From Roseimicrobium sp. ORNL1 (GTDB lineage: Bacteria > Verrucomicrobiota > Verrucomicrobiia > Verrucomicrobiales > Verrucomicrobiaceae): DNA of 64,000 bases. The notes under the pieces were generated by a model, which worked only from the letters and a program-made list of their open reading frames with translations, did no database searches and was not told the origin of the DNA. The stretch is from positions 1,302,001 to 1,366,000 of the forward strand of contig NZ_CP049143.1 of NCBI RefSeq assembly GCF_011044495.1, in the 5' to 3' direction. Numbering within the stretch: the first letter of the stretch is position 1; each line of letters starts with the position of its first letter. Below, one piece after another: positions 1 through 64,000 of the stretch. The position numbers and the translations under genes are program-made.

Positions 1-103
1 TTCAGCCGCGGAGAGTAACTCTGGACCGCCTGCGCCGGGATGGGCTTGCCTTCCCTCCCGGCGGTGAAGTACACTTGCCCCGTCCCCGCCCCCGTCTTCT
101 TCC

Positions 104-1156
104 ATGTCCCGCTCCCGCCACAAGAGAACTGACGAGCTTCTCCTGATTCCGTTCCTGGACATTCTGTGTTCCTTGATCGGGATTCTGGTGCTGATCATCG
201 TCGTCCTTTGCGTGGCCCAGTCCCAGCAGACCAACGGCCGTACCCCGGAGGAAATCGAGCGCTCCAAACAGTATGTGGAGGCCCTGAAGAAGGAAAAGGA
301 AGTCCAGAAGGACGATGTGAAGCAGAAGGAGCAGCTCGCCAAGCTGGAGGAAAAGAAGAAGGTGGCTGAGGAAAAATCCCAGCGTCTGGCCAAGCTGCGC
401 AAGCTGCTCTCCACCTCCGCGAACATCCAGGAGATGAACAAGGAGCTCAGCCAGAACCTCATCAAGGAACTGGACAACCTGATTCTCGAAATCGAAGGCC
501 TGACCAAGCAGGACAGCGTGCTGCGGAAGGAAATCGAGACCCTCATGGCCGAACTCAAGGCCCGCCAGGCCCCGCTGGAGAAGAAGCTGCCCCCTGTGAT
601 GGTGCAGCCCAGCGGCTCCGGCCTTGCCCAGGGGACCAAGCTTTACTTTGTGGAAGCGACCGGCGGCAAGCTCACCGTCTTTTGGGACCAGGAGAAGAAG
701 AGCGTGCTTACCGCTGCAGATGAAGTCGTCGCTGCCGATGTGGGCTTCAATCACTTCCTCAAGGAGGTCATCAAGATTCCGCAGTCGAAGGTCATCTTCC
801 TCCTGCGTGATGATGGCATGGGCGCCTACAACAAGGCGGCCGGCTGGGCTCAGGCCACCTACGGCTACCGTGTGGACCAGATTGGCAAGTTGTTGCTGCC
901 TGGTCGCGGTGAAGTGGACCTCAAAATGTTCAAGGACTACCTCGGCATCATGCCCCCTCCGCCAGAGGTGAAGCTGGTGCCTGTGGGCGGTACTGCGGCG
1001 AAGCCTGCCGCTGCGGCTCCCGCGCCTGCCCCTGCACCCGGAGCTGCACCGGCTGCGGCCCCTGCCGCCAAGCCTGCTCCTGCAGGCACTCCGGCTCCTC
1101 CTGCGGCTCCCACTCCTCCCCCCGCGCCAGCGGCTGCTGCTGCTACCAAAGCTTAG
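104..1156 (+). CDS. ExbD/TolR-like membrane protein with Pro/Ala-rich tail
   Basis: 350 residues. A short basic N-terminus is followed by one membrane segment (about residues 12-38) with an aspartate at its start (D19, in PFLDILCSLIG), the position of the proton-path Asp of ExbD/TolR proteins. Residues about 50-165 are charged coiled coil. Residues 200-290 resemble an ExbD-type periplasmic domain. The last 60 residues are almost only Ala and Pro, as in envelope-spanning linkers. The next gene starts 12 bp downstream and has the same plan, so the two probably work as a pair. A MotA/TolQ-type partner would be expected just upstream, outside the window; bases 1-103 hold no feature I can support. 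Role in a proton-driven envelope complex is inferred. Confidence 0.72.
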   Translation: MSRSRHKRTDELLLIPFLDILCSLIGILVLIIVVLCVAQSQQTNGRTPEEIERSKQYVEALKKEKEVQKDDVKQKEQLAKLEEKKKVAEEKSQRLAKLRKLLSTSANIQEMNKELSQNLIKELDNLILEIEGLTKQDSVLRKEIETLMAELKARQAPLEKKLPPVMVQPSGSGLAQGTKLYFVEATGGKLTVFWDQEKKSVLTAADEVVAADVGFNHFLKEVIKIPQSKVIFLLRDDGMGAYNKAAGWAQATYGYRVDQIGKLLLPGRGEVDLKMFKDYLGIMPPPPEVKLVPVGGTAAKPAAAAPAPAPAPGAAPAAAPAAKPAPAGTPAPPAAPTPPPAPAAAAATKA

Positions 1157-1168
1157 CCCAAGTTACCC

Positions 1169-2314
1169 ATGGCAAAACGTAGAGAGCATCACGAAGAGGA
1201 GCTGCCGTTTGTGGCCCTCATGGATACGATGACGAACGTCGTTGGCGTTCTCATCATCGTGCTCGTCATGATCGGGGTCAGCCTGGCCAACTCGGTGAAG
1301 AAGATCTTCTCCGAGCTGCCGGACGTCACCGTGGCCCAGTTGGAACAGCTCCTGAAGAAGATCGCGGACAATACTCCCAAGGAGGATCCGAAGAAGATCG
1401 ACGAAGAGCTCAAGAAGCTGGAGCAGCAGCTCAAGAAGGACACTGAGGATCTCAAGACCATGGACCTCAGCGCCGAGAAGCAGAACGTGAAGCTGATCGA
1501 CCTCGACGACCTGCAGAAGCAGCTCGCGGAACGCAAGCGGCAGCGCAACGTCAGGAAGGAAGAGACCGACAAGCTGCTGACCGAGGTGGACAAGCTCAAG
1601 GCCCTGCTCGACACCACGCCGGTCTACCAGCCGCCACCCGCCACTGTGGTCCGGCTGCCGAATCCCAAGGAGATTCCCCAAAACGCCGTGATGCACCGCT
1701 TCCTGGTGACCGGCGGTCGCGTGTACTATCTCAATGACGAAAGCTTCATGAAGTCCGTCGTGACTGAGATCGACAAAAACTTCAAGCAGCTCATCCATTC
1801 CGAAGTCGAAGTAAAGGATGCGAACGGCTTCCCCGTCATGGTGAAGGAACGTGGCAAGGACGTGCCCAAGATGAAGACGGTGCTCGATCAGACGAAGCTG
1901 GTGGATCTCTTCACCAAGCGTCCTGTCCAGAATCGCGATCTCAAAGTGGAGCTGGTGCCTTCGCCCAATGCGGCGCGCATGCCCATGAGGCTCGTGCCGA
2001 ATCCCGCGGGTGGAGAGACCACCGCTCAGGTGAAGGATCCTGCCTCGGTGTATCAGCGCTTGATTCGCAAGCTGAAATCCGAGCCCGGCACCGTGGTCTG
2101 GTTCCATGTGTACAAGGACTCTGTGGATACCTATCTCGCTGCGCGTGATGTGGCGGATGCCGTGGGTGTGCCAGTTGCGTGGGAGCTTTATGGGAACCCC
2201 TACTACCAGCGCAATGTGCAGGAGTATGAGGTGAACTTCACCCCGCCGAAGCCGCAGCCACCACCGCCTCCCGGTTCTGTCCGCATTGCGCCTCCGAAGG
2301 CGACGGTGGACTAA
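1169..2314 (+). CDS. Second ExbD/TolR-like membrane protein
   Basis: 381 residues with the same architecture as the gene before it: basic N-terminus, one membrane segment (about 12-40) with an aspartate again at residue 19 (ALMDTMTNVVGVLIIV), a long Lys/Glu coiled coil (about 45-150), then a globular part whose end (VVWFHVYKDSVDTYLAARDV) recalls the fold of ExbD periplasmic domains. The C-terminus has a short proline run. It is 12 bp behind the first gene and surely co-transcribed. Substrate or force-transduction target is unknown. Confidence 0.72.
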   Translation: MAKRREHHEEELPFVALMDTMTNVVGVLIIVLVMIGVSLANSVKKIFSELPDVTVAQLEQLLKKIADNTPKEDPKKIDEELKKLEQQLKKDTEDLKTMDLSAEKQNVKLIDLDDLQKQLAERKRQRNVRKEETDKLLTEVDKLKALLDTTPVYQPPPATVVRLPNPKEIPQNAVMHRFLVTGGRVYYLNDESFMKSVVTEIDKNFKQLIHSEVEVKDANGFPVMVKERGKDVPKMKTVLDQTKLVDLFTKRPVQNRDLKVELVPSPNAARMPMRLVPNPAGGETTAQVKDPASVYQRLIRKLKSEPGTVVWFHVYKDSVDTYLAARDVADAVGVPVAWELYGNPYYQRNVQEYEVNFTPPKPQPPPPPGSVRIAPPKATVD

Positions 2315-2345
2315 TCGTTTCTCACCAACTGCGTGTTATCGTGAT

Positions 2346-2373
2346 GAGAGGCCTGCATTTCGCAGGCCCTCTT
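2346..2373 (+). terminator. Probable terminator hairpin after the ExbD-like pair
   Basis: A 7-bp perfect stem (GGCCTGC / GCAGGCC) with a 5-base loop, extended by weaker pairs, lies 32 bp after the stop at 2314. There is no clear T-run, so efficiency is uncertain. Confidence 0.4.
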
Positions 2374-2514
2374 CATGTGATGGTGACGTGATGATTGCTG
2401 CTTTGCCACTCAGTGGCTTCCCTGAGTCTGGCATCACGTCGCGTGCCCTACGCTCAATTCCAGGCTCTCGTGCGAACTGTGCATGATGCTACCCATAAAG
2501 GTGGCCAAATACGG

Positions 2515-3945
2515 ATGCACTCGCCCAGCCTCGCCCCACCTCTGGAAGTTTCACCTCCTTCCGCGCCGGCTACGGAGCCCCTGAAGGCGCGCGGTTGGGT
2601 GAATCTGTTTCGTGATGCCTTCAAAGCATGGAATGAGGATAAGGCTCTACGGCTCTCCGCGGCGCTCGCGTACTACTCGGTCTTTTCCATCGCTCCGCTC
2701 CTGGTCATCACCATCGCCATCGCCGGACTCGTGCTGGATGATGACGCCGCCTCCGGCCGCCTTTATGATTCGATGAAAGGTTACATTGGTAGTCAGGCCG
2801 CTGCGGGGGTGCAGGCCATGGTGGAGAGTGCCTCCAAGCCGAAGAGTGGGATCATCGCCACGGTTGTAGGTGGGGCCACGCTGCTCCTCGGGGCGTCCGG
2901 CGTGCTGGGTCAGCTCAAGGATGCGCTGAATACCATTTGGGAAGTCGAGTTAAAAAAAGGCGTGGGACTCGCCTTCATGATTCGTTCGAAGTTTCTGAAC
3001 TTCGGCATGGTCCTGGTCATTGGACTTCTGCTTCTGGTGTCGCTGCTGCTCAGTTCCTTTCTCACCAGCTTGAATCAGAGTTTTGAGCAGGTCCTCACAC
3101 TGCCGGCGTGGGTGTGGACCATCCTGGCATCCGTGGTCTCGCTGGGTGTCATCTCCACGCTTTTTGCCATGCTGTTCAAGATTCTCCCGGATGCATGCAT
3201 CCGCTGGAGGGATGTCTGGATTGGCGCGCTCATCACCGCGGTGCTCTTTGAGTTGGGCAAGTTCGCTCTCGGTTGGTACCTCGGGCGTGAAAGCACGGCG
3301 AGTGCCTATGGCTCTGCGGCGTCGGTGGTTCTGCTGATTCTCTGGGTGTATTACGCCTCATGCATCCTGCTCTTCGGCGCGGAGTTTACCCAAGTGTATG
3401 CCGCAGCGACCGGACATGTCATCAAGCCCAGCGCCTATGCCCAGGTGGCTCCGGAAGCCGCTCTGAAAGTGGAGAAGAATATGGCCGTGTCCTCGCCACC
3501 CGGCGCGACAAGTGTGGATGAGGAAGGGGAAACCTGGACCCCGCAGGCCCGCGCGCATCGGCAGCGTGAGAAGGTGAATCCTGTGTTCTCACACCGGCTC
3601 TTTGATCCCGTGCTGAAGTATCTGGAAGGCCGCGGCATGCTGCTGAGCATTGAGGCGAAGGAAGCGCTGGGACAATCTGCGACCATTCTCATTCTCGCCG
3701 CCGTCGCCTGTGTCACGCTGTTTGTGGCGTGGTCACTTCTCGCCATCTCGCTTGTGGGCTTACTCGCGAATCACTTCGACTGGCCGTGGGTAAATGCCGT
3801 GGCCCTCACCGGTGGTGCGCATCTGCTCGCCGCCATCTTAGTGGCCTTGCTCATCTGGCGTCGCGTGATGAAGGGCGCATGGTTCGCAGAAACGTTCAGG
3901 GAACTCAAAAAGGATCGCATATGGCTTCGGGGAACGCCGCACTAA
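2515..3945 (+). CDS. YihY/BrkB-family membrane protein with C-terminal holin-like domain
   Basis: 476 residues from the ATG at 2515, chosen over a TTG at 2395 because the first 40 residues of the longer frame look non-coding and AAAGGTGG precedes the ATG. Residues about 20-310 are a YihY/BrkB domain: the typical opening (DKALRLSAALAYYSVFSIAPLL) and some six membrane segments, ending with an LLFGAEFTQVYA motif. The remaining ~165 residues hold a hydrophilic linker and two further membrane helices resembling the Holin-X (DUF1469/YqjE) family. YihY proteins are inner-membrane proteins of unsettled function. The 3' end overlaps the next gene by 25 bp, so the two are translationally linked. Confidence 0.85.
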   Translation: MHSPSLAPPLEVSPPSAPATEPLKARGWVNLFRDAFKAWNEDKALRLSAALAYYSVFSIAPLLVITIAIAGLVLDDDAASGRLYDSMKGYIGSQAAAGVQAMVESASKPKSGIIATVVGGATLLLGASGVLGQLKDALNTIWEVELKKGVGLAFMIRSKFLNFGMVLVIGLLLLVSLLLSSFLTSLNQSFEQVLTLPAWVWTILASVVSLGVISTLFAMLFKILPDACIRWRDVWIGALITAVLFELGKFALGWYLGRESTASAYGSAASVVLLILWVYYASCILLFGAEFTQVYAAATGHVIKPSAYAQVAPEAALKVEKNMAVSSPPGATSVDEEGETWTPQARAHRQREKVNPVFSHRLFDPVLKYLEGRGMLLSIEAKEALGQSATILILAAVACVTLFVAWSLLAISLVGLLANHFDWPWVNAVALTGGAHLLAAILVALLIWRRVMKGAWFAETFRELKKDRIWLRGTPH

Positions 3946-4346
3946 AGGAACAAGCACTGGCCATTCTTCAGGCCGGACGCAGGGAAATCAGCGCCGAAGC
4001 CAAATGGCTGCGCCATGAGCTGAACCCGAAGCATGCCGCCGAGCGCATCACGCGTGATCATACCGGCACTGTATTGCTCACTGCTTTCGGCATCGGGCTG
4101 CTCGTGCCTCTTCTGCTCATTCCAAAGAAGAAGTCCCACCACGAGGAGTTGATTGAAGCTCTCAGTGCAGCCCAAAAAAAGCAACTGAAGAAGACCGAGA
4201 AACCCAAGGTGGGTGCTGGCGCCTATCTCGCCGGATTGGTTACGAAAGCTGTCACCCCCGTCTTGGTGAAACAGGGGCTGCGCCTCTGGGAAAATCTCCA
4301 GCAAGCAAAGTCATCTCCTGATGCCCGTCCGGCGAGGTATGCGTGA
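3921..4346 (+). CDS. Small membrane protein, YqjD/DUF3618-like
   Basis: 141 residues from ATG 3921, with AAAAAGGA just upstream; the start lies inside the end of the YihY gene. An amphipathic helical N-terminus containing a LNPKHAAERI stretch is followed by one membrane segment (about 50-67) and a basic tail. Holin-X-type proteins are commonly encoded beside such small one-helix proteins (YqjD, DUF3618), which supports the call. Exact function unknown. Confidence 0.62.
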   Translation: MASGNAALKEQALAILQAGRREISAEAKWLRHELNPKHAAERITRDHTGTVLLTAFGIGLLVPLLLIPKKKSHHEELIEALSAAQKKQLKKTEKPKVGAGAYLAGLVTKAVTPVLVKQGLRLWENLQQAKSSPDARPARYA

Positions 4347-4391
4347 GGGGACGGCGTGATAAACCGATTGCTGGCAGTCTTGTGCCGAAGG

Positions 4392-4564
4392 CCTTGGACT
4401 GCGGCAGCCTGCTGCCGCTTTCCAGAGTCCACAGCCTGCTGTGGCGATGGTAACACTCGTTCGTAGGGTAACGTATCCAGATCAGCTTGGCGACTTCGTC
4501 GCGGCACAACGTGCAGCAGGCTGCACTTTTGGAAAGCGGCAGCAGGGCTGCACGCAGTCCAAGG
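4392..4564. repeat. Long imperfect palindromic intergenic element
   Basis: The 299-bp gap between the small membrane protein and the nitrate reductase is largely filled by an inverted repeat. Outer arms 4392-4422 and 4531-4564 begin CCTTGGACTGCG and end with its exact complement; they pair over about 30 bases with a bulge. Inside lie two smaller palindromes around CAGCCTGCTG. It lies between convergent genes, so it may act as a terminator for both, but the complexity suggests a REP-like dispersed element. No second copy is visible in this window. Confidence 0.65.
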
Positions 4565-4645
4565 ACGCTTCGCGTCACTGTTTGATATCGTTCGCCCAGC
4601 TTTCCCCGCTCCTTCGAGTGCTGGCGATCTCAACTTAACCCACCC

Positions 4646-6910
4646 CTAATGCCCACCTCTCCGCCTTGATCGCTTCGCACTTCCCACCAGCGCCCCCACC
4701 TGCACCGCGCAGTGCTTGTATGACGGCTGCCTGCTCTGGGGATCCACCGAGGTCAAGGTGAGCTGATTCACCTCCGCATAGTGCATCGGCATGAAGATCT
4801 GTCCGCGTTGCACGGTGGAGGTCACACGCGCCTGGGCTTCGATCTCCGCGCGCCTGGACTTCACCTTCACGATTTCACCATCCTTGATGCCGCGGCTCCG
4901 CGCATCCAGCGGATGCATCTCCACATAGACCTCGGCGGGATAAAGTTTCCGGAGGATTGCCGACTTGCCGGTACGTGTCTGCGTATGCCACTGCGCCGAT
5001 GTACCGCGACCAGTCAACAGTACGAGTGGATACTCCTTGTCCGTGGGTTCAATGACGGGACGTGGTGCTGAAAATACAAACTTCGCCCTGCCATCCGCAG
5101 TGAAGAATTTTCCATCTTCGAACAACCGCCTCTGCTGTGTGGGCTTCACACGACCTTCCGTGACCTCCGGACCATTCACCTTTGACCGGTCACTCTCTTT
5201 CCACGGCCACTGCACGCCGCCACACGCTTCCAGCATGTCATAGCCTTCGATGCCGGAAATCTCACAGGGCTGGCCTTTGGATATCTCCTGCAGAATCTCG
5301 AACACCGACTCCGGGGAAGTCCAGAGGCTGAACAACTGTGAGCAGCCCCAGTAGTGTGCGATGAGACGGAAGATGTGAAAATCGGCGAGTGCCTGTCCTG
5401 GAGCGCGCGACACTTTCCGTGAAACTCCAATGCGCCGCTCTGAATTGATGAACGTGCCCTCCTTTTCACCCCATCCTGCGGCAGGCAGTACCAGGTGCGC
5501 GAGCTCAGCGCTCTCGGTGGTGGCATACATGTCCTGCACCACGAAGAAGTCGAGCTTGTGCAGCAACTCACGCACCCGCTTCTGCTGAATCCAGGAGTGC
5601 GCCGCGTTCGTGGCAATCATCCACAAGCCCTTGATCGTGCCGTCCTCGATGCCCTGGATGATTTGATCGTAGGCGAGACTGGGCTTGTCCGGGATGCGCT
5701 CCACTGGCATGTCCAGCACGTCCGCGACCTTCTGGCGGTGGAGGGCATTCGTGAAGTCATGCCCGCCCATCAGGTTCGTGGTGTTGGAAAACAGCCGCGA
5801 TCCCATCGCATTGCACTGGCCGGTGATGGAGTTCGCACCGGTGCCCGGGCGACCGATGTTTCCCGTCATCAGCGCGAGGTTGATGATGGCCTGCGCCGTG
5901 CGAGTCGCCTCATGGCCCTGGTTCACCCCCATGGTCCACCAGAAGGAAACACGCTCCCCCTTGGTGATGGTCCACGCGAGTTTCTCGAACTCCGTGGCAC
6001 TGATTCCAATGGCGGAGAGATGCTTCTCCGGCGCATAGTCCTTCAGGAACTCACGGAACTCCTCAAAGCCACGCGTGTGTTCTTCGATGAACTTCTCCGC
6101 GATCACACCATGGTCCACCAGCCAGCGCGCCAGGCAATACAGCAACAGGAGATCCGCCTTGGGCTGGATGGCAACATGTTGCGTGGCCGCCATTGCAGTC
6201 TCCGTTTTGCGCGGATCGATGACGATGATGCCTGGCTGGTGTTGGTTGCGGAGCACCCGCTGCCACATGATGGGATGGGCGATGCACGGATTCGCACCGA
6301 TGAAGACGAGCACGTCGCTCTCCTCAAAGTCTGCATACGTGAAGGGTGGAGCATCGAAGCCGAAGCTCTCCTTGTACGCCGCCACGGAGGTGGCCATGCA
6401 CTGGCGCGTGTTGCCATCGCCATGCACCATTCCCATGCCGAACTTCGCCAGCGCGCCGAGGAAAGCCATCTCCTCACACATGATCTGGCCGGTGCTCAGG
6501 AAGGCGACGGACTCGCGTCCATGCTGGTCCATGATGGCTTGAAACTTTCGGCAAAAGGTCTGCAGCGCCGTGTCCCAATCTACGGGTTCACCATTCAGTA
6601 TTGGAGTCGTGGCGCGATCTTGAGCAGCCAGTGGCGTGAGTGCCTCCCACCCTTTCGGGCAGGCCATGCCCATGTTCACCGGATAGTCCGTGTCTGCGGT
6701 GAGCCCGATGGCCTGCTTGGATTCATTGAGATGCACCTTCAGTCCGCATCCCGTGGAGCAGAATCCACAAATGGCGCGCGCGATGGAGCGCGGCTGTGCC
6801 TGCGTGGGTAGGCTACCGAGACCGAAGTTGGCCGGCTCAAGGACAAGCTGGGAGGTGAGTGGACCATCCCACTCACGCAACGTCATGGCTGGCAGAAGAG
6901 GTGTGTTCAT
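4646..6910 (-). CDS. Assimilatory nitrate reductase, molybdopterin catalytic subunit
   Basis: 754 residues. Start 6910 forms an ATGA overlap with the upstream gene. The N-terminus carries the Fe4S4 motif [10 protein letters not shown] (C48, C51, C55) with the fourth Cys at 84 (MACPKG), then the bis-MGD fold. The DGNTRQCM segment near residue 170 supplies the cysteine expected to ligate Mo in Nas/Nap-type enzymes. The C-terminal molydopterin-dinucleotide domain ([11 protein letters not shown]-like, from about 640) is complete. No Tat signal, so cytoplasmic. There is no NasA-type BFD iron-sulfur tail; electrons probably come from the ferredoxin/anchor protein encoded immediately upstream. Product nitrite would feed the nitrite reductase of the same operon. 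Close relatives include NarB/NasA; formate dehydrogenase is less likely given the neighbours. Confidence 0.88.
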
Positions 6911-8415
6911 GCGTGCCCGGGCATTCTCCATGCAGCGCCGCCGCGGAAGAAGATGATGCGCTCCAAGATTTCCCCTGCGAGCAGGACCAACAAACCGGCA
7001 ATCGGCGAGTGCAGCATCAGCGCGGCGCCGGACATGCCGAGAGCGAAGCGGCTGAAGTGCCACACTTTGAGTGGTCCCAAGAGAAGGCGCTTTGTGCGTG
7101 TGTGTTGCTCTTCATCTCTGGAGAGATAGAGCAGTTCGAAAACCAGCTTCACGGCGGCGAAGGCCAGCACCATTCCTGGAGCGACAAGTCCAAAGCATGC
7201 CGTCAGCGCTCCACCCAGTACCAGCCCCGTGCCGAAGAACTTGGGCAGCGTCTGGCTCATCTGCCAGAACGGACGGCGGGTATCCACATACACCATCACG
7301 GAGCAGAAGACGCACGCGAAACCAATGACGGCCACCCACCACGAGGGGATGAAGCCCAATGCCGCCGCAGCGCCCGCGGGAGGGAATCCGCCAAAGGCCA
7401 CAATCTCCCGGCTCAACCATGAACGGCGCAGGCCCAGGAAACACCGCCATGCTTTCAGCGGCTGCCCTAGGTGAGCGATACTGGCTCCAATGCCAAGCGA
7501 CGCAATCGCAGTGCCAATCCACGACACGAGCGCATTCGACTGCGCAAAGAGGAAGACGCCCGCCGCGAATTGCGTGAGCACCAGCATGACAACCAGCGGT
7601 CCATGCGTGTGCTCCACCGGAGGCGTGGCCGCATTCACTGCCATGGCGGAGGCAGGCACCGGCTTGCTGGAGACGTAGCGGGTGGAGGGGCGTGTATAGC
7701 CTGAAGAAACCGTATCCGGCAGCAGATGCGCGCTGGAGGAGTACGTGGAAGTGGGCGCCGTGCTCACCTCAGTGGTGGCCGCAGTGATCGTTTCAGAAAC
7801 ATTCACAATGCGGATCGCAATCGCGCCATTCGGGCAGGACTGCACACACGCGGGCGCTTCACCCACGGCGAGACGCTGGTGGCACATGTCGCACTTGCGC
7901 ACGATGCCGCGCTTCTTGTTGAATTTGGGCACATCGTACGGGCACTTCAGGATGCAGTATGAGCAGCCGATGCACTGGTCATCAAGGTGCCGTACGATGC
8001 CGGTCTCCTCATCCTTCGAATAGGCGAGCACTGGGCAGCCGTTCGAGCAGGCGGGATCCACGCAGTGGTGGCACGCCGTGGTGACCGTCTGCTGGTAGGG
8101 GATGTACACATCACCGACCAGCAGGCCCACATCGCGCCAGCTCTCGTCATCATCGAGACCATTGAGCGAGTGGCAGGCTGCCACACAAGCCTTGCAACCC
8201 GTGCACTGGTCGAGATTCACCTCGAATGCATACTGCTCCCCTTGCTTGGGACGCAGCATCGGGATGAGGCTGCGGTAGTGCCGCGCCTGTAGCGGTTCAT
8301 CATGAGTGCCGCGTTCATGCCACTCCGAAAACTGCTCCACCGCCGTGCCAAGCTGCGCCTGTTCGGCCAGCAGCTTGTCCACGAGCGAGGTGCGATGTTC
8401 CAGCTCCGCCACCAT
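6907..8415 (-). CDS. DmsB-type four-cluster ferredoxin fused to DmsC-type membrane anchor
   Basis: 502 residues from ATG 8415 (AAGAGGT upstream, 14 bp after the nitrite reductase stop). Residues about 60-210 carry four Cys motifs for four Fe4S4 clusters: [15 protein letters not shown]...[16 protein letters not shown] and CDMC...CVQSC. A low-complexity Ser/Thr linker leads to an eight-helix DmsC/YnfH-like domain (about 270-500). In DmsABC-type enzymes such subunits pass electrons from quinol to the Mo subunit; here B and C are one chain, next to a soluble-looking catalytic subunit. The arrangement suggests a quinol-linked, membrane-tethered assimilatory nitrate reductase. Confidence 0.85.
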
Positions 8416-8428
8416 GTGATGCGACCTC

Positions 8429-10192
8429 TTATGAATTGGAGAACAACTCCTGAAGCTGACCCACCGTGTGGCGATTGCAGAAGGTGTGGAAGGATTCATC
8501 TCCCTCCCGCTTCGCCAGGTAGCACTTCAGCATGCCTTCCAGCGTGGTGCCGAGAGATTCAAAAGGCACCGTGCTGAAGATCTGCCGGCCTACCTTGCGA
8601 TTCTCGCCAAAGCCGCCGCCCACCGTGATGTGATATCCTTCGCCGGACTCACCCTTCGCCTTCGTGCCGAGCAATCCGATATCGCCCATGAAATGCTGGG
8701 CACAGGAGTGCGCGCATCCCGTGAAGTGGACGTTCACCGGCTTGTCGAGCTTCACCCGCTTGTCGAGGTAGTCCATCATCGCGATGGCGTGTCCCTTCGT
8801 ATCGCTCGCCGCAAACTTGCAGTAGCGGTTGCCCGTGCAGGCCACGAAGCCATTGCGCAGCGGGCTCTGTTCCGTGGGGAAGCCGAGCTTCGAGAGCGCC
8901 TTGCTAGCCGTCTTCACATAGGCGGCAGGGATGTTCGGGATGATGAAATTCTGCCACACCGTGAGGCGCACTTCGCCGGTGCCATAGCTGTCTGCGATGT
9001 CCGCGATGCGTTCCATCTGCTTCGGCGTCATCTGACCCACCGGCACGCTTGCGCCGATGTAATGCAGACCTTCCTGCTTCTGCGGATAGGCACCCACGTG
9101 GGTGTGCCCCTGCTGTGAGAACTTGCGCGCCAGCTGCACGGGAGAATCTGCAGCCAAGCGCAGCAGCTTGAACTTCCCGAGCTCTTCCACATCGGTGAGG
9201 AATTTCTCAAAGCCACGCTCTTCAAGCAGGTACTTGAGGCGCGCCTTCTTGCGGTTGGTGCGGTCGCCGTCGCGAATGAACACGCGGACGATGGCGAGGA
9301 CGACCTTGATGAGTTCATCCTGTTTCACCAGGACACCCCAGTCGCTCGCAAAGGTCTGGTGACCGGTCACACCACCGAGGGCGATGCGGAACCACACGCC
9401 CGGCTCGATGCCCTGGTCGTTCTCACCGATTTCCACCGCACTCGCGCCGATGTCATTCGTGTCTTCCACACTGCTGACCAGGCCGCCGCCATCGAAGGCG
9501 ATGTTGAACTTGCGCGGCAGATCGTAGAACTCCTTGCTGGAGATGATGTGCGTGGCCAGTTCATTCACGAACGGGCGCACATCGATCAACTCCATCGGGT
9601 CATAGCCCGCGCAGGGGTTCATCGTGATATTGCGGATGTTGTCCGCACCCGCGCCCTTGGAGTGCAGGCCCACGGACTGGATGCGGCGCAGCACTTCCGG
9701 GCAGTTCTTCGGCTCAATGAGGCGAATCTGGAAGTTGTTCCGCGTGGTGATCTGGATGTAGCCCGAGGTGAGTTCGCGCGAGATGGCGGCCAGCTCACGA
9801 AGTTGGAAGGACTTCACCACACCGCCGGGAATGCGGAGGCGGCACATGTAGCCGTCCTTCACTGGGGAGAGCCAGAAGAGGCCATTCCACTTGAAGCGGA
9901 AGATGCTCTCCGGGTCCGGCTTCGCATTCCAGCGCGCATCCAGCATAAGCTGCTCGATGGCATCGAAGGGATGCAGGTCGTGCTTGATGCGCTCCTCCTT
10001 GGTGAGGTCATCCAGATTTGGTCCTGCGGGGACGGCCGGTCCAGCGGGTGCGGGAGCGAGGTCGCCGAAGGAGATGCCCTTCGCGTTGAGCGCGGCGAAG
10101 AACCCTTCGAGATAGCGCTTCTGTTCGCCGGAGAATCCGTCATCCGGGGAGCCATTGGCGCGGGTGGGTGGGGTGAGGAGATCAGTAGACAT
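8429..10192 (-). CDS. nirA: Ferredoxin-type siroheme nitrite reductase (NirA family)
   Basis: 587 residues from ATG 10192, which overlaps the end of the flavoprotein gene by 11 bp. Two ferredoxin-like half-domains and two siroheme/Fe4S4 halves are visible. The cluster-siroheme cysteines are CTGNRYC (C-x5-C) and GCAHSC (C-x3-C) near residues 465-505, as in NirA and CysI. RNNFQIRLI and NPCAGYDP match the substrate-side region of NirA proteins. It reduces nitrite to ammonium in six electrons. Sulfite reductase is chemically close, and the partner flavoprotein is CysJ-like, but the operon is otherwise entirely for nitrate. Confidence 0.85.
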   Translation of the reverse strand: MSTDLLTPPTRANGSPDDGFSGEQKRYLEGFFAALNAKGISFGDLAPAPAGPAVPAGPNLDDLTKEERIKHDLHPFDAIEQLMLDARWNAKPDPESIFRFKWNGLFWLSPVKDGYMCRLRIPGGVVKSFQLRELAAISRELTSGYIQITTRNNFQIRLIEPKNCPEVLRRIQSVGLHSKGAGADNIRNITMNPCAGYDPMELIDVRPFVNELATHIISSKEFYDLPRKFNIAFDGGGLVSSVEDTNDIGASAVEIGENDQGIEPGVWFRIALGGVTGHQTFASDWGVLVKQDELIKVVLAIVRVFIRDGDRTNRKKARLKYLLEERGFEKFLTDVEELGKFKLLRLAADSPVQLARKFSQQGHTHVGAYPQKQEGLHYIGASVPVGQMTPKQMERIADIADSYGTGEVRLTVWQNFIIPNIPAAYVKTASKALSKLGFPTEQSPLRNGFVACTGNRYCKFAASDTKGHAIAMMDYLDKRVKLDKPVNVHFTGCAHSCAQHFMGDIGLLGTKAKGESGEGYHITVGGGFGENRKVGRQIFSTVPFESLGTTLEGMLKCYLAKREGDESFHTFCNRHTVGQLQELFSNS

Positions 10193-11855
10193 CGCGAGCG
10201 TACCGTTTGGTTTTCTTGAGATCTGCCACGTAAGCGGTGGCTTCTTCGGCGGACTTGTGGCCTTGCTGCTGGATGAGCATGTGCAGCGCGGCATCCACGT
10301 CCTTCGCCATGCGGGAGGCATCGCCGCACACGTAGAAGTGCGCGCCTTCTTCCAGCCACTGCCAGAGTTCCGAGGCGGCCTGCATCATGCGGTCCTGCAC
10401 ATACACTTTCTCCGCCTGGTCGCGGGAGAAGGCCGTGTCGAGGCGGGTGAGAGTCCCGTCCTTCAGCCACTGGTGTATCTGTTCATCGTACAGGAAATCA
10501 TGCTTCCGCTTCTGGTCACCGAAGAAGAGCCAGTTCTTGCCCTTGGCTCCGGTGGCCTCGCGTTCTTCGAGGAAGGCGCGGAAAGGTGCGATGCCCGTTC
10601 CAGGTCCCACCATGATCATGGGAACATCCGGATTGGCGGGCACGCGGAAGTGCTTGGCCGTATGAACGAAGACGCCCGTCGGCTCACCCAGAGGAAGGCG
10701 GTCCGCGAGGAAGGTGGAGCACACGCCGCCGTGAGCGATGCCATCCTGCTCATAGCGCACGGAGCCCACGCAGAGGTGCACTTCATTCGGGTGCGCCTTC
10801 TGGCTGGAGGCGATGGAATACAACCGGGGCTGCAGCTTGCGCAGCGATCCGACGAACTCAACCGCACTCACCGCCTCGGGTGGCTTGCGACCCAGGAAAT
10901 TGCGCACTTCATAGTATTTCTGCAGCGCTTCCTGCAGCGGAGCTTCACCACCATCCGGCAGCGGCACCAGTGCAGCGGGATCCAGTTCATACGTGGCGAT
11001 GATGCCCGCGACCACCTCGGGGCAGTTCTGCGGAATCACGCCGAGCGCATCACCCGTTTCATACACGAGTCCGCTTCCCTCGAGTGAGAAGGCAATGTGG
11101 CGGGTGTCTTTCGCGGAGCTGGCTCCATTCAACTTGAGGTTGGTGACGAGCGGAGCGGGGAAGGGATTCTTCTTCGAGTAGGCCGCGACTCCCGTGGCCT
11201 CAGTGGCGGGCGCAGCAGTGATCACTTCGGCAATCGCAGGAGCAGGCGCTGCTGTGGTGGTAGAGGGTGAGTCGGCAAGCACCTTCCACACGCCTTCGCT
11301 CCAGAGCTTCGCGGGCTCATCGAAGTCGACATCGCAATCGACACGCGGGTGAATGCAAGTGGCCCCAAGTTCAGCGAAGCGCTCATCGAGCTTGCGACCG
11401 GCGAGGCAGAAGGTGTCCCCGTAGTTCTTGTCTCCCAGCGCGAGCACGGAGTACTTCAGACCTCCGAGTGTCGGCGACGAACCGTTTTGATTGATGCCGC
11501 TCCAGAAGGACTCGGCATTGTCTGGCATGTCGCCTTCACCCCAGGTGCTGGTGATGACGAGAACGTTCTGCTCTGCAGTAAGGGTGGAAGGTTGCACCGA
11601 GTCGAGGCCCGCAACTCGCGCTGCAAAGCCCCGGCTCGATGCTTCCTTGCCCAGCCGTTTGGCCAAGGATTCTGCGTTGCCACTCTGGCTGCCGAATGCG
11701 ATCAGCAAGCGTGGCTTTTCCTGAAGGGCTGGCACAGGCGCTCCAGGCGTCATGGATTCTCCCCGGCTCAGAAGTCCGGCCAGGAATCCGTTCAACCAGG
11801 CACGTTGTTCCGTGTTGAAGGGGGCGGATTCGGGAATGAGCGGTACTGAGGACAT
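10182..11855 (-). CDS. CysJ-like diflavin NADPH reductase
   Basis: 557 residues from ATG 11855. A flavodoxin domain (about 50-190: FGSQSGNAESLAKRLGKE, TSTWGEGDMPDNAESF, LALGDKNYGDTFC) is followed by the FAD-binding module (RLYSIASSQ for the FAD contact) and an NADP-binding ferredoxin-reductase domain (MVGPGTGIAPFRAFLEER; YVCGDASRMAKDV near the end). This is the layout of the sulfite reductase alpha subunit and of CPR-type enzymes. Here it most likely supplies NADPH electrons to the adjacent siroheme nitrite reductase. It is the first gene of its operon, starting about 24 bp after the predicted sigma54-dependent transcription start. Confidence 0.87.
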   Translation of the reverse strand: MSSVPLIPESAPFNTEQRAWLNGFLAGLLSRGESMTPGAPVPALQEKPRLLIAFGSQSGNAESLAKRLGKEASSRGFAARVAGLDSVQPSTLTAEQNVLVITSTWGEGDMPDNAESFWSGINQNGSSPTLGGLKYSVLALGDKNYGDTFCLAGRKLDERFAELGATCIHPRVDCDVDFDEPAKLWSEGVWKVLADSPSTTTAAPAPAIAEVITAAPATEATGVAAYSKKNPFPAPLVTNLKLNGASSAKDTRHIAFSLEGSGLVYETGDALGVIPQNCPEVVAGIIATYELDPAALVPLPDGGEAPLQEALQKYYEVRNFLGRKPPEAVSAVEFVGSLRKLQPRLYSIASSQKAHPNEVHLCVGSVRYEQDGIAHGGVCSTFLADRLPLGEPTGVFVHTAKHFRVPANPDVPMIMVGPGTGIAPFRAFLEEREATGAKGKNWLFFGDQKRKHDFLYDEQIHQWLKDGTLTRLDTAFSRDQAEKVYVQDRMMQAASELWQWLEEGAHFYVCGDASRMAKDVDAALHMLIQQQGHKSAEEATAYVADLKKTKRYARDVY

Positions 11856-11889
11856 GATGAAGGTGGTGGTTACTGGGAGCGAAAAGCAC

Positions 11890-11904
11890 GCATTGGGCGT
11901 GCCA
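11890..11904 (-). promoter_or_regulatory. Sigma54-type -24/-12 promoter of the nitrite/nitrate reductase operon
   Basis: TGGCACGCCCAATGC on the minus strand: GG and GC separated by 10 bases, one mismatch to TGGCAC-N5-TTGC. It lies 35 bp before the start codon at 11855 and 50 bp from the palindrome at 11954. The same module occurs at 15085 and 22206. Confidence 0.7.
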
Positions 11905-11953
11905 GTTGGCACGGAGGATTGAAAAACGTTGTGAGAACTTTTTCGGGAAACCT

Positions 11954-11968
11954 ATGAATTTCGTTCAT
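11954..11968. promoter_or_regulatory. Palindromic activator site ATGAATTTCGTTCAT
   Basis: A 15-bp palindrome ATGAA-N5-TTCAT centred about 82 bp upstream of the predicted transcription start. It contains T-N11-A, the LysR-type box. Same sequence class and same 50-bp spacing to the -24/-12 element as the sites at 15149 and 22270. Confidence 0.72.
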
Positions 11969-12170
11969 GGATGCAGAGTCAGGTCTTATGAAGGAATTTT
12001 TGCGCACTGGCAGCGGGTTTGATCGATGCCCCGAAGAGCGCTTACATGCAGTTGATGCGGATCTGCCCTTCGGCGTGCAAGCCGTTCAGCCACGGCTGCT
12101 TTCCGGCATTGAAGGACGCGAGTTCAAAAATCATGGAAACAAAAGACATCTCTCGCTGGTGAAGAGGGAT

Positions 12171-13802
12171 TCAGTGCCGCGTGAGCAACTGCATCAGCAG
12201 CCAGAGGCACAGCAAAAGCAGTGTGTAGAAACCAGCTTTATAGAAGCCGAGAGGATTGCGCTCCAGTAGTGGCGCATCGTCCTCGAAGAACGGCTCCACT
12301 TTTTCAGGATGCGTGAGGTCGTAGATGAATTCGGAGTAGTGCTGGTACCGGCTCTCGGGCTTGCGTGCGATGGCCCGAAGGATGACCGCCTCCAGCCACG
12401 GAGGGATGTTGGGATTCAGTTTGGTCGGGCGCTTCGCCGCATGGAACACCGGTGTCTGGAATCGCTCGATGCGCCCATAGGGAAACGCATTCGTGAGCGA
12501 CTGGTAGAGCGTGACGCCCATGGCAAAGATCTCCGTGCGCTCACTGATGGGCGCACTGTGGAAGCGCTCCGGCGCCAGGTAGCTCGCTGTGCCGGCCCGA
12601 GACGTGACCGAGAAAACTTCTGCTGCGCTGCCGAGGTCGAGCAGCTTGAAGCTCAGCTTCGCGTAGTCACCCACGCAGAGGATGTTCTCTGGCTTGATGT
12701 CCCCATGCACCAGGTCGTGGCGCAGGAGCGTGCTTCCTGACTCGGCAAGGAAACGTCCCAGGCCGATGGCGGAGTCCACCGAGAGTTGGCGGTCCTGGAG
12801 CACTTTGGAAAGGCTTGGCGCATCCACGAACTCCATCACGTAGAACCGCGCCGTTTGTCCCAAGGGCTCGTGTGCGGTGACAAAATTTCCGGAGTCCAGT
12901 CGCGTGGCATTCCATGTTTCGCGGACGAAGGCATTGAGGTGCGCTTCGCTGTCGACTGCCTCGACTGGAGCGAACTTCAGCACCACGCGCTGGCCATTCT
13001 TCTCAGCGAGCCAGACACGGTCGCTATCTTGAAAGGAGCGGAGGAGTTCGTATCCATCGACGACTTCACCTTTGCGCAAGGCTGCAGGGATGGAGAGGTC
13101 ACGCGCACTCATGGCACGAAGGCGTCCGGTCTGGGCAACATCGAGCACAATGGCGCTCATGTCATCCATCGTCTCGTCCTTGGCCAGCATATGGGCTGCC
13201 TTCACAATGCCGCGTGCCGTCGCATTCGTGGCAAGTTCACCCGCGAGTGCCTCTGGCGAAAGGTGGTTCGAGACGCCATCCGAACAGAGCAGGGCGATGT
13301 CACCATTCAGTAGCGTGAGTTCGAATACATGGGGTACCACCTCCGGCGCCATGCCGAGGGCGCGGGTGAGCACATGGGTGCGCTCCGCTTCCACATGATC
13401 CTCGGAAAGGATTTCCAGGATGCCATTGCGCGCCAGGCAGACACGCGAGTCTCCGATGTTCACACCAAAGAGCCGGTCCCCTTCAATGACGGTCGCTGCC
13501 AACGTGGAGACCATTTCCGGCCGGTCGAAGCGAGCGAGTGACTCCTGGTAGAGCGTGCGATTGAGCAACTGCGTGAACTCCGTGAGAGCCCGCCGCGGAG
13601 ACCAGGTGCGGGGACGCGCCTCGTAGTTTTCAATCAGCGAACGCACCGCGCGTTGCGCTGCCTCACGTGCGGGCTCACCACTGCCGGCTCCATCAGCCAG
13701 GACCGCCACCACCGTCTCGCCCCATGCGCGCACGGCGAAGGCGTCGGAGGAAGGTTTGCCTTCCTCGCGAGCGATGCCGTGGGTGGTGGAGCGAAGCTTC
13801 AC
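12171..13802 (-). CDS. PP2C phosphatase fused to Ser/Thr protein kinase with C-terminal membrane anchor
   Basis: 543 residues starting at GTG 13802, 30 bp after the transporter stop. Residues 1-235 are a PP2C domain (ADGAGSGEPAREA, LLCSDGVSNHL, DDMSAIVLDV metal-binding aspartates). Residues about 255-500 are a protein kinase domain with HGDIKPENIL in place of HRD and LLDLGSA in place of DFG, so catalysis may be altered. A hydrophobic helix ends the protein. Fusions of this kind sit between nitrate transporter and nitrite reductase genes in other bacteria, for example Pseudomonas. The link to nitrate uptake or assimilation control is contextual and its substrate is unknown. Confidence 0.86.
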   Translation of the reverse strand: MKLRSTTHGIAREEGKPSSDAFAVRAWGETVVAVLADGAGSGEPAREAAQRAVRSLIENYEARPRTWSPRRALTEFTQLLNRTLYQESLARFDRPEMVSTLAATVIEGDRLFGVNIGDSRVCLARNGILEILSEDHVEAERTHVLTRALGMAPEVVPHVFELTLLNGDIALLCSDGVSNHLSPEALAGELATNATARGIVKAAHMLAKDETMDDMSAIVLDVAQTGRLRAMSARDLSIPAALRKGEVVDGYELLRSFQDSDRVWLAEKNGQRVVLKFAPVEAVDSEAHLNAFVRETWNATRLDSGNFVTAHEPLGQTARFYVMEFVDAPSLSKVLQDRQLSVDSAIGLGRFLAESGSTLLRHDLVHGDIKPENILCVGDYAKLSFKLLDLGSAAEVFSVTSRAGTASYLAPERFHSAPISERTEIFAMGVTLYQSLTNAFPYGRIERFQTPVFHAAKRPTKLNPNIPPWLEAVILRAIARKPESRYQHYSEFIYDLTHPEKVEPFFEDDAPLLERNPLGFYKAGFYTLLLLCLWLLMQLLTRH

Positions 13803-13832
13803 GGAGCGAAATGAGCGGGTGAAACGTGAAGA

Positions 13833-15044
13833 TTAGATTCTCGCCTCAGTGAGTGCGCCCCACGTGGTGCGCCAGCGGGTCTTCACCAGGCTCAGGCCGA
13901 TGAGGGCGAAGAGGCAGAGGCCTGCGAAGATGAGCAGGCCGGTGAGATAGCTGCCCGTGTGCTCGCGGCTCTGGCCCATCATGTTGGCTAGAAGAAACCC
14001 ACCGATGCCGCCGCCGCAGCCGACGAGTCCGGTCATCAGACCAAGGTCCTTTCCAAAGCGCTGCGGCAGCAACTGGAACACGGAGCCATTCCCCATGCCG
14101 AATGCACCACAGGCGATGAAGAACGCTGCGACATTGAAGACGAGGTTGTTTACGAACCCACCCAACACCAGCGCAATGCAGGCGACCGTGTAGTAGATGA
14201 ACAGGGAACGGATGCCGCCGATGCGGTCAGAGATGCCACCGCCGATGGGCCGCCCCAGCGCGCCGATGGCCGTGCAGAGCGCCACGAGATCACCGGCCTG
14301 CGAGGGAGTCAGCGCGAAGCGATCCTTGAAATACATGCCCAGCGAGTAAGCCAGGCCCACGAAGCCACCGAAACTGACCGTGTAGAAGAAGCAGAACCAG
14401 TGCACGTCCTTGTCCCGGAACATGCGGAAGTAGTCCCTGACCTTCTTGGGCGTGATCTGCACGGGAGCCTCCTTCGAAAAGAAGATGTAAATCAAGAGAA
14501 CCACCACCGCAGGGAAGAGCGCAATGCCGAATACCGCCTGCCAGCCCCAGATGGCGGCGATTCGTGGTGCGAGCAGAGAGTCGATGACGACGCCAATGTT
14601 CCCCGCTCCCGCAAGACCCATCACGAGGCCTTGCATGCGCGGGGGATACCAGCGACCCGCCTGCGGTATCGCCACTGCGAAGCTGGCTCCCGCGACTCCG
14701 AGCACCACGCCCATGGCGAGCGTGGCCTCATAGTTCCTCAGGCCAAACAACCACGCGGCAGCCAGGCCCGACATGACCACGAGCTGTGCCGCGATGCCGG
14801 TGCGCTTGGCGCCAATGCGATCCACCAGCAGGCCCAGCACCAGACGGAAGAGGCCACCGAAGAGAATCGGCACCGAGACCATGAAGAACCGCTGCTGGGC
14901 GGTGAGGTTCAGCGACTCCGGCGCCGCAATCTGATTGGCCAGGACACCCAGCAGGGTCCACACCATGAAGCTGAAGTCGAAGTAGAGAAATGAAGTGACG
15001 AGCGTGGGCCAGTGGCCGGAATGCTTGAGGTCGGAAAGTTTCAT
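13833..15044 (-). CDS. Nitrate/nitrite MFS transporter (NarK/NasA type)
   Basis: 403 residues from ATG 15044; a longer reading frame back to 15167 would run through the promoter elements and is rejected. Twelve hydrophobic segments. Two Gly-rich nitrate-signature stretches are visible: GLAGAGNIGVVID in the first half and GLVGCGGGIGGF in the second. LVDRIGAKRTG is the MFS loop 2-3 motif. It precedes the PP2C-kinase gene by 30 bp and has its own sigma54-type promoter module at 15085-15163. With the ABC importer upstream, the cell has two nitrate uptake routes. Confidence 0.9.
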   Translation of the reverse strand: MKLSDLKHSGHWPTLVTSFLYFDFSFMVWTLLGVLANQIAAPESLNLTAQQRFFMVSVPILFGGLFRLVLGLLVDRIGAKRTGIAAQLVVMSGLAAAWLFGLRNYEATLAMGVVLGVAGASFAVAIPQAGRWYPPRMQGLVMGLAGAGNIGVVIDSLLAPRIAAIWGWQAVFGIALFPAVVVLLIYIFFSKEAPVQITPKKVRDYFRMFRDKDVHWFCFFYTVSFGGFVGLAYSLGMYFKDRFALTPSQAGDLVALCTAIGALGRPIGGGISDRIGGIRSLFIYYTVACIALVLGGFVNNLVFNVAAFFIACGAFGMGNGSVFQLLPQRFGKDLGLMTGLVGCGGGIGGFLLANMMGQSREHTGSYLTGLLIFAGLCLFALIGLSLVKTRWRTTWGALTEARI

Positions 15045-15084
15045 TGGGCGGTATGAAAAGGTCGGATTGGCGTCCGCCTCAAAC

Positions 15085-15099
15085 GCACCAGCCATGCCA
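15085..15099 (-). promoter_or_regulatory. Sigma54-type -24/-12 promoter of the nitrate MFS transporter
   Basis: TGGCATGGCTGGTGC on the minus strand: GG-N10-GC retained, two mismatches to the consensus. It lies 41 bp before the start codon and exactly 50 bp from the palindrome at 15149. Confidence 0.6.
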
Positions 15100-15148
15100 A
15101 CCGCCCGGATGAGATCTATAAACAGACTGTAAACTTTTCTTGGAAACG

Positions 15149-15163
15149 ATGAATTCCGTTCAT
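15149..15163. promoter_or_regulatory. Palindromic activator site ATGAATTCCGTTCAT
   Basis: Second copy of the ATGAA-N5-TTCAT palindrome, 50 bp upstream of the -24/-12 element. A block reading GTTTCC-N2-GAAAA on the minus strand follows both this site and the one at 11954, so the promoter region is conserved beyond the two core elements. Confidence 0.72.
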
Positions 15164-15225
15164 GCATGCGGCGCAGGCTTTCCAGAAGGGAAAGTTCTGC
15201 GCCGCCGCGGGAATGGCTTGTCGGC

Positions 15226-16581
15226 TTAGAAGTCGAACGTCGCCTGCAGGTAGGCGAAGTCGGCGTCGTCGCTGGCTTTGCTGCCAGTCTGTTTCAGGTA
15301 GTCGCCTGCGAAGAAGTGGCTGTAACCCACCAGGAAGCTAAGCTGCTTCGTGGCCTTCCAGGTCGCGGTGAAATCCAGTTCCGTGCCGACGAAGTTGTCA
15401 GCCTTCGCGTTGATGGGGCGCACGGCGGTTACACCGTTCGCGCGGTACCAGGCGTCAGCCGTGTCTGCCAGCCAGAAGGCATGGTAGTCAAGCTGCAGCT
15501 TGACGGTCTTGACCGGATTCACGCTGAAGCTGATGGCCGGGTTGTGGATGTTCTGCCAGGAGAAGACGTCCATGTAACCGTAGAACTTGTGGTTCGTGGG
15601 GAACAGGTTCTGGAAGGTGCCTACATCGCCGTCCTTGGCGTTGCTGTCACCAGTGGCGAAGTTGTACTCTGCGAAGATACGTGGCTTCCAGGGAGCTTTG
15701 GTCCACACGTAGCCCGCACCCCAGTGACCTGCGAAGGCGGAGAGATCCTTGCCTTTCACGTCACCGAACTGCACAGCCATTTCGGTTTCGTAGTCCCAAC
15801 CGCCCGTCTTGGTGATGTCCGCTTTCACACGGGTGCCAAGCGTGGCGAAGTCCGTGTCTCCCACGGTGTATTCTTCATGCAGGCCGAGCGCATAGAAGTC
15901 CGTGGTGGACCCCAGCGGGCACAGGGCTGTGGTGCTGAAGTAAGCGCCGTAGAAGACCTGGTTGCGGCCGGTGTCGTTGCCATCGAACAGATCGCTCTGG
16001 TTGAACTCATCCTTGTCGATCACGACCACGCTGGAGACGAAGGCATCAAGGAACCAGTCCTTGGTGGGAGCGTAGTGCACCTTCACCGCATCGAACGTGC
16101 GTCCGAAGTTGTTCCAGTCGAAGCCGCCGATCAGGCGCTCGTCTCCGTAGCTGAGGAGCTGGCGGCCGATGGTGACATTGAATTCCTTCGGGCCAATGGC
16201 GATGTATGCCTGGCGAAGATCGATGGCGTCGTCGCCTTCTGCACCCATCACACCGGGGTCATTGGGACGGTCGGAGTCGAGCTCCAGGGAGCTCTGGCCT
16301 TGCACGTAGAAGGTCAGGGTGTCCGTCGGCTGGACCTTGATGCCCAGGCGGGCGCGCTGGAGCAGCCACGAGTCATCCGTGAGGGAGTTGACTCCATCAT
16401 TGAAGTCGAAGTTGTTCTCGCGGTACTCGAAACGCAGGCGTTCCTGGAAGTCGAAGGTGACGATCTTCTTCTCGGGCTGGGGTGGGATCACCGCCTTGGC
16501 GTTCTTGTCCGGGACAGGCGTCCCGGCAAGCGCCGCCGTGGCGACAAGGGTGAGTGCTGGTAGAATGAGCGATTGCTTCAT
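15226..16581 (-). CDS. Outer-membrane beta-barrel porin, alginate-export family
   Basis: 451 residues from ATG 16581 with a Sec signal peptide (MKQSLILPALTLVATAALAG). The rest is a run of amphipathic beta strands rich in aromatic girdle residues, ending with a terminal Phe (FDF), as in outer-membrane barrels. Opening FQERLRFEYRENNFDF and RLGIKVQPTDTLTFYVQGQ match the alginate-export porin family (PF13372-type). It is the last gene of the ABC nitrate importer operon, 52 bp after the NrtD-like gene, so it may admit nitrate through the outer membrane rather than export polysaccharide. Confidence 0.8.
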   Translation of the reverse strand: MKQSLILPALTLVATAALAGTPVPDKNAKAVIPPQPEKKIVTFDFQERLRFEYRENNFDFNDGVNSLTDDSWLLQRARLGIKVQPTDTLTFYVQGQSSLELDSDRPNDPGVMGAEGDDAIDLRQAYIAIGPKEFNVTIGRQLLSYGDERLIGGFDWNNFGRTFDAVKVHYAPTKDWFLDAFVSSVVVIDKDEFNQSDLFDGNDTGRNQVFYGAYFSTTALCPLGSTTDFYALGLHEEYTVGDTDFATLGTRVKADITKTGGWDYETEMAVQFGDVKGKDLSAFAGHWGAGYVWTKAPWKPRIFAEYNFATGDSNAKDGDVGTFQNLFPTNHKFYGYMDVFSWQNIHNPAISFSVNPVKTVKLQLDYHAFWLADTADAWYRANGVTAVRPINAKADNFVGTELDFTATWKATKQLSFLVGYSHFFAGDYLKQTGSKASDDADFAYLQATFDF

Positions 16582-16633
16582 GTGTGGTGAGCGGATGTTT
16601 AACGGTTGATGGTATCGGCTTATGCTTACTTGG

Positions 16634-17527
16634 TTATGCGGCTGGGAGAGGGGTGGGCACAGACAGGTTGTGGGAGCGAAGCTCCTCGGCCATATCGGCC
16701 GAGGGCTTGAAAGCAGGATCCTTGCTCGGGCGGAGATGTGAGCGGTCGTTGAGGAAGGTGATGAGGTGCTCGCGCAGATCGTAGTAGCGCGGATCTTCCA
16801 TGATGACCTTGCGATCACGCGGTCGTTCGAAGGGGATGCGCAGGATGTCGCCGACCTCGGCCTCGGGGCCGTCGCTCATCATCACCACTCGGTCACTCAG
16901 GAAAATGGCTTCATCCACATCATGCGTGACCATAAGGGTGGTGATACGGAACTTGCGCCACAGTTCGAGCAGCACCTGCTGCAGTTCGAAACGGGTGAGC
17001 GCGTCGAGCATACCGAAAGGCTCGTCGAGCAGCAACATCTTCGGTTGGAGGGCGAAGGCTCTGGCAATCCCCACGCGTTGGCGCATGCCCTGGGAAAGTT
17101 CGGCGGGATATTTATGCATCGACTCCGCGAGGCCCACGACGCTGAGGTAATACTCCGCGACCTGCCTGCGCTCTTGTTTGCTGGCAGTGAAGTACACCTG
17201 GTTCACGCCAATCATCACGTTCTCAAACGCGGTGAGCCAGGGCAGCAGGCACGGCGCCTGGAATACGACACCACGATCCGGTCCGGGCTCATCCGTTTCG
17301 CGTCCGGCGAGGATGATGCCGCCCTTCGTCGAATTGGACAGGCCCGCGACGATGGAGAGCACGGTGCTCTTGCCACATCCAGAGTGTCCGATGAGGGTGG
17401 CAAACTCTCCTTCCGCGAGCTTGAGGGAGAAATCCTTCACAATGGTGATCTCACCTTTGGGCGTGGGGAAGGCCTTCCACAGGTGGCTCACTTCGAGCAT
17501 GGTTTTCGGCTGGGCGCTGGCAATCAT
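16634..17527 (-). CDS. Nitrate ABC transporter ATPase (NrtD-like)
   Basis: 297 residues. Walker [10 protein letters not shown], signature LSQGMRQR, Walker B MLLLDEP, switch His in VTHDVDEA. It belongs to the nitrate/sulfonate/taurine ATPase group. ATGA overlap with the upstream ATPase gene at 17524. Together the two ATPases would form the heterodimer known from NrtCD systems; the NrtA-like C-terminal domain that cyanobacterial NrtC carries is absent from both. Confidence 0.9.
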
Positions 17528-18444
17528 GGGAGGACTTCAATGGTTTCGCGCTTCTCTTCATTGCGACGGCGTGGTCCACGGCGGTGCAGGAACTGCAGGC
17601 TGTTCACCACACTCAAGTCTTCCGGAAGGATGTCCGGCAGCACGAGCTTCTTGCTCACCGTGGAGCGCTGCTTGCCCTTCGCTTCGAGCAGCAGGTTGAT
17701 CAGCTCATTGCGCAGGGCTTTGAACTTGGGATCGTGGTTGATGGCCTTGCGATCGCGAGGACGTTCAAGTTCGACCTTGATGCTCTGGCCGAGCGTGGCC
17801 GGCGATGTGGGCAGGAGGGGAATGACACGGTCAGCCAGCAGGATAGCTTCGTCCGGGTCATTGGTGATCCAGATGACCGTTTTACGCTGGCGCTGCCAGA
17901 TGTCGCTGATGTCATCCTGCAGCGTGGCACGCGTGAGCGCATCAAGCGCACTGAGTGGTTCATCGAGCAGCAGCACTCGTGAGTCCATGGCCAGAGCACG
18001 TGCCACGGATACACGCTGGCGCATGCCGCCGGAGAGCTCCTTCGGGAAGCGGCTCGCCGCATGGGAGAGCTTCACCATCGCGATGTGCTTCTCCACATGT
18101 CCGCGTCGCTTGTCCTTGGACCAATCTGGGAACACCGCATCCACTGCGAGCGCGATGTTCTCCGTCACCGTGAGCCACGGAAGTAGCGAGTAGTTTTGGA
18201 ACACCAGGCTGCGATCTGGGCCGGGACCCGTGATGGCTTTTCCTTCCATCAAAGCCTCTCCCGTATCCGGCTTCGCGAGCCCGGAGATCATGTTCATCAG
18301 CGTCGTCTTTCCGCTTCCGGAATATCCGACGATCACCACGAACTCACCCTCCTCGACGGCAAAGTTGATGTCCTTGAGGATTTCGTTGCGGGAGCCATTG
18401 CTCCCGTAGCCCTTCGATACGCCTTTTAGTTCAATCAGAGCCAT
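17524..18444 (-). CDS. Nitrate ABC transporter ATPase (NrtC-like, no sensor domain)
   Basis: 306 residues. Walker [10 protein letters not shown], signature LSGGMRQR, Walker B VLLLDEP. The usual switch histidine region reads [11 protein letters not shown], with Asn where His normally stands, so this may be the degenerate half of the dimer. The start codon at 18444 lies one base from the end of the inserted four-helix-bundle cassette, so the native ribosome-binding region has been replaced by A/T-rich terminal repeat sequence. Confidence 0.88.
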
Positions 18445-18445
18445 C

Positions 18446-18881
18446 GGATTTATGATTTATGATTTATGATTTTTGATTTGGAGTGTCGAACATGACACCC
18501 GTTGAGCTCAAAAACCGGACGATGGAATTCGCTGTGAGAACCCTTAAGATGGTCGATGCCCTTCCGAAGAGCGTTGCCGGCAGAACTGTGGCAAATCAGA
18601 TTGCCAGAAGTGCCACCTCCGTTGCAGCGAACTACCGCGCAGCACTTCGCGGCCGTTCTAGAGCGGAGTTCTTGAGCAAGATTGGCATCACGTTGGAAGA
18701 GGCGGACGAAACCACCTTTTGGCTGGAGTTGACCATCCAAGCCGGGCTTCTCCCAAAAACGCGACTTCAACCGCTGCACACCGAAGCCGAAGAACTCACA
18801 AAGATCTTTAATGCTACCCGTTCCACGACCAAGGGGCGCTCGGGCAAAAATCAAAAATCGTAAATCAAAAATCATAAATCC
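18446..18881. mobile_element. Four-helix-bundle gene cassette with A/T-rich terminal inverted repeats
   Basis: A 436-bp unit between nrtB and nrtC. Its ends are inverted repeats: left GGATTTATGATTTATGATTT, right end (complement) GGATTTATGATTTTTGATTT, 19 of 20 bases identical, each continuing as tandem GATTT-type units. The repeats are far more A/T-rich than the surroundings. One gene lies inside, on the strand opposite to the nrt operon, and its stop codon falls within the right repeat. Without it nrtB and nrtC would be about 8 bp apart, so it looks inserted. No clear target duplication. Confidence 0.7.
18492..18863 (+). CDS. Four-helix-bundle protein (S23/IVP family)
   Basis: 123 residues from ATG 18492 with GGAG 9 bases upstream (a GTG at 18483 is possible). 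It matches the four-helix-bundle family found in 23S rRNA intervening sequences and near diversity-generating retroelements: LKNRTMEFAVRTLKMVD, QIARSATSVAANYRAA and the ADETTFWLELT helix. The last residues (KNQKS) are encoded by the terminal repeat of the cassette. It is the only gene reading against the nrt operon. No 23S rRNA or reverse transcriptase is nearby. Function unknown. Confidence 0.85.
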   Translation: MTPVELKNRTMEFAVRTLKMVDALPKSVAGRTVANQIARSATSVAANYRAALRGRSRAEFLSKIGITLEEADETTFWLELTIQAGLLPKTRLQPLHTEAEELTKIFNATRSTTKGRSGKNQKS

Positions 18882-18886
18882 TTCGG

Positions 18887-19771
18887 TTAAGCAGTTTTGA
18901 ACCGGCGCTCCACCACACTCATCAAGCGGTCGAGCACGAGGCCCACGACGCCGATGGTGAGAATGCAGAGCACGATGCGCGAGTAACTGCCGGCATTGTA
19001 TTCCTGCCAGAGGAAGCCACCCACACCGGGGCGACCGGTGAGCATCTCCACCGCCACGATCACGAGCCAGGCGAGACCGAGGGAGAGACGGAAACCGGTG
19101 AACATGTAGGGCAGCGTGGCAGGCACGAGAACCTTCATGAGAGTCTTGAACTTCGAGAGCTTCAGCACCTTCGCCACATTCAGGTAGTCCTGTGGCACGG
19201 CGCGCACTCCGACGGCGGTGTTCATCACCGTGGGCCACATGGAGCAGACCGCGATGGTGAAGAGTGCCGCCGCGTCGGAGGCGCCGAAGTAGGTCTTGCC
19301 ACTGCCATCCATCAGCTTCACGGAGCTGAAGAGCACCAGTCCCAGCGGGAACCACGCGAGTGGCGACACCGGTCGTAGTACCTGGATGATGGGGTCGACC
19401 GCCTTGGTAAACGTTTTCGAAAGACCCAGGCAGAAACCGAGCGGCGTACCCAGCACCAGCGCGATCAGGTACCCCTGCATCACCAGGCCCAGCGAGAGCT
19501 TGGTGAAGGAAAGGATGCCCTGGTCGAGCTCTCCGCGCTTGGCGAAGGGCTCCACGATGTAGGGCTTGCTGGATTTCCAGGTTTCACTCGGAGCCGGCAG
19601 GTCGGCGCTGATGCCGACTCGCTTGGTCTTGGTGATGGTGTCGCCGAAGTCATCGACTTCCTTGGTCACCATCACCTTGCCTGCGATGACCTGCCACAAG
19701 ATGAGGAAGGCGGCGAAGCCCACCAGCGGCAGGATGAAGTCATCGAGTCTGAGTCTTTTGAGAACGTGCAT
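18887..19771 (-). CDS. Nitrate ABC transporter permease (NrtB-like)
   Basis: 294 residues. An N-terminal membrane helix (about 11-27), a hydrophilic insert, then five to six helices of a BPD-type permease. The EAA-loop region is visible around VLKLSKFKTLMKVLVPATLPYMFTG. Six bp separate it from the NrtA gene. The N-terminal loop (about 35-80) is longer than in typical SsuC/TauC permeases, as in NrtB proteins. Confidence 0.88.
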   Translation of the reverse strand: MHVLKRLRLDDFILPLVGFAAFLILWQVIAGKVMVTKEVDDFGDTITKTKRVGISADLPAPSETWKSSKPYIVEPFAKRGELDQGILSFTKLSLGLVMQGYLIALVLGTPLGFCLGLSKTFTKAVDPIIQVLRPVSPLAWFPLGLVLFSSVKLMDGSGKTYFGASDAAALFTIAVCSMWPTVMNTAVGVRAVPQDYLNVAKVLKLSKFKTLMKVLVPATLPYMFTGFRLSLGLAWLVIVAVEMLTGRPGVGGFLWQEYNAGSYSRIVLCILTIGVVGLVLDRLMSVVERRFKTA

Positions 19772-19777
19772 GGCGCG

Positions 19778-21067
19778 TTATGCTTTGAGGGATTTCACAT
19801 CGAAGCTGGCCGCATAGGCCTCGAGGTCTGCCTTCGGATCGAAGGCCTTGCCATCGAAGAAGGTTTCCGGTGTCTCGCTCAGGCCACCATGGGCGTAGCC
19901 CATCTCCTTCATCGCCTCTTCGTAGATGTCCGTGCGCATCACCTGCTTGGCCACGCCTTCGTAGTCCGGAGCGCCTTCGGTGAAGCCCCAGCGGCGCAGC
20001 TGCGTGAGCCACCACTTGGCGTACTTGGGCTGCGGGTAGTTGCAGTTGCGATCGTTGAAGATCATGTAGTTCGGGTCGCGGAACTTGCGTCCGTCGCCCA
20101 TGACGTACTTGCCTTGCAGACGCCCGAGAATCGTTTCTGGCGGACAGTTGATGTAGGTGGCCGCGCTGACGATCTTCGCCTGCTCTTCGCGGTTCTCCAT
20201 CTTGTCGAGCCAGGCGCTGGATTCCTGCAGTGCCTTGAGCACGGCCTTCACGGTCTTGGGATTCTTGTTGGCGAATTCTTCGGTGAAGGCGCACACCTTC
20301 TCGGGGTGATCCTTCCAGATGCCTTGCGTGTTGATGGCAGTGAAGCCAATCTCTTCTGCAATGCTGCGCGCATTCCACGGTTCGCCCACGCAGAAGCCAT
20401 CCATCTTGCCCACCTTCATGTTCGCCACCATCTGGGGTGGGGGAATGGTGATGAGCGAAATGTCTGCGCCGCCACCGGAGGCATCGCCAGGATTCACACC
20501 ACCGGCGGCGAGCCAGTAGCGGAGCCACATGGCGTGTGTGCCAGGCGGGAAGGTCATGGCAAAGGTCATCGGCGTGCCAGAGGCTTTCGCGGCATCCACG
20601 AGAGGCTTCAGTGCCTTGGGATCGTCTGCCACTTTACCGGCGAGATCCTTTTTCAGCGTGATGGACTGGCCGTTGCGATTGAGGATCCACGGGACAATCA
20701 TCGGCTTCTTCGGAGCGCCGCCCAGACCCATGGTGCTCGCGATGGGCATGCCTAGCAGCATGTGCGTGGCCTGGATGTCATCATTGGAAAGCGAGTCGCG
20801 GATCGCCGCCCAGCTTGCGCCCTTTGCCACGGTGGAGTTGATGCCGTACTTCTTGAAGAGGCCTTTCTCGTGAGCGATCACGATGCTGGAGCAGTCGGTG
20901 AGCGCGATCATGCCGAACTTCATGTCGGCACGCTCCGGAGAGTCATCGGCATAGGCGGTACCGACCCAGCCTTTGGGTAGGCCGGCGAGCAGAGCTCCGG
21001 CGCTGAGGGCCTTGGCGGACTGTCGGATGAGCTGGCGGCGGGAGATGGTATTGGTCATCTTATTCAT
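19778..21067 (-). CDS. Nitrate ABC transporter substrate-binding protein (NrtA/CmpA-like)
   Basis: 429 residues. Start 21067 gives an ATGA overlap with the upstream gene. A twin-arginine signal (SRRQLIRQSAKALSAGALLA) begins the protein, so it is exported folded. The mature part follows the NrtA/CmpA plan: FGMIALTDCSSIVIAHEKGLFKKYG, FPPGTHAMWLRYWLAAGGVNP, DGFCVGEPWNARSI and a C-terminal segment YPQPKYAKWWLTQLRRWGF. It delivers nitrate (possibly nitrite) to the NrtB-like permease encoded next. Confidence 0.9.
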   Translation of the reverse strand: MNKMTNTISRRQLIRQSAKALSAGALLAGLPKGWVGTAYADDSPERADMKFGMIALTDCSSIVIAHEKGLFKKYGINSTVAKGASWAAIRDSLSNDDIQATHMLLGMPIASTMGLGGAPKKPMIVPWILNRNGQSITLKKDLAGKVADDPKALKPLVDAAKASGTPMTFAMTFPPGTHAMWLRYWLAAGGVNPGDASGGGADISLITIPPPQMVANMKVGKMDGFCVGEPWNARSIAEEIGFTAINTQGIWKDHPEKVCAFTEEFANKNPKTVKAVLKALQESSAWLDKMENREEQAKIVSAATYINCPPETILGRLQGKYVMGDGRKFRDPNYMIFNDRNCNYPQPKYAKWWLTQLRRWGFTEGAPDYEGVAKQVMRTDIYEEAMKEMGYAHGGLSETPETFFDGKAFDPKADLEAYAASFDVKSLKA

Positions 21068-22191
21068 GCGAGGGCAGGTTGGAGGGCGGCTTGAGCTTTG
21101 CTTTTGGTGGGCTTGGATGCGGATGCGGGTGCAGGTGAGGAGAGGGCATCGTGGAAAAGTTCCGGAGTGCAGCAGCGCAGCACTTCTTCGCGGGCTTGCT
21201 CGCGTGCTTCGGCAGGGATGAGTCCGTGGGCGATGAACTCCCCGAGCAGCCACTCTGCCTTCGCGCGGGAGGGCGCATTCGCATCGCCGCGATGGAAGAT
21301 GTGGAAGTTCTCCGCGGCACGACGGCGCGAGGTGCCATCATCGAAGGGACCGATGAGCGAGAGCTTCAAGACATCGCGGTCGGCACGCACATGGCCACTG
21401 CTGAGGAGAATTTCCACGACACGCGCGCGGTTATCCATGCGATCGCAAAACTGGCAGGCCTCATACAGCGCACGGATCACCGCCCGAATCTCTGCGGGAT
21501 GTTCCTCCGCATAGTCCTCGGTGGTGAGGAGCACCTTCTCCGGGTGACCCGGCATGAGATCCTCACTCGTGACCGGACACCAGCCGATACCTCGTGTGAC
21601 GGCCGCGGAGTTCCACGGTTCACCCACGCAGTAGCCATCAATCAATCCAGCGGCCAGCGAGCCTACCATTTGTGTGGGAGGCAGCACGACAAGGCGCACA
21701 TCACGATCCGGATTGATACCGCCGCTCTGCAGCCAGCGGCGCATCATGAAGTTGTGTGTGGAGGTGCGCGCCACGATGCCGAGCGTGATCAGGCGCTGTG
21801 GGTTGCTGCGGATGAGCTTGCCGAGCGAGGCGGCATCACGCACGCCACGCCGCCAGAGATCCATGCTCAGCGTGATGGCATTTCCATGCAGATTGAAGAT
21901 GAATGGGGCAATGGTGCGGCAGGCGGCACCACCCAGGCCAAGACGCAGCGAAAGGCCAAGACCAGTGACGGCATGTGCGGCGTCGATTTGTCGATAGAGG
22001 ATCTTTTCGCGAATGGTGGCCCAGCCCACTTCGCGGTGCAGTTCCACCTGCACATCATGTTTGGCGAAGAGCCCGAGGGCGTCTGCCACCAGCAGTGGTG
22101 CGCAGTCAGCAAGGGCGATGAACCCGATGCGAACGGCGCCGCGGCGGCCTCGAATGCTGCTCGTGGAATGGTGTTTTGAATGCTTCGTCAC
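21064..22191 (-). CDS. Cytoplasmic NasS/NrtA-like nitrate-binding protein
   Basis: About 375 residues. It shares the NrtA core (VRIGFIALADCAPLLVADAL, DGYCVGEPWNSAAV, GHPEKVLLTTEDYA) but has no signal peptide, the hallmark of the nitrate sensor NasS. It is the first gene of the nrt operon. The start is uncertain: the frame is open to a GTG at 22221, but that lies inside the predicted -24/-12 promoter, so GTG 22191, close to the expected transcription start, is preferred and would give a nearly leaderless message. No NasT antiterminator gene is in the window. Confidence 0.78.
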   Translation of the reverse strand: MTKHSKHHSTSSIRGRRGAVRIGFIALADCAPLLVADALGLFAKHDVQVELHREVGWATIREKILYRQIDAAHAVTGLGLSLRLGLGGAACRTIAPFIFNLHGNAITLSMDLWRRGVRDAASLGKLIRSNPQRLITLGIVARTSTHNFMMRRWLQSGGINPDRDVRLVVLPPTQMVGSLAAGLIDGYCVGEPWNSAAVTRGIGWCPVTSEDLMPGHPEKVLLTTEDYAEEHPAEIRAVIRALYEACQFCDRMDNRARVVEILLSSGHVRADRDVLKLSLIGPFDDGTSRRRAAENFHIFHRGDANAPSRAKAEWLLGEFIAHGLIPAEAREQAREEVLRCCTPELFHDALSSPAPASASKPTKSKAQAALQPALA

Positions 22192-22205
22192 GGGGTTGGC
22201 ACACC

Positions 22206-22220
22206 GCAGCGGGCGTGCCA
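22206..22220 (-). promoter_or_regulatory. Sigma54-type -24/-12 promoter of the nrt operon
   Basis: TGGCACGCCCGCTGC on the minus strand, one mismatch to TGGCAC-N5-TTGC, GG-N10-GC kept. It shares its first ten bases with the promoter at 11890 and is exactly 50 bp from the palindrome at 22270. Confidence 0.7.
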
Positions 22221-22269
22221 CGTGCCAAGATCATCCTAAAAACCGCTCGACATCTTATTCCCGTCATGC

Positions 22270-22284
22270 ATGAATTTCATTCAT
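22270..22284. promoter_or_regulatory. Palindromic activator/autoregulatory site ATGAATTTCATTCAT
   Basis: Third copy and the most symmetric one. It serves the nrt promoter 50 bp away on the minus strand and at the same time abuts the LysR-type gene, ending two bases before its ATG, where bound protein would block that gene's expression. There is no Shine-Dalgarno sequence in this space. Confidence 0.72.
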
Positions 22285-22286
22285 AG

Positions 22287-23258
22287 ATGGAACAGCCGCT
22301 CTTAGATGCACGCCAGCTTCGTGCCTTCACCGTCCTCGCACGGGAGGGCAGTTTTACGCAGGCGGGTAGAGCACTGCATCTTACGCAAAGCGCCATCAGC
22401 CATGCCATTAGGGCGCTTGAGCAGGACCTCGGTTGTCAGCTCTTCCATCGTCAGGGGAAGCGGGTTCTGTTGACTCACCATGGCCGTGAACTCCTCCGCC
22501 ATGCGGACGCCATCCAGAATCAGATGGCCCAGGCGCGTTCCAGCCTTGGGGCACTGGACCAGAACCCGCGCGGCCATTTGCGCATCGGCTGCACGCCCGC
22601 GGCCTCGCAGTTCATCCTGCCCACCGTACTTCGTGAGTTCAAAGATTCGTTTCCACTCTTCAGTATCTCCGTATCACCGGGAGAAACGCCAGAGACGCTG
22701 GAGCGGCTGGAGAATGGCGTGCTGGACATCGCCATCTGCCTGAGACCTCGCGATACCTCCCATCTCACGTGCCATGCGTTGTTTGAAGATGAGCTGGTCT
22801 TCCTCACTTCACCTCTGCATCCCTGGCATCAGGAGCCGCCGAAGCCCAAGGACTTGGCAGGAGAGACCTACATCATCTCCAGCCGGAACAGCTCTACGTT
22901 CCAGCTCATCAATGAGTACTTCCTGAAGCTGGGAGCGCGGCCACGCTCCTTCATCGAACTGGGTAGCACGGAGGCCATCAAGGAACTCGTGAAGCTGGGC
23001 TTGGGCGTTGCGATGGTCGCTCCATGGGTGACCCGCAATGAGCTCAAGTCCGGCGAACTGGTGGCCATTCCCCTGCTGCGTGGCCGTATCAAGCGCCAAT
23101 GGGTGGTGACGCATTTGAAGAACAAGGCTGTCACCCTCGCAGAGCAGACCTTCCTGGCCCTGTGCGAAGCCGTGGGCAACGATTTGGAACTCAAACCGAA
23201 GCCCGTGGCCGCTGCTGCTTCATCCAAGCGCAACAACGGACGGCGCGCAGAAAAGTAA
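22287..23258 (+). CDS. LysR-type transcriptional regulator
   Basis: 323 residues. N-terminal winged helix-turn-helix of the LysR family (LRAFTVLAREGSFTQAGRALHLTQSAISHAIRALEQDLGCQLF), then the effector domain beginning near residue 93 (LRIGCTPAASQFILPTVLREF). It is divergent from the nrt operon and has a T-N11-A palindrome directly at its start codon, also present upstream of two other nitrate operons. It is therefore the best candidate regulator of the island. Effector unknown. A tail rich in Lys/Arg/Asn after residue 300 is unusual. Confidence 0.9.
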   Translation: MEQPLLDARQLRAFTVLAREGSFTQAGRALHLTQSAISHAIRALEQDLGCQLFHRQGKRVLLTHHGRELLRHADAIQNQMAQARSSLGALDQNPRGHLRIGCTPAASQFILPTVLREFKDSFPLFSISVSPGETPETLERLENGVLDIAICLRPRDTSHLTCHALFEDELVFLTSPLHPWHQEPPKPKDLAGETYIISSRNSSTFQLINEYFLKLGARPRSFIELGSTEAIKELVKLGLGVAMVAPWVTRNELKSGELVAIPLLRGRIKRQWVVTHLKNKAVTLAEQTFLALCEAVGNDLELKPKPVAAAASSKRNNGRRAEK

Positions 23259-23308
23259 GCGCGCGCGAGTAGCAGTAGAGGCAGCAGCAGCAGCAGCAGC
23301 GGCAGACC

Positions 23309-25234
23309 TTACTCGGACTTCTTCTTCTTTTTCGCAGGCTCGGCGGCTGGGGCGGTGGCCTGCTTCTCAGCGTCCTTCTTCTCGCGAGCCTTTTGCTGGT
23401 CGGAAACGGCCTTGTCCGCGCGATCCCGCGCTTCCTGGGCCTCATCCCACTCGGGGAGGCGAAGCTCGGGCTGCATTTCCTTCACCGGGGCAGCAGGAGG
23501 CGGCTCGGCGGCGGGAGGAGGTGTGGGTGCAGGCGCAGAAGACTTGGCGGTCTTCTTGGGCGCAGGTCCGTTGGTGGAGGCCGTGGCCGTGGCATCCTTC
23601 GGAGCGGCGCCGTTGGCGTTGGAATTGGAGGCCGGGGAGGAGTTGTACTGCGTCCACCAGGCATCCATGGACGCCGGTTCGAAAATGCGCGCCCGGTAGC
23701 CGGACATCTGCTCGAAGCTGAAGGTTGCCTCCTTCACCACGTCGAGATTCGGATCGTACTTCACCGCACGTACCAGCGCATCACCCACGGCACGGGAGCG
23801 GCGCAGGCCGAGCAGATTCGCGGCCTTCATGCGTACCTGCCACGGATTTTCTTTTTTCTCCAGGAGCTCGATGAGCTGCTCATCGCGGAGCTGGCTGTCC
23901 TTCAGGGAGGCATTTTCCGGGAAGTAGTCACCCACCTGGATGGTGTAGCTCTCGATACGTGAGCCGGAGAGGTAGAAATTCTGCACGCGCAGAATCTCCG
24001 CCCGCGCGGCGTGGATCAGCTTGATGAACCTCGGATCTTCCAGCGCCTCCCACAGGCGGTCATAGGGTACGCGCGCACCCGTGGCGATGGCTTCATCCGC
24101 ATAGCTGGTGAGACGGTTGCGTTCCTTCAGGAGAATGAGGTCATTCGAGGAGGGCGGGATCTCAAATTCCACCCCCGGCACCACGGCAGCAGCCCCTGGC
24201 TCGGTGGGAGTGCCCTTCGAGGCATCATTCCCTGGAGACGAGGCCATTTGGGAGGAGAGGGCATTCACACGCGTCTGCTGCTGTTGCTGCGTGCTCTCAT
24301 ACTCGGTGAGGCGGGATTGCGCGACCTGGAGCTGGCTCTTGAGGTCTGCGAAGCGTTTTTCGAAGTTGTCCTGCAGCTGCTTGATCTCCACCGCAGTGGC
24401 GCCGCCGGCGTTCGCAGGGAATGTTGCTCGCGCTGACGCAGAGCCGGAACCATTGGCACCACCGGTCGCTGGACGGTTGGCGAAGTCCGCCATGCGACCC
24501 TCCACTTGTGTGACAAAATAGTTATACAGCCACGCGCCAAAACCTCCGATGACCAGCAGGTTCACCAGGAAGAGCAGGCCTAGAAGCTTGAGAAGACTAT
24601 CATTGCGCCGCTTGTTGGCATGGCGCACACCGGAGACCATGTAGGACGTGGCAGCCCGTCCCGTGAGTCCCAGCTGTTCGGCCTTTTCGCTTTCCTCGCC
24701 GAGAATGGGGCGACGGCGTGACGTCCCACCAACGGCGGGGGGAGCATCTGCAGCTACAGAGGCAGAGACCGGCGCTGTGGCAGTGGTAGGAGCAGGAGCA
24801 GGCGCAGGTGCGGGCCGCGGAGCTGGTGCGGGCGCGGGTGTTTGTACTACCGGCTGATAAAGGGGGGCAGGGTCGAGCGGCTGCGTGGCCGTCGGCGCGG
24901 GAGCGGGCTGGGGCCGCAGGATGGGCTGCACCTTCGGGGAGTAAAACTGCTGCGAAGAAGTCGGTTGTGACGCAGGGAAAGGCAGAGGCACGGGCACCGT
25001 CGCGGACGTAGAAGGAATTGATGCCGCAGGCGTGGGTTGGGAGGGCGCCAGGTAGGGCGTTTCATCCGCATCCGTATTCTCCACCGGTGTTGTCGCGCGC
25101 GTCACCGGGGGCTTGGGCTGCCATCCCCACGAGGAAGCGTCGTCGGGGAGTGCATCCTGCCCGGTTTCATAGTCCTGCTGCGGGGGCTCACCGTAGGGGG
25201 TGGGCGTGCCCTCTGTCTGATTGCTTGTCTCCAT
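23309..25234 (-). CDS. Proline-rich single-pass membrane protein with HEAT-like C-terminal region
   Basis: 641 residues, not assigned to a family I know. Residues 1-190 are Pro/Ala/Thr-rich and low in complexity. A basic patch is followed by one membrane helix (about 222-243), a coiled coil (about 270-340), then a helical region around NPWQVRMKAANLLGLRRSRAV that looks like one or two HEAT repeats. The end is Lys/Glu/Ala-rich. Orientation is probably cytoplasmic N-terminus. A (GCA)n microsatellite of about six units at 23281 lies between its stop and the LysR gene. Divergent from the exosortase gene. Confidence 0.65.
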   Translation of the reverse strand: METSNQTEGTPTPYGEPPQQDYETGQDALPDDASSWGWQPKPPVTRATTPVENTDADETPYLAPSQPTPAASIPSTSATVPVPLPFPASQPTSSQQFYSPKVQPILRPQPAPAPTATQPLDPAPLYQPVVQTPAPAPAPRPAPAPAPAPTTATAPVSASVAADAPPAVGGTSRRRPILGEESEKAEQLGLTGRAATSYMVSGVRHANKRRNDSLLKLLGLLFLVNLLVIGGFGAWLYNYFVTQVEGRMADFANRPATGGANGSGSASARATFPANAGGATAVEIKQLQDNFEKRFADLKSQLQVAQSRLTEYESTQQQQQTRVNALSSQMASSPGNDASKGTPTEPGAAAVVPGVEFEIPPSSNDLILLKERNRLTSYADEAIATGARVPYDRLWEALEDPRFIKLIHAARAEILRVQNFYLSGSRIESYTIQVGDYFPENASLKDSQLRDEQLIELLEKKENPWQVRMKAANLLGLRRSRAVGDALVRAVKYDPNLDVVKEATFSFEQMSGYRARIFEPASMDAWWTQYNSSPASNSNANGAAPKDATATASTNGPAPKKTAKSSAPAPTPPPAAEPPPAAPVKEMQPELRLPEWDEAQEARDRADKAVSDQQKAREKKDAEKQATAPAAEPAKKKKKSE

Positions 25235-25364
25235 GGACGGAATGATTGAAACTGACGAAGTGCCAGAATCGTATCCGGTCGCCAGCTTGCATCTAGCATA
25301 AGGAAAGCGCAATGTTTCGCGAGCCGAAAATTTTCCTCATCCCTCTTGAATCGCATCCCATCCC

Positions 25365-27443
25365 ATGAGCAGTGCCACCCTTACAGCGGAAAAGAAACAG
25401 ACCGTTGACGCCGCCGTCACATGGACGCGGTGGATTCCGCTCGGAGTGGGTGCGCTGGTGATGGTTTTGCTTTTTGCGGTGTTCCCCTACCAGCACTGGA
25501 CTTTCGCGACCCGGGGCAGTGTGCTGGAGGGCTGGTGGAAGCTGCTCACCCAGATGCCGGATAATGGCGAGTGGCAGTATTGCCTCGTCGTACCGCTCAT
25601 CGCCGGCTGGCTCGTCTGGCGGCAGGCGGACCTTCTCAAGAAAATGCCCTTGCACGGTTCCTGGCTGGGCGTGCCGGTCCTTCTGTTCGGCATCTTTGTC
25701 TACTGGGCCGGATACAAGGTGGACACCGGCTATCTCGGTTTCGCGGCCCTGCAGATCCTTCTCGCAGGACTCATCCTGCTCCTGGGCGGGAAGGAGTGGA
25801 TGCGCGCGCTCTTCATCCCGTGGCTGTTCCTGGCCTTTGCGTGGCCTCTTTTCCCCCTCGACAATCTCCTGGCTGCCCGGCTGAAGATTCCCACGGCTCA
25901 GATTGCCAGTGGCATCTTGAATACCGTGGGCATTCCCTGCGTGCGCGAGGGGTCCACGCTCCAGTCCATGGCAGACACCGCGGCAGGCCTGCAGCAGGGG
26001 GCAAAGTTCACCCTGGATGTGTCGGACTCATGCAGTGGCATGCGTTCGCTGTACGCGCTCATCATGACCGGTGTGCTCTACAGCATGGTGGCGCTCAAGC
26101 GCACCGGCCCGCGCCTCCTGCTGGCTGCGAGCACCATTCCGCTGGCCGTGATTGGGAATGTGGTGCGTCTGTTGATGCTGGCCATCGCCTCCCTCGTGGT
26201 AGGTCAGGAGTTCGCCGTGGGAAAACAGATCCATGGCAAGCTGGTGGAGGCGTCGCTGGTCAGTGGCGTGATGGCTGGAAAGGATAACCAGGGCAGGGAG
26301 GACTTTGTGAAGATCACCGGTGGGCGCCTCGTGGTGGAGAACGTCACGGCGGAGAATCAAATCCAAGGCTGGATTCGCAAGGGGACCCTTGCGGACGGGC
26401 GTACCTTCGAGGCGAAGGTGGAGCAGGGCAAGCTCTCCAGCAGCGTGCTGGAAGACGCCACGTTGAGAGAGGTGATGTTCTCCCGTGCCGAAGGAGAGGC
26501 GCCGGAGGCCGCCATGTCGGTAGCAGTACTGTCTCAGGCTGGGCTGGAGCGCCCCAGCTACTCCGAATCGAGGCAGGTTGAGTCCTTCTTCCACTTGTTC
26601 GCCGGCTTTGTGGTCTTCGGGGTGGCGCTGGGGGGCGTGTTCGGCCTGGCTTCGCTCTTCGAGAGGAAACACTGGAACCAGATGAAGAAGTGGGGACATC
26701 AGTCCGGTGCTGGCGCACTCCCACGGGAAGGGCATGCCGCCGCCTCTGCGAATGATGTCATGGCTAAGAGCGGCACCGCCCTGGCCTTGGGAGTCGCTGC
26801 CATGGCGATTTGCTGGGTCACGCCCACGGCCGCGCAGCTTGCGGAGTCGAGCTTCCGCCCCGGCCTGCCGGAAATGGTCGGTGAATGTCCGAGCACGGCC
26901 CTCACCATGACCAGCAAGGAGCGCGCACTTTTTGACGAAACCGTCAGGCTGGACCGCCGCATGTACCTCACGCCGGACGAACGCCAGGTGCTGGTGACCG
27001 TAGTACTGAGCGGCGAGGTGAAAAAGACCCTGCACCAGCCGGAGCGCTGTCTCCCGGACCAGGGCTGGATCATCTCCAACCGGCAGGAAGTGCCCCTGCG
27101 ACTGAAGGACGGTCGGGAACTCCACGCCACGGTGCTCAGTGTGTTCCGCGACATACTGAAGGACGACGGCACTCGCGTGCGCATGCGCGCGCTGAACCTG
27201 TACTGGTATCAGGGCTCGCACGGATACAGCACACCGAGCTACGATGTGAGCAGCTTCGTCAGCTACCGGGATGCCATCCTGCGCAATCTCAACCACCGCT
27301 GGGGCCAGGCATCCTTCTTCATGAAGGTGTCCGAGGAGGAAGTTGGCGCGCTTGAGGATCCGCTTGAGGAATTGACCGCCATCCAGTCGCTGAGCTCCTT
27401 CGCTGCAGATACTGCGAGCGAAATCCTCAATCCCGAATCTTGA
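25365..27443 (+). CDS. Exosortase fused to an EpsI-like domain
   Basis: 692 residues. Residues 1-295 hold about eight membrane segments with the exosortase catalytic triad: Cys in [16 protein letters not shown], Arg in [13 protein letters not shown] and a His in VGKQIHGK. After an extracytoplasmic insert and another helix pair, residues about 500-650 resemble EpsI/DUF3485 proteins ([16 protein letters not shown]). Exosortases cleave PEP-CTERM sorting signals and attach or release the protein in polysaccharide-producing Gram-negatives. A substrate with a VPEPS signal is encoded at 52596-58442. In many genomes EpsI is a separate gene, so the fusion is a feature of this lineage. Confidence 0.85.
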
Positions 27444-27622
27444 TGGAGTCTTGGTGGGGAGTTGAGGTTGGGTTTCTGAGGAGACTCTGCTGAGTCACCC
27501 ATCGTCGTTTCCGCATGGTTCCGTTCCACGTGAGCCATTGCCGGGCCGCGTTTGAGTTCGTGCATGTGCCGCGCTCTTGCTCTTGCCCTCGCGCCTGCTT
27601 TTCCTCTATCCTCTCCAAAGGT

Positions 27623-28717
27623 ATGCGCATTTCCTTGCTTCTCACCGTACTGGTCAGCACCACCACCACGTGTTTGTTGCAGGCACAGTCACCTCCAGCC
27701 GCTGTGACCACCACTCCGCCTGCGGCTGCCGGAACTGCGAAGCCGGAGGCATCTGTGCCCGCGCCCGCTGACACGCCTGCACCCGCTCCCAAGCCTGCGA
27801 AGCCCAAGGCTTACGACGACCCCGGTGAGACGGATGATGACTTCATCATCCAGGGCGAATACGTGGGCAAGGACAAGGAGGGCAACCGCTTTGGCACGCA
27901 GATCATCGCGCTGGGGGACGGGAAATTCGAAGCCGTACGCTACAAGGGTGGCCTGCCCGGCGAGGGTTGGGACGGCGACCGCGGCGACGTGACGCGTGTG
28001 CCCGGTGGCCGTGAGCAGGGCGAGATGACCGTGGTCTTCAACGGACCCAAGTCCCGCGGCGAGGCGGACGGCGCGAAAATCTTCGTCACGCAGATGCACA
28101 AGGAGCCCATCATGGATCTCAAGCGTGCCTACCGCGAGTCCCCCACCTTGAACGCCGCCCCGCCGGAGAGCGCCTTGGTCCTCTTCGATGGCAAGGGCGT
28201 CAATGGCTTCCCCAAGTCCCGCGTGACCAAGGACGGTCTGCTCATGGAGGGCGCTACCAGTGGAGAGACATTCGGCGACTGCACCATCCACGTCGAATTC
28301 CGCCTGCCCTACATGCCCACCGCACGCGGCCAGGGACGTGGGAACAGTGGCATCTACCTGCAGGGCCGTTATGAGGTGCAGATGCTCGACAGCTTCGGCC
28401 TCGAAGGGAAGGACAACGAATGCGGCGGCATCTACAAGGTCGCCCAGCCCAAGGTGAACATGTGCTACCCGCCGCTGAGCTGGCAGACCTACGACATCGA
28501 CTTCACCGCCGCAAAGTTTGATGCCTCAGGCAAGAAGACCGCGAACGCCAAACTTACCGTGAAGCATAACGGCGTGCCCATCCACGAGAATGTGGAAATT
28601 CCCAACATCACCGGTTCCGCTCCCATCAAGGACGAGAGCGCTACTCCCGGTCCCATCTTCCTGCAGAACCACGGCAACCCGGTGCGCTACCGAAACATCT
28701 GGGTAGTGAGGAAGTGA
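27623..28717 (+). CDS. Secreted DUF1080 (3-keto-disaccharide hydrolase) protein
   Basis: 364 residues from ATG 27623. Signal peptide (about 1-20), Pro/Ala/Thr linker to residue 55, a beta-rich domain (about 65-165), then the DUF1080 domain: ALVLFDGKGVNGF, GNSGIYLQGRYEVQMLDS and a jelly-roll ending in RNIWVVRK. DUF1080 proteins are lectin-like jelly rolls, several of them hydrolases of 3-keto-glycosides; abundant in Verrucomicrobiota and Planctomycetota. The extra N-terminal domain is unassigned. Confidence 0.82.
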   Translation: MRISLLLTVLVSTTTTCLLQAQSPPAAVTTTPPAAAGTAKPEASVPAPADTPAPAPKPAKPKAYDDPGETDDDFIIQGEYVGKDKEGNRFGTQIIALGDGKFEAVRYKGGLPGEGWDGDRGDVTRVPGGREQGEMTVVFNGPKSRGEADGAKIFVTQMHKEPIMDLKRAYRESPTLNAAPPESALVLFDGKGVNGFPKSRVTKDGLLMEGATSGETFGDCTIHVEFRLPYMPTARGQGRGNSGIYLQGRYEVQMLDSFGLEGKDNECGGIYKVAQPKVNMCYPPLSWQTYDIDFTAAKFDASGKKTANAKLTVKHNGVPIHENVEIPNITGSAPIKDESATPGPIFLQNHGNPVRYRNIWVVRK

Positions 28718-28783
28718 GGGCGAAGCGCATGGGAACGGCGGGCCACCAAGGAAAAGACAATATCAGCTTCTTGGGTTCACCTC

Positions 28784-29305
28784 ATGAAACGACGTCATTG
28801 GTTCCTCCTCACAGCAGCGGTCGTGGCATTCGTTGTGATTGCCTGCTTCGCGGACACGATGGTTCTCGAGGTCCTTGGTCCAGTAGCGCTGGTTTGGATT
28901 GGTCTTCCCGCGGCACTTGTCAGTGTGTTTCGGCGGCTCTTTCTTAACGACAGTCCGCAGTTGCGTCGTCATTGGCAGAACGTCCTGTACGGCGTGGGTG
29001 TGTGCGCCGGTCTTCTCGGACTCGCCATTCCCATCAATCGTTACGTCCATGAGTTGGGTGTCGACGAGGCCAAGGAATATCCTGCACAGGTCGCGCCCCT
29101 CCTGGAGGCGTATCGCAAGGCCCACGGCTTCTACCCAAAAAGTCTCGACCAGCTTCCCTCCAAACCTCCCGTCCCCCGCCTCCTTAGTCCTCACAGCTAT
29201 CACTCATATCGCGACTTCTACAGGTTCTCGTTTCCAAAGCCTGGCGGTATGTTCGAAGGATGGATGTACGATAGCCGGAATCGGACTTGGTGGCTCTCCA
29301 CCTGA
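28784..29305 (+). CDS. Hypothetical inner-membrane protein
   Basis: 173 residues, family not recognised. Three hydrophobic helices (about 5-23, 27-46 and 65-83) precede a short periplasmic-type domain (LLEAYRKAHGFYPKSLDQLP) that resembles C-terminal pieces of pseudopilin-like proteins. Coding is supported by the ordered hydrophobicity pattern. It stands alone between the DUF1080 gene and the tRNA. Confidence 0.55.
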   Translation: MKRRHWFLLTAAVVAFVVIACFADTMVLEVLGPVALVWIGLPAALVSVFRRLFLNDSPQLRRHWQNVLYGVGVCAGLLGLAIPINRYVHELGVDEAKEYPAQVAPLLEAYRKAHGFYPKSLDQLPSKPPVPRLLSPHSYHSYRDFYRFSFPKPGGMFEGWMYDSRNRTWWLST

Positions 29306-29578
29306 CCTGATCTGATCTCCTTCCCATCGAACGGGAAACGGACGATGTGTTGCAGCGGGCTGCCCCGCTTGTCGTGCCGACCGTCTCAGACCATCACCTT
29401 TGCACCTCTCCCTCCGCCGTCCTTCTTGGCGCGGATACCCCATGCCAGCCACTGCCCTTTCCATGAGGGCCTTGCCCATCCCCGCCCAAATCTCCGAATT
29501 CCGCCCACCAAACTCCGAACTTTCCTTGACTCTTCCTCCCCCCTGCGCAACACTCCGCCTCCCGCACTCAAACTTTCT

Positions 29579-29671
29579 GGAGAGATGGCTGAGTGGTCGA
29601 AAGCGACGGTTTGCTAAATCGTTGTAGCACGTAAAGTGTTACCGAGGGTTCGAATCCCTCTCTCTCCGCCA
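29579..29671 (+). tRNA. tRNA-Ser (GCU)
   Basis: Full cloverleaf: acceptor GGAGAGA / TCTCTCC (29661-29667), discriminator G at 29668 and encoded CCA at 29669-29671. The anticodon stem ACGGT/ATCGT encloses TTGCTAA with anticodon GCT at 29613-29615. A long variable arm (class II) and the T-loop GGTTCGAATCC confirm serine. It reads AGC/AGU codons. The 273 bp before it hold nothing else I can support. Confidence 0.97.
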
Positions 29672-29752
29672 TTTCCTTGTCTCAGAGAGGTGACGACTCG
29701 AGTGCCTCGTTTGCGTCTTGATTTTCCTGCCTTCAGAAAGAAGGTCCGATGC

Positions 29753-30181
29753 ATGAGGAGTAGCCGCTTTTTACTTTTGGGATGTCTTGTGCTGGTCGCG
29801 GGCTTCATCACCGCAAAAGCCGAGCTTCCACCCTCAGCCTACGAGCAGTTCCAGGCGGATACTCCAGAAGTCTTCCAAATTGAGGTCGACAAGGTTTCTT
29901 CGAAGTTTCCCGGCGTATTCGACCGCTCGAAGCGGATCGAAACCGTGCAGGCCACCGTCTTGAAGGTCGTGCGCAGCAAGAGTGGAACGAAGCAGGGGGA
30001 CAAGATCACCGTACGTTACGAGCGGCTTCTTCCCAAGGACGGGTGGGTGGGGCCCTCCCCGGCTCCGGCCTTGGAGCAAGGCAAGAAATACCCGGCATAC
30101 CTTTCCAAATCGGACGACGGCACCTTTGGGCTGGGAGCGCGGGGGAAGAGTTTCGAGACCGTGAAGTCGAAGCCCGAGTAA
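29753..30181 (+). CDS. Small secreted hypothetical protein
   Basis: 142 residues from ATG 29753, with an AAGAAGG purine run ahead of it. Signal peptide (MRSSRFLLLGCLVLVAGF..., cut near residue 23), then a compact beta-rich domain (VQATVLKVVRSKSGTKQGDKI, followed by YERLLPKDGWVG and EQGKKYPAYL) that looks like an OB-fold or beta-barrel of a secreted inhibitor-like family. Name and function unknown. Confidence 0.62.
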   Translation: MRSSRFLLLGCLVLVAGFITAKAELPPSAYEQFQADTPEVFQIEVDKVSSKFPGVFDRSKRIETVQATVLKVVRSKSGTKQGDKITVRYERLLPKDGWVGPSPAPALEQGKKYPAYLSKSDDGTFGLGARGKSFETVKSKPE

Positions 30182-30253
30182 CGCACGGTCGATTCTGCCT
30201 CATGCCTGCTGTGCACACGCGTCCACGGGACGGAAACCAGGAGTAAAAATAAT

Positions 30254-30267
30254 TGACTGTCCAGTCA
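30254..30267. promoter_or_regulatory. TetR-type operator TGACTGTCCAGTCA
   Basis: A perfect 6-bp-arm palindrome with a 2-base centre, 20 bp upstream of the TetR-family gene. A one-mismatch copy precedes the SDR gene at 30875, so the regulator probably controls both. Confidence 0.7.
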
Positions 30268-30287
30268 GTCATGAATATGGTTCTCGC

Positions 30288-30854
30288 ATGGCCCGCCCGA
30301 AAAGCGATGACAAGCGCAACGCGATCATGGACGCGGCTACGCGCGTGATCGTGACGCAAGGGCTGAGCGCGCCGACAGCTACCATCGCCAGGGAAGCGGG
30401 CATCTCCAACGGCTCTCTCTTCACCTACTTCGAGACCAAGGCAGATTTGTTCAACCAGCTCTACCTCGAACTGAAAAGTGGGATGGCGGCCGTGATTCTG
30501 GAGAAATTTCCAGCGAAGGCGGACCTTCGCAAACAGGCGTTCCACGTCTGGTCCAACTGGACGCAGTGGGCCAGCACCAGCCCCGACAAGCGCCGTGCCC
30601 TGACGCAGCTCAATGTGTCTGATCTCATCACCCCGGAGACCCGAGCGGCCGCCCAAAAGGCCATGGGTGGTCTTGCCGATATGGTGGAGCAGATGCGGGC
30701 CGGCGGGTCGATGCGTAATGCGCCCATGAGTTTTGTCGGCGCGCTCATGACCTCGATTGCCGAAACAACGATGGACTTCATGGTCAGTGACCCCGCCAGG
30801 GCGAAGCAGCACTGCAAGACGGGTTTTGAAGCCTTCTGGAGAGCCATGTCATAA
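30288..30854 (+). CDS. TetR-family transcriptional regulator
   Basis: 188 residues. N-terminal TetR helix-turn-helix (ITQGLSAPTATIAREAGISN-like, followed by GSLFTYFETKADLFNQLY, about 20-63). The ligand-binding half is helical and unassigned. Palindromic operators lie in front of it and in front of the SDR gene 55 bp downstream, which is the usual local autorepression pattern. Confidence 0.9.
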   Translation: MARPKSDDKRNAIMDAATRVIVTQGLSAPTATIAREAGISNGSLFTYFETKADLFNQLYLELKSGMAAVILEKFPAKADLRKQAFHVWSNWTQWASTSPDKRRALTQLNVSDLITPETRAAAQKAMGGLADMVEQMRAGGSMRNAPMSFVGALMTSIAETTMDFMVSDPARAKQHCKTGFEAFWRAMS

Positions 30855-30874
30855 TTTTTGCAGTGAAAAAAGAG

Positions 30875-30888
30875 TGTCTGGACAGTCA
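30875..30888. promoter_or_regulatory. Second TetR-type operator (TGTCTGGACAGTCA)
   Basis: Complement TGACTGTCCAGACA, one base different from the operator at 30254. It lies in the gap between the TetR and SDR genes, 21 bp before the SDR start codon. Confidence 0.65.
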
Positions 30889-30909
30889 ATAAAACAAAGG
30901 ACCATCAAT

Positions 30910-31899
30910 ATGACGAACCTTGGTGCCATCACATCCGTCGGAGCAGTGCCTGTGAGCATTGATGCCAACTGGTCAGCCTCCGACATTCCCTCTCAGAATG
31001 GGCGCTTGGCGGTCATCACGGGAACCGGAGGAATCGGATTTGAGACGGCCCTGGCACTTGCTCGTGCCGGCGGCGAAGTCATCATCGCTGGACGTAATGC
31101 GGACAAAGGTATGGATGCCGTTGCGAGAATTTGCGCTGACGTGCGGTCTGCCAGAGCTCGCTTCGAAAAACTCGATCTCGCCAGTCTGGAGTCCATCAAC
31201 GACTTCGGCGCGCGTCTGCGGAGTCAGCGCAAGAGCCTCAATCTACTGGTCAACAACGCCGCAGTGATGAATCCCCCTGAGCGAAAGGAAACCGCGGATG
31301 GCTTTGAGCTGCAGTTCGGCACCAACTATCTCGGCCACTTCGCCCTCACGCTGCAACTCCTGCCGTTGTTGTGCCTTGGCAGGGATGCGCGGGTGATCAC
31401 GGTGTCGAGTATTGCGGCGCGGAGTGGAGCCATCAACTTCGAGGACCTGCAGGCGGAGCGCAGCTACAAGCCGATGCGCGTTTACAGCCAGTCCAAGCTG
31501 GCCTGTCTCATGTTCGCGTTGGAACTGCAGCGGCGCAGCAAGGCCGGTCGGTTGGGCATCACCAGCATCGCCGCACACCCCGGTGTTTCGCGCACCGATC
31601 TTTTGCACAACGCTCCCGGTCGCTGGAGTCCCACGGGCATGATGCGCAGCTTGCTGTGGTTCTTGTTCCAGCCTGCATCACAGGGTGCGCTGCCTTCGCT
31701 CTTTGCCGCTACCTCACCAAACGCGGAGGGAGGCGGCTACTATGGTCCCGCGAGACTTGGCGAAACCCGTGGTGCGCCCGCTCAGGCAGGCATCCCCAGA
31801 CAGGCTTTGAGCCTGGGAAATGCCTCCCGCTTGTGGGAGTTCTCCGAGCGTCTCACAGGCATGACGATGCTGGTACCAGGTCCCGTTGCAGACGCATGA
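30910..31899 (+). CDS. Short-chain dehydrogenase/reductase
   Basis: 329 residues from ATG 30910 with AAAGG upstream. SDR fold: nucleotide motif VITGTGGIGFETALALA, LVNNAAVM, catalytic Ser in VSSIAARS and Tyr-Lys in YSQSK. The glycine motif is TGxxGxG, one residue shorter than the usual TGxxxGxG. Sequence (NYLGHFALT) is closest in feel to retinol-dehydrogenase/WWOX-like SDRs. Under control of the preceding TetR regulator by operator evidence. Substrate unknown. Confidence 0.85.
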   Translation: MTNLGAITSVGAVPVSIDANWSASDIPSQNGRLAVITGTGGIGFETALALARAGGEVIIAGRNADKGMDAVARICADVRSARARFEKLDLASLESINDFGARLRSQRKSLNLLVNNAAVMNPPERKETADGFELQFGTNYLGHFALTLQLLPLLCLGRDARVITVSSIAARSGAINFEDLQAERSYKPMRVYSQSKLACLMFALELQRRSKAGRLGITSIAAHPGVSRTDLLHNAPGRWSPTGMMRSLLWFLFQPASQGALPSLFAATSPNAEGGGYYGPARLGETRGAPAQAGIPRQALSLGNASRLWEFSERLTGMTMLVPGPVADA

Positions 31900-31947
31900 G
31901 CCGGACTACGGAGCTCGGATCAGGCATCTGAGACTGAGGGTGGGAAC

Positions 31948-34584
31948 TCACCGCGTCCTGAACGTCTTGCTCTCCATCAGGGCGAGAACCAGATCGCGGA
32001 AGCCACCTTTGTCCTGCTCGATCTTTGCCACGATCTCCTTCAGCTCGTGCTTCTCCGCGTAGCTCGGAACCCGTCCCGTGGCATAGATCATCAGCTTCTC
32101 CGCGAGACATTGGCCGAAGACATCAATGTGAGTCACGATCCAGCGCTTCAGGTCCGCATAGTCTTTGACCTGGGTACCGTCAGGTAGCACGCCGGAGGGA
32201 TCGATCTTCACATTGATGTGCGGCCATTCATCACGCCAGCCACCCACGGGATCGAAGTTTTCCAGCACAAAGCCGATGGGGTCGATCTGTTGGTGACAGC
32301 CCTTGCAGTCGGCAGACTTTGTATGGGCGGCGAGCAGATCGCGTGGCGTTTTCGCGCCCTGTGTATCTGGGGTCAGTGCCGGCACGTTGGCGGGCGGGGG
32401 AGGAAGGGGAATGCCGAGGATGTTATGCAGCACCCACACGCCACGGAGCACGGGCTGGGTATCGACACCATTGGCAGTGGCCATGAGGATGGCGGATTGC
32501 CCCAGCAAACCACCGCGCACCCCACCACGTGGAATGGGCAGCCGCTCCATCCTGCGGTGTTCGGCCACGTACGTGGTATTGGGATTCACAGGCTTCTCGT
32601 TTTCCACCTTGTAGTCATAGTTCTCCATCGCGAAGCGCTTGGAGGTGACGATGAAATCCGGGTCGATGAAATCGCGCAGAGGGCGATTCTCGTGCAGCAT
32701 GATGAAGAAGAAATGCTCCACCTCCGCCTTGGCGAGTTCCACTTCCTCCGGCGAGAATCCGAACTTCTCATCGGGCATGATCTCGGGCAGCAGACGCGTG
32801 TCCAGCCACTGCTCGGTGAAGTCGCGAATCATGGGCGAGCCGGGCGACTTGGGCAGTAGCGATTCGAGCGTGGCGCGGTAGACCTTCGGATCGGCGAGCT
32901 TCCCGCCGCGGGCCTGCAGGGCGATGTTGCTGGTGGGCGTGTCGCGTGTCAGGAAGTAGGCGACCCGGCTCGCGAGGTCGAGCTGATCCAGTTCACCGGG
33001 GTTGGTCTCACGATAGAGGAAGCGCGGTGAGACCAGCGTGCTGCGCAGCATGAGGTGCATGCCTTCATCAAAGGTGTGCCCTTCAGCCCAGTGGTTCTTG
33101 GCGATCTCGAGGTAGCTCTGGCGAACTTCATCACTCGGTACGCGGCGGAAGAGCCGCGGGAGGAAGAGGCGCAGGCCGCGGTCCGCATAGACCTCGTCAC
33201 TCTCACCCTGCTTTCGCGTGCCGAAGTTCCACTCGCGCCACTCGCGGCGCTTCAGATCCTGTGGGCCTTCGACGAGTTCAAGCGGCCCCTCCACCGTCAC
33301 CCCGTGCAGCTGCAGGGCGGGTCCGTTCTCATGGTAGTAATAGGTGAGGGTGTCACCCAACTCACGCGACGTGCCGTCATCCTTGGCCATGGCGAGGGCC
33401 ATCTCCGTGTAGCGATTGCCGGGAACAGCATCGGCCATGTTCAGGTTGGGATTCTTGTAGTGACGCTGGAAGATGTTCCAGCCATTGCGCCCGCGCAGAG
33501 GCGTCACCGAGATGCGCTTCCTGGGGTTCCCGGGGAAGAGCATTTCCTGCCAGGCGGCAAGGAAGCGCTGGTCCTGGAAGTGATGTGTCAGCAGCGCGGA
33601 AAAGGCTTCAGGCTCATGATCCAGTTCGGCATTGACCCAGCGGAACAGGGGGGTCTGCCCTTCATACAGGGCAGCTTCGAAGGTCACCGTTTCAGGAGTT
33701 TCCTTGGTGACTTCGATTTCCTTGAGCAGGCGAAACGCGGTGGCGCGGGAGCGGTCTGTGGCCGCTACATCACGAGCCCGCACTTCCAGGATCATCGGCT
33801 GATCATCCTTGGGACGGAAGGCGGAGGTGCTCACGGTGATCCGGTAGATCCCTGAAGTGGTCACCTCGATTTTGCTCGGCCAGGTGGAGCTTCGCATGAT
33901 GTCGAGACTGCGCGAAGCCAGGCGCAGGGCGTCTCCATGAAGCGTCGAGGCGGAGAAGCTCAGTACCAGATCCTTCACGCCGGCGGTCTTCTTGGTCACC
34001 GGAGGTTTCACCTTGGCCGGGGGAAAGATCTCGTCCGCAATCTGCCGGGCGACATCGTGATACGCCTCAAGAAGGGGAGGTGAGAGAACGAGCGACTCGC
34101 TCACGGTATCAAAGCCGTGATCACGCGTGTCTCTGGGGAATCCGGTGGGAAGCTCGAAGTCCCCCATCTGGAAGACCGTGCGGATGGAGTTGCGGTACTC
34201 CAGCCGGTTCAGCCGACGAGGCAACGTGCCGCCGATGGGCGTGTGCTGCGTGAGCTGCCCATCGAGATAGCTGAGAAGAGTTTGTTTCTCCTCGGGCGTC
34301 ATCTGCTTGCGATTCACCGGCGGCATCTGCTGGTAAGTCACCGCATTGAAGGCCTTCTCCCACATCTTGGCGGCACCATCCGCGCTCCAATCGATCGCAG
34401 GGCGGTCAAGATTGATGCCACCCTTCGCCACGTCGGCGTCGTGACATTTGAAACAGTGCTGATCCAACACCGCGACAACCGCCTCAGGAACCGGAGAGGT
34501 CTTCTTCTCCTCCGCCTTTGCGAACGTCGTGGTCAGACAAACAACTCCACCCAACAACTTCCAGCCCACTCCCAAACGCGACAT
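31948..34584 (-). CDS. DUF1592/DUF1588/DUF1585 cytochrome-containing protein
   Basis: 878 residues from ATG 34584; the start shares one base with the stop of the upstream gene (TAATG). Signal peptide, then a heme motif CFKCH (C44, C47, H48) of a planctomycete-type cytochrome domain. DUF1587, a beta-sandwich DUF1595 part, DUF1592 and DUF1588 follow. A second CKGCH motif and the closing DUF1585 part (IDPIGFVLENFDPVGGWR, then YADLKRWIVTHIDVF) complete the family plan. Such proteins are exported and always paired with DUF1552. Biochemical role is unproven; redox use in polymer degradation is the usual suggestion. Confidence 0.9.
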   Translation of the reverse strand: MSRLGVGWKLLGGVVCLTTTFAKAEEKKTSPVPEAVVAVLDQHCFKCHDADVAKGGINLDRPAIDWSADGAAKMWEKAFNAVTYQQMPPVNRKQMTPEEKQTLLSYLDGQLTQHTPIGGTLPRRLNRLEYRNSIRTVFQMGDFELPTGFPRDTRDHGFDTVSESLVLSPPLLEAYHDVARQIADEIFPPAKVKPPVTKKTAGVKDLVLSFSASTLHGDALRLASRSLDIMRSSTWPSKIEVTTSGIYRITVSTSAFRPKDDQPMILEVRARDVAATDRSRATAFRLLKEIEVTKETPETVTFEAALYEGQTPLFRWVNAELDHEPEAFSALLTHHFQDQRFLAAWQEMLFPGNPRKRISVTPLRGRNGWNIFQRHYKNPNLNMADAVPGNRYTEMALAMAKDDGTSRELGDTLTYYYHENGPALQLHGVTVEGPLELVEGPQDLKRREWREWNFGTRKQGESDEVYADRGLRLFLPRLFRRVPSDEVRQSYLEIAKNHWAEGHTFDEGMHLMLRSTLVSPRFLYRETNPGELDQLDLASRVAYFLTRDTPTSNIALQARGGKLADPKVYRATLESLLPKSPGSPMIRDFTEQWLDTRLLPEIMPDEKFGFSPEEVELAKAEVEHFFFIMLHENRPLRDFIDPDFIVTSKRFAMENYDYKVENEKPVNPNTTYVAEHRRMERLPIPRGGVRGGLLGQSAILMATANGVDTQPVLRGVWVLHNILGIPLPPPPANVPALTPDTQGAKTPRDLLAAHTKSADCKGCHQQIDPIGFVLENFDPVGGWRDEWPHINVKIDPSGVLPDGTQVKDYADLKRWIVTHIDVFGQCLAEKLMIYATGRVPSYAEKHELKEIVAKIEQDKGGFRDLVLALMESKTFRTR

Positions 34585-35864
34585 TACGAGAACAGATGGT
34601 TGAGATTGCGCGAGGCGTTTGAGAAGGAATTCGTCTCCACACCGAGTCGTTGCTTCAGGGTGATGTACAGGTCCCCGAGCAGCGGTGCGTCCTTCGCCTT
34701 CGCATCGATGGCGAGGTGCTGACCATGCTTGAAGCCACCCCCGGCGACCAGCGTCGGCAGGTTGGCATTGCTGTGGCGGCTGGCATCTCCCATGCCCGTA
34801 CCGAGCAGAATCACCGTATCGTCGAGCAGTGATTTGCCTTGAGGATTCTTCTTTTCCGAAAGCTGCCGCAGGAATCCGGCAAAGCACTCCATGTGCGCGC
34901 GCTCGATGGCGAGAAGGTCGCGAATCATCTCGGGATCATTCCCGTGATGCGAGAGGGCGTGGTAACCGGCTTTCAACACTTCACCGTCGATGGCGAATAC
35001 TTGTCCCAGGCCATCAAGGAAAAGCGACATCACCCGCGTGGAGCCCGAGTCCATCGCCAGGGTCATGAGATCATACATGATGGAGCCCGCCTCCATTTGC
35101 AGGTTGGGCGTGATGGGATCGTAACTGGGCAGCTTGTAGCCTGGGTCTTTTGCAGGCTGATCCAGCGCGACCAGCTGGCGTTCCATCTTCTTTTCCACAC
35201 TGCGGAAGGAGTCGAAGAACTCGTCGAGCTTTTCCTTGTCGCGCTGGGGCAGGTTGGCCTGCAGGCGCTTGGCATCGTCCAGCACGCTATCCAGGGAACT
35301 CTGGCCGCTCTTGATGAGGTACTCCGTGCGCTCTCTGGAGGCCTGGGAGGCGAAGAGCTGGCGGTAGAGCACGCTGGGCCGCAGGATGGGCGGCAGTCCC
35401 ACGCCCTGCTTGGTGAAGCTCATCGACTTGGCGCCCTCGCCCATGCCTGTGGCCAGCTCGATGGAGGCGAAGCGTGACTTCCCACCGAGTTGATCGGCAA
35501 GCTGCTGGTCCAGCGAGTAGGCGCCAGGGGTGTTGCCGCAGAGGAAGTTCGGCCACGCCGTGTGGCCATTGGCCGCGCGGTGATCGAGACCGGAGAAAAC
35601 AGTGAATTTGTTGCGGAAGGGCTCGAGTGGCTTCAGGCTGGTCGGCATCTCATAGCCCTTGCCTGCCGTCGTGGGGAAGAATGCCGGCTGATGCCAGCCC
35701 AGATAGGAGCCAATGGCGACAAAGTTTTTAGCACCTTTGGCAGCCGTGGTGGCTGCTGCGGCCTTTGAGCTCAGGGCTTCCAGGGCTGGCAACGCGATCA
35801 GCGCGGACGCACTGCGGAGAAATTGGCGGCGGTTGAGTGTCGGGGGCGACGAGTGATGGGACAT
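34584..35864 (-). CDS. DUF1552 protein, Tat-exported
   Basis: 426 residues. Twin-arginine signal NRRQFLRSASALIALPALEAL at the N-terminus. The body has the DUF1552 pattern (GLDHRAANGHTAWPNFLCG, ending with VETNSFSNASRNLNHLF), a relative of the DUF1501/alkaline-phosphatase-like fold. Translationally coupled to the DUF1592 gene. The pair is a hallmark of Planctomycetota and Verrucomicrobiota. Confidence 0.9.
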   Translation of the reverse strand: MSHHSSPPTLNRRQFLRSASALIALPALEALSSKAAAATTAAKGAKNFVAIGSYLGWHQPAFFPTTAGKGYEMPTSLKPLEPFRNKFTVFSGLDHRAANGHTAWPNFLCGNTPGAYSLDQQLADQLGGKSRFASIELATGMGEGAKSMSFTKQGVGLPPILRPSVLYRQLFASQASRERTEYLIKSGQSSLDSVLDDAKRLQANLPQRDKEKLDEFFDSFRSVEKKMERQLVALDQPAKDPGYKLPSYDPITPNLQMEAGSIMYDLMTLAMDSGSTRVMSLFLDGLGQVFAIDGEVLKAGYHALSHHGNDPEMIRDLLAIERAHMECFAGFLRQLSEKKNPQGKSLLDDTVILLGTGMGDASRHSNANLPTLVAGGGFKHGQHLAIDAKAKDAPLLGDLYITLKQRLGVETNSFSNASRNLNHLFS

Positions 35865-36095
35865 TGAAAAGCAGACGGGGGTTCGGGACGGCTACCGCAG
35901 AACGGAGCAATGAAGAGAAGCGACTGCGTCTGAATTCATTGAGCCAAGCACGATACGCACCGGGAGCGGGGCAGATTTCTGGAACTGCCAGTGATCCCTT
36001 TTATATTCAACCGCTTTTATTCCTCTGCGAGCCCTTGTACTCGCGCGTAAGAAAATCCTTGCGAGGCGGAGACAATCTGTGACGAAATTTGCACA

Positions 36096-36932
36096 ATGAA
36101 AAATTTTGCCCGCACCCTCGCATTGCTCCTCCTTGCCTGCGGCCTCAAGACCTTTGCTCACGAACCGAGCGTGGCTCAAGCTGCCGTCCCCGGCAAGGGG
36201 CTCCGGGTGCTGGTGTATTCCAACACCGCTTTCTACCGGCATCCGGACATTCCGGGCATCAATCGCTGGCTCGTCCTGCTCGGACATGAGAACGGCTTTG
36301 AGGTGGATGTGACGGAGCACTTCAAGGACATGACACCTCCGGTGCTGGCGAAGTACGATGTGCTCCTGCTGAACAACGCCAACGAACTCGACAAGGTCCT
36401 GCCAGAGGAGCAGCGCAAGGCCGTGGAAGATTGGTTCACCAAAGGCAAGAAAGGCATCGTGGGCCTGCACGCTGCACTGGTGCACCAGACGAACTGGCCG
36501 TGGCTGAACCAACTCGGCGGTTGTGACTTCAACAGCGACTCAGACTTCATGAAGGCGAAGGTCACCATCGATCCCGCGGCAAAAGATTTTCCCGGACTGA
36601 AAGGCGAGCCGTCTGAATTCACGATCGAGGCAGACTGGACGAACCACGACCGCAGCGTCACCGGCCTTCCCGGCTTCAAGGTCCTGATGCGTGTGGACGA
36701 ATCCACCTACACGCCCGTGCGCGAGTATTTCAAGACCCGCAATGGCAAGCCCATGGGCGCAGATCACCCCATCGCTTGGACTCATGAACCCGCCACTGGT
36801 GGTCGTTTCTTCTACACCGAGTTCGGCCACGATCTGCGCTCCCTGAGCACACCTTTCGTGAGGAAGTTCATCCTCGAAGGCATCAAGTGGTCAGGGGAAT
36901 CGGCGATGGTGGCGAAGGAGAAGAAGCAGTAG
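36096..36932 (+). CDS. Secreted ThuA-like protein
   Basis: 278 residues. Signal peptide (about 1-21), then a ThuA/glutamine-amidotransferase-like fold: VLVYSNTAFYRHPDIPGIN, LLLNNANELDKVLPEEQRKA, GIVGLHAALVHQTNWPWLNQLGG, ending with GGRFFYTEFGHD. ThuA-like proteins are linked to trehalose and other keto-sugar metabolism. The 231 bp upstream, shared with the divergent DUF1552 gene, show no clear promoter. Confidence 0.87.
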   Translation: MKNFARTLALLLLACGLKTFAHEPSVAQAAVPGKGLRVLVYSNTAFYRHPDIPGINRWLVLLGHENGFEVDVTEHFKDMTPPVLAKYDVLLLNNANELDKVLPEEQRKAVEDWFTKGKKGIVGLHAALVHQTNWPWLNQLGGCDFNSDSDFMKAKVTIDPAAKDFPGLKGEPSEFTIEADWTNHDRSVTGLPGFKVLMRVDESTYTPVREYFKTRNGKPMGADHPIAWTHEPATGGRFFYTEFGHDLRSLSTPFVRKFILEGIKWSGESAMVAKEKKQ

Positions 36933-36956
36933 TGAATGGAGGGGGATGAACGTCGG

Positions 36957-37367
36957 CTAGAGCTTCGGCGCCACCAAGAGCCCTACGCCGAGTGAAGTGA
37001 TCAGGGCGAGGATGGCAAGGGCGATCCTCCACGTGATCACCATCACCTTGTCGCGATAGGCCTTGAATTCCTTCAAAGCCTCAAGACATGCCCTGGATTT
37101 CTCCTGGCCTTCGCCCGCGCGGGAGATGACCTCCTCCCAGCGAGCCCGGGCTTCCTCGAATCGGCCCTGCTGGACATGAATGCGTGCCAGAAGATCCAGC
37201 TCCGCGACACTCGCGCGGCTGATACCTCCATGGCAAAGCACCTTCTCTGCTTCTTCCAGCAGATTGAATGAAGCCAGTTCAGCGGCACGCGCCATGCGCA
37301 GCCGCATATTCAGGTCCCGGCACATGAGGTCCATCTCCGGGACTTCTTCCTTCGATGAGGGAGGCAT
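36957..37367 (-). CDS. Small helical protein with C-terminal membrane anchor
   Basis: 136 residues from ATG 37367, 12 bp after the Hsp70-like stop. A TPR-like helical stretch (ELDLLARIHVQQGRFEEARARWEEVISRAGEG) is followed by one C-terminal membrane helix (about 112-132). This is a tail-anchored layout. Last gene of the chaperone-kinase operon. Confidence 0.65.
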   Translation of the reverse strand: MPPSSKEEVPEMDLMCRDLNMRLRMARAAELASFNLLEEAEKVLCHGGISRASVAELDLLARIHVQQGRFEEARARWEEVISRAGEGQEKSRACLEALKEFKAYRDKVMVITWRIALAILALITSLGVGLLVAPKL

Positions 37368-37378
37368 AACAAGCGGTG

Positions 37379-39868
37379 TTACAGAATGGTCGCTCCAATG
37401 CCTCTCTGGGCCTTTTGCGCCTCGTCTGGTGGCAACAGGTTCCACAACTTGCGTACCACATCCTGAAGCCCGTCGATGTTGTTTTGTTGCAGGTAGTTCC
37501 GCCCGCGTTCGAGCAGTCGCTCGGCCGCGTTCACGTCTTGAAACTTGCTGCGATCGCGTTCAAGCCGCCGGAACTGGTCCACCCAGAATCCTGGAAGTGA
37601 GAAAAGGATCTGCGCATACAGAGAGTTGCCCTCCCTGATACGTGTTGCCAGGCGATCGGTCTGTTTTTTGGTAATGATCGAATCCACAAGTTCGGACCAG
37701 TCTTCCACCTTGTCGCGCTGGGCACCTGTACCGTGTTCACTTGCAAGCTTCTTGAGATCCTCCTGCAATTCCCGGGCCTCTGAGACGAGGGTCGGCCACT
37801 TGAGTTTCTCTTCGACGGAATCCAGCTTGAGCTGAAACTCCAGGAGTCTCGCCTGCGCTTTTTCAGCGGCCGCGGGATCCCCTTTGGCGGCACGCACGAC
37901 GTCATCGCGCTCTTGATCGGCTTCGAGTTTGTCCAGTTCCCCAGTAACATCACTTTCCTCGGCTTCTGCTGCCTTCCCTTTCAAGGTGTCCAATCGTACT
38001 TTCTCGGCCTTCAGTGTTTGAACAAGCACTGTCGGATCAGCACTGGCTTTTTCTACCTCCAATTGTTTGGTGAACTCTTCGTCCAACAGAGGGAAATACG
38101 TCTCGAGGATCAAGGTACGGGATTCGCTGACTCTCAAGGTGAGTTCCATGTCAGCCCCCATCGGCAGGTCCCGTTTGATCATGGAAGAATCAATAATGAG
38201 CCTGCCAATCTCCCGGTTGCGGTCGGCGTGTTCATTCTCGCCCTCGATGATGGGAATCTGGATGGAGTCACCAGGCTGGCCGGCTTTCAGCGTCACGGTG
38301 GTCTTGTAGGCCGTGGGCCAGCGCTTCTTCTGTGGCAATCCCGATCCACTCTTGAAGAACACGTCCACGGTATTGTCGGCTTTGGCGAGTCCGATGGATT
38401 TCACCAGAGGTTGCTCTTCAATGACCGCGCCGATGGTGTACACCACGTGGTCGGGTACAGGCTTTTGATGGGTTCCCTGCGGATCCACGATTTCGATGTG
38501 GAAGGTGTTTCGAAACCCTTTTTCGGCCAGCAGATTGGCCATGAAAGCGCCTTCGTTGTTGAGCGGAACCTGGCCGCTTCTCCACTTGGTATCGCGGTTC
38601 ACGAATTCAATGGTGAATCCGGATGTGGAAGTTCCAGATGGGCTGGTCACTTTCCCGGCAATGAGCGGATCGTTGTCGTGCCCCACCGTCTTGTATTTGT
38701 CCGAGATATTCACCTGGAACTCGCCCACCGTTGCCTTCCTCTGTAGCTTGGCGTCGATCTTCTGCGTCCCTGAAAACACCGCCGCACCACGCGCCACCAC
38801 CGTCAGAGGATCCTGGCTGAAATCAATCGGGATGCCCAGACCAGAAGCAAGCATTTCGCGGAAGTAGGGAGCCTTGGTCGGCCCTCCTACAACGATGACT
38901 TTCTGCACTGCGTGGCTTCCGAGATTTTTTTCCTGGAGCACTTTGCGGCAGATATCGACTGACCGGATGATGATGGGTTCGGCAATGCGAATCAGATCAT
39001 CACGGGTCACAATCAACTCATCACATTCAATGGTATCGCCTGACGCGTCTTCAAACGTGACGCCTCCGCTGAGAGTGGTCTTGTGTTTGGTGGAAAGCTC
39101 GATTTTGGCATTCTCCACGGCGTGCTTGATGCGCATCAGCACCAGTTTCCAGCGATCGGATCCGCGATTGAAGTCAGGGAGATCGTAGTTCCTGATCAAT
39201 TGAGGAGCGATCAACTTTTCGACGATTGCCCAATCGATATCCGAACCACCCAGGAAGTTGTCGCCGCCGTGATGCACAACGTTAATCATGCCCTCCTCTG
39301 CTCGGATCAGAGCTGCATCGAAAGTGCCGCCGCCGAAGTCATAGACCAGCCAGTAGGCCTTTTCGGAGTCGATCTGGAATCCGTAGGCGAGGGCTGCGGC
39401 CACGGGTTCTTGAAGCAAGGGGCTGGAAACGAGTCCGGCCAGCTCAGCCGCTCGTCGGGTCGCATCGCACTGATGCAGTTCGAAGGCCGCTGGGACCGTG
39501 ATCACCGCGGACTGGATGGCTTCACCAGTGGCGGCTTCCACGGAGCGCCGCAGTTCCTTCAGTACCTCGGAAGACAGGTCTTCCGGCTTGCGCAGCTGGC
39601 CGCTGGAACCAAACCGATACTGATGCGGCGTTCCCATCTGGCGCTTGAACTCGACGTAGGCATCCTCGTAGCTGCGATCACCCACCGTGGCGTTCTTGGC
39701 GCGAGTTCCCACGCGAACCACGCCCTGCTTGTTGATGAACACGGCGGAAGGCGTGACGTCCTGGTCGTCCACATTCTTGATGATCTGTGGCTCCACGCCA
39801 TTCAGTACAGCAATCGCGCTGTTTGTGGTGCCAAGGTCGATCCCAAAATCAATCGTGCTTCTGCTCAT
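37379..39868 (-). CDS. Hsp70-like ATPase with extended coiled-coil C-terminus
   Basis: 829 residues, some 190 longer than DnaK. The actin-like ATPase is intact: GIDLGTTNSAIAV (phosphate 1), YDFGGGTFDAALI (phosphate 2) and VIVVGGPTKAPYFREML (adenosine). The substrate-binding beta domain (about 385-560) diverges: VGEFQVNISDKYKTVG and DHVVYTIGAVIEEQP. The last ~230 residues are charged coiled coil with no EEVD-like end. Sits with a GrpE-like and a J-like gene, 15 bp after the former. Substrate unknown; a dedicated rather than a housekeeping chaperone is likely. Confidence 0.86.
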   Translation of the reverse strand: MSRSTIDFGIDLGTTNSAIAVLNGVEPQIIKNVDDQDVTPSAVFINKQGVVRVGTRAKNATVGDRSYEDAYVEFKRQMGTPHQYRFGSSGQLRKPEDLSSEVLKELRRSVEAATGEAIQSAVITVPAAFELHQCDATRRAAELAGLVSSPLLQEPVAAALAYGFQIDSEKAYWLVYDFGGGTFDAALIRAEEGMINVVHHGGDNFLGGSDIDWAIVEKLIAPQLIRNYDLPDFNRGSDRWKLVLMRIKHAVENAKIELSTKHKTTLSGGVTFEDASGDTIECDELIVTRDDLIRIAEPIIIRSVDICRKVLQEKNLGSHAVQKVIVVGGPTKAPYFREMLASGLGIPIDFSQDPLTVVARGAAVFSGTQKIDAKLQRKATVGEFQVNISDKYKTVGHDNDPLIAGKVTSPSGTSTSGFTIEFVNRDTKWRSGQVPLNNEGAFMANLLAEKGFRNTFHIEIVDPQGTHQKPVPDHVVYTIGAVIEEQPLVKSIGLAKADNTVDVFFKSGSGLPQKKRWPTAYKTTVTLKAGQPGDSIQIPIIEGENEHADRNREIGRLIIDSSMIKRDLPMGADMELTLRVSESRTLILETYFPLLDEEFTKQLEVEKASADPTVLVQTLKAEKVRLDTLKGKAAEAEESDVTGELDKLEADQERDDVVRAAKGDPAAAEKAQARLLEFQLKLDSVEEKLKWPTLVSEARELQEDLKKLASEHGTGAQRDKVEDWSELVDSIITKKQTDRLATRIREGNSLYAQILFSLPGFWVDQFRRLERDRSKFQDVNAAERLLERGRNYLQQNNIDGLQDVVRKLWNLLPPDEAQKAQRGIGATIL

Positions 39869-39883
39869 GTGCGGTGAAATGGA

Positions 39884-40372
39884 TTACTGTTCTTTCTTGG
39901 AAGCTGGTACGGCAATGTCGATCTCCCCACGTTGCACCATCGTCTGATGCCACATGATCGTGGGTCTGATGGTGCGGATGACCCGCTCTTTGGTGATGCC
40001 TTCCTGCGCCTCTTCGGTCACCACCTGCTCGGGCAGGCCGGCATCAAATTCCTGGTTGCGCCGGTCGATCACCCGAATACCCAGACTTCCAATGGTCTCT
40101 TGTATGGTATGGAGAGAATTCGCGACCTTGCGGATGTCCTGGGATGAAAACTCGGTCTTGGCCTCTCCCGAGTCGGAATCCAGAACCACGGTGCCGAGAC
40201 GCCAGATTTGGTTCGTGATGTGAATCCAGGACTTCATCATTTCTTCCTGGCGCTTGATGAACTCCAGGGAGAATTCCGTCTTGGCAGGTGATGTCTCCTG
40301 GGCATTTCCTGCCATCTGCTCTGCCGTGGGAAACGGCACATGGGGAATCTCAAGAGTCTTGGGTAGTTTCAT
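39884..40372 (-). CDS. GrpE-like protein, presumed nucleotide exchange factor of the operon
   Basis: 162 residues from ATG 40372. A helical N-terminus (FIKRQEEMMKSWIHITNQIWRLG...) leads to a short beta end (RTIRPTIMWHQTMVQRGEIDIAVPAS), where GrpE proteins carry their Hsp70-contacting beta wing. Sequence identity with GrpE is low by eye, so the call rests on architecture and on the Hsp70-like gene 15 bp downstream. Confidence 0.5.
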   Translation of the reverse strand: MKLPKTLEIPHVPFPTAEQMAGNAQETSPAKTEFSLEFIKRQEEMMKSWIHITNQIWRLGTVVLDSDSGEAKTEFSSQDIRKVANSLHTIQETIGSLGIRVIDRRNQEFDAGLPEQVVTEEAQEGITKERVIRTIRPTIMWHQTMVQRGEIDIAVPASKKEQ

Positions 40373-40422
40373 GATGTGGCGATGATGCAAGTTGAGTGGG
40401 TGAGAGAGGAGGGGGCGAAGCA

Positions 40423-42318
40423 TCAACCGTAGCGCCCGGGTCCGTCTCCCACGGACCATCCCTTGCGCACCATCTCTTCAACGCCGGGGAAAGTATCAGG
40501 GGACTTCATGCCATTGAAGTTTTTCAGGATGAATCTGGCTAGCCACCACACGACGCAGCCCGCGAGAGTTCCGATAATCGCGCCGGCAATCCAGTCATCC
40601 GTGGTGGGCCTGCTAATCTTGAAAGCCATGGCTCCGACGATCGCACAAGCGAGCCACAGCAGGCAGCCGGCCGTGTCGGCATTGCCGTATTTCCCCTTGC
40701 AGGTATGGCAGCGGGGGATTGGCACGGATCCCTTGCGATATTGCACCCCTCCATACGAGCGAACCACATCGCCATACAGGGCGAGTTGAAAGGTGGCATC
40801 CTTCGAGGCCGGTTCACGCCCACAGAAGTGGCAGGTGGCGTCCTTCTTGCTTTCCGCAAGGGCCTTGGCGTCTCCCTGAAGGCGTGTTCTGAGGTCGGAA
40901 TCAATGGCCAGCTTCAAGGCCAGCTGGATGGCTTCCTCGGCAGCGGTGTGATTTTGATGTTTGTTGTGCGCCTCAATGCTGATGCTGCGAATCGCCATGG
41001 CAGCTGAGTCCATCATCTGCTGGTACGCCTCGCTCTTTCCACCGATTTGGGCAACGAGAGCGGGAAATTGTGGCAGGATCCTGGCGCGCACCTGCTCAAG
41101 CTTTTGCGCGGACGAGGCTGAGCTGCCCGTCATTTCCTCCAGAGTCTTGAAAAGAGGGGCCAGATGTTTCCAGGCCAGATTGTTCTTCCCAATGGAGATG
41201 TTCTTGATGAGACGCTCGCGAACCTGGGTGCCTGTCGCAAAGGCAAGGGCCTTTTCGAGAAGCTCGACAAACGTATGATTGTCACCCGTCTCTGTCTGAT
41301 AGGAGATCACCACTGTGGCGACGGTTCCGGCCACTTCGTCAAACAAGTCGGAGCGCTGGTGGCTGTCCACCCCGTGAAACAGGTCAAAGAGAGCCATCAG
41401 CGGCTTGCAGTGTTCCATCAGTTCCACCACCGCTTGCGTGCCTTTCTTCGGATCCTTGCTGGCCTTCTCCCGAGTGGATTGCACGAGCTGTTCCACTCGC
41501 TTTCGGGTGGGCGTGAGCACCAGCTCCGCAGTACTGTCTACGTCATCCTGGCCTTGATGCGTCTCGCGCATGAAGTCGACGTGGTACTGCGCCCAATCCA
41601 TCCGTTCCTTTTCAGCAAATCTCAACGCCGCCTCGGCATTGATCCGGTCGAATGCCTGTGGCAGCACCTGCCGCATCCGGCGTACGAATCCCGTGGTCAG
41701 TGCCTCATCCGCCAGGGACCGCACACGCTCCTTCATCACCTCCCACAGTTCATCCGTGCCGGCTAGGTCCTCCCAGCGCTGGAATGCCTCTTTCCAGTGG
41801 CCTTTCACCTTCTCATCACGATCATCCACCTCGTCGGTCGTGATCTGATGGTTCGTCCAGTCCAGGGCGAACATGTGAAACATCACCGCCAGATTGTGGC
41901 GTGCTGTCTGTGAACCCTCGTTCTCCCGATCCACCCAGATGTCGATGGCCTTTTGTCCATCGCCCGCCAGCACCGCTTGAATGGCTGGGTCACTCTTGCT
42001 CTCACCAAACTTTTCTGGCCAATACCAGAAGAACTCATCCACCAGGCGATGTTCTGGCTCCTTCATCCGGGCAAGTGCCGATCGGACCTGTTCCACGGAG
42101 GGCGGCGCCACCGCGGCAAAGGCAGCTTGCGCGATTCCACCCCCACCCATCTCCTCCAGCATTTGCAGTTTCTGCACTTGCCTGGAGACTTCCTTGGGAC
42201 TGGCATCGACTGGCAGTCCGGTGATGCGGAAAATATTCTTTTGATAGAGCTCAAGGGTGGCCGCTTCCATAAGCGACTCGCAGTCGATAGGCTCTATTTT
42301 TGGTCTGGCGGTTTCCAC
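40423..42318 (-). CDS. J-like membrane protein with zinc-ribbon, HPD motif missing
   Basis: 631 residues. Near residues 20-60, YQKNIFRITGLPVDASPKEVSRQV has the shape of a J-domain opening, but no HPD follows. A long helical region (60-480) contains no repeats I can name. Cys pairs CHFC and CHTC at about 495-550 look like a split zinc ribbon. Two membrane helices (around AGCLLWLACAIVGAMAF and WIAGAIIGTLAGCVVWWLARF) end in a short cytoplasmic tail. In the operon it sits where a DnaJ co-chaperone would be expected. An Hsp70-recruiting role without HPD would be atypical. Confidence 0.6.
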   Translation of the reverse strand: METARPKIEPIDCESLMEAATLELYQKNIFRITGLPVDASPKEVSRQVQKLQMLEEMGGGGIAQAAFAAVAPPSVEQVRSALARMKEPEHRLVDEFFWYWPEKFGESKSDPAIQAVLAGDGQKAIDIWVDRENEGSQTARHNLAVMFHMFALDWTNHQITTDEVDDRDEKVKGHWKEAFQRWEDLAGTDELWEVMKERVRSLADEALTTGFVRRMRQVLPQAFDRINAEAALRFAEKERMDWAQYHVDFMRETHQGQDDVDSTAELVLTPTRKRVEQLVQSTREKASKDPKKGTQAVVELMEHCKPLMALFDLFHGVDSHQRSDLFDEVAGTVATVVISYQTETGDNHTFVELLEKALAFATGTQVRERLIKNISIGKNNLAWKHLAPLFKTLEEMTGSSASSAQKLEQVRARILPQFPALVAQIGGKSEAYQQMMDSAAMAIRSISIEAHNKHQNHTAAEEAIQLALKLAIDSDLRTRLQGDAKALAESKKDATCHFCGREPASKDATFQLALYGDVVRSYGGVQYRKGSVPIPRCHTCKGKYGNADTAGCLLWLACAIVGAMAFKISRPTTDDWIAGAIIGTLAGCVVWWLARFILKNFNGMKSPDTFPGVEEMVRKGWSVGDGPGRYG

Positions 42319-42416
42319 AGGGATGGCTGTTGGAGTTTCTTGCTACTTACTGCGTGGGAATCATTCGAGTGCAGCGGGATTGGGAGTCCCTTTGCATGGT
42401 GGTTCGACAGGAGGCG

Positions 42417-43514
42417 CTACATGGAGATGCCACACCGCCAGAGGCGGACCTGGCGATCGTATTTCCTCCTCAGTTCAGGCCATTTGTTGAAGGCCTCTTC
42501 CATGAGGTCGGCTGCCTCAGGAAGCCGGCCTTGCTTTTTCAGTTCGAGGGCCTGTCCCGCCATGGTCTGGGCGAGCTGTTCATTGGGTGAAGCATGACCT
42601 GTACCCAACGCGGCCTTTGAGCCCTCCGATGTCGTGGAGGGTGCAGGAGCATGCTCCGTTCCGGGACGCCACTGTTCCAGAGCGTCCAGCATCTCCATGG
42701 CGTTCGCATAGCGGTCTCCCGGCTGGATGCTCAAGGAGCGCGCGATCACGATATCCAGTGTGCCGTTCACATCGGCATTGAAATCAGAGGCCGGGCGCAC
42801 AACCTCATTGAACAGATCACGGCTTCCCCAGCCAAAGTTGCTTGGGAATTTGTAGGGGAGATGATCCGTCAGTAGCAGGTAGAGGGTGGTGCCAATGGCC
42901 CACACATCCGCGGAGCAGGAATCCCCCTTGCTTTCGCTGAAGGCCTCCGGTGGCTTGAAACTGATGGTGCCGGCGGCAGTGGCGAGAAGCGTGAGCGGAT
43001 TGACCCGCTTCGCCAGGCCGAAGTCGCTGATGCGTGCTCTTAGTCCATCGGCCTCGTAGCCCACGAGAATGTTCTGGGGTTTGATGTCGCGATGGACAAT
43101 CGGCGGCTGCTCCCTGTGGGCTACCGTGAGGCCGCGACAGACCTGTTTGATCAGATTCACCGTCGTTTCGACGGGGACAAAATCGCCGCCATAGGAGTGC
43201 CAGAAATTTTCCAGACTGCCGCCCGGCACATTCTCCATCGTAAAATAACCGAAGAGTCCCTTCCTGGCTTGTACCGTGTTGGCATCAAAGACGCGGACGA
43301 TATTCGGATGGCCAATTCGGGAGAGCATGATGGCCTCGCCAAGCATGACTTCGATATCCGGCAAGGTCATGCCGGGCGACTTGAAGACTTTCATGGCCTG
43401 TCGTCCCAAGAAGCGGTGCTTGACGCGGTACACCTCGGCGAACGCACCCTCGCCCAAAAAGCGTTCCACTTCGTAGGTGTCGCGGATGTTCTGACCTTCT
43501 TCGAGGATTGCCAT
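42417..43514 (-). CDS. Ser/Thr protein kinase
   Basis: 365 residues from ATG 43514. Intact kinase domain (about 15-275): GEGAFAEVYRV P-loop, AMKVF lysine, HRDIKPQNIL catalytic loop and ISDFGLAKR metal motif, APE region as PPEAFS. The C-terminal ~80 residues are a TPR-like helix pair (LKKQGRLPEAADLMEEAFNKWPELRRKY). No membrane helix. It lies 13 bp after the GYF-like gene and 98 bp ahead of the J-like gene in one operon. Confidence 0.92.
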   Translation of the reverse strand: MAILEEGQNIRDTYEVERFLGEGAFAEVYRVKHRFLGRQAMKVFKSPGMTLPDIEVMLGEAIMLSRIGHPNIVRVFDANTVQARKGLFGYFTMENVPGGSLENFWHSYGGDFVPVETTVNLIKQVCRGLTVAHREQPPIVHRDIKPQNILVGYEADGLRARISDFGLAKRVNPLTLLATAAGTISFKPPEAFSESKGDSCSADVWAIGTTLYLLLTDHLPYKFPSNFGWGSRDLFNEVVRPASDFNADVNGTLDIVIARSLSIQPGDRYANAMEMLDALEQWRPGTEHAPAPSTTSEGSKAALGTGHASPNEQLAQTMAGQALELKKQGRLPEAADLMEEAFNKWPELRRKYDRQVRLWRCGISM

Positions 43515-43527
43515 GCCCTTTATCCCT

Positions 43528-44466
43528 CTATCGAATGGGGGTGCCAACCCTGTTCAGTTCCGCATTGAACGCGTCCACATCCTTGTTGTACTGGTCCGAG
43601 AGCGCTTGCACGTTTCCGTTGGTGGCATTGAGACGGCTCACTTTCTGATTGTACGCATTCACTGCGCGCTTGCTGGTGCGGTCGAGGAGACGTCGATCAC
43701 GATCCAGTTCGTTGGATAGGGTTCGGTAGTTGGCTTCCGCCGTCTCCAGGTCCTGCCTTTTTGTTTCCAGGGCGGTCTTCATCACCCGGAGGCGGTAGTA
43801 ATCGGAGTTGGGCACCCTGTAGGTCTGGCCCGAGGCATCGCGGTAGTACTGGACGTCCAGTGCGGGCGATGAGGACGTGCTGGACGTGTTGCGTCCCGAC
43901 GAAGTACCCGAATTTGAGGTCGACGGCAGGCGCCTTGATTCGGAGGGCGGATAGGTGGCAGGCCGTGAATCACGAGAAGTGTCCTGATACTTGCTGGCGA
44001 TGGAATGAGAGCCAGTAGAGGAGTCACCAATCGACCTATCTCTCTCGTTATATGATGTTGATGTCCGGGTCTGTGAGGCTGGCTTGGATGAGGTAGATGA
44101 AGACGAGCGTGACGAGGTGGAGTTTGAGGCGCTCGCGGGCTTGCTAAAGTAGGTCGGAAGATAGCCGAGAATTCCCAGAGACGTAATCCCCAGGAGCGCC
44201 ACGGCCACAATGCCCGGGAGACCGGAAGGGTTTGGTGACCGGGTTTCCGGTTGGGCCGGAGTTTGTGGGACCGACGGTGGCTTTAGGGATTGTTGCTCGT
44301 TGAGAGGGCGCGCGTGTGCCTGGCCGGTCGCTTGGACGGGCACATTCACCGGATACACGCCACCGGCGACCATGGCTTCGATGAAATGCAGATCAAACGG
44401 CCCCAGAACCTTGCCGCCGTGATGCACCAGGTATTCCGTAGGATCTGCGAGAGACGAAAGATTCAC
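43528..44466 (-). CDS. GYF-like membrane protein with Ser-rich linker and coiled coil
   Basis: 312 residues. Residues 11-40 (YLVHHGGKVLGPFDLHFIEAM) look like a GYF_2/DUF4339-type module, which in other proteins binds proline-rich partners. A membrane helix (about 85-105), a very Ser/Thr-rich stretch (110-205) and a C-terminal coiled coil follow. First gene of the operon. Possible membrane docking point for the kinase or chaperone; no direct evidence. Confidence 0.68.
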   Translation of the reverse strand: MNLSSLADPTEYLVHHGGKVLGPFDLHFIEAMVAGGVYPVNVPVQATGQAHARPLNEQQSLKPPSVPQTPAQPETRSPNPSGLPGIVAVALLGITSLGILGYLPTYFSKPASASNSTSSRSSSSTSSKPASQTRTSTSYNERDRSIGDSSTGSHSIASKYQDTSRDSRPATYPPSESRRLPSTSNSGTSSGRNTSSTSSSPALDVQYYRDASGQTYRVPNSDYYRLRVMKTALETKRQDLETAEANYRTLSNELDRDRRLLDRTSKRAVNAYNQKVSRLNATNGNVQALSDQYNKDVDAFNAELNRVGTPIR

Positions 44467-44476
44467 ACAGGGAAAA

Positions 44477-44492
44477 CGCTGAGTTCTCAGCG
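44477..44492. promoter_or_regulatory. Palindrome at the predicted start site of the chaperone-kinase operon
   Basis: CGCTGAGTTCTCAGCG: 7-bp perfect arms around 2 bases. It begins 7 bp downstream of the -10 element, covering the transcription start region. As RNA it would also form a 7-bp hairpin at the 5' end. Fits a repressor operator or a regulatory hairpin. Confidence 0.6.
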
Positions 44493-44498
44493 CTGAAT

Positions 44499-44527
44499 CC
44501 TATACTAATCCTCCGAAAAAACGTCAA
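44499..44527 (-). promoter_or_regulatory. Sigma70-type promoter of the chaperone-kinase operon
   Basis: TTGACG, a 17-base spacer and TATAGG on the minus strand, five and four of six bases to the consensus respectively. It lies 33 bp upstream of the start codon at 44466. Confidence 0.65.
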
Positions 44528-44598
44528 CCCGTGAAGGAGGTTTTTTTAGCGTTCGCAATGGTAACCCGCACTCCACGCGAGGTCGCCGCGTGGCCTTC

Positions 44599-44647
44599 CA
44601 TGCCATCCCTGCACCCAGATCTCTCCGAGGATGCTCTGGATGGCATG
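44599..44647. repeat. Inverted repeat with hairpin potential
   Basis: Arms CATGCCATCC (44599-44608) and GGATGGCATG (44638-44647), perfect 10-bp complement with a 29-base loop, in the 234-bp gap between the esterase fusion and the chaperone operon. Could terminate the esterase transcript, or be one more of the small palindromic repeats found along the window. Confidence 0.45.
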
Positions 44648-44700
44648 TTGCACGATAAACTGAGGGCGACGCCGGCCTGCGTAGCCCAGCGCAGCTCAAA

Positions 44701-46296
44701 TTATTTCGCAACCTTCAGCCTCTCCAGCAGGTACGCCTGCGTCGAGTCATGCTTCGCATCCGTCGCACCGGGGTAGAAAAGTTCACACATCACGCCATTC
44801 GCCTTGCAGTGCTCCTGCAGCTTCACGCCGAAGTTCGAGGTGTGCGTGGGATCCTTCCGGTCCTGCCCCAGCGCGGGCGCTTCCGAGTAGGACATGTAAA
44901 CGGGCGGGTCATCGGAGGTGACCAGCGCGTAGGGCGAGTACTCCGCGATCCATTCCTTGATGCTGTCCCGCTTGGCGAGGAACTCGGCGAAGGAGGAAGT
45001 CTTCTTCGTGGCATCACCCGTGATGCCGAAGGCGTGTGCGCCGTAGGTGCTGTTCGGAGTCCAGTCCTTCATCTGCTGCGGATCCAGCGTGGTCTGCGCG
45101 CCATTGACCGCGGCGCACCAGAGGCGGGTGGATTCGCGTGCGATGGGGTCACTGCTCTTCGGGTCAGCCATGTCGGGGTGGAATGCGAGCCACAGCGACG
45201 TGCAGGCGCCTGCGGAGCCGCCGCTCGCGCCGATGCGTTCCTTGTCGATGTTCCACTCCTTGGCTTTGCTGCGCACCGTCTGCAAGGCGAGCGCTGCATC
45301 ATGCAGCGGCCCCTTCACGGGAGGCACCACACCGTCTTTCGTCGCTTCGGAGATGAAGCGATACTCCACGGACACTACCGAGATGCCGTTCTTCAGCATC
45401 TCAGGCAACATCTTGGTCACTCCACTCAGGCGTCCGCCCTGGGTCCATCCACCGCCATGCACGAAGAAGAGTAGCGGTGTGGGCTTGTCTGACTCCGCCT
45501 TCCAGAAATGCATCACCTGCTTCGGGTGCGGACCATAGGCCACGTCGTATTCCGTCGGATTCGGGATCGGGGGATTTTCCGCGAGGAATTTCTTCGCTTC
45601 GTCCTCCTTGATGTCGCGGATGAAGATGTTCCTCCAGCGAATCTCACCGCCGTGTGTCTGCAGCATGATGGGGCCCTTCGCGGGGAAAGGCTGCGTCTTG
45701 TCCCAGTAGTTCTCCATCGCCGCACCGTCCACCTCCAGGCGCGTGTTGAGCGTCACCCACGTGCGCGCGCCGATTTGTTTGATGCGAAAGGTGTTCCACT
45801 GGCCAAAAGGTTTGTCCGTCAGCGCAATCGGATCGCGGCCGAGCGTCTTCGGCGTGTTGTTGAAAAGACCACCCGAGCCGAGGTGCGGACGGCGATCCGG
45901 CTTCTTGGGATCGAAAACCTGGTTCCAGTCCCAGATCTGCACCTGCGGTACCCCGCGCAGGTAGATGCCGCTGTCCGCGCCGGCCACCGTCTTGTACTCG
46001 ATCAGGAGCTCGAAGTCGCCGAACTCCTCATCCGTGGTGGCGTACGGGCCCGTGCCGCTGTTCACCAGTTCGCCATTCTCCACACGCCAGTGCTGGGGGA
46101 ACTCTTCGCGCATCTTCTTGAGTGCTTCGTCCTTCTTCTCACCCGTGAGCTTCACCACCGAGTGCGGATTCAGCCCATGCCAGCCGGCGAGATCCTGACC
46201 ATTGAACAGCGGACGGAAACCTTTCGGCGGTTCCGGGGGCGCGGCCTGGAGCGCAGTCGCGAGGACGGTGAAGAGGAGGGCAAATCTTATGAGCAT
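44701..46296 (-). CDS. Secreted DUF1080 domain fused to an alpha/beta-hydrolase
   Basis: 531 residues. Signal peptide (about 1-18), DUF1080 lectin-like domain (about 25-225: FRPLFNGQDLAGWHG, GADSGIYLRGVPQVQIWD, IRWRNIFIRDI), then an esterase/lipase-type alpha/beta hydrolase: HGGGW oxyanion motif, nucleophile elbow GASGGSAGA (Ser in GGSAG), and a late His (DAKHDSTQAY). Combined sugar binding and ester cleavage fits polysaccharide deacylation. Possible operator at 46373. Confidence 0.87.
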   Translation of the reverse strand: MLIRFALLFTVLATALQAAPPEPPKGFRPLFNGQDLAGWHGLNPHSVVKLTGEKKDEALKKMREEFPQHWRVENGELVNSGTGPYATTDEEFGDFELLIEYKTVAGADSGIYLRGVPQVQIWDWNQVFDPKKPDRRPHLGSGGLFNNTPKTLGRDPIALTDKPFGQWNTFRIKQIGARTWVTLNTRLEVDGAAMENYWDKTQPFPAKGPIMLQTHGGEIRWRNIFIRDIKEDEAKKFLAENPPIPNPTEYDVAYGPHPKQVMHFWKAESDKPTPLLFFVHGGGWTQGGRLSGVTKMLPEMLKNGISVVSVEYRFISEATKDGVVPPVKGPLHDAALALQTVRSKAKEWNIDKERIGASGGSAGACTSLWLAFHPDMADPKSSDPIARESTRLWCAAVNGAQTTLDPQQMKDWTPNSTYGAHAFGITGDATKKTSSFAEFLAKRDSIKEWIAEYSPYALVTSDDPPVYMSYSEAPALGQDRKDPTHTSNFGVKLQEHCKANGVMCELFYPGATDAKHDSTQAYLLERLKVAK

Positions 46297-46372
46297 GGTG
46301 GTGACAAGGGGGAAAGAGATGGACCGAGGAACGGCGAGTCATTCCATACGGGGCCCTCTACACCCGACTTAG

Positions 46373-46387
46373 TGCAATTTCATTGCA
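46373..46387. promoter_or_regulatory. Possible operator TGCAATTTCATTGCA
   Basis: A 15-bp palindrome with 6-bp arms, 77 bp upstream of the esterase fusion and 13 bp from the 5'-to-3' end of the Ada-AlkA gene. LacI-type operators look like this, but no cognate regulator is near. Confidence 0.35.
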
Positions 46388-46414
46388 GGCAGTGATAAGA
46401 AAGTGACTGACGGT

Positions 46415-47887
46415 CTATTTCTTCAGTGGAGGAGGCGGATTCCGCCACACGTGCATCACCGCATAACTCCGCCATGGCCGCCAGGCCTGCGACAATTCCT
46501 CCGCCTGCTTCGCACTCACGCCACCGAGGTTGTTGCGTACGGCGATGTCCTCCTTCGGAAAGGCGTCCGGCCAGCGCAGGGCTCGCATGGCAATGTAGTG
46601 CGCTGTCCAGGGGCCGATGCCGGGCAGCGCCACAAGCTGCGCGATGGCCGTGTCCGGATTGGCTCCCGCCTCGAGCTTCAGCGAACCGGAGTGGAAGGCC
46701 TCGGCGATGGCAATGATGGTCCTGGAACGCGCGCTCACGATGCCGAGCTTCGCCACATCATCGACGCTGGCTCGCGCGACGCGGCTCGCGAGAGGGGTGA
46801 GGCGTGTGAGTTCTGGGAAGGGCGTTTCGAATTTCTCTCCGAAGGCATCTGCGAAGCGGCACGAGATGGTCGTCGCGGCCTTCACGGTGATCTGCTGTCC
46901 GAGAATGGCGCGGATCACCATTTCAAACCCATCGAACGCACCCGGCACACGCAGCCCGGGATTCTTCTTCACGGCGGCCTTCAGTGTCTTGTCCCGCATC
47001 AGGTGCGCCGCGATGAGGTCCGGTCTCGCGGTGAGATCAAACAGATTGCGCAGTCTGCCCAGCAGTGTCGGCAGGACAGGCGCGAGCGAGTGCGTGAACT
47101 CCACCATGAGCGCGTGCTTCTCCGGCGCGTGCGTCACCTTGAGCCAGCCCGTGTGTTTCCCCAACTGCACGGTGCGCGCATAGCTCTCACTGGTGACAAG
47201 TTCCACATCCTTGATCATGCGCCCTTTCAGGAACTCCAGGATGCCGTCCCAGTCGTAGGGCGGGCGATAGCTCAACTGCAAAGTCGAAGTGCCCGCCGCA
47301 TCGATGGCGATCTGATGCTCCTCTTGCGCCGCTTCCTTGCGCAACCGCGTGGGTGGCATGCGATACTGAGAACTGAAGGCATCGTTGAACCGCCGCAAGC
47401 TGGCAAAGCCGCTGGCAAAGGCAATCTCCGTCACCGGCAGCTTCGTTTCCGTGAGCAGTTGTTTCGCCAGCAGGAGCCGACGCGTCTGCAAGAGCTCAAT
47501 GGGGGAGACACCCAACTCCTTTTGCACGATGCGGCGCAACTGCCGCGAGCTGATTTCAAACTGTGCCGCGATCTCCTCCAGCCCGGCGCCATCCTCCAGC
47601 ATGCCTTCATCAATGCGATGCGAAATCTGGTGCGCGATGCGATGGGCATTGTCCACCGGCGCATGCCCCGGCGCCAGTTCTGGACGGCAGCGCAGGCACG
47701 GACGGAACGCTGCCTTCTCCGCAGCCTCCGCGCTTTCGAAGAAGCGGCAGTTCTTGAGCTGCGGCGTCTTCACCGGGCAAACGGGCCGGCAGTAGATGCC
47801 CGTCGAGGTGACGCCCACGTAGAAGACGCCATCGAATCGCGGGTCATGGGACTTCAGGGCGCTGTACGCGGCTTTGGGATCGATCAT
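46415..47887 (-). CDS. Ada-type methyl sensor fused to AlkA DNA-3-methyladenine glycosylase
   Basis: 490 residues from ATG 47887. Residues 1-80 are the Ada zinc domain with its methyl-acceptor Cys (TGIYCRPVCPVK, then FRPCLRCRPE). An AraC-type helix-turn-helix (about 90-190) and the AlkA part (200-490) follow, with a HhH element LPGIGPWTAHYIAMRAL and catalytic Asp in PKEDIAVR. It senses alkyl phosphotriesters and removes alkylated purines. The O6-methylguanine transferase of E. coli Ada is supplied by the divergent ogt gene. Confidence 0.92.
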   Translation of the reverse strand: MIDPKAAYSALKSHDPRFDGVFYVGVTSTGIYCRPVCPVKTPQLKNCRFFESAEAAEKAAFRPCLRCRPELAPGHAPVDNAHRIAHQISHRIDEGMLEDGAGLEEIAAQFEISSRQLRRIVQKELGVSPIELLQTRRLLLAKQLLTETKLPVTEIAFASGFASLRRFNDAFSSQYRMPPTRLRKEAAQEEHQIAIDAAGTSTLQLSYRPPYDWDGILEFLKGRMIKDVELVTSESYARTVQLGKHTGWLKVTHAPEKHALMVEFTHSLAPVLPTLLGRLRNLFDLTARPDLIAAHLMRDKTLKAAVKKNPGLRVPGAFDGFEMVIRAILGQQITVKAATTISCRFADAFGEKFETPFPELTRLTPLASRVARASVDDVAKLGIVSARSRTIIAIAEAFHSGSLKLEAGANPDTAIAQLVALPGIGPWTAHYIAMRALRWPDAFPKEDIAVRNNLGGVSAKQAEELSQAWRPWRSYAVMHVWRNPPPPLKK

Positions 47888-47937
47888 GGTGTTCGGGTGG
47901 GTTTGTGATACCAATGCTAAGCGCCCGGCAGCGCCTC

Positions 47938-47995
47938 CGCTGGCCGTTTTCGGACATCACCACAATATCATGCTCATGTCCGAATACGGCCAGCG
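47938..47995. promoter_or_regulatory. 20-bp inverted-repeat operator between Ada-AlkA and Ogt genes
   Basis: Arms CGCTGGCCGTTTTCGGACAT (47938-47957) and its complement with one mismatch (47976-47995), 18-base spacer. It lies 51 bp upstream of the ada-alkA start and 54 bp upstream of the ogt start, so a dimeric regulator could serve both promoters. The adjacent Ada-type protein is the likely ligand. Confidence 0.65.
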
Positions 47996-48048
47996 TGTTT
48001 CATGAGATGGGTCATCTTGCTCTCAACAGAAACAACCCCAGAAGACCC

Positions 48049-48528
48049 ATGACCTATTCCTACAAAACCATGAAGACCCCGGTGGGTGAGCTGAAACTCG
48101 TGGCCAGCGACCGCGGCCTCGCCGCCGTCCTTTGGGAGGATGATGATCCCAAGCGCGTGCGCCTCGCCCCACTCGTGGAGGATAAGAATCATCCCGTGCT
48201 CCTCGATGCCGAGCGCCAACTCACCGACTACTTCGCGGGTAAGCTGCAGAAGTTCGCCCTGAAGTTCGACCCCGTCGGAACGGACTTTCAGAAGGAAGTC
48301 TGGAGCGCCCTCTCCACGATTCCCTTCGGCCAGACCCGCAGTTACGCGCAGATCGCGACACAAGTCGGCCGCCCCAAAGCCGTCCGCGCCGTCGGCGCTG
48401 CCAACGGCAAGAATCCCATCTCCATCATCGTCCCCTGCCACCGTGTCATCGGCTCAAATGGCAAGCTGACGGGATTTGCGGGTGGATTGGAGGTGAAGGA
48501 GCAGTTGCTAAAATTGGAGTCCGCTTAG
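48049..48528 (+). CDS. ogt: Methylated-DNA-protein-cysteine methyltransferase
   Basis: 159 residues from ATG 48049. Active-site IIVPCHRVIGSNGKLTGFAGG with the acceptor Cys, and a DNA-binding HTH (GQTRSYAQIATQVGRPKAVRAVG). It transfers the alkyl group of O6-methylguanine to itself. Divergent from the Ada-AlkA fusion. Confidence 0.95.
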   Translation: MTYSYKTMKTPVGELKLVASDRGLAAVLWEDDDPKRVRLAPLVEDKNHPVLLDAERQLTDYFAGKLQKFALKFDPVGTDFQKEVWSALSTIPFGQTRSYAQIATQVGRPKAVRAVGAANGKNPISIIVPCHRVIGSNGKLTGFAGGLEVKEQLLKLESA

Positions 48529-48586
48529 ACTTGCCAAGGGATCTTCGGCAAAAACCGATGGAGGCATGTTGTCTAATGCGTGACGG

Positions 48587-48683
48587 TCCTGGGAGCGCTG
48601 GCCTCCGGCCGGCGTACTCGGAGCTTGTGCGTTGCGAGTGAGTGCAGCGCGAATACGCCGACGGGACGGCAGCGCTCCCAGGG
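48587..48683. repeat. 96-bp palindromic repeat, copy 1
   Basis: Begins (T)CCTGGGAGCGCTGGCCTCC and ends with the inverted complement (GGCAGCGCTCCCAGGG); related ends CGGCCGGCGTA / TACGCCGACGG. Copy 2 lies at 62178-62273 with the same length and arm sequence. No coding capacity. In the gap between ogt and the aldo/keto reductase. Confidence 0.75.
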
Positions 48684-48721
48684 CTACGTCCGGCACTTGG
48701 CTCGCTGCGCTTGGGACAGGC

Positions 48722-49762
48722 CTACAACCTCCTCAACCCATCCTCCGTCATCGGCGTCGGGATCTGCTCATCAATGTCGTCAATCCTCCGCAGCGTCTCC
48801 GCATCCAACACCAAATCCGCAGCCTTCAAGCTCTCGTTCAATTGTTCCACCGTCGTCGCTCCGATGATCGTGGAGGCCACGAAGTCATGCTGCTTGCTCC
48901 ACGCCACGGCCAGCGTGGTGACGCTGATGCCGAGATCCTGTGCGATGACCTGCAGTCGCTTCGTCGTTTCCAGCGAGCGCTCGTTCACAAAGCGGGCCGC
49001 CATGCGTTTCTGACGCGGGCCACCACTGACAAAGTATTCACTGAAGCGCGCGCCAGTTGGAAGGGCGCCATCGTTGTACTTCCCGGTGAGTACGCCACCA
49101 CCGAGCGGTGAGTAGGGGAGGAGACTCACGCCTTCCTTCCGGCAGACTTGGGCGAGCTCGCTCTCACAACGCCGATTGATCAGGGAAAAGTTATTCTGCA
49201 CGGTGTCATACCGCTGCAGCGTGTGTTTCTCCGCTTCCCAGAGATTCTTCATCAGTCCCCAGCTTGTTTCATTGCTGCAGCCGATGGCTCGCACCTTGCC
49301 CTGGTCCACCAGCTCGGTCAGCGCGCTGAGCGTTTCGTCCTGCCGCATGCCGTGGTCGGGCCAGTGGGTCTGGTAGAGGTCGATGTAGTCCGTCTTGAGC
49401 CGCTTTAGGCTGTCCTCACAGGCCTGGTGAATCTGCCGGCGATCCAGCGCCGTGAAGCCGCCGCGGATGGGTGGGCGGAACCAACCGTGGCCGGGTCCCG
49501 TGACCTTGGTCGCCAGGATGATCTCACCACGCTTCTGACCCTTCAGCCACTTGCCCACAATCTCCTCGGTCACGCCAAACTTCTCTGCACTGGGTGGCAC
49601 CGGGTACATCTCCGCCGTATCAAAGAAGTCGATGCCCGCCTCCAAGGCCCGATCCATGATGGCAAAGGAAGTCTTTTCATCCGCCTGAAGGCCAAAGGTC
49701 ATCGTGCCCATGCAGATGTCCGTCACTACGATGCCACTGCGCCCAAGTCGTTTCCGGTTCAT
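48722..49762 (-). CDS. Aldo/keto reductase (Tas/YghZ-like)
   Basis: 346 residues. AKR barrel with catalytic Asp and Tyr in [10 protein letters not shown], Lys in ILATKVTG and His in LYQTHWPD; cofactor segment around [15 protein letters not shown], ending with [19 protein letters not shown]-dependent carbonyl reduction; substrate unknown. Confidence 0.93.
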
Positions 49763-49927
49763 GCAAGCACCCTAGGAAGGGCGGCGCTGTCATGCAAGTC
49801 GCAAGCAGCATGAGCCGGTGGCAGGTGGAGCGTCCTCGATTTCAACACAGAGCCACGGAGACACGAAGGCACGGAGTTTTTCAAAAAGCTCTGTGAGGTG
49901 CAACGCATTTTTGGACCAGCGAGTGTC

Positions 49928-50782
49928 TTAGTTTAGGTTTCTGGATTGGGTCTCAAACTGATTGGGGGTGAGGTAACCGATGGCGGAGTGCTTGCGCTGG
50001 TTGTTGTAGTAGCCCTCGATGTACTCAAAGAGTTCCAGTCGTGCATCGGTGAGATCTTCAAAGCGGCCTCCTTGAAGCATCTCGCGCTTGAGGGTACCCA
50101 TGAAGGACTCTGTCCACGCATTGTCATAGGGGTTGGCTCGCCCCGACATGCTCTGGCGCAGGCCGGCACGCGTGAGCACGGAACGGAAGGCCGTGCTGCC
50201 ATACTGGCTGCCCCGGTCGCTGTGGAAGACAATGCCGCTGGCTTTGGGATGGGTTTGCAGGGCTTGTTCCAAGGCATGGACGACGAGTTCTGCACGCATA
50301 TGTGATGCGAGACTCCAGCCCACAATGCGACGCGAGCCCAAATCCATGACCACGGCCAGATAGAGCCAGTTTGCCGTAGTGGGAATGAAGGTGATGTCTG
50401 CGACCCAGGCCTCGCCGGGCTTCTGCGGCACGGGCTGCTGGGCCAGCAGATTGGAAGAGGGACGGTCTGCCCGGCCATCGCTGGTTTTGGGCAGGTAGTT
50501 CTTGGGTTGGATGGCCTTGAGGCCCCGTGTTTTGAGGATGCGGCGCAGCCTCGAAGGCGCACACACGATGCCATGGTCACACAGCTCCTCATGGATCCTG
50601 CGGTAGCCATAGCGGCACCGGTTGCGTTTGAAGATCTCCTCGATGAGTTCCCCCAGGCGAGCGTCTTGCTCATGGCGTGAGATAGGCTTTGCCGCATGGT
50701 AAAAGCTGCTGCGGGGCAGTTCCAGGACGTCGCAGATCTTGCGCACACTCCCACCGGTCTGGCGCTGGAGTTGCAGGATCAT
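49928..50782 (-). CDS. IS3-family transposase OrfB
   Basis: 284 residues. HTH_21-type region (GYRRIHEELCDHGIVCAPSRLRRIL) then the integrase catalytic core: D in WVADITFIP, D in FHSDRGSQY and E in DNAWTESFMG. The last two are 35 residues apart, the D(35)E spacing of IS3. Start ATG overlaps the OrfA stop (ATGA). A -1 shift in OrfA would yield an OrfAB fusion of about 385 residues. Confidence 0.95.
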   Translation of the reverse strand: MILQLQRQTGGSVRKICDVLELPRSSFYHAAKPISRHEQDARLGELIEEIFKRNRCRYGYRRIHEELCDHGIVCAPSRLRRILKTRGLKAIQPKNYLPKTSDGRADRPSSNLLAQQPVPQKPGEAWVADITFIPTTANWLYLAVVMDLGSRRIVGWSLASHMRAELVVHALEQALQTHPKASGIVFHSDRGSQYGSTAFRSVLTRAGLRQSMSGRANPYDNAWTESFMGTLKREMLQGGRFEDLTDARLELFEYIEGYYNNQRKHSAIGYLTPNQFETQSRNLN

Positions 50783-51099
50783 TTCGCGAGTTTGGACGGC
50801 GGTGGCGTGCCCAGGATGACAGCGGCCTTTTTTAAAATGTCGTTCTCCAGGCGCAGGTTGGCGATTTCACGCCGCAGCCGGTGCAGCTCGTTGGCTTCGC
50901 CCTCCTCGCCTCCGGCTCGTTGGTCTGCGCCCACGAGCTGCACCGGCTGCCTTTGGGACCGGGTCCAACGGTAAAGGATGCCAGTGCCAATGCCGAGTTC
51001 TTCAGCCACCTCGGACACACTCTTGCCCATGCGGACCAACTCCACGGCATGGGTTTTAAAATCACTGCTGTAACGCTTTTTTCGGGTCACGGTACTCAT
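50779..51099 (-). CDS. IS3-family transposase OrfA
   Basis: 106 residues: an HTH (MGKSVSEVAEELGIGTGILYRWTR) and a leucine-zipper end (LHRLRREIANLRLENDILKKAA). Stop overlaps the OrfB start. Confidence 0.93.
   Translation of the reverse strand: MSTVTRKKRYSSDFKTHAVELVRMGKSVSEVAEELGIGTGILYRWTRSQRQPVQLVGADQRAGGEEGEANELHRLRREIANLRLENDILKKAAVILGTPPPSKLAK
50827..50833 (-). other. Programmed -1 frameshift site A AAA AAG
   Basis: On the minus strand the heptamer is in phase with OrfA codons TTA-AAA-AAG. The -1 frame stays open (no stop) to the OrfB ATG at 50782, so a fused OrfAB is produced by one backward slip. Confidence 0.85.
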
Positions 51100-51380
51100 A
51101 CGGCTTGTCTCTTATCCCGTGGTCCAAGAAATTAGCGCACCTCACTGTGCCTCCGTGTCTCTGCGTTTCCGTGTTGAATCCCAGGACGTCGTTCCTTCGA
51201 TTTGACCAGATCCGCCCATATCGTCCATCTGGCCCGGCAACATCCCTCAGGCCGCGCCTGAACTTCCCCCTGGTCGGCGAAACACTGGCCCGGTTAGGCT
51301 CGTTCCGTCCGCAACCCGCACGCAATCCGGGATCAATCGTTCAGCCAGTCAGTCAGTGCTTCGCTTTGCCCTTCCTCACT

Positions 51381-52508
51381 ATGAACTCATTCACGCATCT
51401 TTTCCCCAAGCGCCTTACGCGTCGTGATTTTCTCACCATGTCCGGCGCGGCTGCTGCCACGTTGCTTCCGGGGGCGTCCGCACTCGCTGCGGCCTCGACT
51501 TCCGGAACGATCATCGGAAATGGCAAGTGGACCTACACCCTGGATGAATCTTGGGGTGCCTTGCCCGAGGGGATGAAGTTCGGCCTCGGCTGCGGCATCG
51601 CCGTGGACTCGAAGGACCGCGTGTTCGTCACCTCACGCAGCGCGAATCCCTGCGTGGCCATCTACGGTGCGGACGGGAAGCTGGAGGAGACCTGGAGCAA
51701 GGACTTCGGCGACAGCGTGGGCTATTCCCCGGAGCAGGTCAGCGCCACCGCGCACTGCATCTACCTCAGCAAGGAAGGTGACCAGGAGTTCCTCTACTTC
51801 ACGGAGAACGTGGGCAAGGACGCCTCCGGCCAGCCCACCCTCGGCAAGCGCGTCTACAAGACCGACCTCAAGGGCAAGGTGCTCTACACCATTGGCAATG
51901 TGGACAAGGAGGACTCCACCCACCAGAAGTTCACCTGGACGAACCCCACGGACGTGGCCGTGGCGCCCAATGGTGACATCTACATTGTGGACGGCTATGG
52001 CAGCCAGATCGTGAGTCGCTTCGACAAGAACTTCAAGCACCTCAAGACCATCGGCGGCCGTGCTCCCAAGGAGGCCGCAAAAGGACCCAAGGCGCCGAAC
52101 GGCACCTTCAACACCTGCCACGGCGTGTGGATCAACACCCTGAAAGGCGAGCCTGAAGTCTACATCGCCGACCGTGCGAACAGCCGTTACGAAGTCTTCG
52201 ACCTCGACCTGAATTACAAGCGCACCATCAGCGGCGACTTTGTGCGGAATCCCTGCTGCTTCTACCAGGCGCACGGCCATCTTTATGTGCCCGACCTCGG
52301 CGCGCTCGTCGCCATTCTCGACAAGGACGACAACTGCGTGGCCAAGCTCGGCGATGGCAAGGGCGTGGACAAGGCCCTGTTTGAGAAAGGCGAGAAGGAC
52401 AAGTTCGCCACCCCGCATGCCCTCACCGTGGACTCCAAGGGGAACCTCTACGTCCTCGAGTGGCTGCCCTACGGCCGCGTGCGGAAGTTCACCCACACGC
52501 CGGCGTAA
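51381..52508 (+). CDS. Tat-exported NHL/six-bladed beta-propeller protein
   Basis: 375 residues from ATG 51381. Tat signal TRRDFLTMSGAAAATLLPG. The body has repeated blades of the type DVAVAPNGDIYIVDGYGSQI, EVYIADRANSRYEVFDLD and ALTVDSKGNLYVLEW, as in NHL propellers. Frequent in Planctomycetota/Verrucomicrobiota; likely sugar or peptide binding/lyase-associated. Adjacent to the IS, whose end is 237 bp upstream. Confidence 0.85.
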   Translation: MNSFTHLFPKRLTRRDFLTMSGAAAATLLPGASALAAASTSGTIIGNGKWTYTLDESWGALPEGMKFGLGCGIAVDSKDRVFVTSRSANPCVAIYGADGKLEETWSKDFGDSVGYSPEQVSATAHCIYLSKEGDQEFLYFTENVGKDASGQPTLGKRVYKTDLKGKVLYTIGNVDKEDSTHQKFTWTNPTDVAVAPNGDIYIVDGYGSQIVSRFDKNFKHLKTIGGRAPKEAAKGPKAPNGTFNTCHGVWINTLKGEPEVYIADRANSRYEVFDLDLNYKRTISGDFVRNPCCFYQAHGHLYVPDLGALVAILDKDDNCVAKLGDGKGVDKALFEKGEKDKFATPHALTVDSKGNLYVLEWLPYGRVRKFTHTPA

Positions 52509-52538
52509 GAGAAGGCACAGAGGCAACAGGCACAAAGG

Positions 52539-52572
52539 AAAGGCACAGAGTGGGTACCACTGCTGTGCCTTT
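52539..52572. terminator. Bidirectional terminator hairpin
   Basis: Stem AAAGGCACAG / CTGTGCCTTT (10 bp), with an inner AGTGG/CCACT stem. Followed by T's on one side. Lies between two convergent genes. Confidence 0.7.
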
Positions 52573-52595
52573 TGTATTACGGGAGGACGTGGCGC

Positions 52596-55500
52596 TCAGG
52601 CCATCACCGCCGTTTTCCGCCTGCGGCGCATCACCAGACCCATCACGCCTGCCAGCAGCAACAGCATGCGGCTGGGCTCGGGGACAATGGAAACGGTGCC
52701 GTCGTTGGCGAAGTTGGACACATCCCAGAAGAGTCCGTAGGGCGTGAGATTTGGCAGGTCCAGGTCTCCTTCGTTTCCTGCGGCATCGGCCCCCGTGCGA
52801 AAGTTGGTGCCCACGTTGAAGCTCGTCAGGTCGAGTGAGGTCGTCCAGTCGATGAGATGCCAGGTTTCGCCAAAGCTCGGGGTGTAAATGGGAAGGGCCA
52901 GGAAGTTGTCGCTGCCATCCGCGGTGTTGATGGTGCCATCCAGCACAAAGGTGGCTCCGGCGGTGAGTCCTGTGATCTGGTCATAGTTCACACCGGGCGT
53001 GGTGCCACCCCCCATGTGCAAGGTCAGCACGGCGGACGAGCCCACGATCACATTGCCCTCGAATTTCAGGATGCCGAACGTAGAGACATTTTCCATCCCG
53101 GTGATCTCAGAAAGGTCCCCGGGGGAAAGGTTCCCATTGATGTTGTGCGTGACCAGCGCGCCCTTCACCGTACCCGTGCCGCCGAGGGTGGCGCCGGAGT
53201 TCACGGTCGTGGCGCCCGTGCCCGTGGATCCTGTCCCCATATAGCCCACCTGCAGCGTGCCGGCGGATACAGTGGTGGTACCGGTGTAGGTGTTGTCACC
53301 TCTCAGCGCCAGGGTGCCGGTTCCCTGCTTCGTGATGGCCGCCGCATTGGAGATCACACCATTGATGAAGAGTTCATAGCCCTGAAGGGTCGTGTTCTCT
53401 ACGTTGATGATGCGGTTCACGGTGCCGAGGTCGACATCGCCATCCAAGGTGGTCGCACCGCTACCCGTGTTCACGTAGTGAATATTACCTCCGGTTGCGC
53501 CGGTGAGCTCCACGTCGAACGAGGCGGTGAGGTTGCTGCCCAGGATGAGCGCGTCACCCGCCACGGCGCCGGGCACCGTGCCGAGGGTGCTGCTGGTGGC
53601 CGCCAGGGTGACCGTCCCTACGTCCACCATGCTGCCGGAGCGGAAGGCGAGCTGGCTCACGGCGATGTTGCCCTTGGTGGTGTCTCCGTTGGTTTCATCC
53701 TGCATGTCCAGCGTACCACCGTTCACGTGGATGAAGGAGTTGGCGCGTGTCTCGAAGCCGGCGTCCACGGTACGCGTGATATTACCTCCCACGGTGACCA
53801 CGCCACCGGTGATGTTCAAGGTGCCAGCGCTGGTGGGCTGGTTTGGAGTAGCGGTGTTGTTCACATACGTCGCCATCGCAATGTCGTTGTTTACAACGAG
53901 AGAGCCGCCACCAAAGTTCAGCGTGCCTGCGGTGGCACTTGTCGCTGAGGTATTATTTCCGGTTACGTTGCCCAGGACCATATTGTTGGCCGTGATGTCG
54001 TTGCCGGTTCCTGTCACGGTGAAGATGCCCGTAGTGCCTCCTGCTGCGCCCCCGGTCTTCTGCCCGATCACGAGGTTGTTCAAACTGGCGTTGAGAGTGC
54101 CTCCCGTCATGTCAAAGGTGCTGGTCAAAGAGGCGGTACCGGTGTTTCCATAGACACCCACATTCATATCCAGGGTGTTCTCGGCAAAGCCCTTGAGATT
54201 CACAGTGCCACCGGCCCTCACGGTGGCGGTGGCCCGGCTCTTGTTTCCGCCCACGGTGAAGGTGCGGGTGGTGATGGTGTTGATGCCCTGGCCAAACTCA
54301 AGAATGTTGTTCACGTTGTTCCCGGCGTTGGCGGTGTCACCCACAATAAAACTGGTGCCTGCCACGATGTCGTTGTTCACGGCGAGGCGCAGGGTGCCGC
54401 GTCCGGAGAAGTTTGTGCTGGCGCGACCAATCCGGACCAAATCCACTCTCGCGGTGAAATTGTTCAGGGCCGTGAGATCCAGCGTGCCATCCGTGTTCAG
54501 CACGTCACTGCTGCTCACGCCGATATCCAAAGTATCATTGATGCCCTTGCCCACGGTGAGGCTGCCGCCGGCGGAGTTGTAGGTCATGGTGGCCGTGCCA
54601 TCCATGCCCACCTGGAGGCTGCGTCCGATGTTGGTGGTGGCGCCGGTCACGGTCACCGAGCCAGCATCCACGCGGAGGCTGCCGGTGAGGTTCACCGAAC
54701 TCAGCGTGGCAGTGAGCTTGCCAGCGTCTGTAGAGCCGGTGGCGACATTGCTCTTGAAGTGAAGCGAGCCCTCCCCCCCTCCCGTGCTGCTGATGGCTCC
54801 ATTGTACGTGAGCGTCCGGCCATTGCCCGCCGTGCCGGAGGACATGGAGATGATGTTCGCCCCAGGCCCCACGGCAATGCCGCGGTTGGCATTCAGCGTC
54901 ATGTTTGCGATAACTTCCAGTGTGGAGCCGCCGCTGAGGACGAGTGAATCCGCCACCGCTGCGCCCGGAGCCGTGCCGAGGTTCGCGTCACTGCTGATGC
55001 GCAGCGTGCCCCCATTGATGTAGGTCCTGCCGGTGTAGGTGTTGGTCACACCGGAGAGATCCAGCAAGCCTACCCCCGTCTTGACGAGGGTGACAACACC
55101 GGTGCCGTTGTCGGCGATGACCGCATTCACATCCACCGGATTGGCCACAGGTCCTACCGTGTGGAAGATGAGCTCTCCGGCGGTATTGGCTCCGTTCCCC
55201 GCAGTCAGGGTGCCGTTGTTGATCGTGGCATTGAAAGCGCCGGAGACAATGATGCCGCCGCTCTCCACACGGAGGGTGTTGCCACCCAGATCTAGTGTGG
55301 TGGCGCTGGCCTGCTGGATGTTCAGTGAATTGATTTCCGTGTTGCTCGCGAGTGCGGCTCCCGGTGTGGCGCTCACCTTCACATTCTGCGTCGGGTTCGA
55401 GCCCGACGTCAGCACGCTGTAGTCTCCTGCCACCAGCGCCGTCGCCGAGATGGTGCCAGAGGCCACGTATTTCACAAACTCCCTGCCGAGAGCCGAGTCG

Positions 55501-58442
55501 ATGGTTGCCCATCCACCGAGAATGCCGTCGTCATTGGGCACGGTGCCATTGATCACCAGACGGCTCTGAGTCGTGGTGCCGAGGTCAAAGATGGCGGTGC
55601 CGTTGGTTTGGCTGGAGATGTTGAGTGTGGCGCCCGAGCCCGCCGCTCGTGACAGTGAGGTGAGCGTGAGCACGGAGGTCTGGCCAGAAGCCGCCTTGTC
55701 CACGGTGATGGCATTGGCCCCGGAAGCGAGCGTTACGGCGCCTACGGTCTCGGCGTAGTTTGCGGCGGTGGCGTTGTTGTCGAAGTCCAGAGTCCCGCTG
55801 TTGAAGGTGATGCCCGTGGCGTCCCGGAGACGGTTTGTGTTGTTGGCCGAGCTCGTACTGGTGAGGCGGATGGTGCCGCCATTGATGGAATACCCTGTAA
55901 AGTCATTGAGCGTCCCGTTGGAACCGGTGAGCAGAAGGATTCCCTGTCTCACCTCGGCGGTACCTGTGGCAGATGCGTCCGCATCAATGGTGAGGGTGTT
56001 GGTCTGTCCCACTCCAGAGGACACGATGAGATTCAGGGCACCCGTGCCGCCATTGGCCAGGACGGTCTGCAGGCTTCGGTTCCCTGTCAGATAGGTGGTG
56101 AGAGTCGCCGCCCCGGCTGCCCCGTTTGAATAGGTGCCCGAGCCGCTGGTGCCCTGCAAATCGCGGATGGTTACGTTGTTCCCGTTCAGTTGCAGCGCGG
56201 CTCCAGTGCGGAGGATCACGGTCATGGGGTATTTGTCATTCAGCGCGGCAGCACTGGTCAGCACCACTGTCCCCTGATTCACGGTGAAGGTTCCGATCGC
56301 CGTGTTTACGCCGCCCACATTGATGATGCTGGTGGTGACATCGCTGGAGCGGGAAAGGGTGAGGCCCGCGGTGCCGGCGAGGGTTGCGTTCAGCTCCGCA
56401 GTCACAGCGCTCGTGTTCTGCGAAAGGGTGATGATGCCCTCCGTGCTGCCAAAATCGAGTGCGCCCGCGCCGGAAATGGTGCCGCCAGAGACTCCGTTGC
56501 CCACCAGCAGCACGGCGCCGCTGGCCACACGTACATAGTTGCCAGCGCCAATGGACACTGTCCCGCCCCCAGTGATGCGCAGGCTGTTGATGCTCTCATC
56601 CGCGGTGACAGTTTCTCCGGTGGTGGAGACATTCCGCAAGGGTTGGTTTGTTCCAGCAATCGTGGAGTCATACTCACCCGCCGTCAGCAGGCGCACGCCG
56701 GTCACGGAATCATAAGTGACAAATCCCGAGCCTGAACCGGTCGTGCTGCTGTCCCCGAGCATGTAGCGGATGATGCTCTTGGAAGTCGTGCCATCCCCGC
56801 CACCGGCGCCGGTGAGAAGGTTGTTCGGATTGGTGCTGACAACCAGGCGCGTGGAGCCGACTGCTGTCCCGCCAAGGTCTGCGCCACGCACGACCAGCAC
56901 GCCCGCATTGGTACGGACGAAGTTGGTGGCCGTAAGCTGGGTACTGTTGCCCGTACCTGCCACCAGCGTCAGGGTGTTCCTGCCAGCGCTCGCCGTGAGT
57001 GTGCCGATGACTTCCTCGTTCCCGCCGGAGGTCGCTGCCGGTCCGTTCATCGTGAGGCCGCCGCTCGTGGTGCCATTCAGGGTGACGTTTGCAGAGTCGG
57101 AGATGCGGTTGAGCGTGCCCGCCACCACATCGCCCACGGCTCCCCACACCATGGACTCGCCGCCACCGTTGTTGTCACCGATATTGATGACGGTAGACGC
57201 GATCGCACCGTTGGGGCCGTTGATGACGATGCCGCCGGTACCCACCGTCGTGGTGCCGGTGTAAGTGTTCGTCCCAGTCAGGGTCAGGACGCCTGTCCCG
57301 TTCTTCGTGATGTTGATCGTGCCCGCGCCATTCTCGATCACACCGGAGAAGGAGGTGGTTTCGTTGCCATTATTCACCGTGAGCGTGGCCGCGCCGGCGA
57401 CCCCGCGGGTTACGAGGCCGGCACCTGTGCCGGAAAGGCCGCCCATGGTGTCGCTGCCGGAGCGGAAATCGAAGGTGCCGCCCGCATTGATGGTCATGTC
57501 GCTCGTGGTATCGCCGAGGCTGGCGGTGAGTGTGCGCAGGGTCCCGCCGCTGTTGATGGTCATTCCGAACTCGGTGGTGCCGCTGTGATTCAACACGACC
57601 AGACCTGAATCGATGGTCAAAAGCCCGGTGATGCTGGGGTCAGCGGTGATGGTCAGGGTACCAGTGCCCACTTTGTTCCAGGTGCCCGCTCCCGAAAACG
57701 TTCCGGTGATATTGATATCACCTCCGCCTCCAATCGTGGTCGCGAACGCTGTAGAGACCGCACTCAGGGTGAGAGTGCCCGAGTCGGATATGATGCTGGC
57801 GGCACTGCCAAGGGTGACGGTGCCCGTGAAGGAGTTCGTGCCGCTGATGTTTCGCAGGCCGCCTGTGTTGCCGATGCCCGTGCCGTTGAGCGCGAGGGCC
57901 TCTCCGGTAATGGTGATGTTGTTTTGCAGTTCCAGTGCTGCTCCAGCCGTAACGGAGGTGCCTCCCGCGGAGGTGCCAAGCGCCGCATTGTTTTGAGCAT
58001 TCACCACACCAGCGGTGATGTTGAGCGCTCCTATGAAGGTGTTTGCTCCCGTGAGGACCAGTGTGCCGTTGCCGGACTTCGTCAGGGAGGTGCCCGCCCC
58101 TGCCAGCGTCGAGCCAATCGACGCGGTGAAGGTGGGTGCGACGTTGATGCTGGTGGCGGCCGCCAAGGTCAGGTCGCCACCGGTCAACTGGTAGGAATTC
58201 AGGAAGGAGAGGGAGGCCGCCAATTCTCCTGCGCTCAGGGTAATCGCAGCGCCCGTTCCCGGTATCAGCGAGGGAAACTGCACCGCGTCCGTCAGGGTGG
58301 GTTCGGAACCGTCCAGCCAGTTGCCGTTGTTGCTCCAAGTCGCGTCCGTGGCCCCGGTATAGACGTCCTGGGCCGGAAGGGCGCTGACACTCAGCAAAGC
58401 GCCGAGAATGGCCAGGGTGGCGCGGGTGGTGGTGGGGCGCAT
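52596..58442 (-). CDS. Giant autotransporter-type beta-strand-repeat protein with PEP-CTERM anchor
   Basis: About 1948 residues from ATG 58442, chosen because it gives the best signal peptide (MRPTTTRATLAILGALLSVS); starts up to 58487 are possible. Dozens of units of the type G-x-GTLTLTGTNTYTG-TTV and VLTLTGANTF..., the autotransporter-associated beta-strand repeat (PF12951-like), predict a very long beta-helix. There is no autotransporter barrel. Instead the C-terminus is VPEPSRMLLLLAGVMGLVMRRRRK, a PEP-CTERM signal: PEP motif, membrane helix, basic tail. It should be processed by the exosortase encoded at 25365. Role: extracellular matrix or adhesion, inferred. Confidence 0.9.
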   Translation of the reverse strand: MRPTTTRATLAILGALLSVSALPAQDVYTGATDATWSNNGNWLDGSEPTLTDAVQFPSLIPGTGAAITLSAGELAASLSFLNSYQLTGGDLTLAAATSINVAPTFTASIGSTLAGAGTSLTKSGNGTLVLTGANTFIGALNITAGVVNAQNNAALGTSAGGTSVTAGAALELQNNITITGEALALNGTGIGNTGGLRNISGTNSFTGTVTLGSAASIISDSGTLTLSAVSTAFATTIGGGGDINITGTFSGAGTWNKVGTGTLTITADPSITGLLTIDSGLVVLNHSGTTEFGMTINSGGTLRTLTASLGDTTSDMTINAGGTFDFRSGSDTMGGLSGTGAGLVTRGVAGAATLTVNNGNETTSFSGVIENGAGTINITKNGTGVLTLTGTNTYTGTTTVGTGGIVINGPNGAIASTVINIGDNNGGGESMVWGAVGDVVAGTLNRISDSANVTLNGTTSGGLTMNGPAATSGGNEEVIGTLTASAGRNTLTLVAGTGNSTQLTATNFVRTNAGVLVVRGADLGGTAVGSTRLVVSTNPNNLLTGAGGGDGTTSKSIIRYMLGDSSTTGSGSGFVTYDSVTGVRLLTAGEYDSTIAGTNQPLRNVSTTGETVTADESINSLRITGGGTVSIGAGNYVRVASGAVLLVGNGVSGGTISGAGALDFGSTEGIITLSQNTSAVTAELNATLAGTAGLTLSRSSDVTTSIINVGGVNTAIGTFTVNQGTVVLTSAAALNDKYPMTVILRTGAALQLNGNNVTIRDLQGTSGSGTYSNGAAGAATLTTYLTGNRSLQTVLANGGTGALNLIVSSGVGQTNTLTIDADASATGTAEVRQGILLLTGSNGTLNDFTGYSINGGTIRLTSTSSANNTNRLRDATGITFNSGTLDFDNNATAANYAETVGAVTLASGANAITVDKAASGQTSVLTLTSLSRAAGSGATLNISSQTNGTAIFDLGTTTQSRLVINGTVPNDDGILGGWATIDSALGREFVKYVASGTISATALVAGDYSVLTSGSNPTQNVKVSATPGAALASNTEINSLNIQQASATTLDLGGNTLRVESGGIIVSGAFNATINNGTLTAGNGANTAGELIFHTVGPVANPVDVNAVIADNGTGVVTLVKTGVGLLDLSGVTNTYTGRTYINGGTLRISSDANLGTAPGAAVADSLVLSGGSTLEVIANMTLNANRGIAVGPGANIISMSSGTAGNGRTLTYNGAISSTGGGEGSLHFKSNVATGSTDAGKLTATLSSVNLTGSLRVDAGSVTVTGATTNIGRSLQVGMDGTATMTYNSAGGSLTVGKGINDTLDIGVSSSDVLNTDGTLDLTALNNFTARVDLVRIGRASTNFSGRGTLRLAVNNDIVAGTSFIVGDTANAGNNVNNILEFGQGINTITTRTFTVGGNKSRATATVRAGGTVNLKGFAENTLDMNVGVYGNTGTASLTSTFDMTGGTLNASLNNLVIGQKTGGAAGGTTGIFTVTGTGNDITANNMVLGNVTGNNTSATSATAGTLNFGGGSLVVNNDIAMATYVNNTATPNQPTSAGTLNITGGVVTVGGNITRTVDAGFETRANSFIHVNGGTLDMQDETNGDTTKGNIAVSQLAFRSGSMVDVGTVTLAATSSTLGTVPGAVAGDALILGSNLTASFDVELTGATGGNIHYVNTGSGATTLDGDVDLGTVNRIINVENTTLQGYELFINGVISNAAAITKQGTGTLALRGDNTYTGTTTVSAGTLQVGYMGTGSTGTGATTVNSGATLGGTGTVKGALVTHNINGNLSPGDLSEITGMENVSTFGILKFEGNVIVGSSAVLTLHMGGGTTPGVNYDQITGLTAGATFVLDGTINTADGSDNFLALPIYTPSFGETWHLIDWTTSLDLTSFNVGTNFRTGADAAGNEGDLDLPNLTPYGLFWDVSNFANDGTVSIVPEPSRMLLLLAGVMGLVMRRRRKTAVMA

Positions 58443-58597
58443 GAGGAAGGGGGGCATGGCGAACATCTGGAAGGAGAAAAACAACACGCGATCCCACCAG
58501 ATTCTTAGCGGGACTTCAAGCTTTCACCCAAGGGTGCCTGTGGATTCGGCAATTTGCCCGCTAAGCAACCCGTCGAAGGGGGGAGAGTCAGCGACTC

Positions 58598-58697
58598 TCA
58601 ACACAGAGACACAAAGTCACGGGGGACATGGAGGATATTGGAGCTGCAAAGAGGCGGTCCCCTCCGTGTTTTTGCGTCTCTGTGACCTCTGTGTTGA
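58598..58697. repeat. TCAACACAGAG-ended palindromic repeat, intact copy
   Basis: 100 bp, ends TCAACACAGAG and its complement (11 bp perfect), interior rich in ACAC/GTGT units. Same family as the copy split by the IS at 49842/51177. Lies in the gap between the giant gene and serS; the rest of the 330-bp gap holds nothing I can support. Confidence 0.7.
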
Positions 58698-58772
58698 ATT
58701 CCACCGGCCGATTTTCCGGGACAGCAACGTCGCCTTGAAAATCTGGCGGGGCTCCCTACACTCCCGCCCCCT

Positions 58773-60044
58773 ATGCTCGACATCCGCCTCATTCGCGACA
58801 ACGCCACCCTCGTCAAGGAACGCCTCGCCACCCGCGACGCGTCCCTCTCCGCGCTGGTGGATGAGGTGCTCGCGATCGATGAACAGCGCCGCGCGGCGGA
58901 GACGGAGCGCCAGAAGCTTCAGAGCGACCGCAACCGCATCAGCAAGGAAATCGGCATCGCCAAGAAGAAGGGCGAGGACACCAGCGCCATCGAGACGGAG
59001 GTGCGTGGCATCGGCTCGCGCATCGACCAGATTGGCAAGGACGCGGACGAGCTTGATGTGCGTCAGCGCGACCTGCTGCTCTCGATTCCCAACCTTCCCC
59101 ATGACGCTTGTCCGGTGGGCACCAGCGCCGAGGACAATCCCGAAGTGCGTGTGTGGGGTGCCAAGCCTGCCTACGACTTCCAGCCGAAAGACCACGTCAC
59201 CCTCGGGGCGCAGCACGACATGCTCGACTTCGAAGCCGGGGCGAAAATCACCGGCAGCGCCTTCGTCGTGTATCGCGGTCCCGCCGCCCGGCTCGAGCGT
59301 GCGCTCATCAGCTTTCTGCTGGACCTTCACACCACCGAGCATGGATATCAGGAAGTATCGGTGCCTTTCCTGGTGAAGTCGGACGCCCTCGTGGGCACCA
59401 CGCAGCTTCCGAAGTTCGGCGACCAGGTGTACCACTGTGAGGTGGATGACCTCTACCTCATCCCCACGGCCGAAGTGCCCGTGACGAACCTGCATCGCGA
59501 AGAAATTCTCACGCTCGCCGGTCTGCCCATTCACTACGCCGCCTACACGCCCTGCTTCCGTCGCGAGGCAGGCAGCGCCGGTCTCGGCACTCGTGGTCTG
59601 ATACGCATGCACCAGTTTGACAAGGTCGAGCTCGTGAAGATCACCACGCCGGAGACCTCGATGGAGGAGCTGGAAAAGCTCACGGGCAACGCAGAGAAGG
59701 TCCTCCAGACCCTCGGCCTGCACTACCGCGTCATTGAGCTCTGCTCGGGTGATATCGGCTTCGGCTCGGCCAAGACCTACGACATCGAAGTCTGGGCGCC
59801 GGGGCAGGGGAGTTATCTTGAGGTTTCCAGCTGCAGCAATTTCGGCGACTATCAAGCCCGCCGCATGAACCTGCGGTACAAGGATGAAAACGGCAAAAAC
59901 CGCTTCTGCCACACGCTCAACGGCTCCGGCACCGCGCTCGCGCGGCTCTTCGTTGCGCTCGTCGAGACCTACCAGCAGGCAGACGGCAGCATCCTCATCC
60001 CCGAGCCGCTCCGCCGGTACTTCGGCAGCGAAAAAATCGGGTAA
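58773..60044 (+). CDS. serS: Seryl-tRNA synthetase
   Basis: 423 residues, normal length. N-terminal antiparallel coiled-coil arm (about 30-100) for tRNA-Ser, then class II motifs: motif 2 FRREAGSAGLGTRGLIRMHQF, LIPTAEVPVT, and motif 3 in LNGSGTALARLFVALVET. Charges Ser onto tRNA-Ser, including the tRNA encoded at 29579. Confidence 0.97.
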   Translation: MLDIRLIRDNATLVKERLATRDASLSALVDEVLAIDEQRRAAETERQKLQSDRNRISKEIGIAKKKGEDTSAIETEVRGIGSRIDQIGKDADELDVRQRDLLLSIPNLPHDACPVGTSAEDNPEVRVWGAKPAYDFQPKDHVTLGAQHDMLDFEAGAKITGSAFVVYRGPAARLERALISFLLDLHTTEHGYQEVSVPFLVKSDALVGTTQLPKFGDQVYHCEVDDLYLIPTAEVPVTNLHREEILTLAGLPIHYAAYTPCFRREAGSAGLGTRGLIRMHQFDKVELVKITTPETSMEELEKLTGNAEKVLQTLGLHYRVIELCSGDIGFGSAKTYDIEVWAPGQGSYLEVSSCSNFGDYQARRMNLRYKDENGKNRFCHTLNGSGTALARLFVALVETYQQADGSILIPEPLRRYFGSEKIG

Positions 60045-60089
60045 GAAGAAGGGGCAAGGGAAGAAGGCTGGCGCTGCCACATCAAGGAG

Positions 60090-60109
60090 CGGGGGCATTC
60101 CTGCCCCCG
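60090..60109. other. GC-rich hairpin between serS and tilS
   Basis: Perfect 8-bp stem CGGGGGCA / TGCCCCCG with a TTCC loop, directly before the presumed tilS start. It may attenuate serS readthrough or mask tilS translation; there is no T-run. Confidence 0.45.
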
Positions 60110-60111
60110 TT

Positions 60112-61200
60112 GTGCCGTCTCCTCCCCGAGACACCGCCCCCACCAAAGCGCGCTCACCCAAAAGAGCGCGGACTTCCAAGTCCGCCGATCCTGACGTTGC
60201 TCTCGCCCTTCGTTTCGAAGAGAGAGCCGCGGCTGCTCTCAGCGAACTGCAGCGAGCCCATCCTGAGCTCACCCCTGGTAGCCCCGCCCTCGTCGCCGTC
60301 TCAGGCGGCCGTGATTCTGTGGCGTTGTTGCATTGCCTCGCAGCATCATCCGGCTGGCAGCATCTCATCGTCTGCCACTTCGACCACCAGCTTCGCGGCA
60401 AGGAGTCGGATGGCGACTCGGCATTCGTGAAGCGACTCGCGAAGAAGCTGGGGCTCGCATGCGAGGTGCGTCGGGAGGACATTGCGGCACGCTCCAAGGA
60501 TAAGAAGCAAAGTCTCGAGACCGCCGCACGCAGCGCGCGTGATGCCTTCTTCCACGATCTCTCTGAGAAGCACCACACGCCCTTCGTCTTCCTCGCGCAT
60601 CACGCCGAGGACAACGCGGAGACCATTCTCGGAAATCTCTGCCGGGGCTCCGGCTTGCATGGCATCACCGGCATGCCGCTCTCTGCCACCACGCGAAAAG
60701 GGCTCACCAAGCTTCGACCTCTGCTGGAGGTGAGACGCAGCGAACTCGATGCCTATCTCAAAGCGCGCGGGCTCACCTGGCGCGAGGACTCCAGCAACAC
60801 CTCACGCGCGCATCGCCGCAACCGCCTGCGGCACGACGTGCTGCCGATGCTCTCCGATGCCAATGGTCGCGACGTCGTGGAACTCATCCTGCGCACCGCA
60901 CGCCTCGCCTCTCGTGACGATGCCTGCCTCCAGCAAGCAGCCACCCAGCTCGTGGAGCAGGAGCGCTTGTGGGCACCCGATGGCAGTCTGCTCATCACTA
61001 CCGAGTTCAAGAAAGCTCATCCCGCCGTGCAGTCCCGTGTGTTGAAACATTGGCTGAGCGATCTGCGCGGCGTGTCGCTGGTCGGTGCAAACGAGGTTGA
61101 GGGAGCTCTGGCCATGCTCCAGCCGGATGGTCCCGCGAAGACCAATCTGCATGGCGGCTTTCATCTGCGCAGGAAGGCAAAGCGGCTCTGGGTGGAGTGA
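60112..61200 (+). CDS. tilS: tRNA(Ile)-lysidine synthetase
   Basis: About 362 residues from GTG 60112; no ATG lies between serS and the conserved part, so this start is likely but unproven (the reading frame is open further into serS). PP-loop VSGGRDSVALLH, FDHQLRGKESDGDSAFV and HAEDNAETILGNLCRGSGLHG are the TilS signatures. It converts C34 of tRNA-Ile(CAU) to lysidine. Confidence 0.9.
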   Translation: MPSPPRDTAPTKARSPKRARTSKSADPDVALALRFEERAAAALSELQRAHPELTPGSPALVAVSGGRDSVALLHCLAASSGWQHLIVCHFDHQLRGKESDGDSAFVKRLAKKLGLACEVRREDIAARSKDKKQSLETAARSARDAFFHDLSEKHHTPFVFLAHHAEDNAETILGNLCRGSGLHGITGMPLSATTRKGLTKLRPLLEVRRSELDAYLKARGLTWREDSSNTSRAHRRNRLRHDVLPMLSDANGRDVVELILRTARLASRDDACLQQAATQLVEQERLWAPDGSLLITTEFKKAHPAVQSRVLKHWLSDLRGVSLVGANEVEGALAMLQPDGPAKTNLHGGFHLRRKAKRLWVE

Positions 61201-61286
61201 GGATGAAATGAATGGAATGAACGCGCGTTCAGTGTTTCGGCCATTGCAGGAGCACGGAAAAACTGTTAGGCACATGGCCATCCACC

Positions 61287-62117
61287 ATGGAAGCCACCCG
61301 CCACTTCCTCACCCGCGTCACCTCACTGGGTCTGCTGTCTTTGTTGCTGATGCTCGCAGGCACATCTTGCTCCTCAAAGCCGGTCTGGAAACCGATGCAG
61401 CGTCCTGACCATGCCGAGCGGCTGACGCGGGGCTGCATCTTCTACATGGACGGCGCAGGTGGAGGCACGGACAAGTCGAACTACGCCGCCGGAGTTGTCT
61501 CAGGAATGCTGGATGCCGGCTATCCCGGCGCGGGCGAGCTGGTGGCGTGGGAGACTGGCAAGGGGCTCATGGCCGATCAAAAAGCCAGCGTGAAGTACAA
61601 GCGGGCCAGGGCGAAGGAAGCGGCCGAGAAAATCCGGGACTATCGGGACGACCATCCTGAGGCGCCGGTTGGTATTTTGGGCTTCTCGGCAGGCACGGCG
61701 GAGGCGGTCTTCGCGCTGGAGTCCCTTTCTGAGGATGAAGAGGTGCACCATGTGGTCCTTCTCGGAGCCTCCATCAGCCGCGACTATGACCTGACCAAGG
61801 CCCTGAAGCGCGTGAAGCACAAGATGCACGTCATCACCTCACCGCATGACCACATGCTGGGCACGCTCATGCCACTCTCCGGCACCGCCGACCGCAAATA
61901 CCATGACCGCGGCGCTGGCATCAAGGGATTCATCCTTCCTCGCGACGCCACAGAGGAGACCCGCCAGCTTTACGAGGAGAAGATTGTGACCATTCCCTAC
62001 ACCAAGGATTTCCGGAAGGACGGCGACAAGGGCCACCACTTCGACAACGTGAAAGAGGACTTCATCCGCGACCACGTGGCCCCGCTGCTCATGGGGGAAA
62101 CGGTGGCGCAACAGTAA
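61287..62117 (+). CDS. Lipoprotein of alpha/beta-hydrolase fold
   Basis: 276 residues. Lipobox LAGTSC (Cys near residue 28) after a basic hydrophobic leader. Core: CIFYMDGAGGGTDKSNYAAG, VGILGFSAGTAEAVFAL (GxSxG elbow) and HVITSPHDHMLGTL. Probably envelope-anchored hydrolase; substrate unknown. Confidence 0.75.
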   Translation: MEATRHFLTRVTSLGLLSLLLMLAGTSCSSKPVWKPMQRPDHAERLTRGCIFYMDGAGGGTDKSNYAAGVVSGMLDAGYPGAGELVAWETGKGLMADQKASVKYKRARAKEAAEKIRDYRDDHPEAPVGILGFSAGTAEAVFALESLSEDEEVHHVVLLGASISRDYDLTKALKRVKHKMHVITSPHDHMLGTLMPLSGTADRKYHDRGAGIKGFILPRDATEETRQLYEEKIVTIPYTKDFRKDGDKGHHFDNVKEDFIRDHVAPLLMGETVAQQ

Positions 62118-62177
62118 CCCGCTAGTCCAAAATCTGCGCGGCAGACTTTTGCTCGACGAAGATAAACGCCCACGCGG

Positions 62178-62273
62178 CCCTGGGAGCGCTGGCTTCCGGC
62201 CGGCGTTTTCGAAGCTGTTCCCTGCGAGAGCTTGCAGCACCAAGACGCCGGCCGGAGGCCAGCGCTCCCAGGG
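62178..62273. repeat. 96-bp palindromic repeat, copy 2
   Basis: Ends CCCTGGGAGCGCTGGC and its complement, arms about 28 bp with one mismatch. Second member of the family at 48587. Lies between the lipoprotein hydrolase and the small minus-strand gene. Confidence 0.78.
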
Positions 62274-62295
62274 CTCTCGTGGACTGGTACGCGCC

Positions 62296-62475
62296 CTACG
62301 ACAGCAGCTCCTTGAGCTTCGCCTCCACCGCCGTGAAGGCCTTGTCCACATGCTTTGCCAGGTCCCGCACCGTGGTCTTTGCAATGCTGTCCACGTGCTT
62401 GTTGGTCCCTTCAGGCGTGTGGGCGATGAACTTCGCCGCGGCGACCAGGATGGCGACTGTGAGCAGGAACTTCAT
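62296..62475 (-). CDS. 59-residue secreted or membrane small protein
   Basis: Starts MKFLLTVAILVAAAKFIA (signal peptide or anchor), continues with a charged helix (HVDSIAKTTVRDLAKHVDKA, then FTAVEAKLKEL). Codons are intact and the hydrophobic/charged pattern is ordered, so coding is likely. No family recognised. It lies right after a palindromic repeat and is divergent from sucA. Confidence 0.6.
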   Translation of the reverse strand: MKFLLTVAILVAAAKFIAHTPEGTNKHVDSIAKTTVRDLAKHVDKAFTAVEAKLKELLS

Positions 62476-62590
62476 CGAGAGATGGGGTGGGGGACCGAGG
62501 TCGAATTCTTGAGAAATCTAAGCCTTGTCGACTATAATCGCCACAGAATAGGGCAGTTGTCTGGATAATCGCGATTTTGAGAGCCCCCGT

Positions 62591-62688
62591 ATGGTGAAAT
62601 GGCGAAATGGTGAAAATCTAAAAAGTCCGTGGGTGAAAAAATTACCCAGACACTTTTATGAAACGGCACCATTTCGCCATTTCACCAT
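62591..62688. repeat. 98-bp element with perfect 22-bp inverted repeats
   Basis: Arms 62591-62612 and 62667-62688 are exact complements (begin ATGGTGAAATGGCG). The 54-bp spacer is A/T-rich and contains a GGGT...ACCC pair. It resembles a MITE or a small hairpin element. In the 412-bp gap between the small minus gene and sucA; the remainder of that gap shows nothing else. Confidence 0.75.
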
Positions 62689-62887
62689 AGCCACCCTGAT
62701 ACGAAGCACAGCAAACGCCCCCAATTCAAGGCAAGCGACGTATCCGAATCATACTCTTTGGCACTCTTCGTGATACACGGGCGCACACCGCGAGCGGATG
62801 CACGAAAATTCACGCCTCTGAAGTAGCACCTGCACTTGCAACGTGCGAAATTTGCGCCCCTTTAGTCTCCCCCTGCAAAACTAGATC

Positions 62888-64000
62888 ATGAACGCCACAT
62901 TGCCGTACCGAGCAAACGCTGACCTGCTCGATGAGAAGTACCTCGCCTGGAAAGAAGATCCCCGCAGTGTAGAGCCCGCCTGGTCGTCGTTCTTTGAAGG
63001 TTTTGAGCTCGGCATGGCCCAGATTCGCCCGTCGGGTGCGCCCGCGGCAAAGGGAGCAGGAGCAGAGCAGGCCGCCGCAGGTCAGCCACTTTCGGAAAAG
63101 ACCCTCGCCTTCCGTACCAAGGTCACCAACGCCATCCTTGATTTCCGCCGCATCGGCCACACTGCCGCCTGGCTGGACCCGCTGAGCAAGACCGCGCCGG
63201 AGCAGCCGCTGCTTACGCCTGCCGGACTGGGATTCACTGAGGATGAGCTGAATGAGGAAGTCATGACGAACTTCCACGGCCAGGGCCGCCCCATGAAGGC
63301 GAGCGTGATGCTGGAGGAACTCCGCCGCATCTACTGCGACAAGATTGGCTTCGAGTTCATGCACATTCACAACCGTGAAGTGCGTGCCTGGCTGCGTGAA
63401 CGCATTGAGGGCCGTCTCGATGCCCCCGCTCCCTCCCCCGAGCAGCAGGCGGAAGTCCTCCGCTGGGCGCTGGAGCCGGAAACCTTCGAGCGCTTCCTGC
63501 ACAAGCGCTACGTGGGCCAGAAGCGCTTCTCCCTGGAGGGCGGCGAGTCCCTCATGGTGGCGCTGCAGAACATCTTTGAAAAGCTACCCGCCGCTGGCGC
63601 CCAGGAAATCGTGATGGGCATGGCCCACCGTGGCCGCCTCAGCGTGCTGGCCAACTTCCTGAAGAAGCCGCTCAAGGTCCTCTTCTACGAGTTCTCCGAA
63701 AACTACGTGCCCAACATGGTGGCCGGTGACGGGGACGTGAAGTACCACCTCGGCTTTGAAACCCACCGCCGCGCAAAGACCGGCGATGAGGTGATGATCC
63801 ATCTCGCCGCCAACCCGAGCCACCTCGAAGCCGTCGACCCGGTCGTGGAAGGCAAGGCCCGCGCCCGCCAGCGTCACCTCGGTGACACGGTGAACCGCAA
63901 GAAGGTGCTGCCCATCCTCATCCACGGGGACGCCGCGTTCGCTGGTCAGGGCATCGTGGCGGAGGTGCTGAATCTCTCCCAGCTTCCCGGCTACCGTACC
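62888..64000 (+). CDS. sucA: 2-oxoglutarate dehydrogenase E1 component (partial, 3' end outside window)
   Basis: First 371 residues. N-terminal arm NADLLDEKYLAWKEDP, then thiamine-diphosphate domain with IVMGMAHRGRLSVLANFLKKP and HLAANPSHLEAVDPVVEG, both typical of OGDH E1 (OdhA/SucA). It decarboxylates 2-oxoglutarate in the TCA cycle. sucB is expected downstream of the window. Confidence 0.93.
   Translation, partial: MNATLPYRANADLLDEKYLAWKEDPRSVEPAWSSFFEGFELGMAQIRPSGAPAAKGAGAEQAAAGQPLSEKTLAFRTKVTNAILDFRRIGHTAAWLDPLSKTAPEQPLLTPAGLGFTEDELNEEVMTNFHGQGRPMKASVMLEELRRIYCDKIGFEFMHIHNREVRAWLRERIEGRLDAPAPSPEQQAEVLRWALEPETFERFLHKRYVGQKRFSLEGGESLMVALQNIFEKLPAAGAQEIVMGMAHRGRLSVLANFLKKPLKVLFYEFSENYVPNMVAGDGDVKYHLGFETHRRAKTGDEVMIHLAANPSHLEAVDPVVEGKARARQRHLGDTVNRKKVLPILIHGDAAFAGQGIVAEVLNLSQLPGYRT

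Follow-up and report, generated by a model that had tools for sequence, protein, structure and literature searches.

A six-gene operon of Roseimicrobium sp. ORNL1 joining an Hsp70 of a separate clade to J-like, GrpE-like and protein kinase partners

Results

Operon layout

We describe a six-gene operon within the window (the whole 64,000-nucleotide stretch of Roseimicrobium sp. ORNL1 DNA that was analysed), and we read it, with a probability of about one half, as encoding an accessory Hsp70 remodelling machine at the inner membrane that probably moves horizontally and whose ATP cycle would be under non-HPD control, probably that of the kinase. The operon is real: its six genes all lie on the minus strand (36957-44466), with intergenic gaps of 13, 98, 50, 15 and 11 bases from the GYF-like to the TPR-like gene, which agrees with the tight arrangement described in a sequence-only reading of this DNA. 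That reading had also given membrane helices to three of the six products, and hydropathy concurs, placing them in the GYF-like (85-103), J-like (550-568 and 576-594) and TPR-like (115-133) proteins. No sigma-70-like promoter was detected in 36800-44750 with a simple scan. The operon neighbours in the window are ThuA-like and esterase genes, and the host genome carries its own dnaK, dnaJ and grpE elsewhere.

The Hsp70 and the J-like adaptor

The Hsp70 gene (37379..39868, minus strand) codes for 829 aa, comprising an ATPase domain (8-367), an insert of ~110 residues and an SBD-like plus helical-looking C-terminal part; Pfam HSP70 (PF00012) matches it with E 8e-66 over residues 8-367 only. The ATPase residues K70, E171 and T199 are kept in all 23 family Hsp70s, and D8 in 22 (the remaining one reads X). 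R167, N170, T173 and Q378 occur in none of the 23 (one has a gap at Q378), while among seven comparator Hsp70s R167 and T173 are present in all and N170 and Q378 in six each. N170 and T173 belong to the pocket for the HPD aspartate in DnaK. The J-aspartate pocket of DnaK-type Hsp70s includes R167 and Q378 (PMC8215388). In a midpoint-rooted tree of 30 NBD sequences, built without an outgroup, the 23 family members (support 0.93) stood apart from the seven comparators (support 1.0), and by sequence the family Hsp70s are a clade outside DnaK, HscA and HscC. The ~110 residues are inserted between the ATPase and substrate domains in the 22 family Hsp70s compared (L036 ends inside the insert), and the conserved linker joining the NBD directly to the SBD is absent from these 22; a linker-like stretch may lie downstream of the insert. 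Across the SBD-like region the family Hsp70s can be aligned.

The J-like adaptor (40423..42318, minus strand, 631 aa) contains an HPD-less J-like domain at ~20-104, an alpha-solenoid to ~490, a Cys-rich part and two TM helices by hydropathy, in keeping with its earlier description as a J-like membrane protein without HPD. All 19 J-like segments inspected lack HPD in the helix II-III loop, and HPD or HPE appears anywhere in only two of 20 J-like proteins (L014 at 652, L040 at 24), both times outside the loop. With J-like partners that have no HPD and family Hsp70s that have no pocket, the classic trigger therefore appears to be gone on both sides; a designed HPD-less sequence stimulates Hsc70, so that an absent HPD alone does not exclude stimulation (PMC13254874). 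The window protein shares only its first ~488 residues with L014-L016, the tail being different, and no membrane helix is predicted by hydropathy in five of the 20 J-like proteins.

J ancestry is supported by sequence profiles and by the model, though each single-sequence or fold search on its own supports it weakly. In hhalign, the J-like profile matched canonical J domains (12 references kept after filtering for HPD) over 59 columns with P 4e-5 and a probability of 70, against probabilities of 0.08 for the reversed controls and 0.14 for an unrelated profile, and the model's helices (29-33, 41-56, 75-85 and 88-96) follow the J order. The canonical J-domain HMM scored J-like proteins at no more than 7.6 bits, no relevant Pfam family was matched by the window protein, and the J-like profile searched against the PDB retrieved helical proteins of no relation to J domains, DnaJ reaching no better than E ~1; Foldseek with the whole model gave helical repeats and no J domain among the 50 matches listed.

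The GrpE-like protein

GrpE ancestry of the product of 39884..40372 (minus strand, 162 aa; a long helix, a helix and a small beta domain) is likewise supported by sequence profiles and modelling, and likewise weakly by each single-sequence or fold search taken alone. Compared with GrpE (13 references kept by motif), it gave 107 columns, P 1.4e-6 and a probability of 90 in hhalign, with 0.37 for the reversed controls and 1.2 for an unrelated profile. The filtering of the J and GrpE references, the trimming of the GrpE-like rows and the changed hhalign settings were choices made post hoc after an uninformative first comparison, with the reversed controls treated identically. The top Foldseek match of its AF2 model was T. 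thermophilus GrpE (prob 0.89, E 0.085). Pfam GrpE matched the window protein at E 0.015, under the curated cut-off, and GrpE came eighth (E 0.29) when the GrpE-like profile was searched against the PDB. In VIA-align the model met GrpE at Z 5.3 and rank 31, beneath unrelated helical rows and without separating GrpE from common helix pairs, and some GrpE-like proteins score no higher than reversed decoys with the GrpE HMM. J and GrpE ancestry, as proposed earlier, is supported by the controlled profile comparisons, the J helix order and the GrpE-topped model; the refutation check set for it in the sequence-only reading was passed.

Kinase, GYF-like, TPR-like and AAA+ parts

The Ser/Thr protein kinase (42417..43514, minus strand, 365 aa, ATG start) is complete, as had been claimed, with Pkinase at E 1e-37 and catalytic K, E, HRD and DFG intact in all 15 family members; its conserved activation loop starts with DFGLAK, and a WRxG motif stands near the C-terminus in 13 of the 15. 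A kinase of this type was not seen beside the core at L037 (at a contig start), L040 and L041, nor at the more distant L069, L070, L072 and a Pseudomonas plasmid, so that the core can do without it.

The GYF-like membrane protein (43528..44466, minus strand, 312 aa, GTG start) has an N-terminal GYF-like domain, its one TM helix, a Ser/Thr-rich linker and a C-terminal part. Its earlier designation holds through a relative, L031, on which the family assignment rests (1.3e-6, over the cut-off); in the window protein GYF_2 reaches E 0.09, under the curated cut-off. The TPR-like protein (36957..37367, minus strand, 136 aa, ATG start) ends in its membrane helix and matches TPR at E ~0.001, under the curated cut-off, consistent with the tail-anchored TPR-like protein first described. 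TPR proteins of some relatives are longer, with an OmpA domain after the TPR-TM part (L034, L063, L064 and L067 over the cut-off, L066 under it), and three of 14 have no membrane helix by hydropathy. A Clp-type AAA+ gene is found at L014, L015, L034, L063, L066 and L067, with Pfam support for L014 only. The Chloroflexota copy L068 adjoins an FHA-response-regulator gene and a Clp_N gene, and small sigma-factor-like genes lie upstream of several copies.

Conservation, distribution and mobility

The order kinase, J-like, GrpE-like, Hsp70 was found in 15 loci from four phyla, so the search for a conserved neighbourhood in relatives, suggested with the sequence-only reading, had a positive outcome. 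Between any two of the four core proteins, the pairwise distances are correlated (Mantel r 0.55-0.81, 11-17 loci in each comparison), a level reached by 0 of 2000 permutations in each of the six comparisons. Because the order recurs and these distances correlate, we regard the gene set as beyond chance. Homologues occurred in merely 1-4% of the genomes searched, which included no dedicated Planctomycetota set. A segment of ~7.8 kb (36936..44701, no strand) is missing at the same place in a sister species of the same genus (G063), and this absence may be due to loss in that species. An exact-match script found no direct repeat of at least 8 bases between the insert ends, and there is no integrase among the six operon genes; an integrase lies near L015 and another at L016 (read by eye). 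The operon was not found in the phage records or viral contigs searched. It is probably accessory and spread horizontally between species. The sequence-only reading did not include the scattered distribution, the lost HPD pocket and extra domain of the Hsp70, or the Clp-type partner.

Defence genes beside the operon

Some neighbourhoods suggest, as a tentative alternative, an anti-phage or conflict system, in which the Hsp70-J-kinase set would detect, at the envelope, phage proteins or protein damage linked to infection and would switch at a threshold, a mode of action that has been proposed for other chaperone-gated systems. Three of 18 loci are flanked by at least two genes of one named defence system, which is suggestive only: SngA, SngB and SngC (Shango) adjoin L033, GajA and GajB (Gabija) plus HmaC adjoin L067, and BrxL, BrxC, PglX and PglZ together with LmuA and LmuB lie beside L028; no such pair stands out among 202 control ORFs from 20 regions of up to 14 kb. 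In addition, a copy on a Haliscomenobacter plasmid adjoins brxL, pglZ and a SIR2 gene, the patchy distribution and the integrases at L015 and (by eye) L016 would fit, and host DnaJ-DnaK is required for the bNACHT25 phage response (PMC12169576).

However, the one-sided Fisher p is 0.097 without the plasmid and 0.047 with it, and the test is uneven, as flank lengths differ (L038 lacks any neighbouring ORF), candidates were chosen by eye, some fall outside the original cut, and control matches were not assigned to their regions. It covered 18 loci, leaving aside L015 (near-identical to L014), L016, L027, L035 and L042, mostly short contigs. For the near set, 120 of 135 ORFs were scanned and then ten more proteins (nine of the fifteen remaining and one scanned before), and for the control set 120 of 202 ORFs were scanned first and the other 82 afterwards. 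PADLOC family matches at E 1e-8 numbered 248 near the operon and 15 + 10 in the control, figures that are not gene counts, because dozens of models may hit a single gene and the near set includes two kinase genes. Further against a defence role, the window neighbours are the ThuA-like and esterase genes, housekeeping genes (judged by eye) flank many of the other loci, no toxic effector is obvious, and the phage records and viral contigs lack the operon. PADLOC named operon proteins only through generic kinase similarity: kinase models matched the kinase, two other proteins matched at E 0.0045 or worse, and there was no system-specific match. The operon as a general marker of defence islands was dropped, as many loci have ordinary neighbours.

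Discussion

We infer both chaperone activity and kinase control from the sequences. In an accessory remodelling machine of this kind, the J-like adaptor would dock on the Hsp70 at a site different from the HPD-R167 contact and recruit clients with its solenoid and variable tail. The signal for ATP hydrolysis would then be a different one, most probably that the kinase of the operon phosphorylates J, GrpE or Hsp70. The GrpE-like protein, with a predicted exchange activity, would reset the Hsp70 cycle, a TPR-TM or TPR-OmpA protein would tether the machine to the envelope, and in loci with an AAA+ partner the client might be handed on to it; the probable clients would be proteins, either misfolded or foreign, that are met at the membrane in stress or infection. 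A dedicated membrane chaperone machine had been proposed from the start, and its membrane link gains from the OmpA domains on the TPR-TM proteins of five relatives (one under the cut-off) and loses from the five of 20 J-like proteins without a helix. More boldly, and doubtfully, the operon could add a fourth type to the bacterial Hsp70 machines, with the J trigger erased on both partners and a dedicated kinase in its place, as a mobile envelope-anchored module that would unfold proteins at the membrane against infection or acute envelope damage.

It seems unlikely that the products instead form an envelope kinase signalling scaffold, with the Hsp70 as an ATP-switched assembly factor and not a chaperone, on the analogy of the kinase-FHA-ClpV side of type VI secretion. 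The kinase with its conserved tail, the OmpA-TPR anchors, the AAA+ partner, the genes adjoining L068 and the sigma-factor-like genes would suit such a scaffold, but no secretion gene is among the six proteins and the Hsp70s can still be aligned across the SBD-like region. An additional DnaK-DnaJ-GrpE set of the ordinary type, working classically and odd-looking only through sequence drift, would account for the three same partners, the intact ATPase residues and the J and GrpE homology, but is very improbable given a fixed two-sided change in several phyla (four pocket residues lost in 23 of 23 Hsp70s, HPD lost from the J loop), the linker-region insert and the dedicated kinase adjoining 15 cores. 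A natural Hsp70 clade appears to have lost both the receiving pocket and its partner's HPD, yet retains its ATPase residues and comes with a relative of GrpE, and the operon makes an Hsp70 cycle without the classical trigger, and a kinase as its possible replacement, directly testable.

Among known systems, the transmissible locus of stress tolerance has as its parts a small Hsp, ClpG and FtsH, which are not among the six operon proteins. It is also described as a mobile proteostasis island (PMC8407380, PMC8290217). GAP1-N2 GTPase conflict systems (Kaur et al. 2020, PMC7159879) also place an Hsp70 close to the membrane together with GrpE and a protein fused to DnaJ, and other subsets have GYF and kinase genes; they centre on GTPases with GAP1 and an FNIII-DnaJ fusion, none of which is among the six operon proteins, and are set apart by gene content only. 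CoCoNuT loci with the Hsp70-like CnuD likewise place Hsp70-like proteins in defence loci, some with kinase triads, but their Hsp70 units are fused to McrB/McrC parts and have degenerate ATPase motifs (PMC11090510); neither an McrB-like GTPase nor an McrC homologue is among the six proteins. Pseudo-J proteins such as Pam16 share a J fold without a working HPD and a membrane setting, but Pam16 pairs with a working J protein (PMC13254874), whereas the operon has no HPD J protein and its Hsp70 has also lost the pocket. HscC of E. coli, with DjlB and DjlC, is likewise a divergent Hsp70 with dedicated J proteins of altered motif (HPE) (PMC13254874); unlike the operon Hsp70 it keeps R167, N170, T173 and Q378, and the annotation of a 15-kb E. 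coli hscC stretch shows neither a GrpE nor a kinase gene. Finally, the DnaK-DnaJ-GrpE machine (Mayer 2021, PMC8215388) shares with the operon an Hsp70 ATPase, a J-related adaptor and a GrpE-related factor, to which relatives of the operon add an AAA+ partner; the operon differs from it in lacking HPD and pocket and in having a linker-region insert, its own kinase, membrane anchors and an Hsp70 of a separate clade.

Organization of the operon and conservation of its gene order

The six minus-strand genes (36957-44466) lie in a genome consisting of one 7.96-Mb contig, of which the window covers 1302001-1366000, and are separated by gaps of 13, 98, 50, 15 and 11 bases, in agreement with the tightly spaced operon proposed in the sequence-only reading. 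Clear Pfam matches were obtained for the Hsp70 ATPase domain (8e-66) and the kinase (1e-37); matches to GrpE (0.015), GYF_2 (0.09) and TPR (~0.001) fell below the cut-off, and the J-like protein matched no relevant Pfam family. The GYF domain of one relative (L031) did exceed the cut-off (1.3e-6). Hydropathy predicted transmembrane (TM) helices in the GYF, J and TPR proteins, the three membrane proteins claimed earlier. Because the genome also encodes other Hsp70s including dnaK, as well as dnaJ and grpE, the operon set is additional to the host's own.

The window J-like query matched five of 141 genomes of the order, the match in G049 (same order) being to the C-terminal part only. Profile searches matched 7/387 genomes phylum-wide, 6/345 in the phylum to which the Syntrophaceae locus belongs, 5/297 for the Acidobacteria and 4/350 for the Dehalococcoidales locus group; all these counts include the home genome, several matches are weak or partial, and phylum labels denote the group in which the search was made. 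Two peptide patterns searched against GTDB species genomes gave 10 loci, with L029, L030 and L032 on contigs already found. Using custom HMMs, we found the order kinase-J-GrpE-Hsp70 in 15 loci (the window, L014, L015, L027, L028, L033, L034, L035, L038, L063, L064, L065, L066, L067 and L068, with L014 and L015 near-identical to each other), so that the neighbourhood is indeed conserved. The kinase is truncated at the contig end in L027 and split in L068, and L028 and L034 carry two J genes each. The order is consistent in L016, L031, L039 and L042 but interrupted by contig ends, and GrpE precedes J in L036. No kinase was found adjoining the core genes in L037 (at a contig start), L040 or L041, and L070 and L072 have J-GrpE-Hsp70 without this kinase. 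Distances of the kinase, J, GrpE and Hsp70 were compared in six pairings, and every pairing is correlated (r 0.55-0.81; 0/2000 permutations each). The correlation fits inheritance as one unit; shared species history would add to it. In L028 (5951-17902), beside BREX and Lamassu genes, most genes are split over several frames; the assembly either contains sequencing errors here or reflects gene decay.

Loss of the HPD motif and of its pocket

The Hsp70s of the operon and its relatives retain the ATPase residues. N170 and T173 of DnaK are presumably HPD contact sites; these two positions, together with R167 and Q378, are altered in all 23 family Hsp70s (Q378 being a gap in one). In the comparators (E. 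coli DnaK, HscA and HscC plus four paralogues from the window's genome) R167 and T173 are kept in 7/7, and N170 and Q378 in 6/7. In DnaK, H33 of the HPD motif binds linker residue L391 and D35 binds R167 and Q378, according to Mayer 2021 (PMC8215388). On the J side, the loop between helices II and III lacks HPD in 19/19 segments (L064 lies outside this set owing to a pattern mismatch), as the sequence-only reading had noticed for the window copy, and HPD or HPE occurs anywhere in only two of 20 J-like proteins, both times outside the loop. Judged by these residues, the canonical trigger is gone on both sides together, ligand and pocket alike, and this is our strongest result. Since a designed HPD-less sequence stimulates Hsc70 (PMC13254874), the two-sided loss is no proof against stimulation by the J-like protein.

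Approximately 110 residues are inserted between the ATPase and substrate domains, weakly resembling a carboxypeptidase regulatory domain (2/16 members at E 0.1, best 0.029). Linker-like sequence may be present after the insert, and we therefore limit the claim to a displaced rather than absent linker. In a midpoint-rooted tree of the nucleotide-binding domain the family stands apart from DnaK, HscA and HscC (supports 0.93 and 1.0).

The proposed J and GrpE folds were upheld by some comparisons and less so by others. In profile-profile comparison the J-like N-terminus aligned with 12 canonical J domains taken from relatives over 59 columns (P 4e-5, prob 70; controls 0.08 reversed and 0.14 with GrpE as unrelated profile), and the GrpE-like protein with 13 GrpE over 107 columns (P 1.4e-6, prob 90; controls 0.37 reversed and 1.2 with J as unrelated profile). 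A canonical J-domain HMM gave the J-like proteins at most 7.6 bits, and with a GrpE HMM some GrpE-like proteins scored no higher than reversed decoys. In the J-like model (mean pLDDT 83), helices at 29-33, 41-56, 75-85 and 88-96 follow one another as they do in a J domain; after them come an alpha-solenoid, a region of beta structure and a pair of long helices. For the GrpE-like model (pLDDT 72), T. thermophilus GrpE was the first Foldseek match (prob 0.89), at an E of only 0.085, and in VIA-align GrpE appeared at rank 31 (Z 5.3). The J-like tail varies among relatives. In G049, two proteins resembling the Cys-rich tail with its two TM helices lie beside GYF-like proteins (L017, 7913-11064), and the kinase, GrpE and Hsp70 are all unmatched in the 18-kb stretch; the tail and the GYF protein may form a separate unit.

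Kinase, membrane anchors and associated genes

All 15 kinases examined have the catalytic K, E, HRD and DFG, corroborating the complete kinase described earlier; a WRxG tail follows in 13/15, and the L038 kinase lacks the glutamate at the APE position. In 11/14 relatives a TM helix is predicted for the TPR protein. An OmpA domain comes after it, above cut-off in L034, L063, L064 and L067 and below cut-off in L066; no OmpA domain was detected at E 0.01 in L033, L037, L040 or L041. If the usual topology holds, the TPR part would be cytosolic and the OmpA part outside.

Clp-type AAA+ genes occur at L014, L015, L034, L063, L066 and L067, and IGF, which we take to be a feature of ClpP-binding Clp proteins, lies in the AAA+ segment of L014, L015 and L034, the three where that segment was located. 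Four Verrucomicrobiota loci have ~205-aa sigma-70-like genes upstream (L015 5230-5853, assigned by Pfam; L028 5272-5895, L031 1953-2570 and L033 2-616, by eye); at the window copy none was seen in this place. At L068 (5114-6534), upstream of the kinase, an FHA domain is fused to an OmpR-type (response regulator) DNA-binding domain, accompanied by a lone Clp_N protein; the FHA protein is a possible phosphothreonine read-out of the kinase. In L031, the GYF and kinase genes are immediately preceded by the gene for an 807-aa protein (4810-7233) that has 15 Sel1 repeats and a GYF-like match below threshold.

Probable mobility and neighbouring genes

The ThuA-like and esterase genes on either side of the operon are adjacent (~60 bases apart) in G063, a genome from the same genus that lacks the operon. 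GC3 is 0.66-0.72 in the operon genes versus 0.77-0.81 in three of their neighbours. L015 has a tyrosine integrase nearby, and beside L016 is an integrase-like gene (judged by eye); an exact-match search of the ends found no repeats bounding the window copy. Acquisition of the window operon by insertion is likely, while its loss from the sister genome G063 is a possible alternative. Relatives also reside on plasmids. Haliscomenobacter hydrossis pHALHY02 (8539-16064), flanked by a SIR2/WD40 cluster on one side and BREX genes on the other, encodes J-like, GrpE-like and Hsp70 proteins (the first two annotated as CFI-box-CTERM and septum formation initiator), then a kinase-AAA+ fusion (annotated as AAA ATPase only) and TerB. 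The conjugative plasmid pSDM007 of Pseudomonas hygromyciniae (11256-16236) carries a cassette of three genes, encoding a large protein that looks TPR-like by eye and in which no J was detected, then a GrpE-like protein and an Hsp70 that belongs to the same divergent clade; IS elements as well as toxin-antitoxin genes occur nearby.

PADLOC models identified SngA, SngB and SngC beside L033, GajA, GajB and HmaC beside L067, BrxL, BrxC, PglX, PglZ, LmuA and LmuB beside L028, as well as, at L064, a partial HmaB/DUF1156-type methyltransferase; at least two genes of one system lie near 3/18 loci. The 202 control ORFs (20 regions, from the window's genome and those carrying relatives), scanned as sets of 120 and 82, matched 15 and 10 models, respectively, e.g., RtcR-like, mad3, mad8 and kinase models, and no named defence system stands out among these pooled matches. 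With controls counted as 0/20, Fisher p was 0.097, or 0.047 with the Haliscomenobacter plasmid included (4/19). Because flanks are uneven and near candidates were chosen by eye, we regard the association as a lead; the window operon's own neighbours include no defence genes.

Proposed mechanism and known systems

Beyond the observed composition, conservation and residues lost and kept, our preferred reading is a remodelling machine held at the membrane, with an ATP cycle that would not be run by HPD; binding, phosphorylation, localisation, clients and role of the operon proteins are putative throughout. The kinase would probably set the ATP cycle of the Hsp70. This most freely inferred step is weakened by the kinase-less relatives, in which this kinase is evidently dispensable for the core. 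In the open-access literature (most subscription papers and bioRxiv lying outside this scope) we recognized no description of the gene set. The nearest to it are Kaur 2020, the CoCoNuTs, bNACHT25, PilZ-DnaK of Myxococcus, a paper on DnaK duplication, and the reviews of J-proteins and bacterial Hsp70s cited above.
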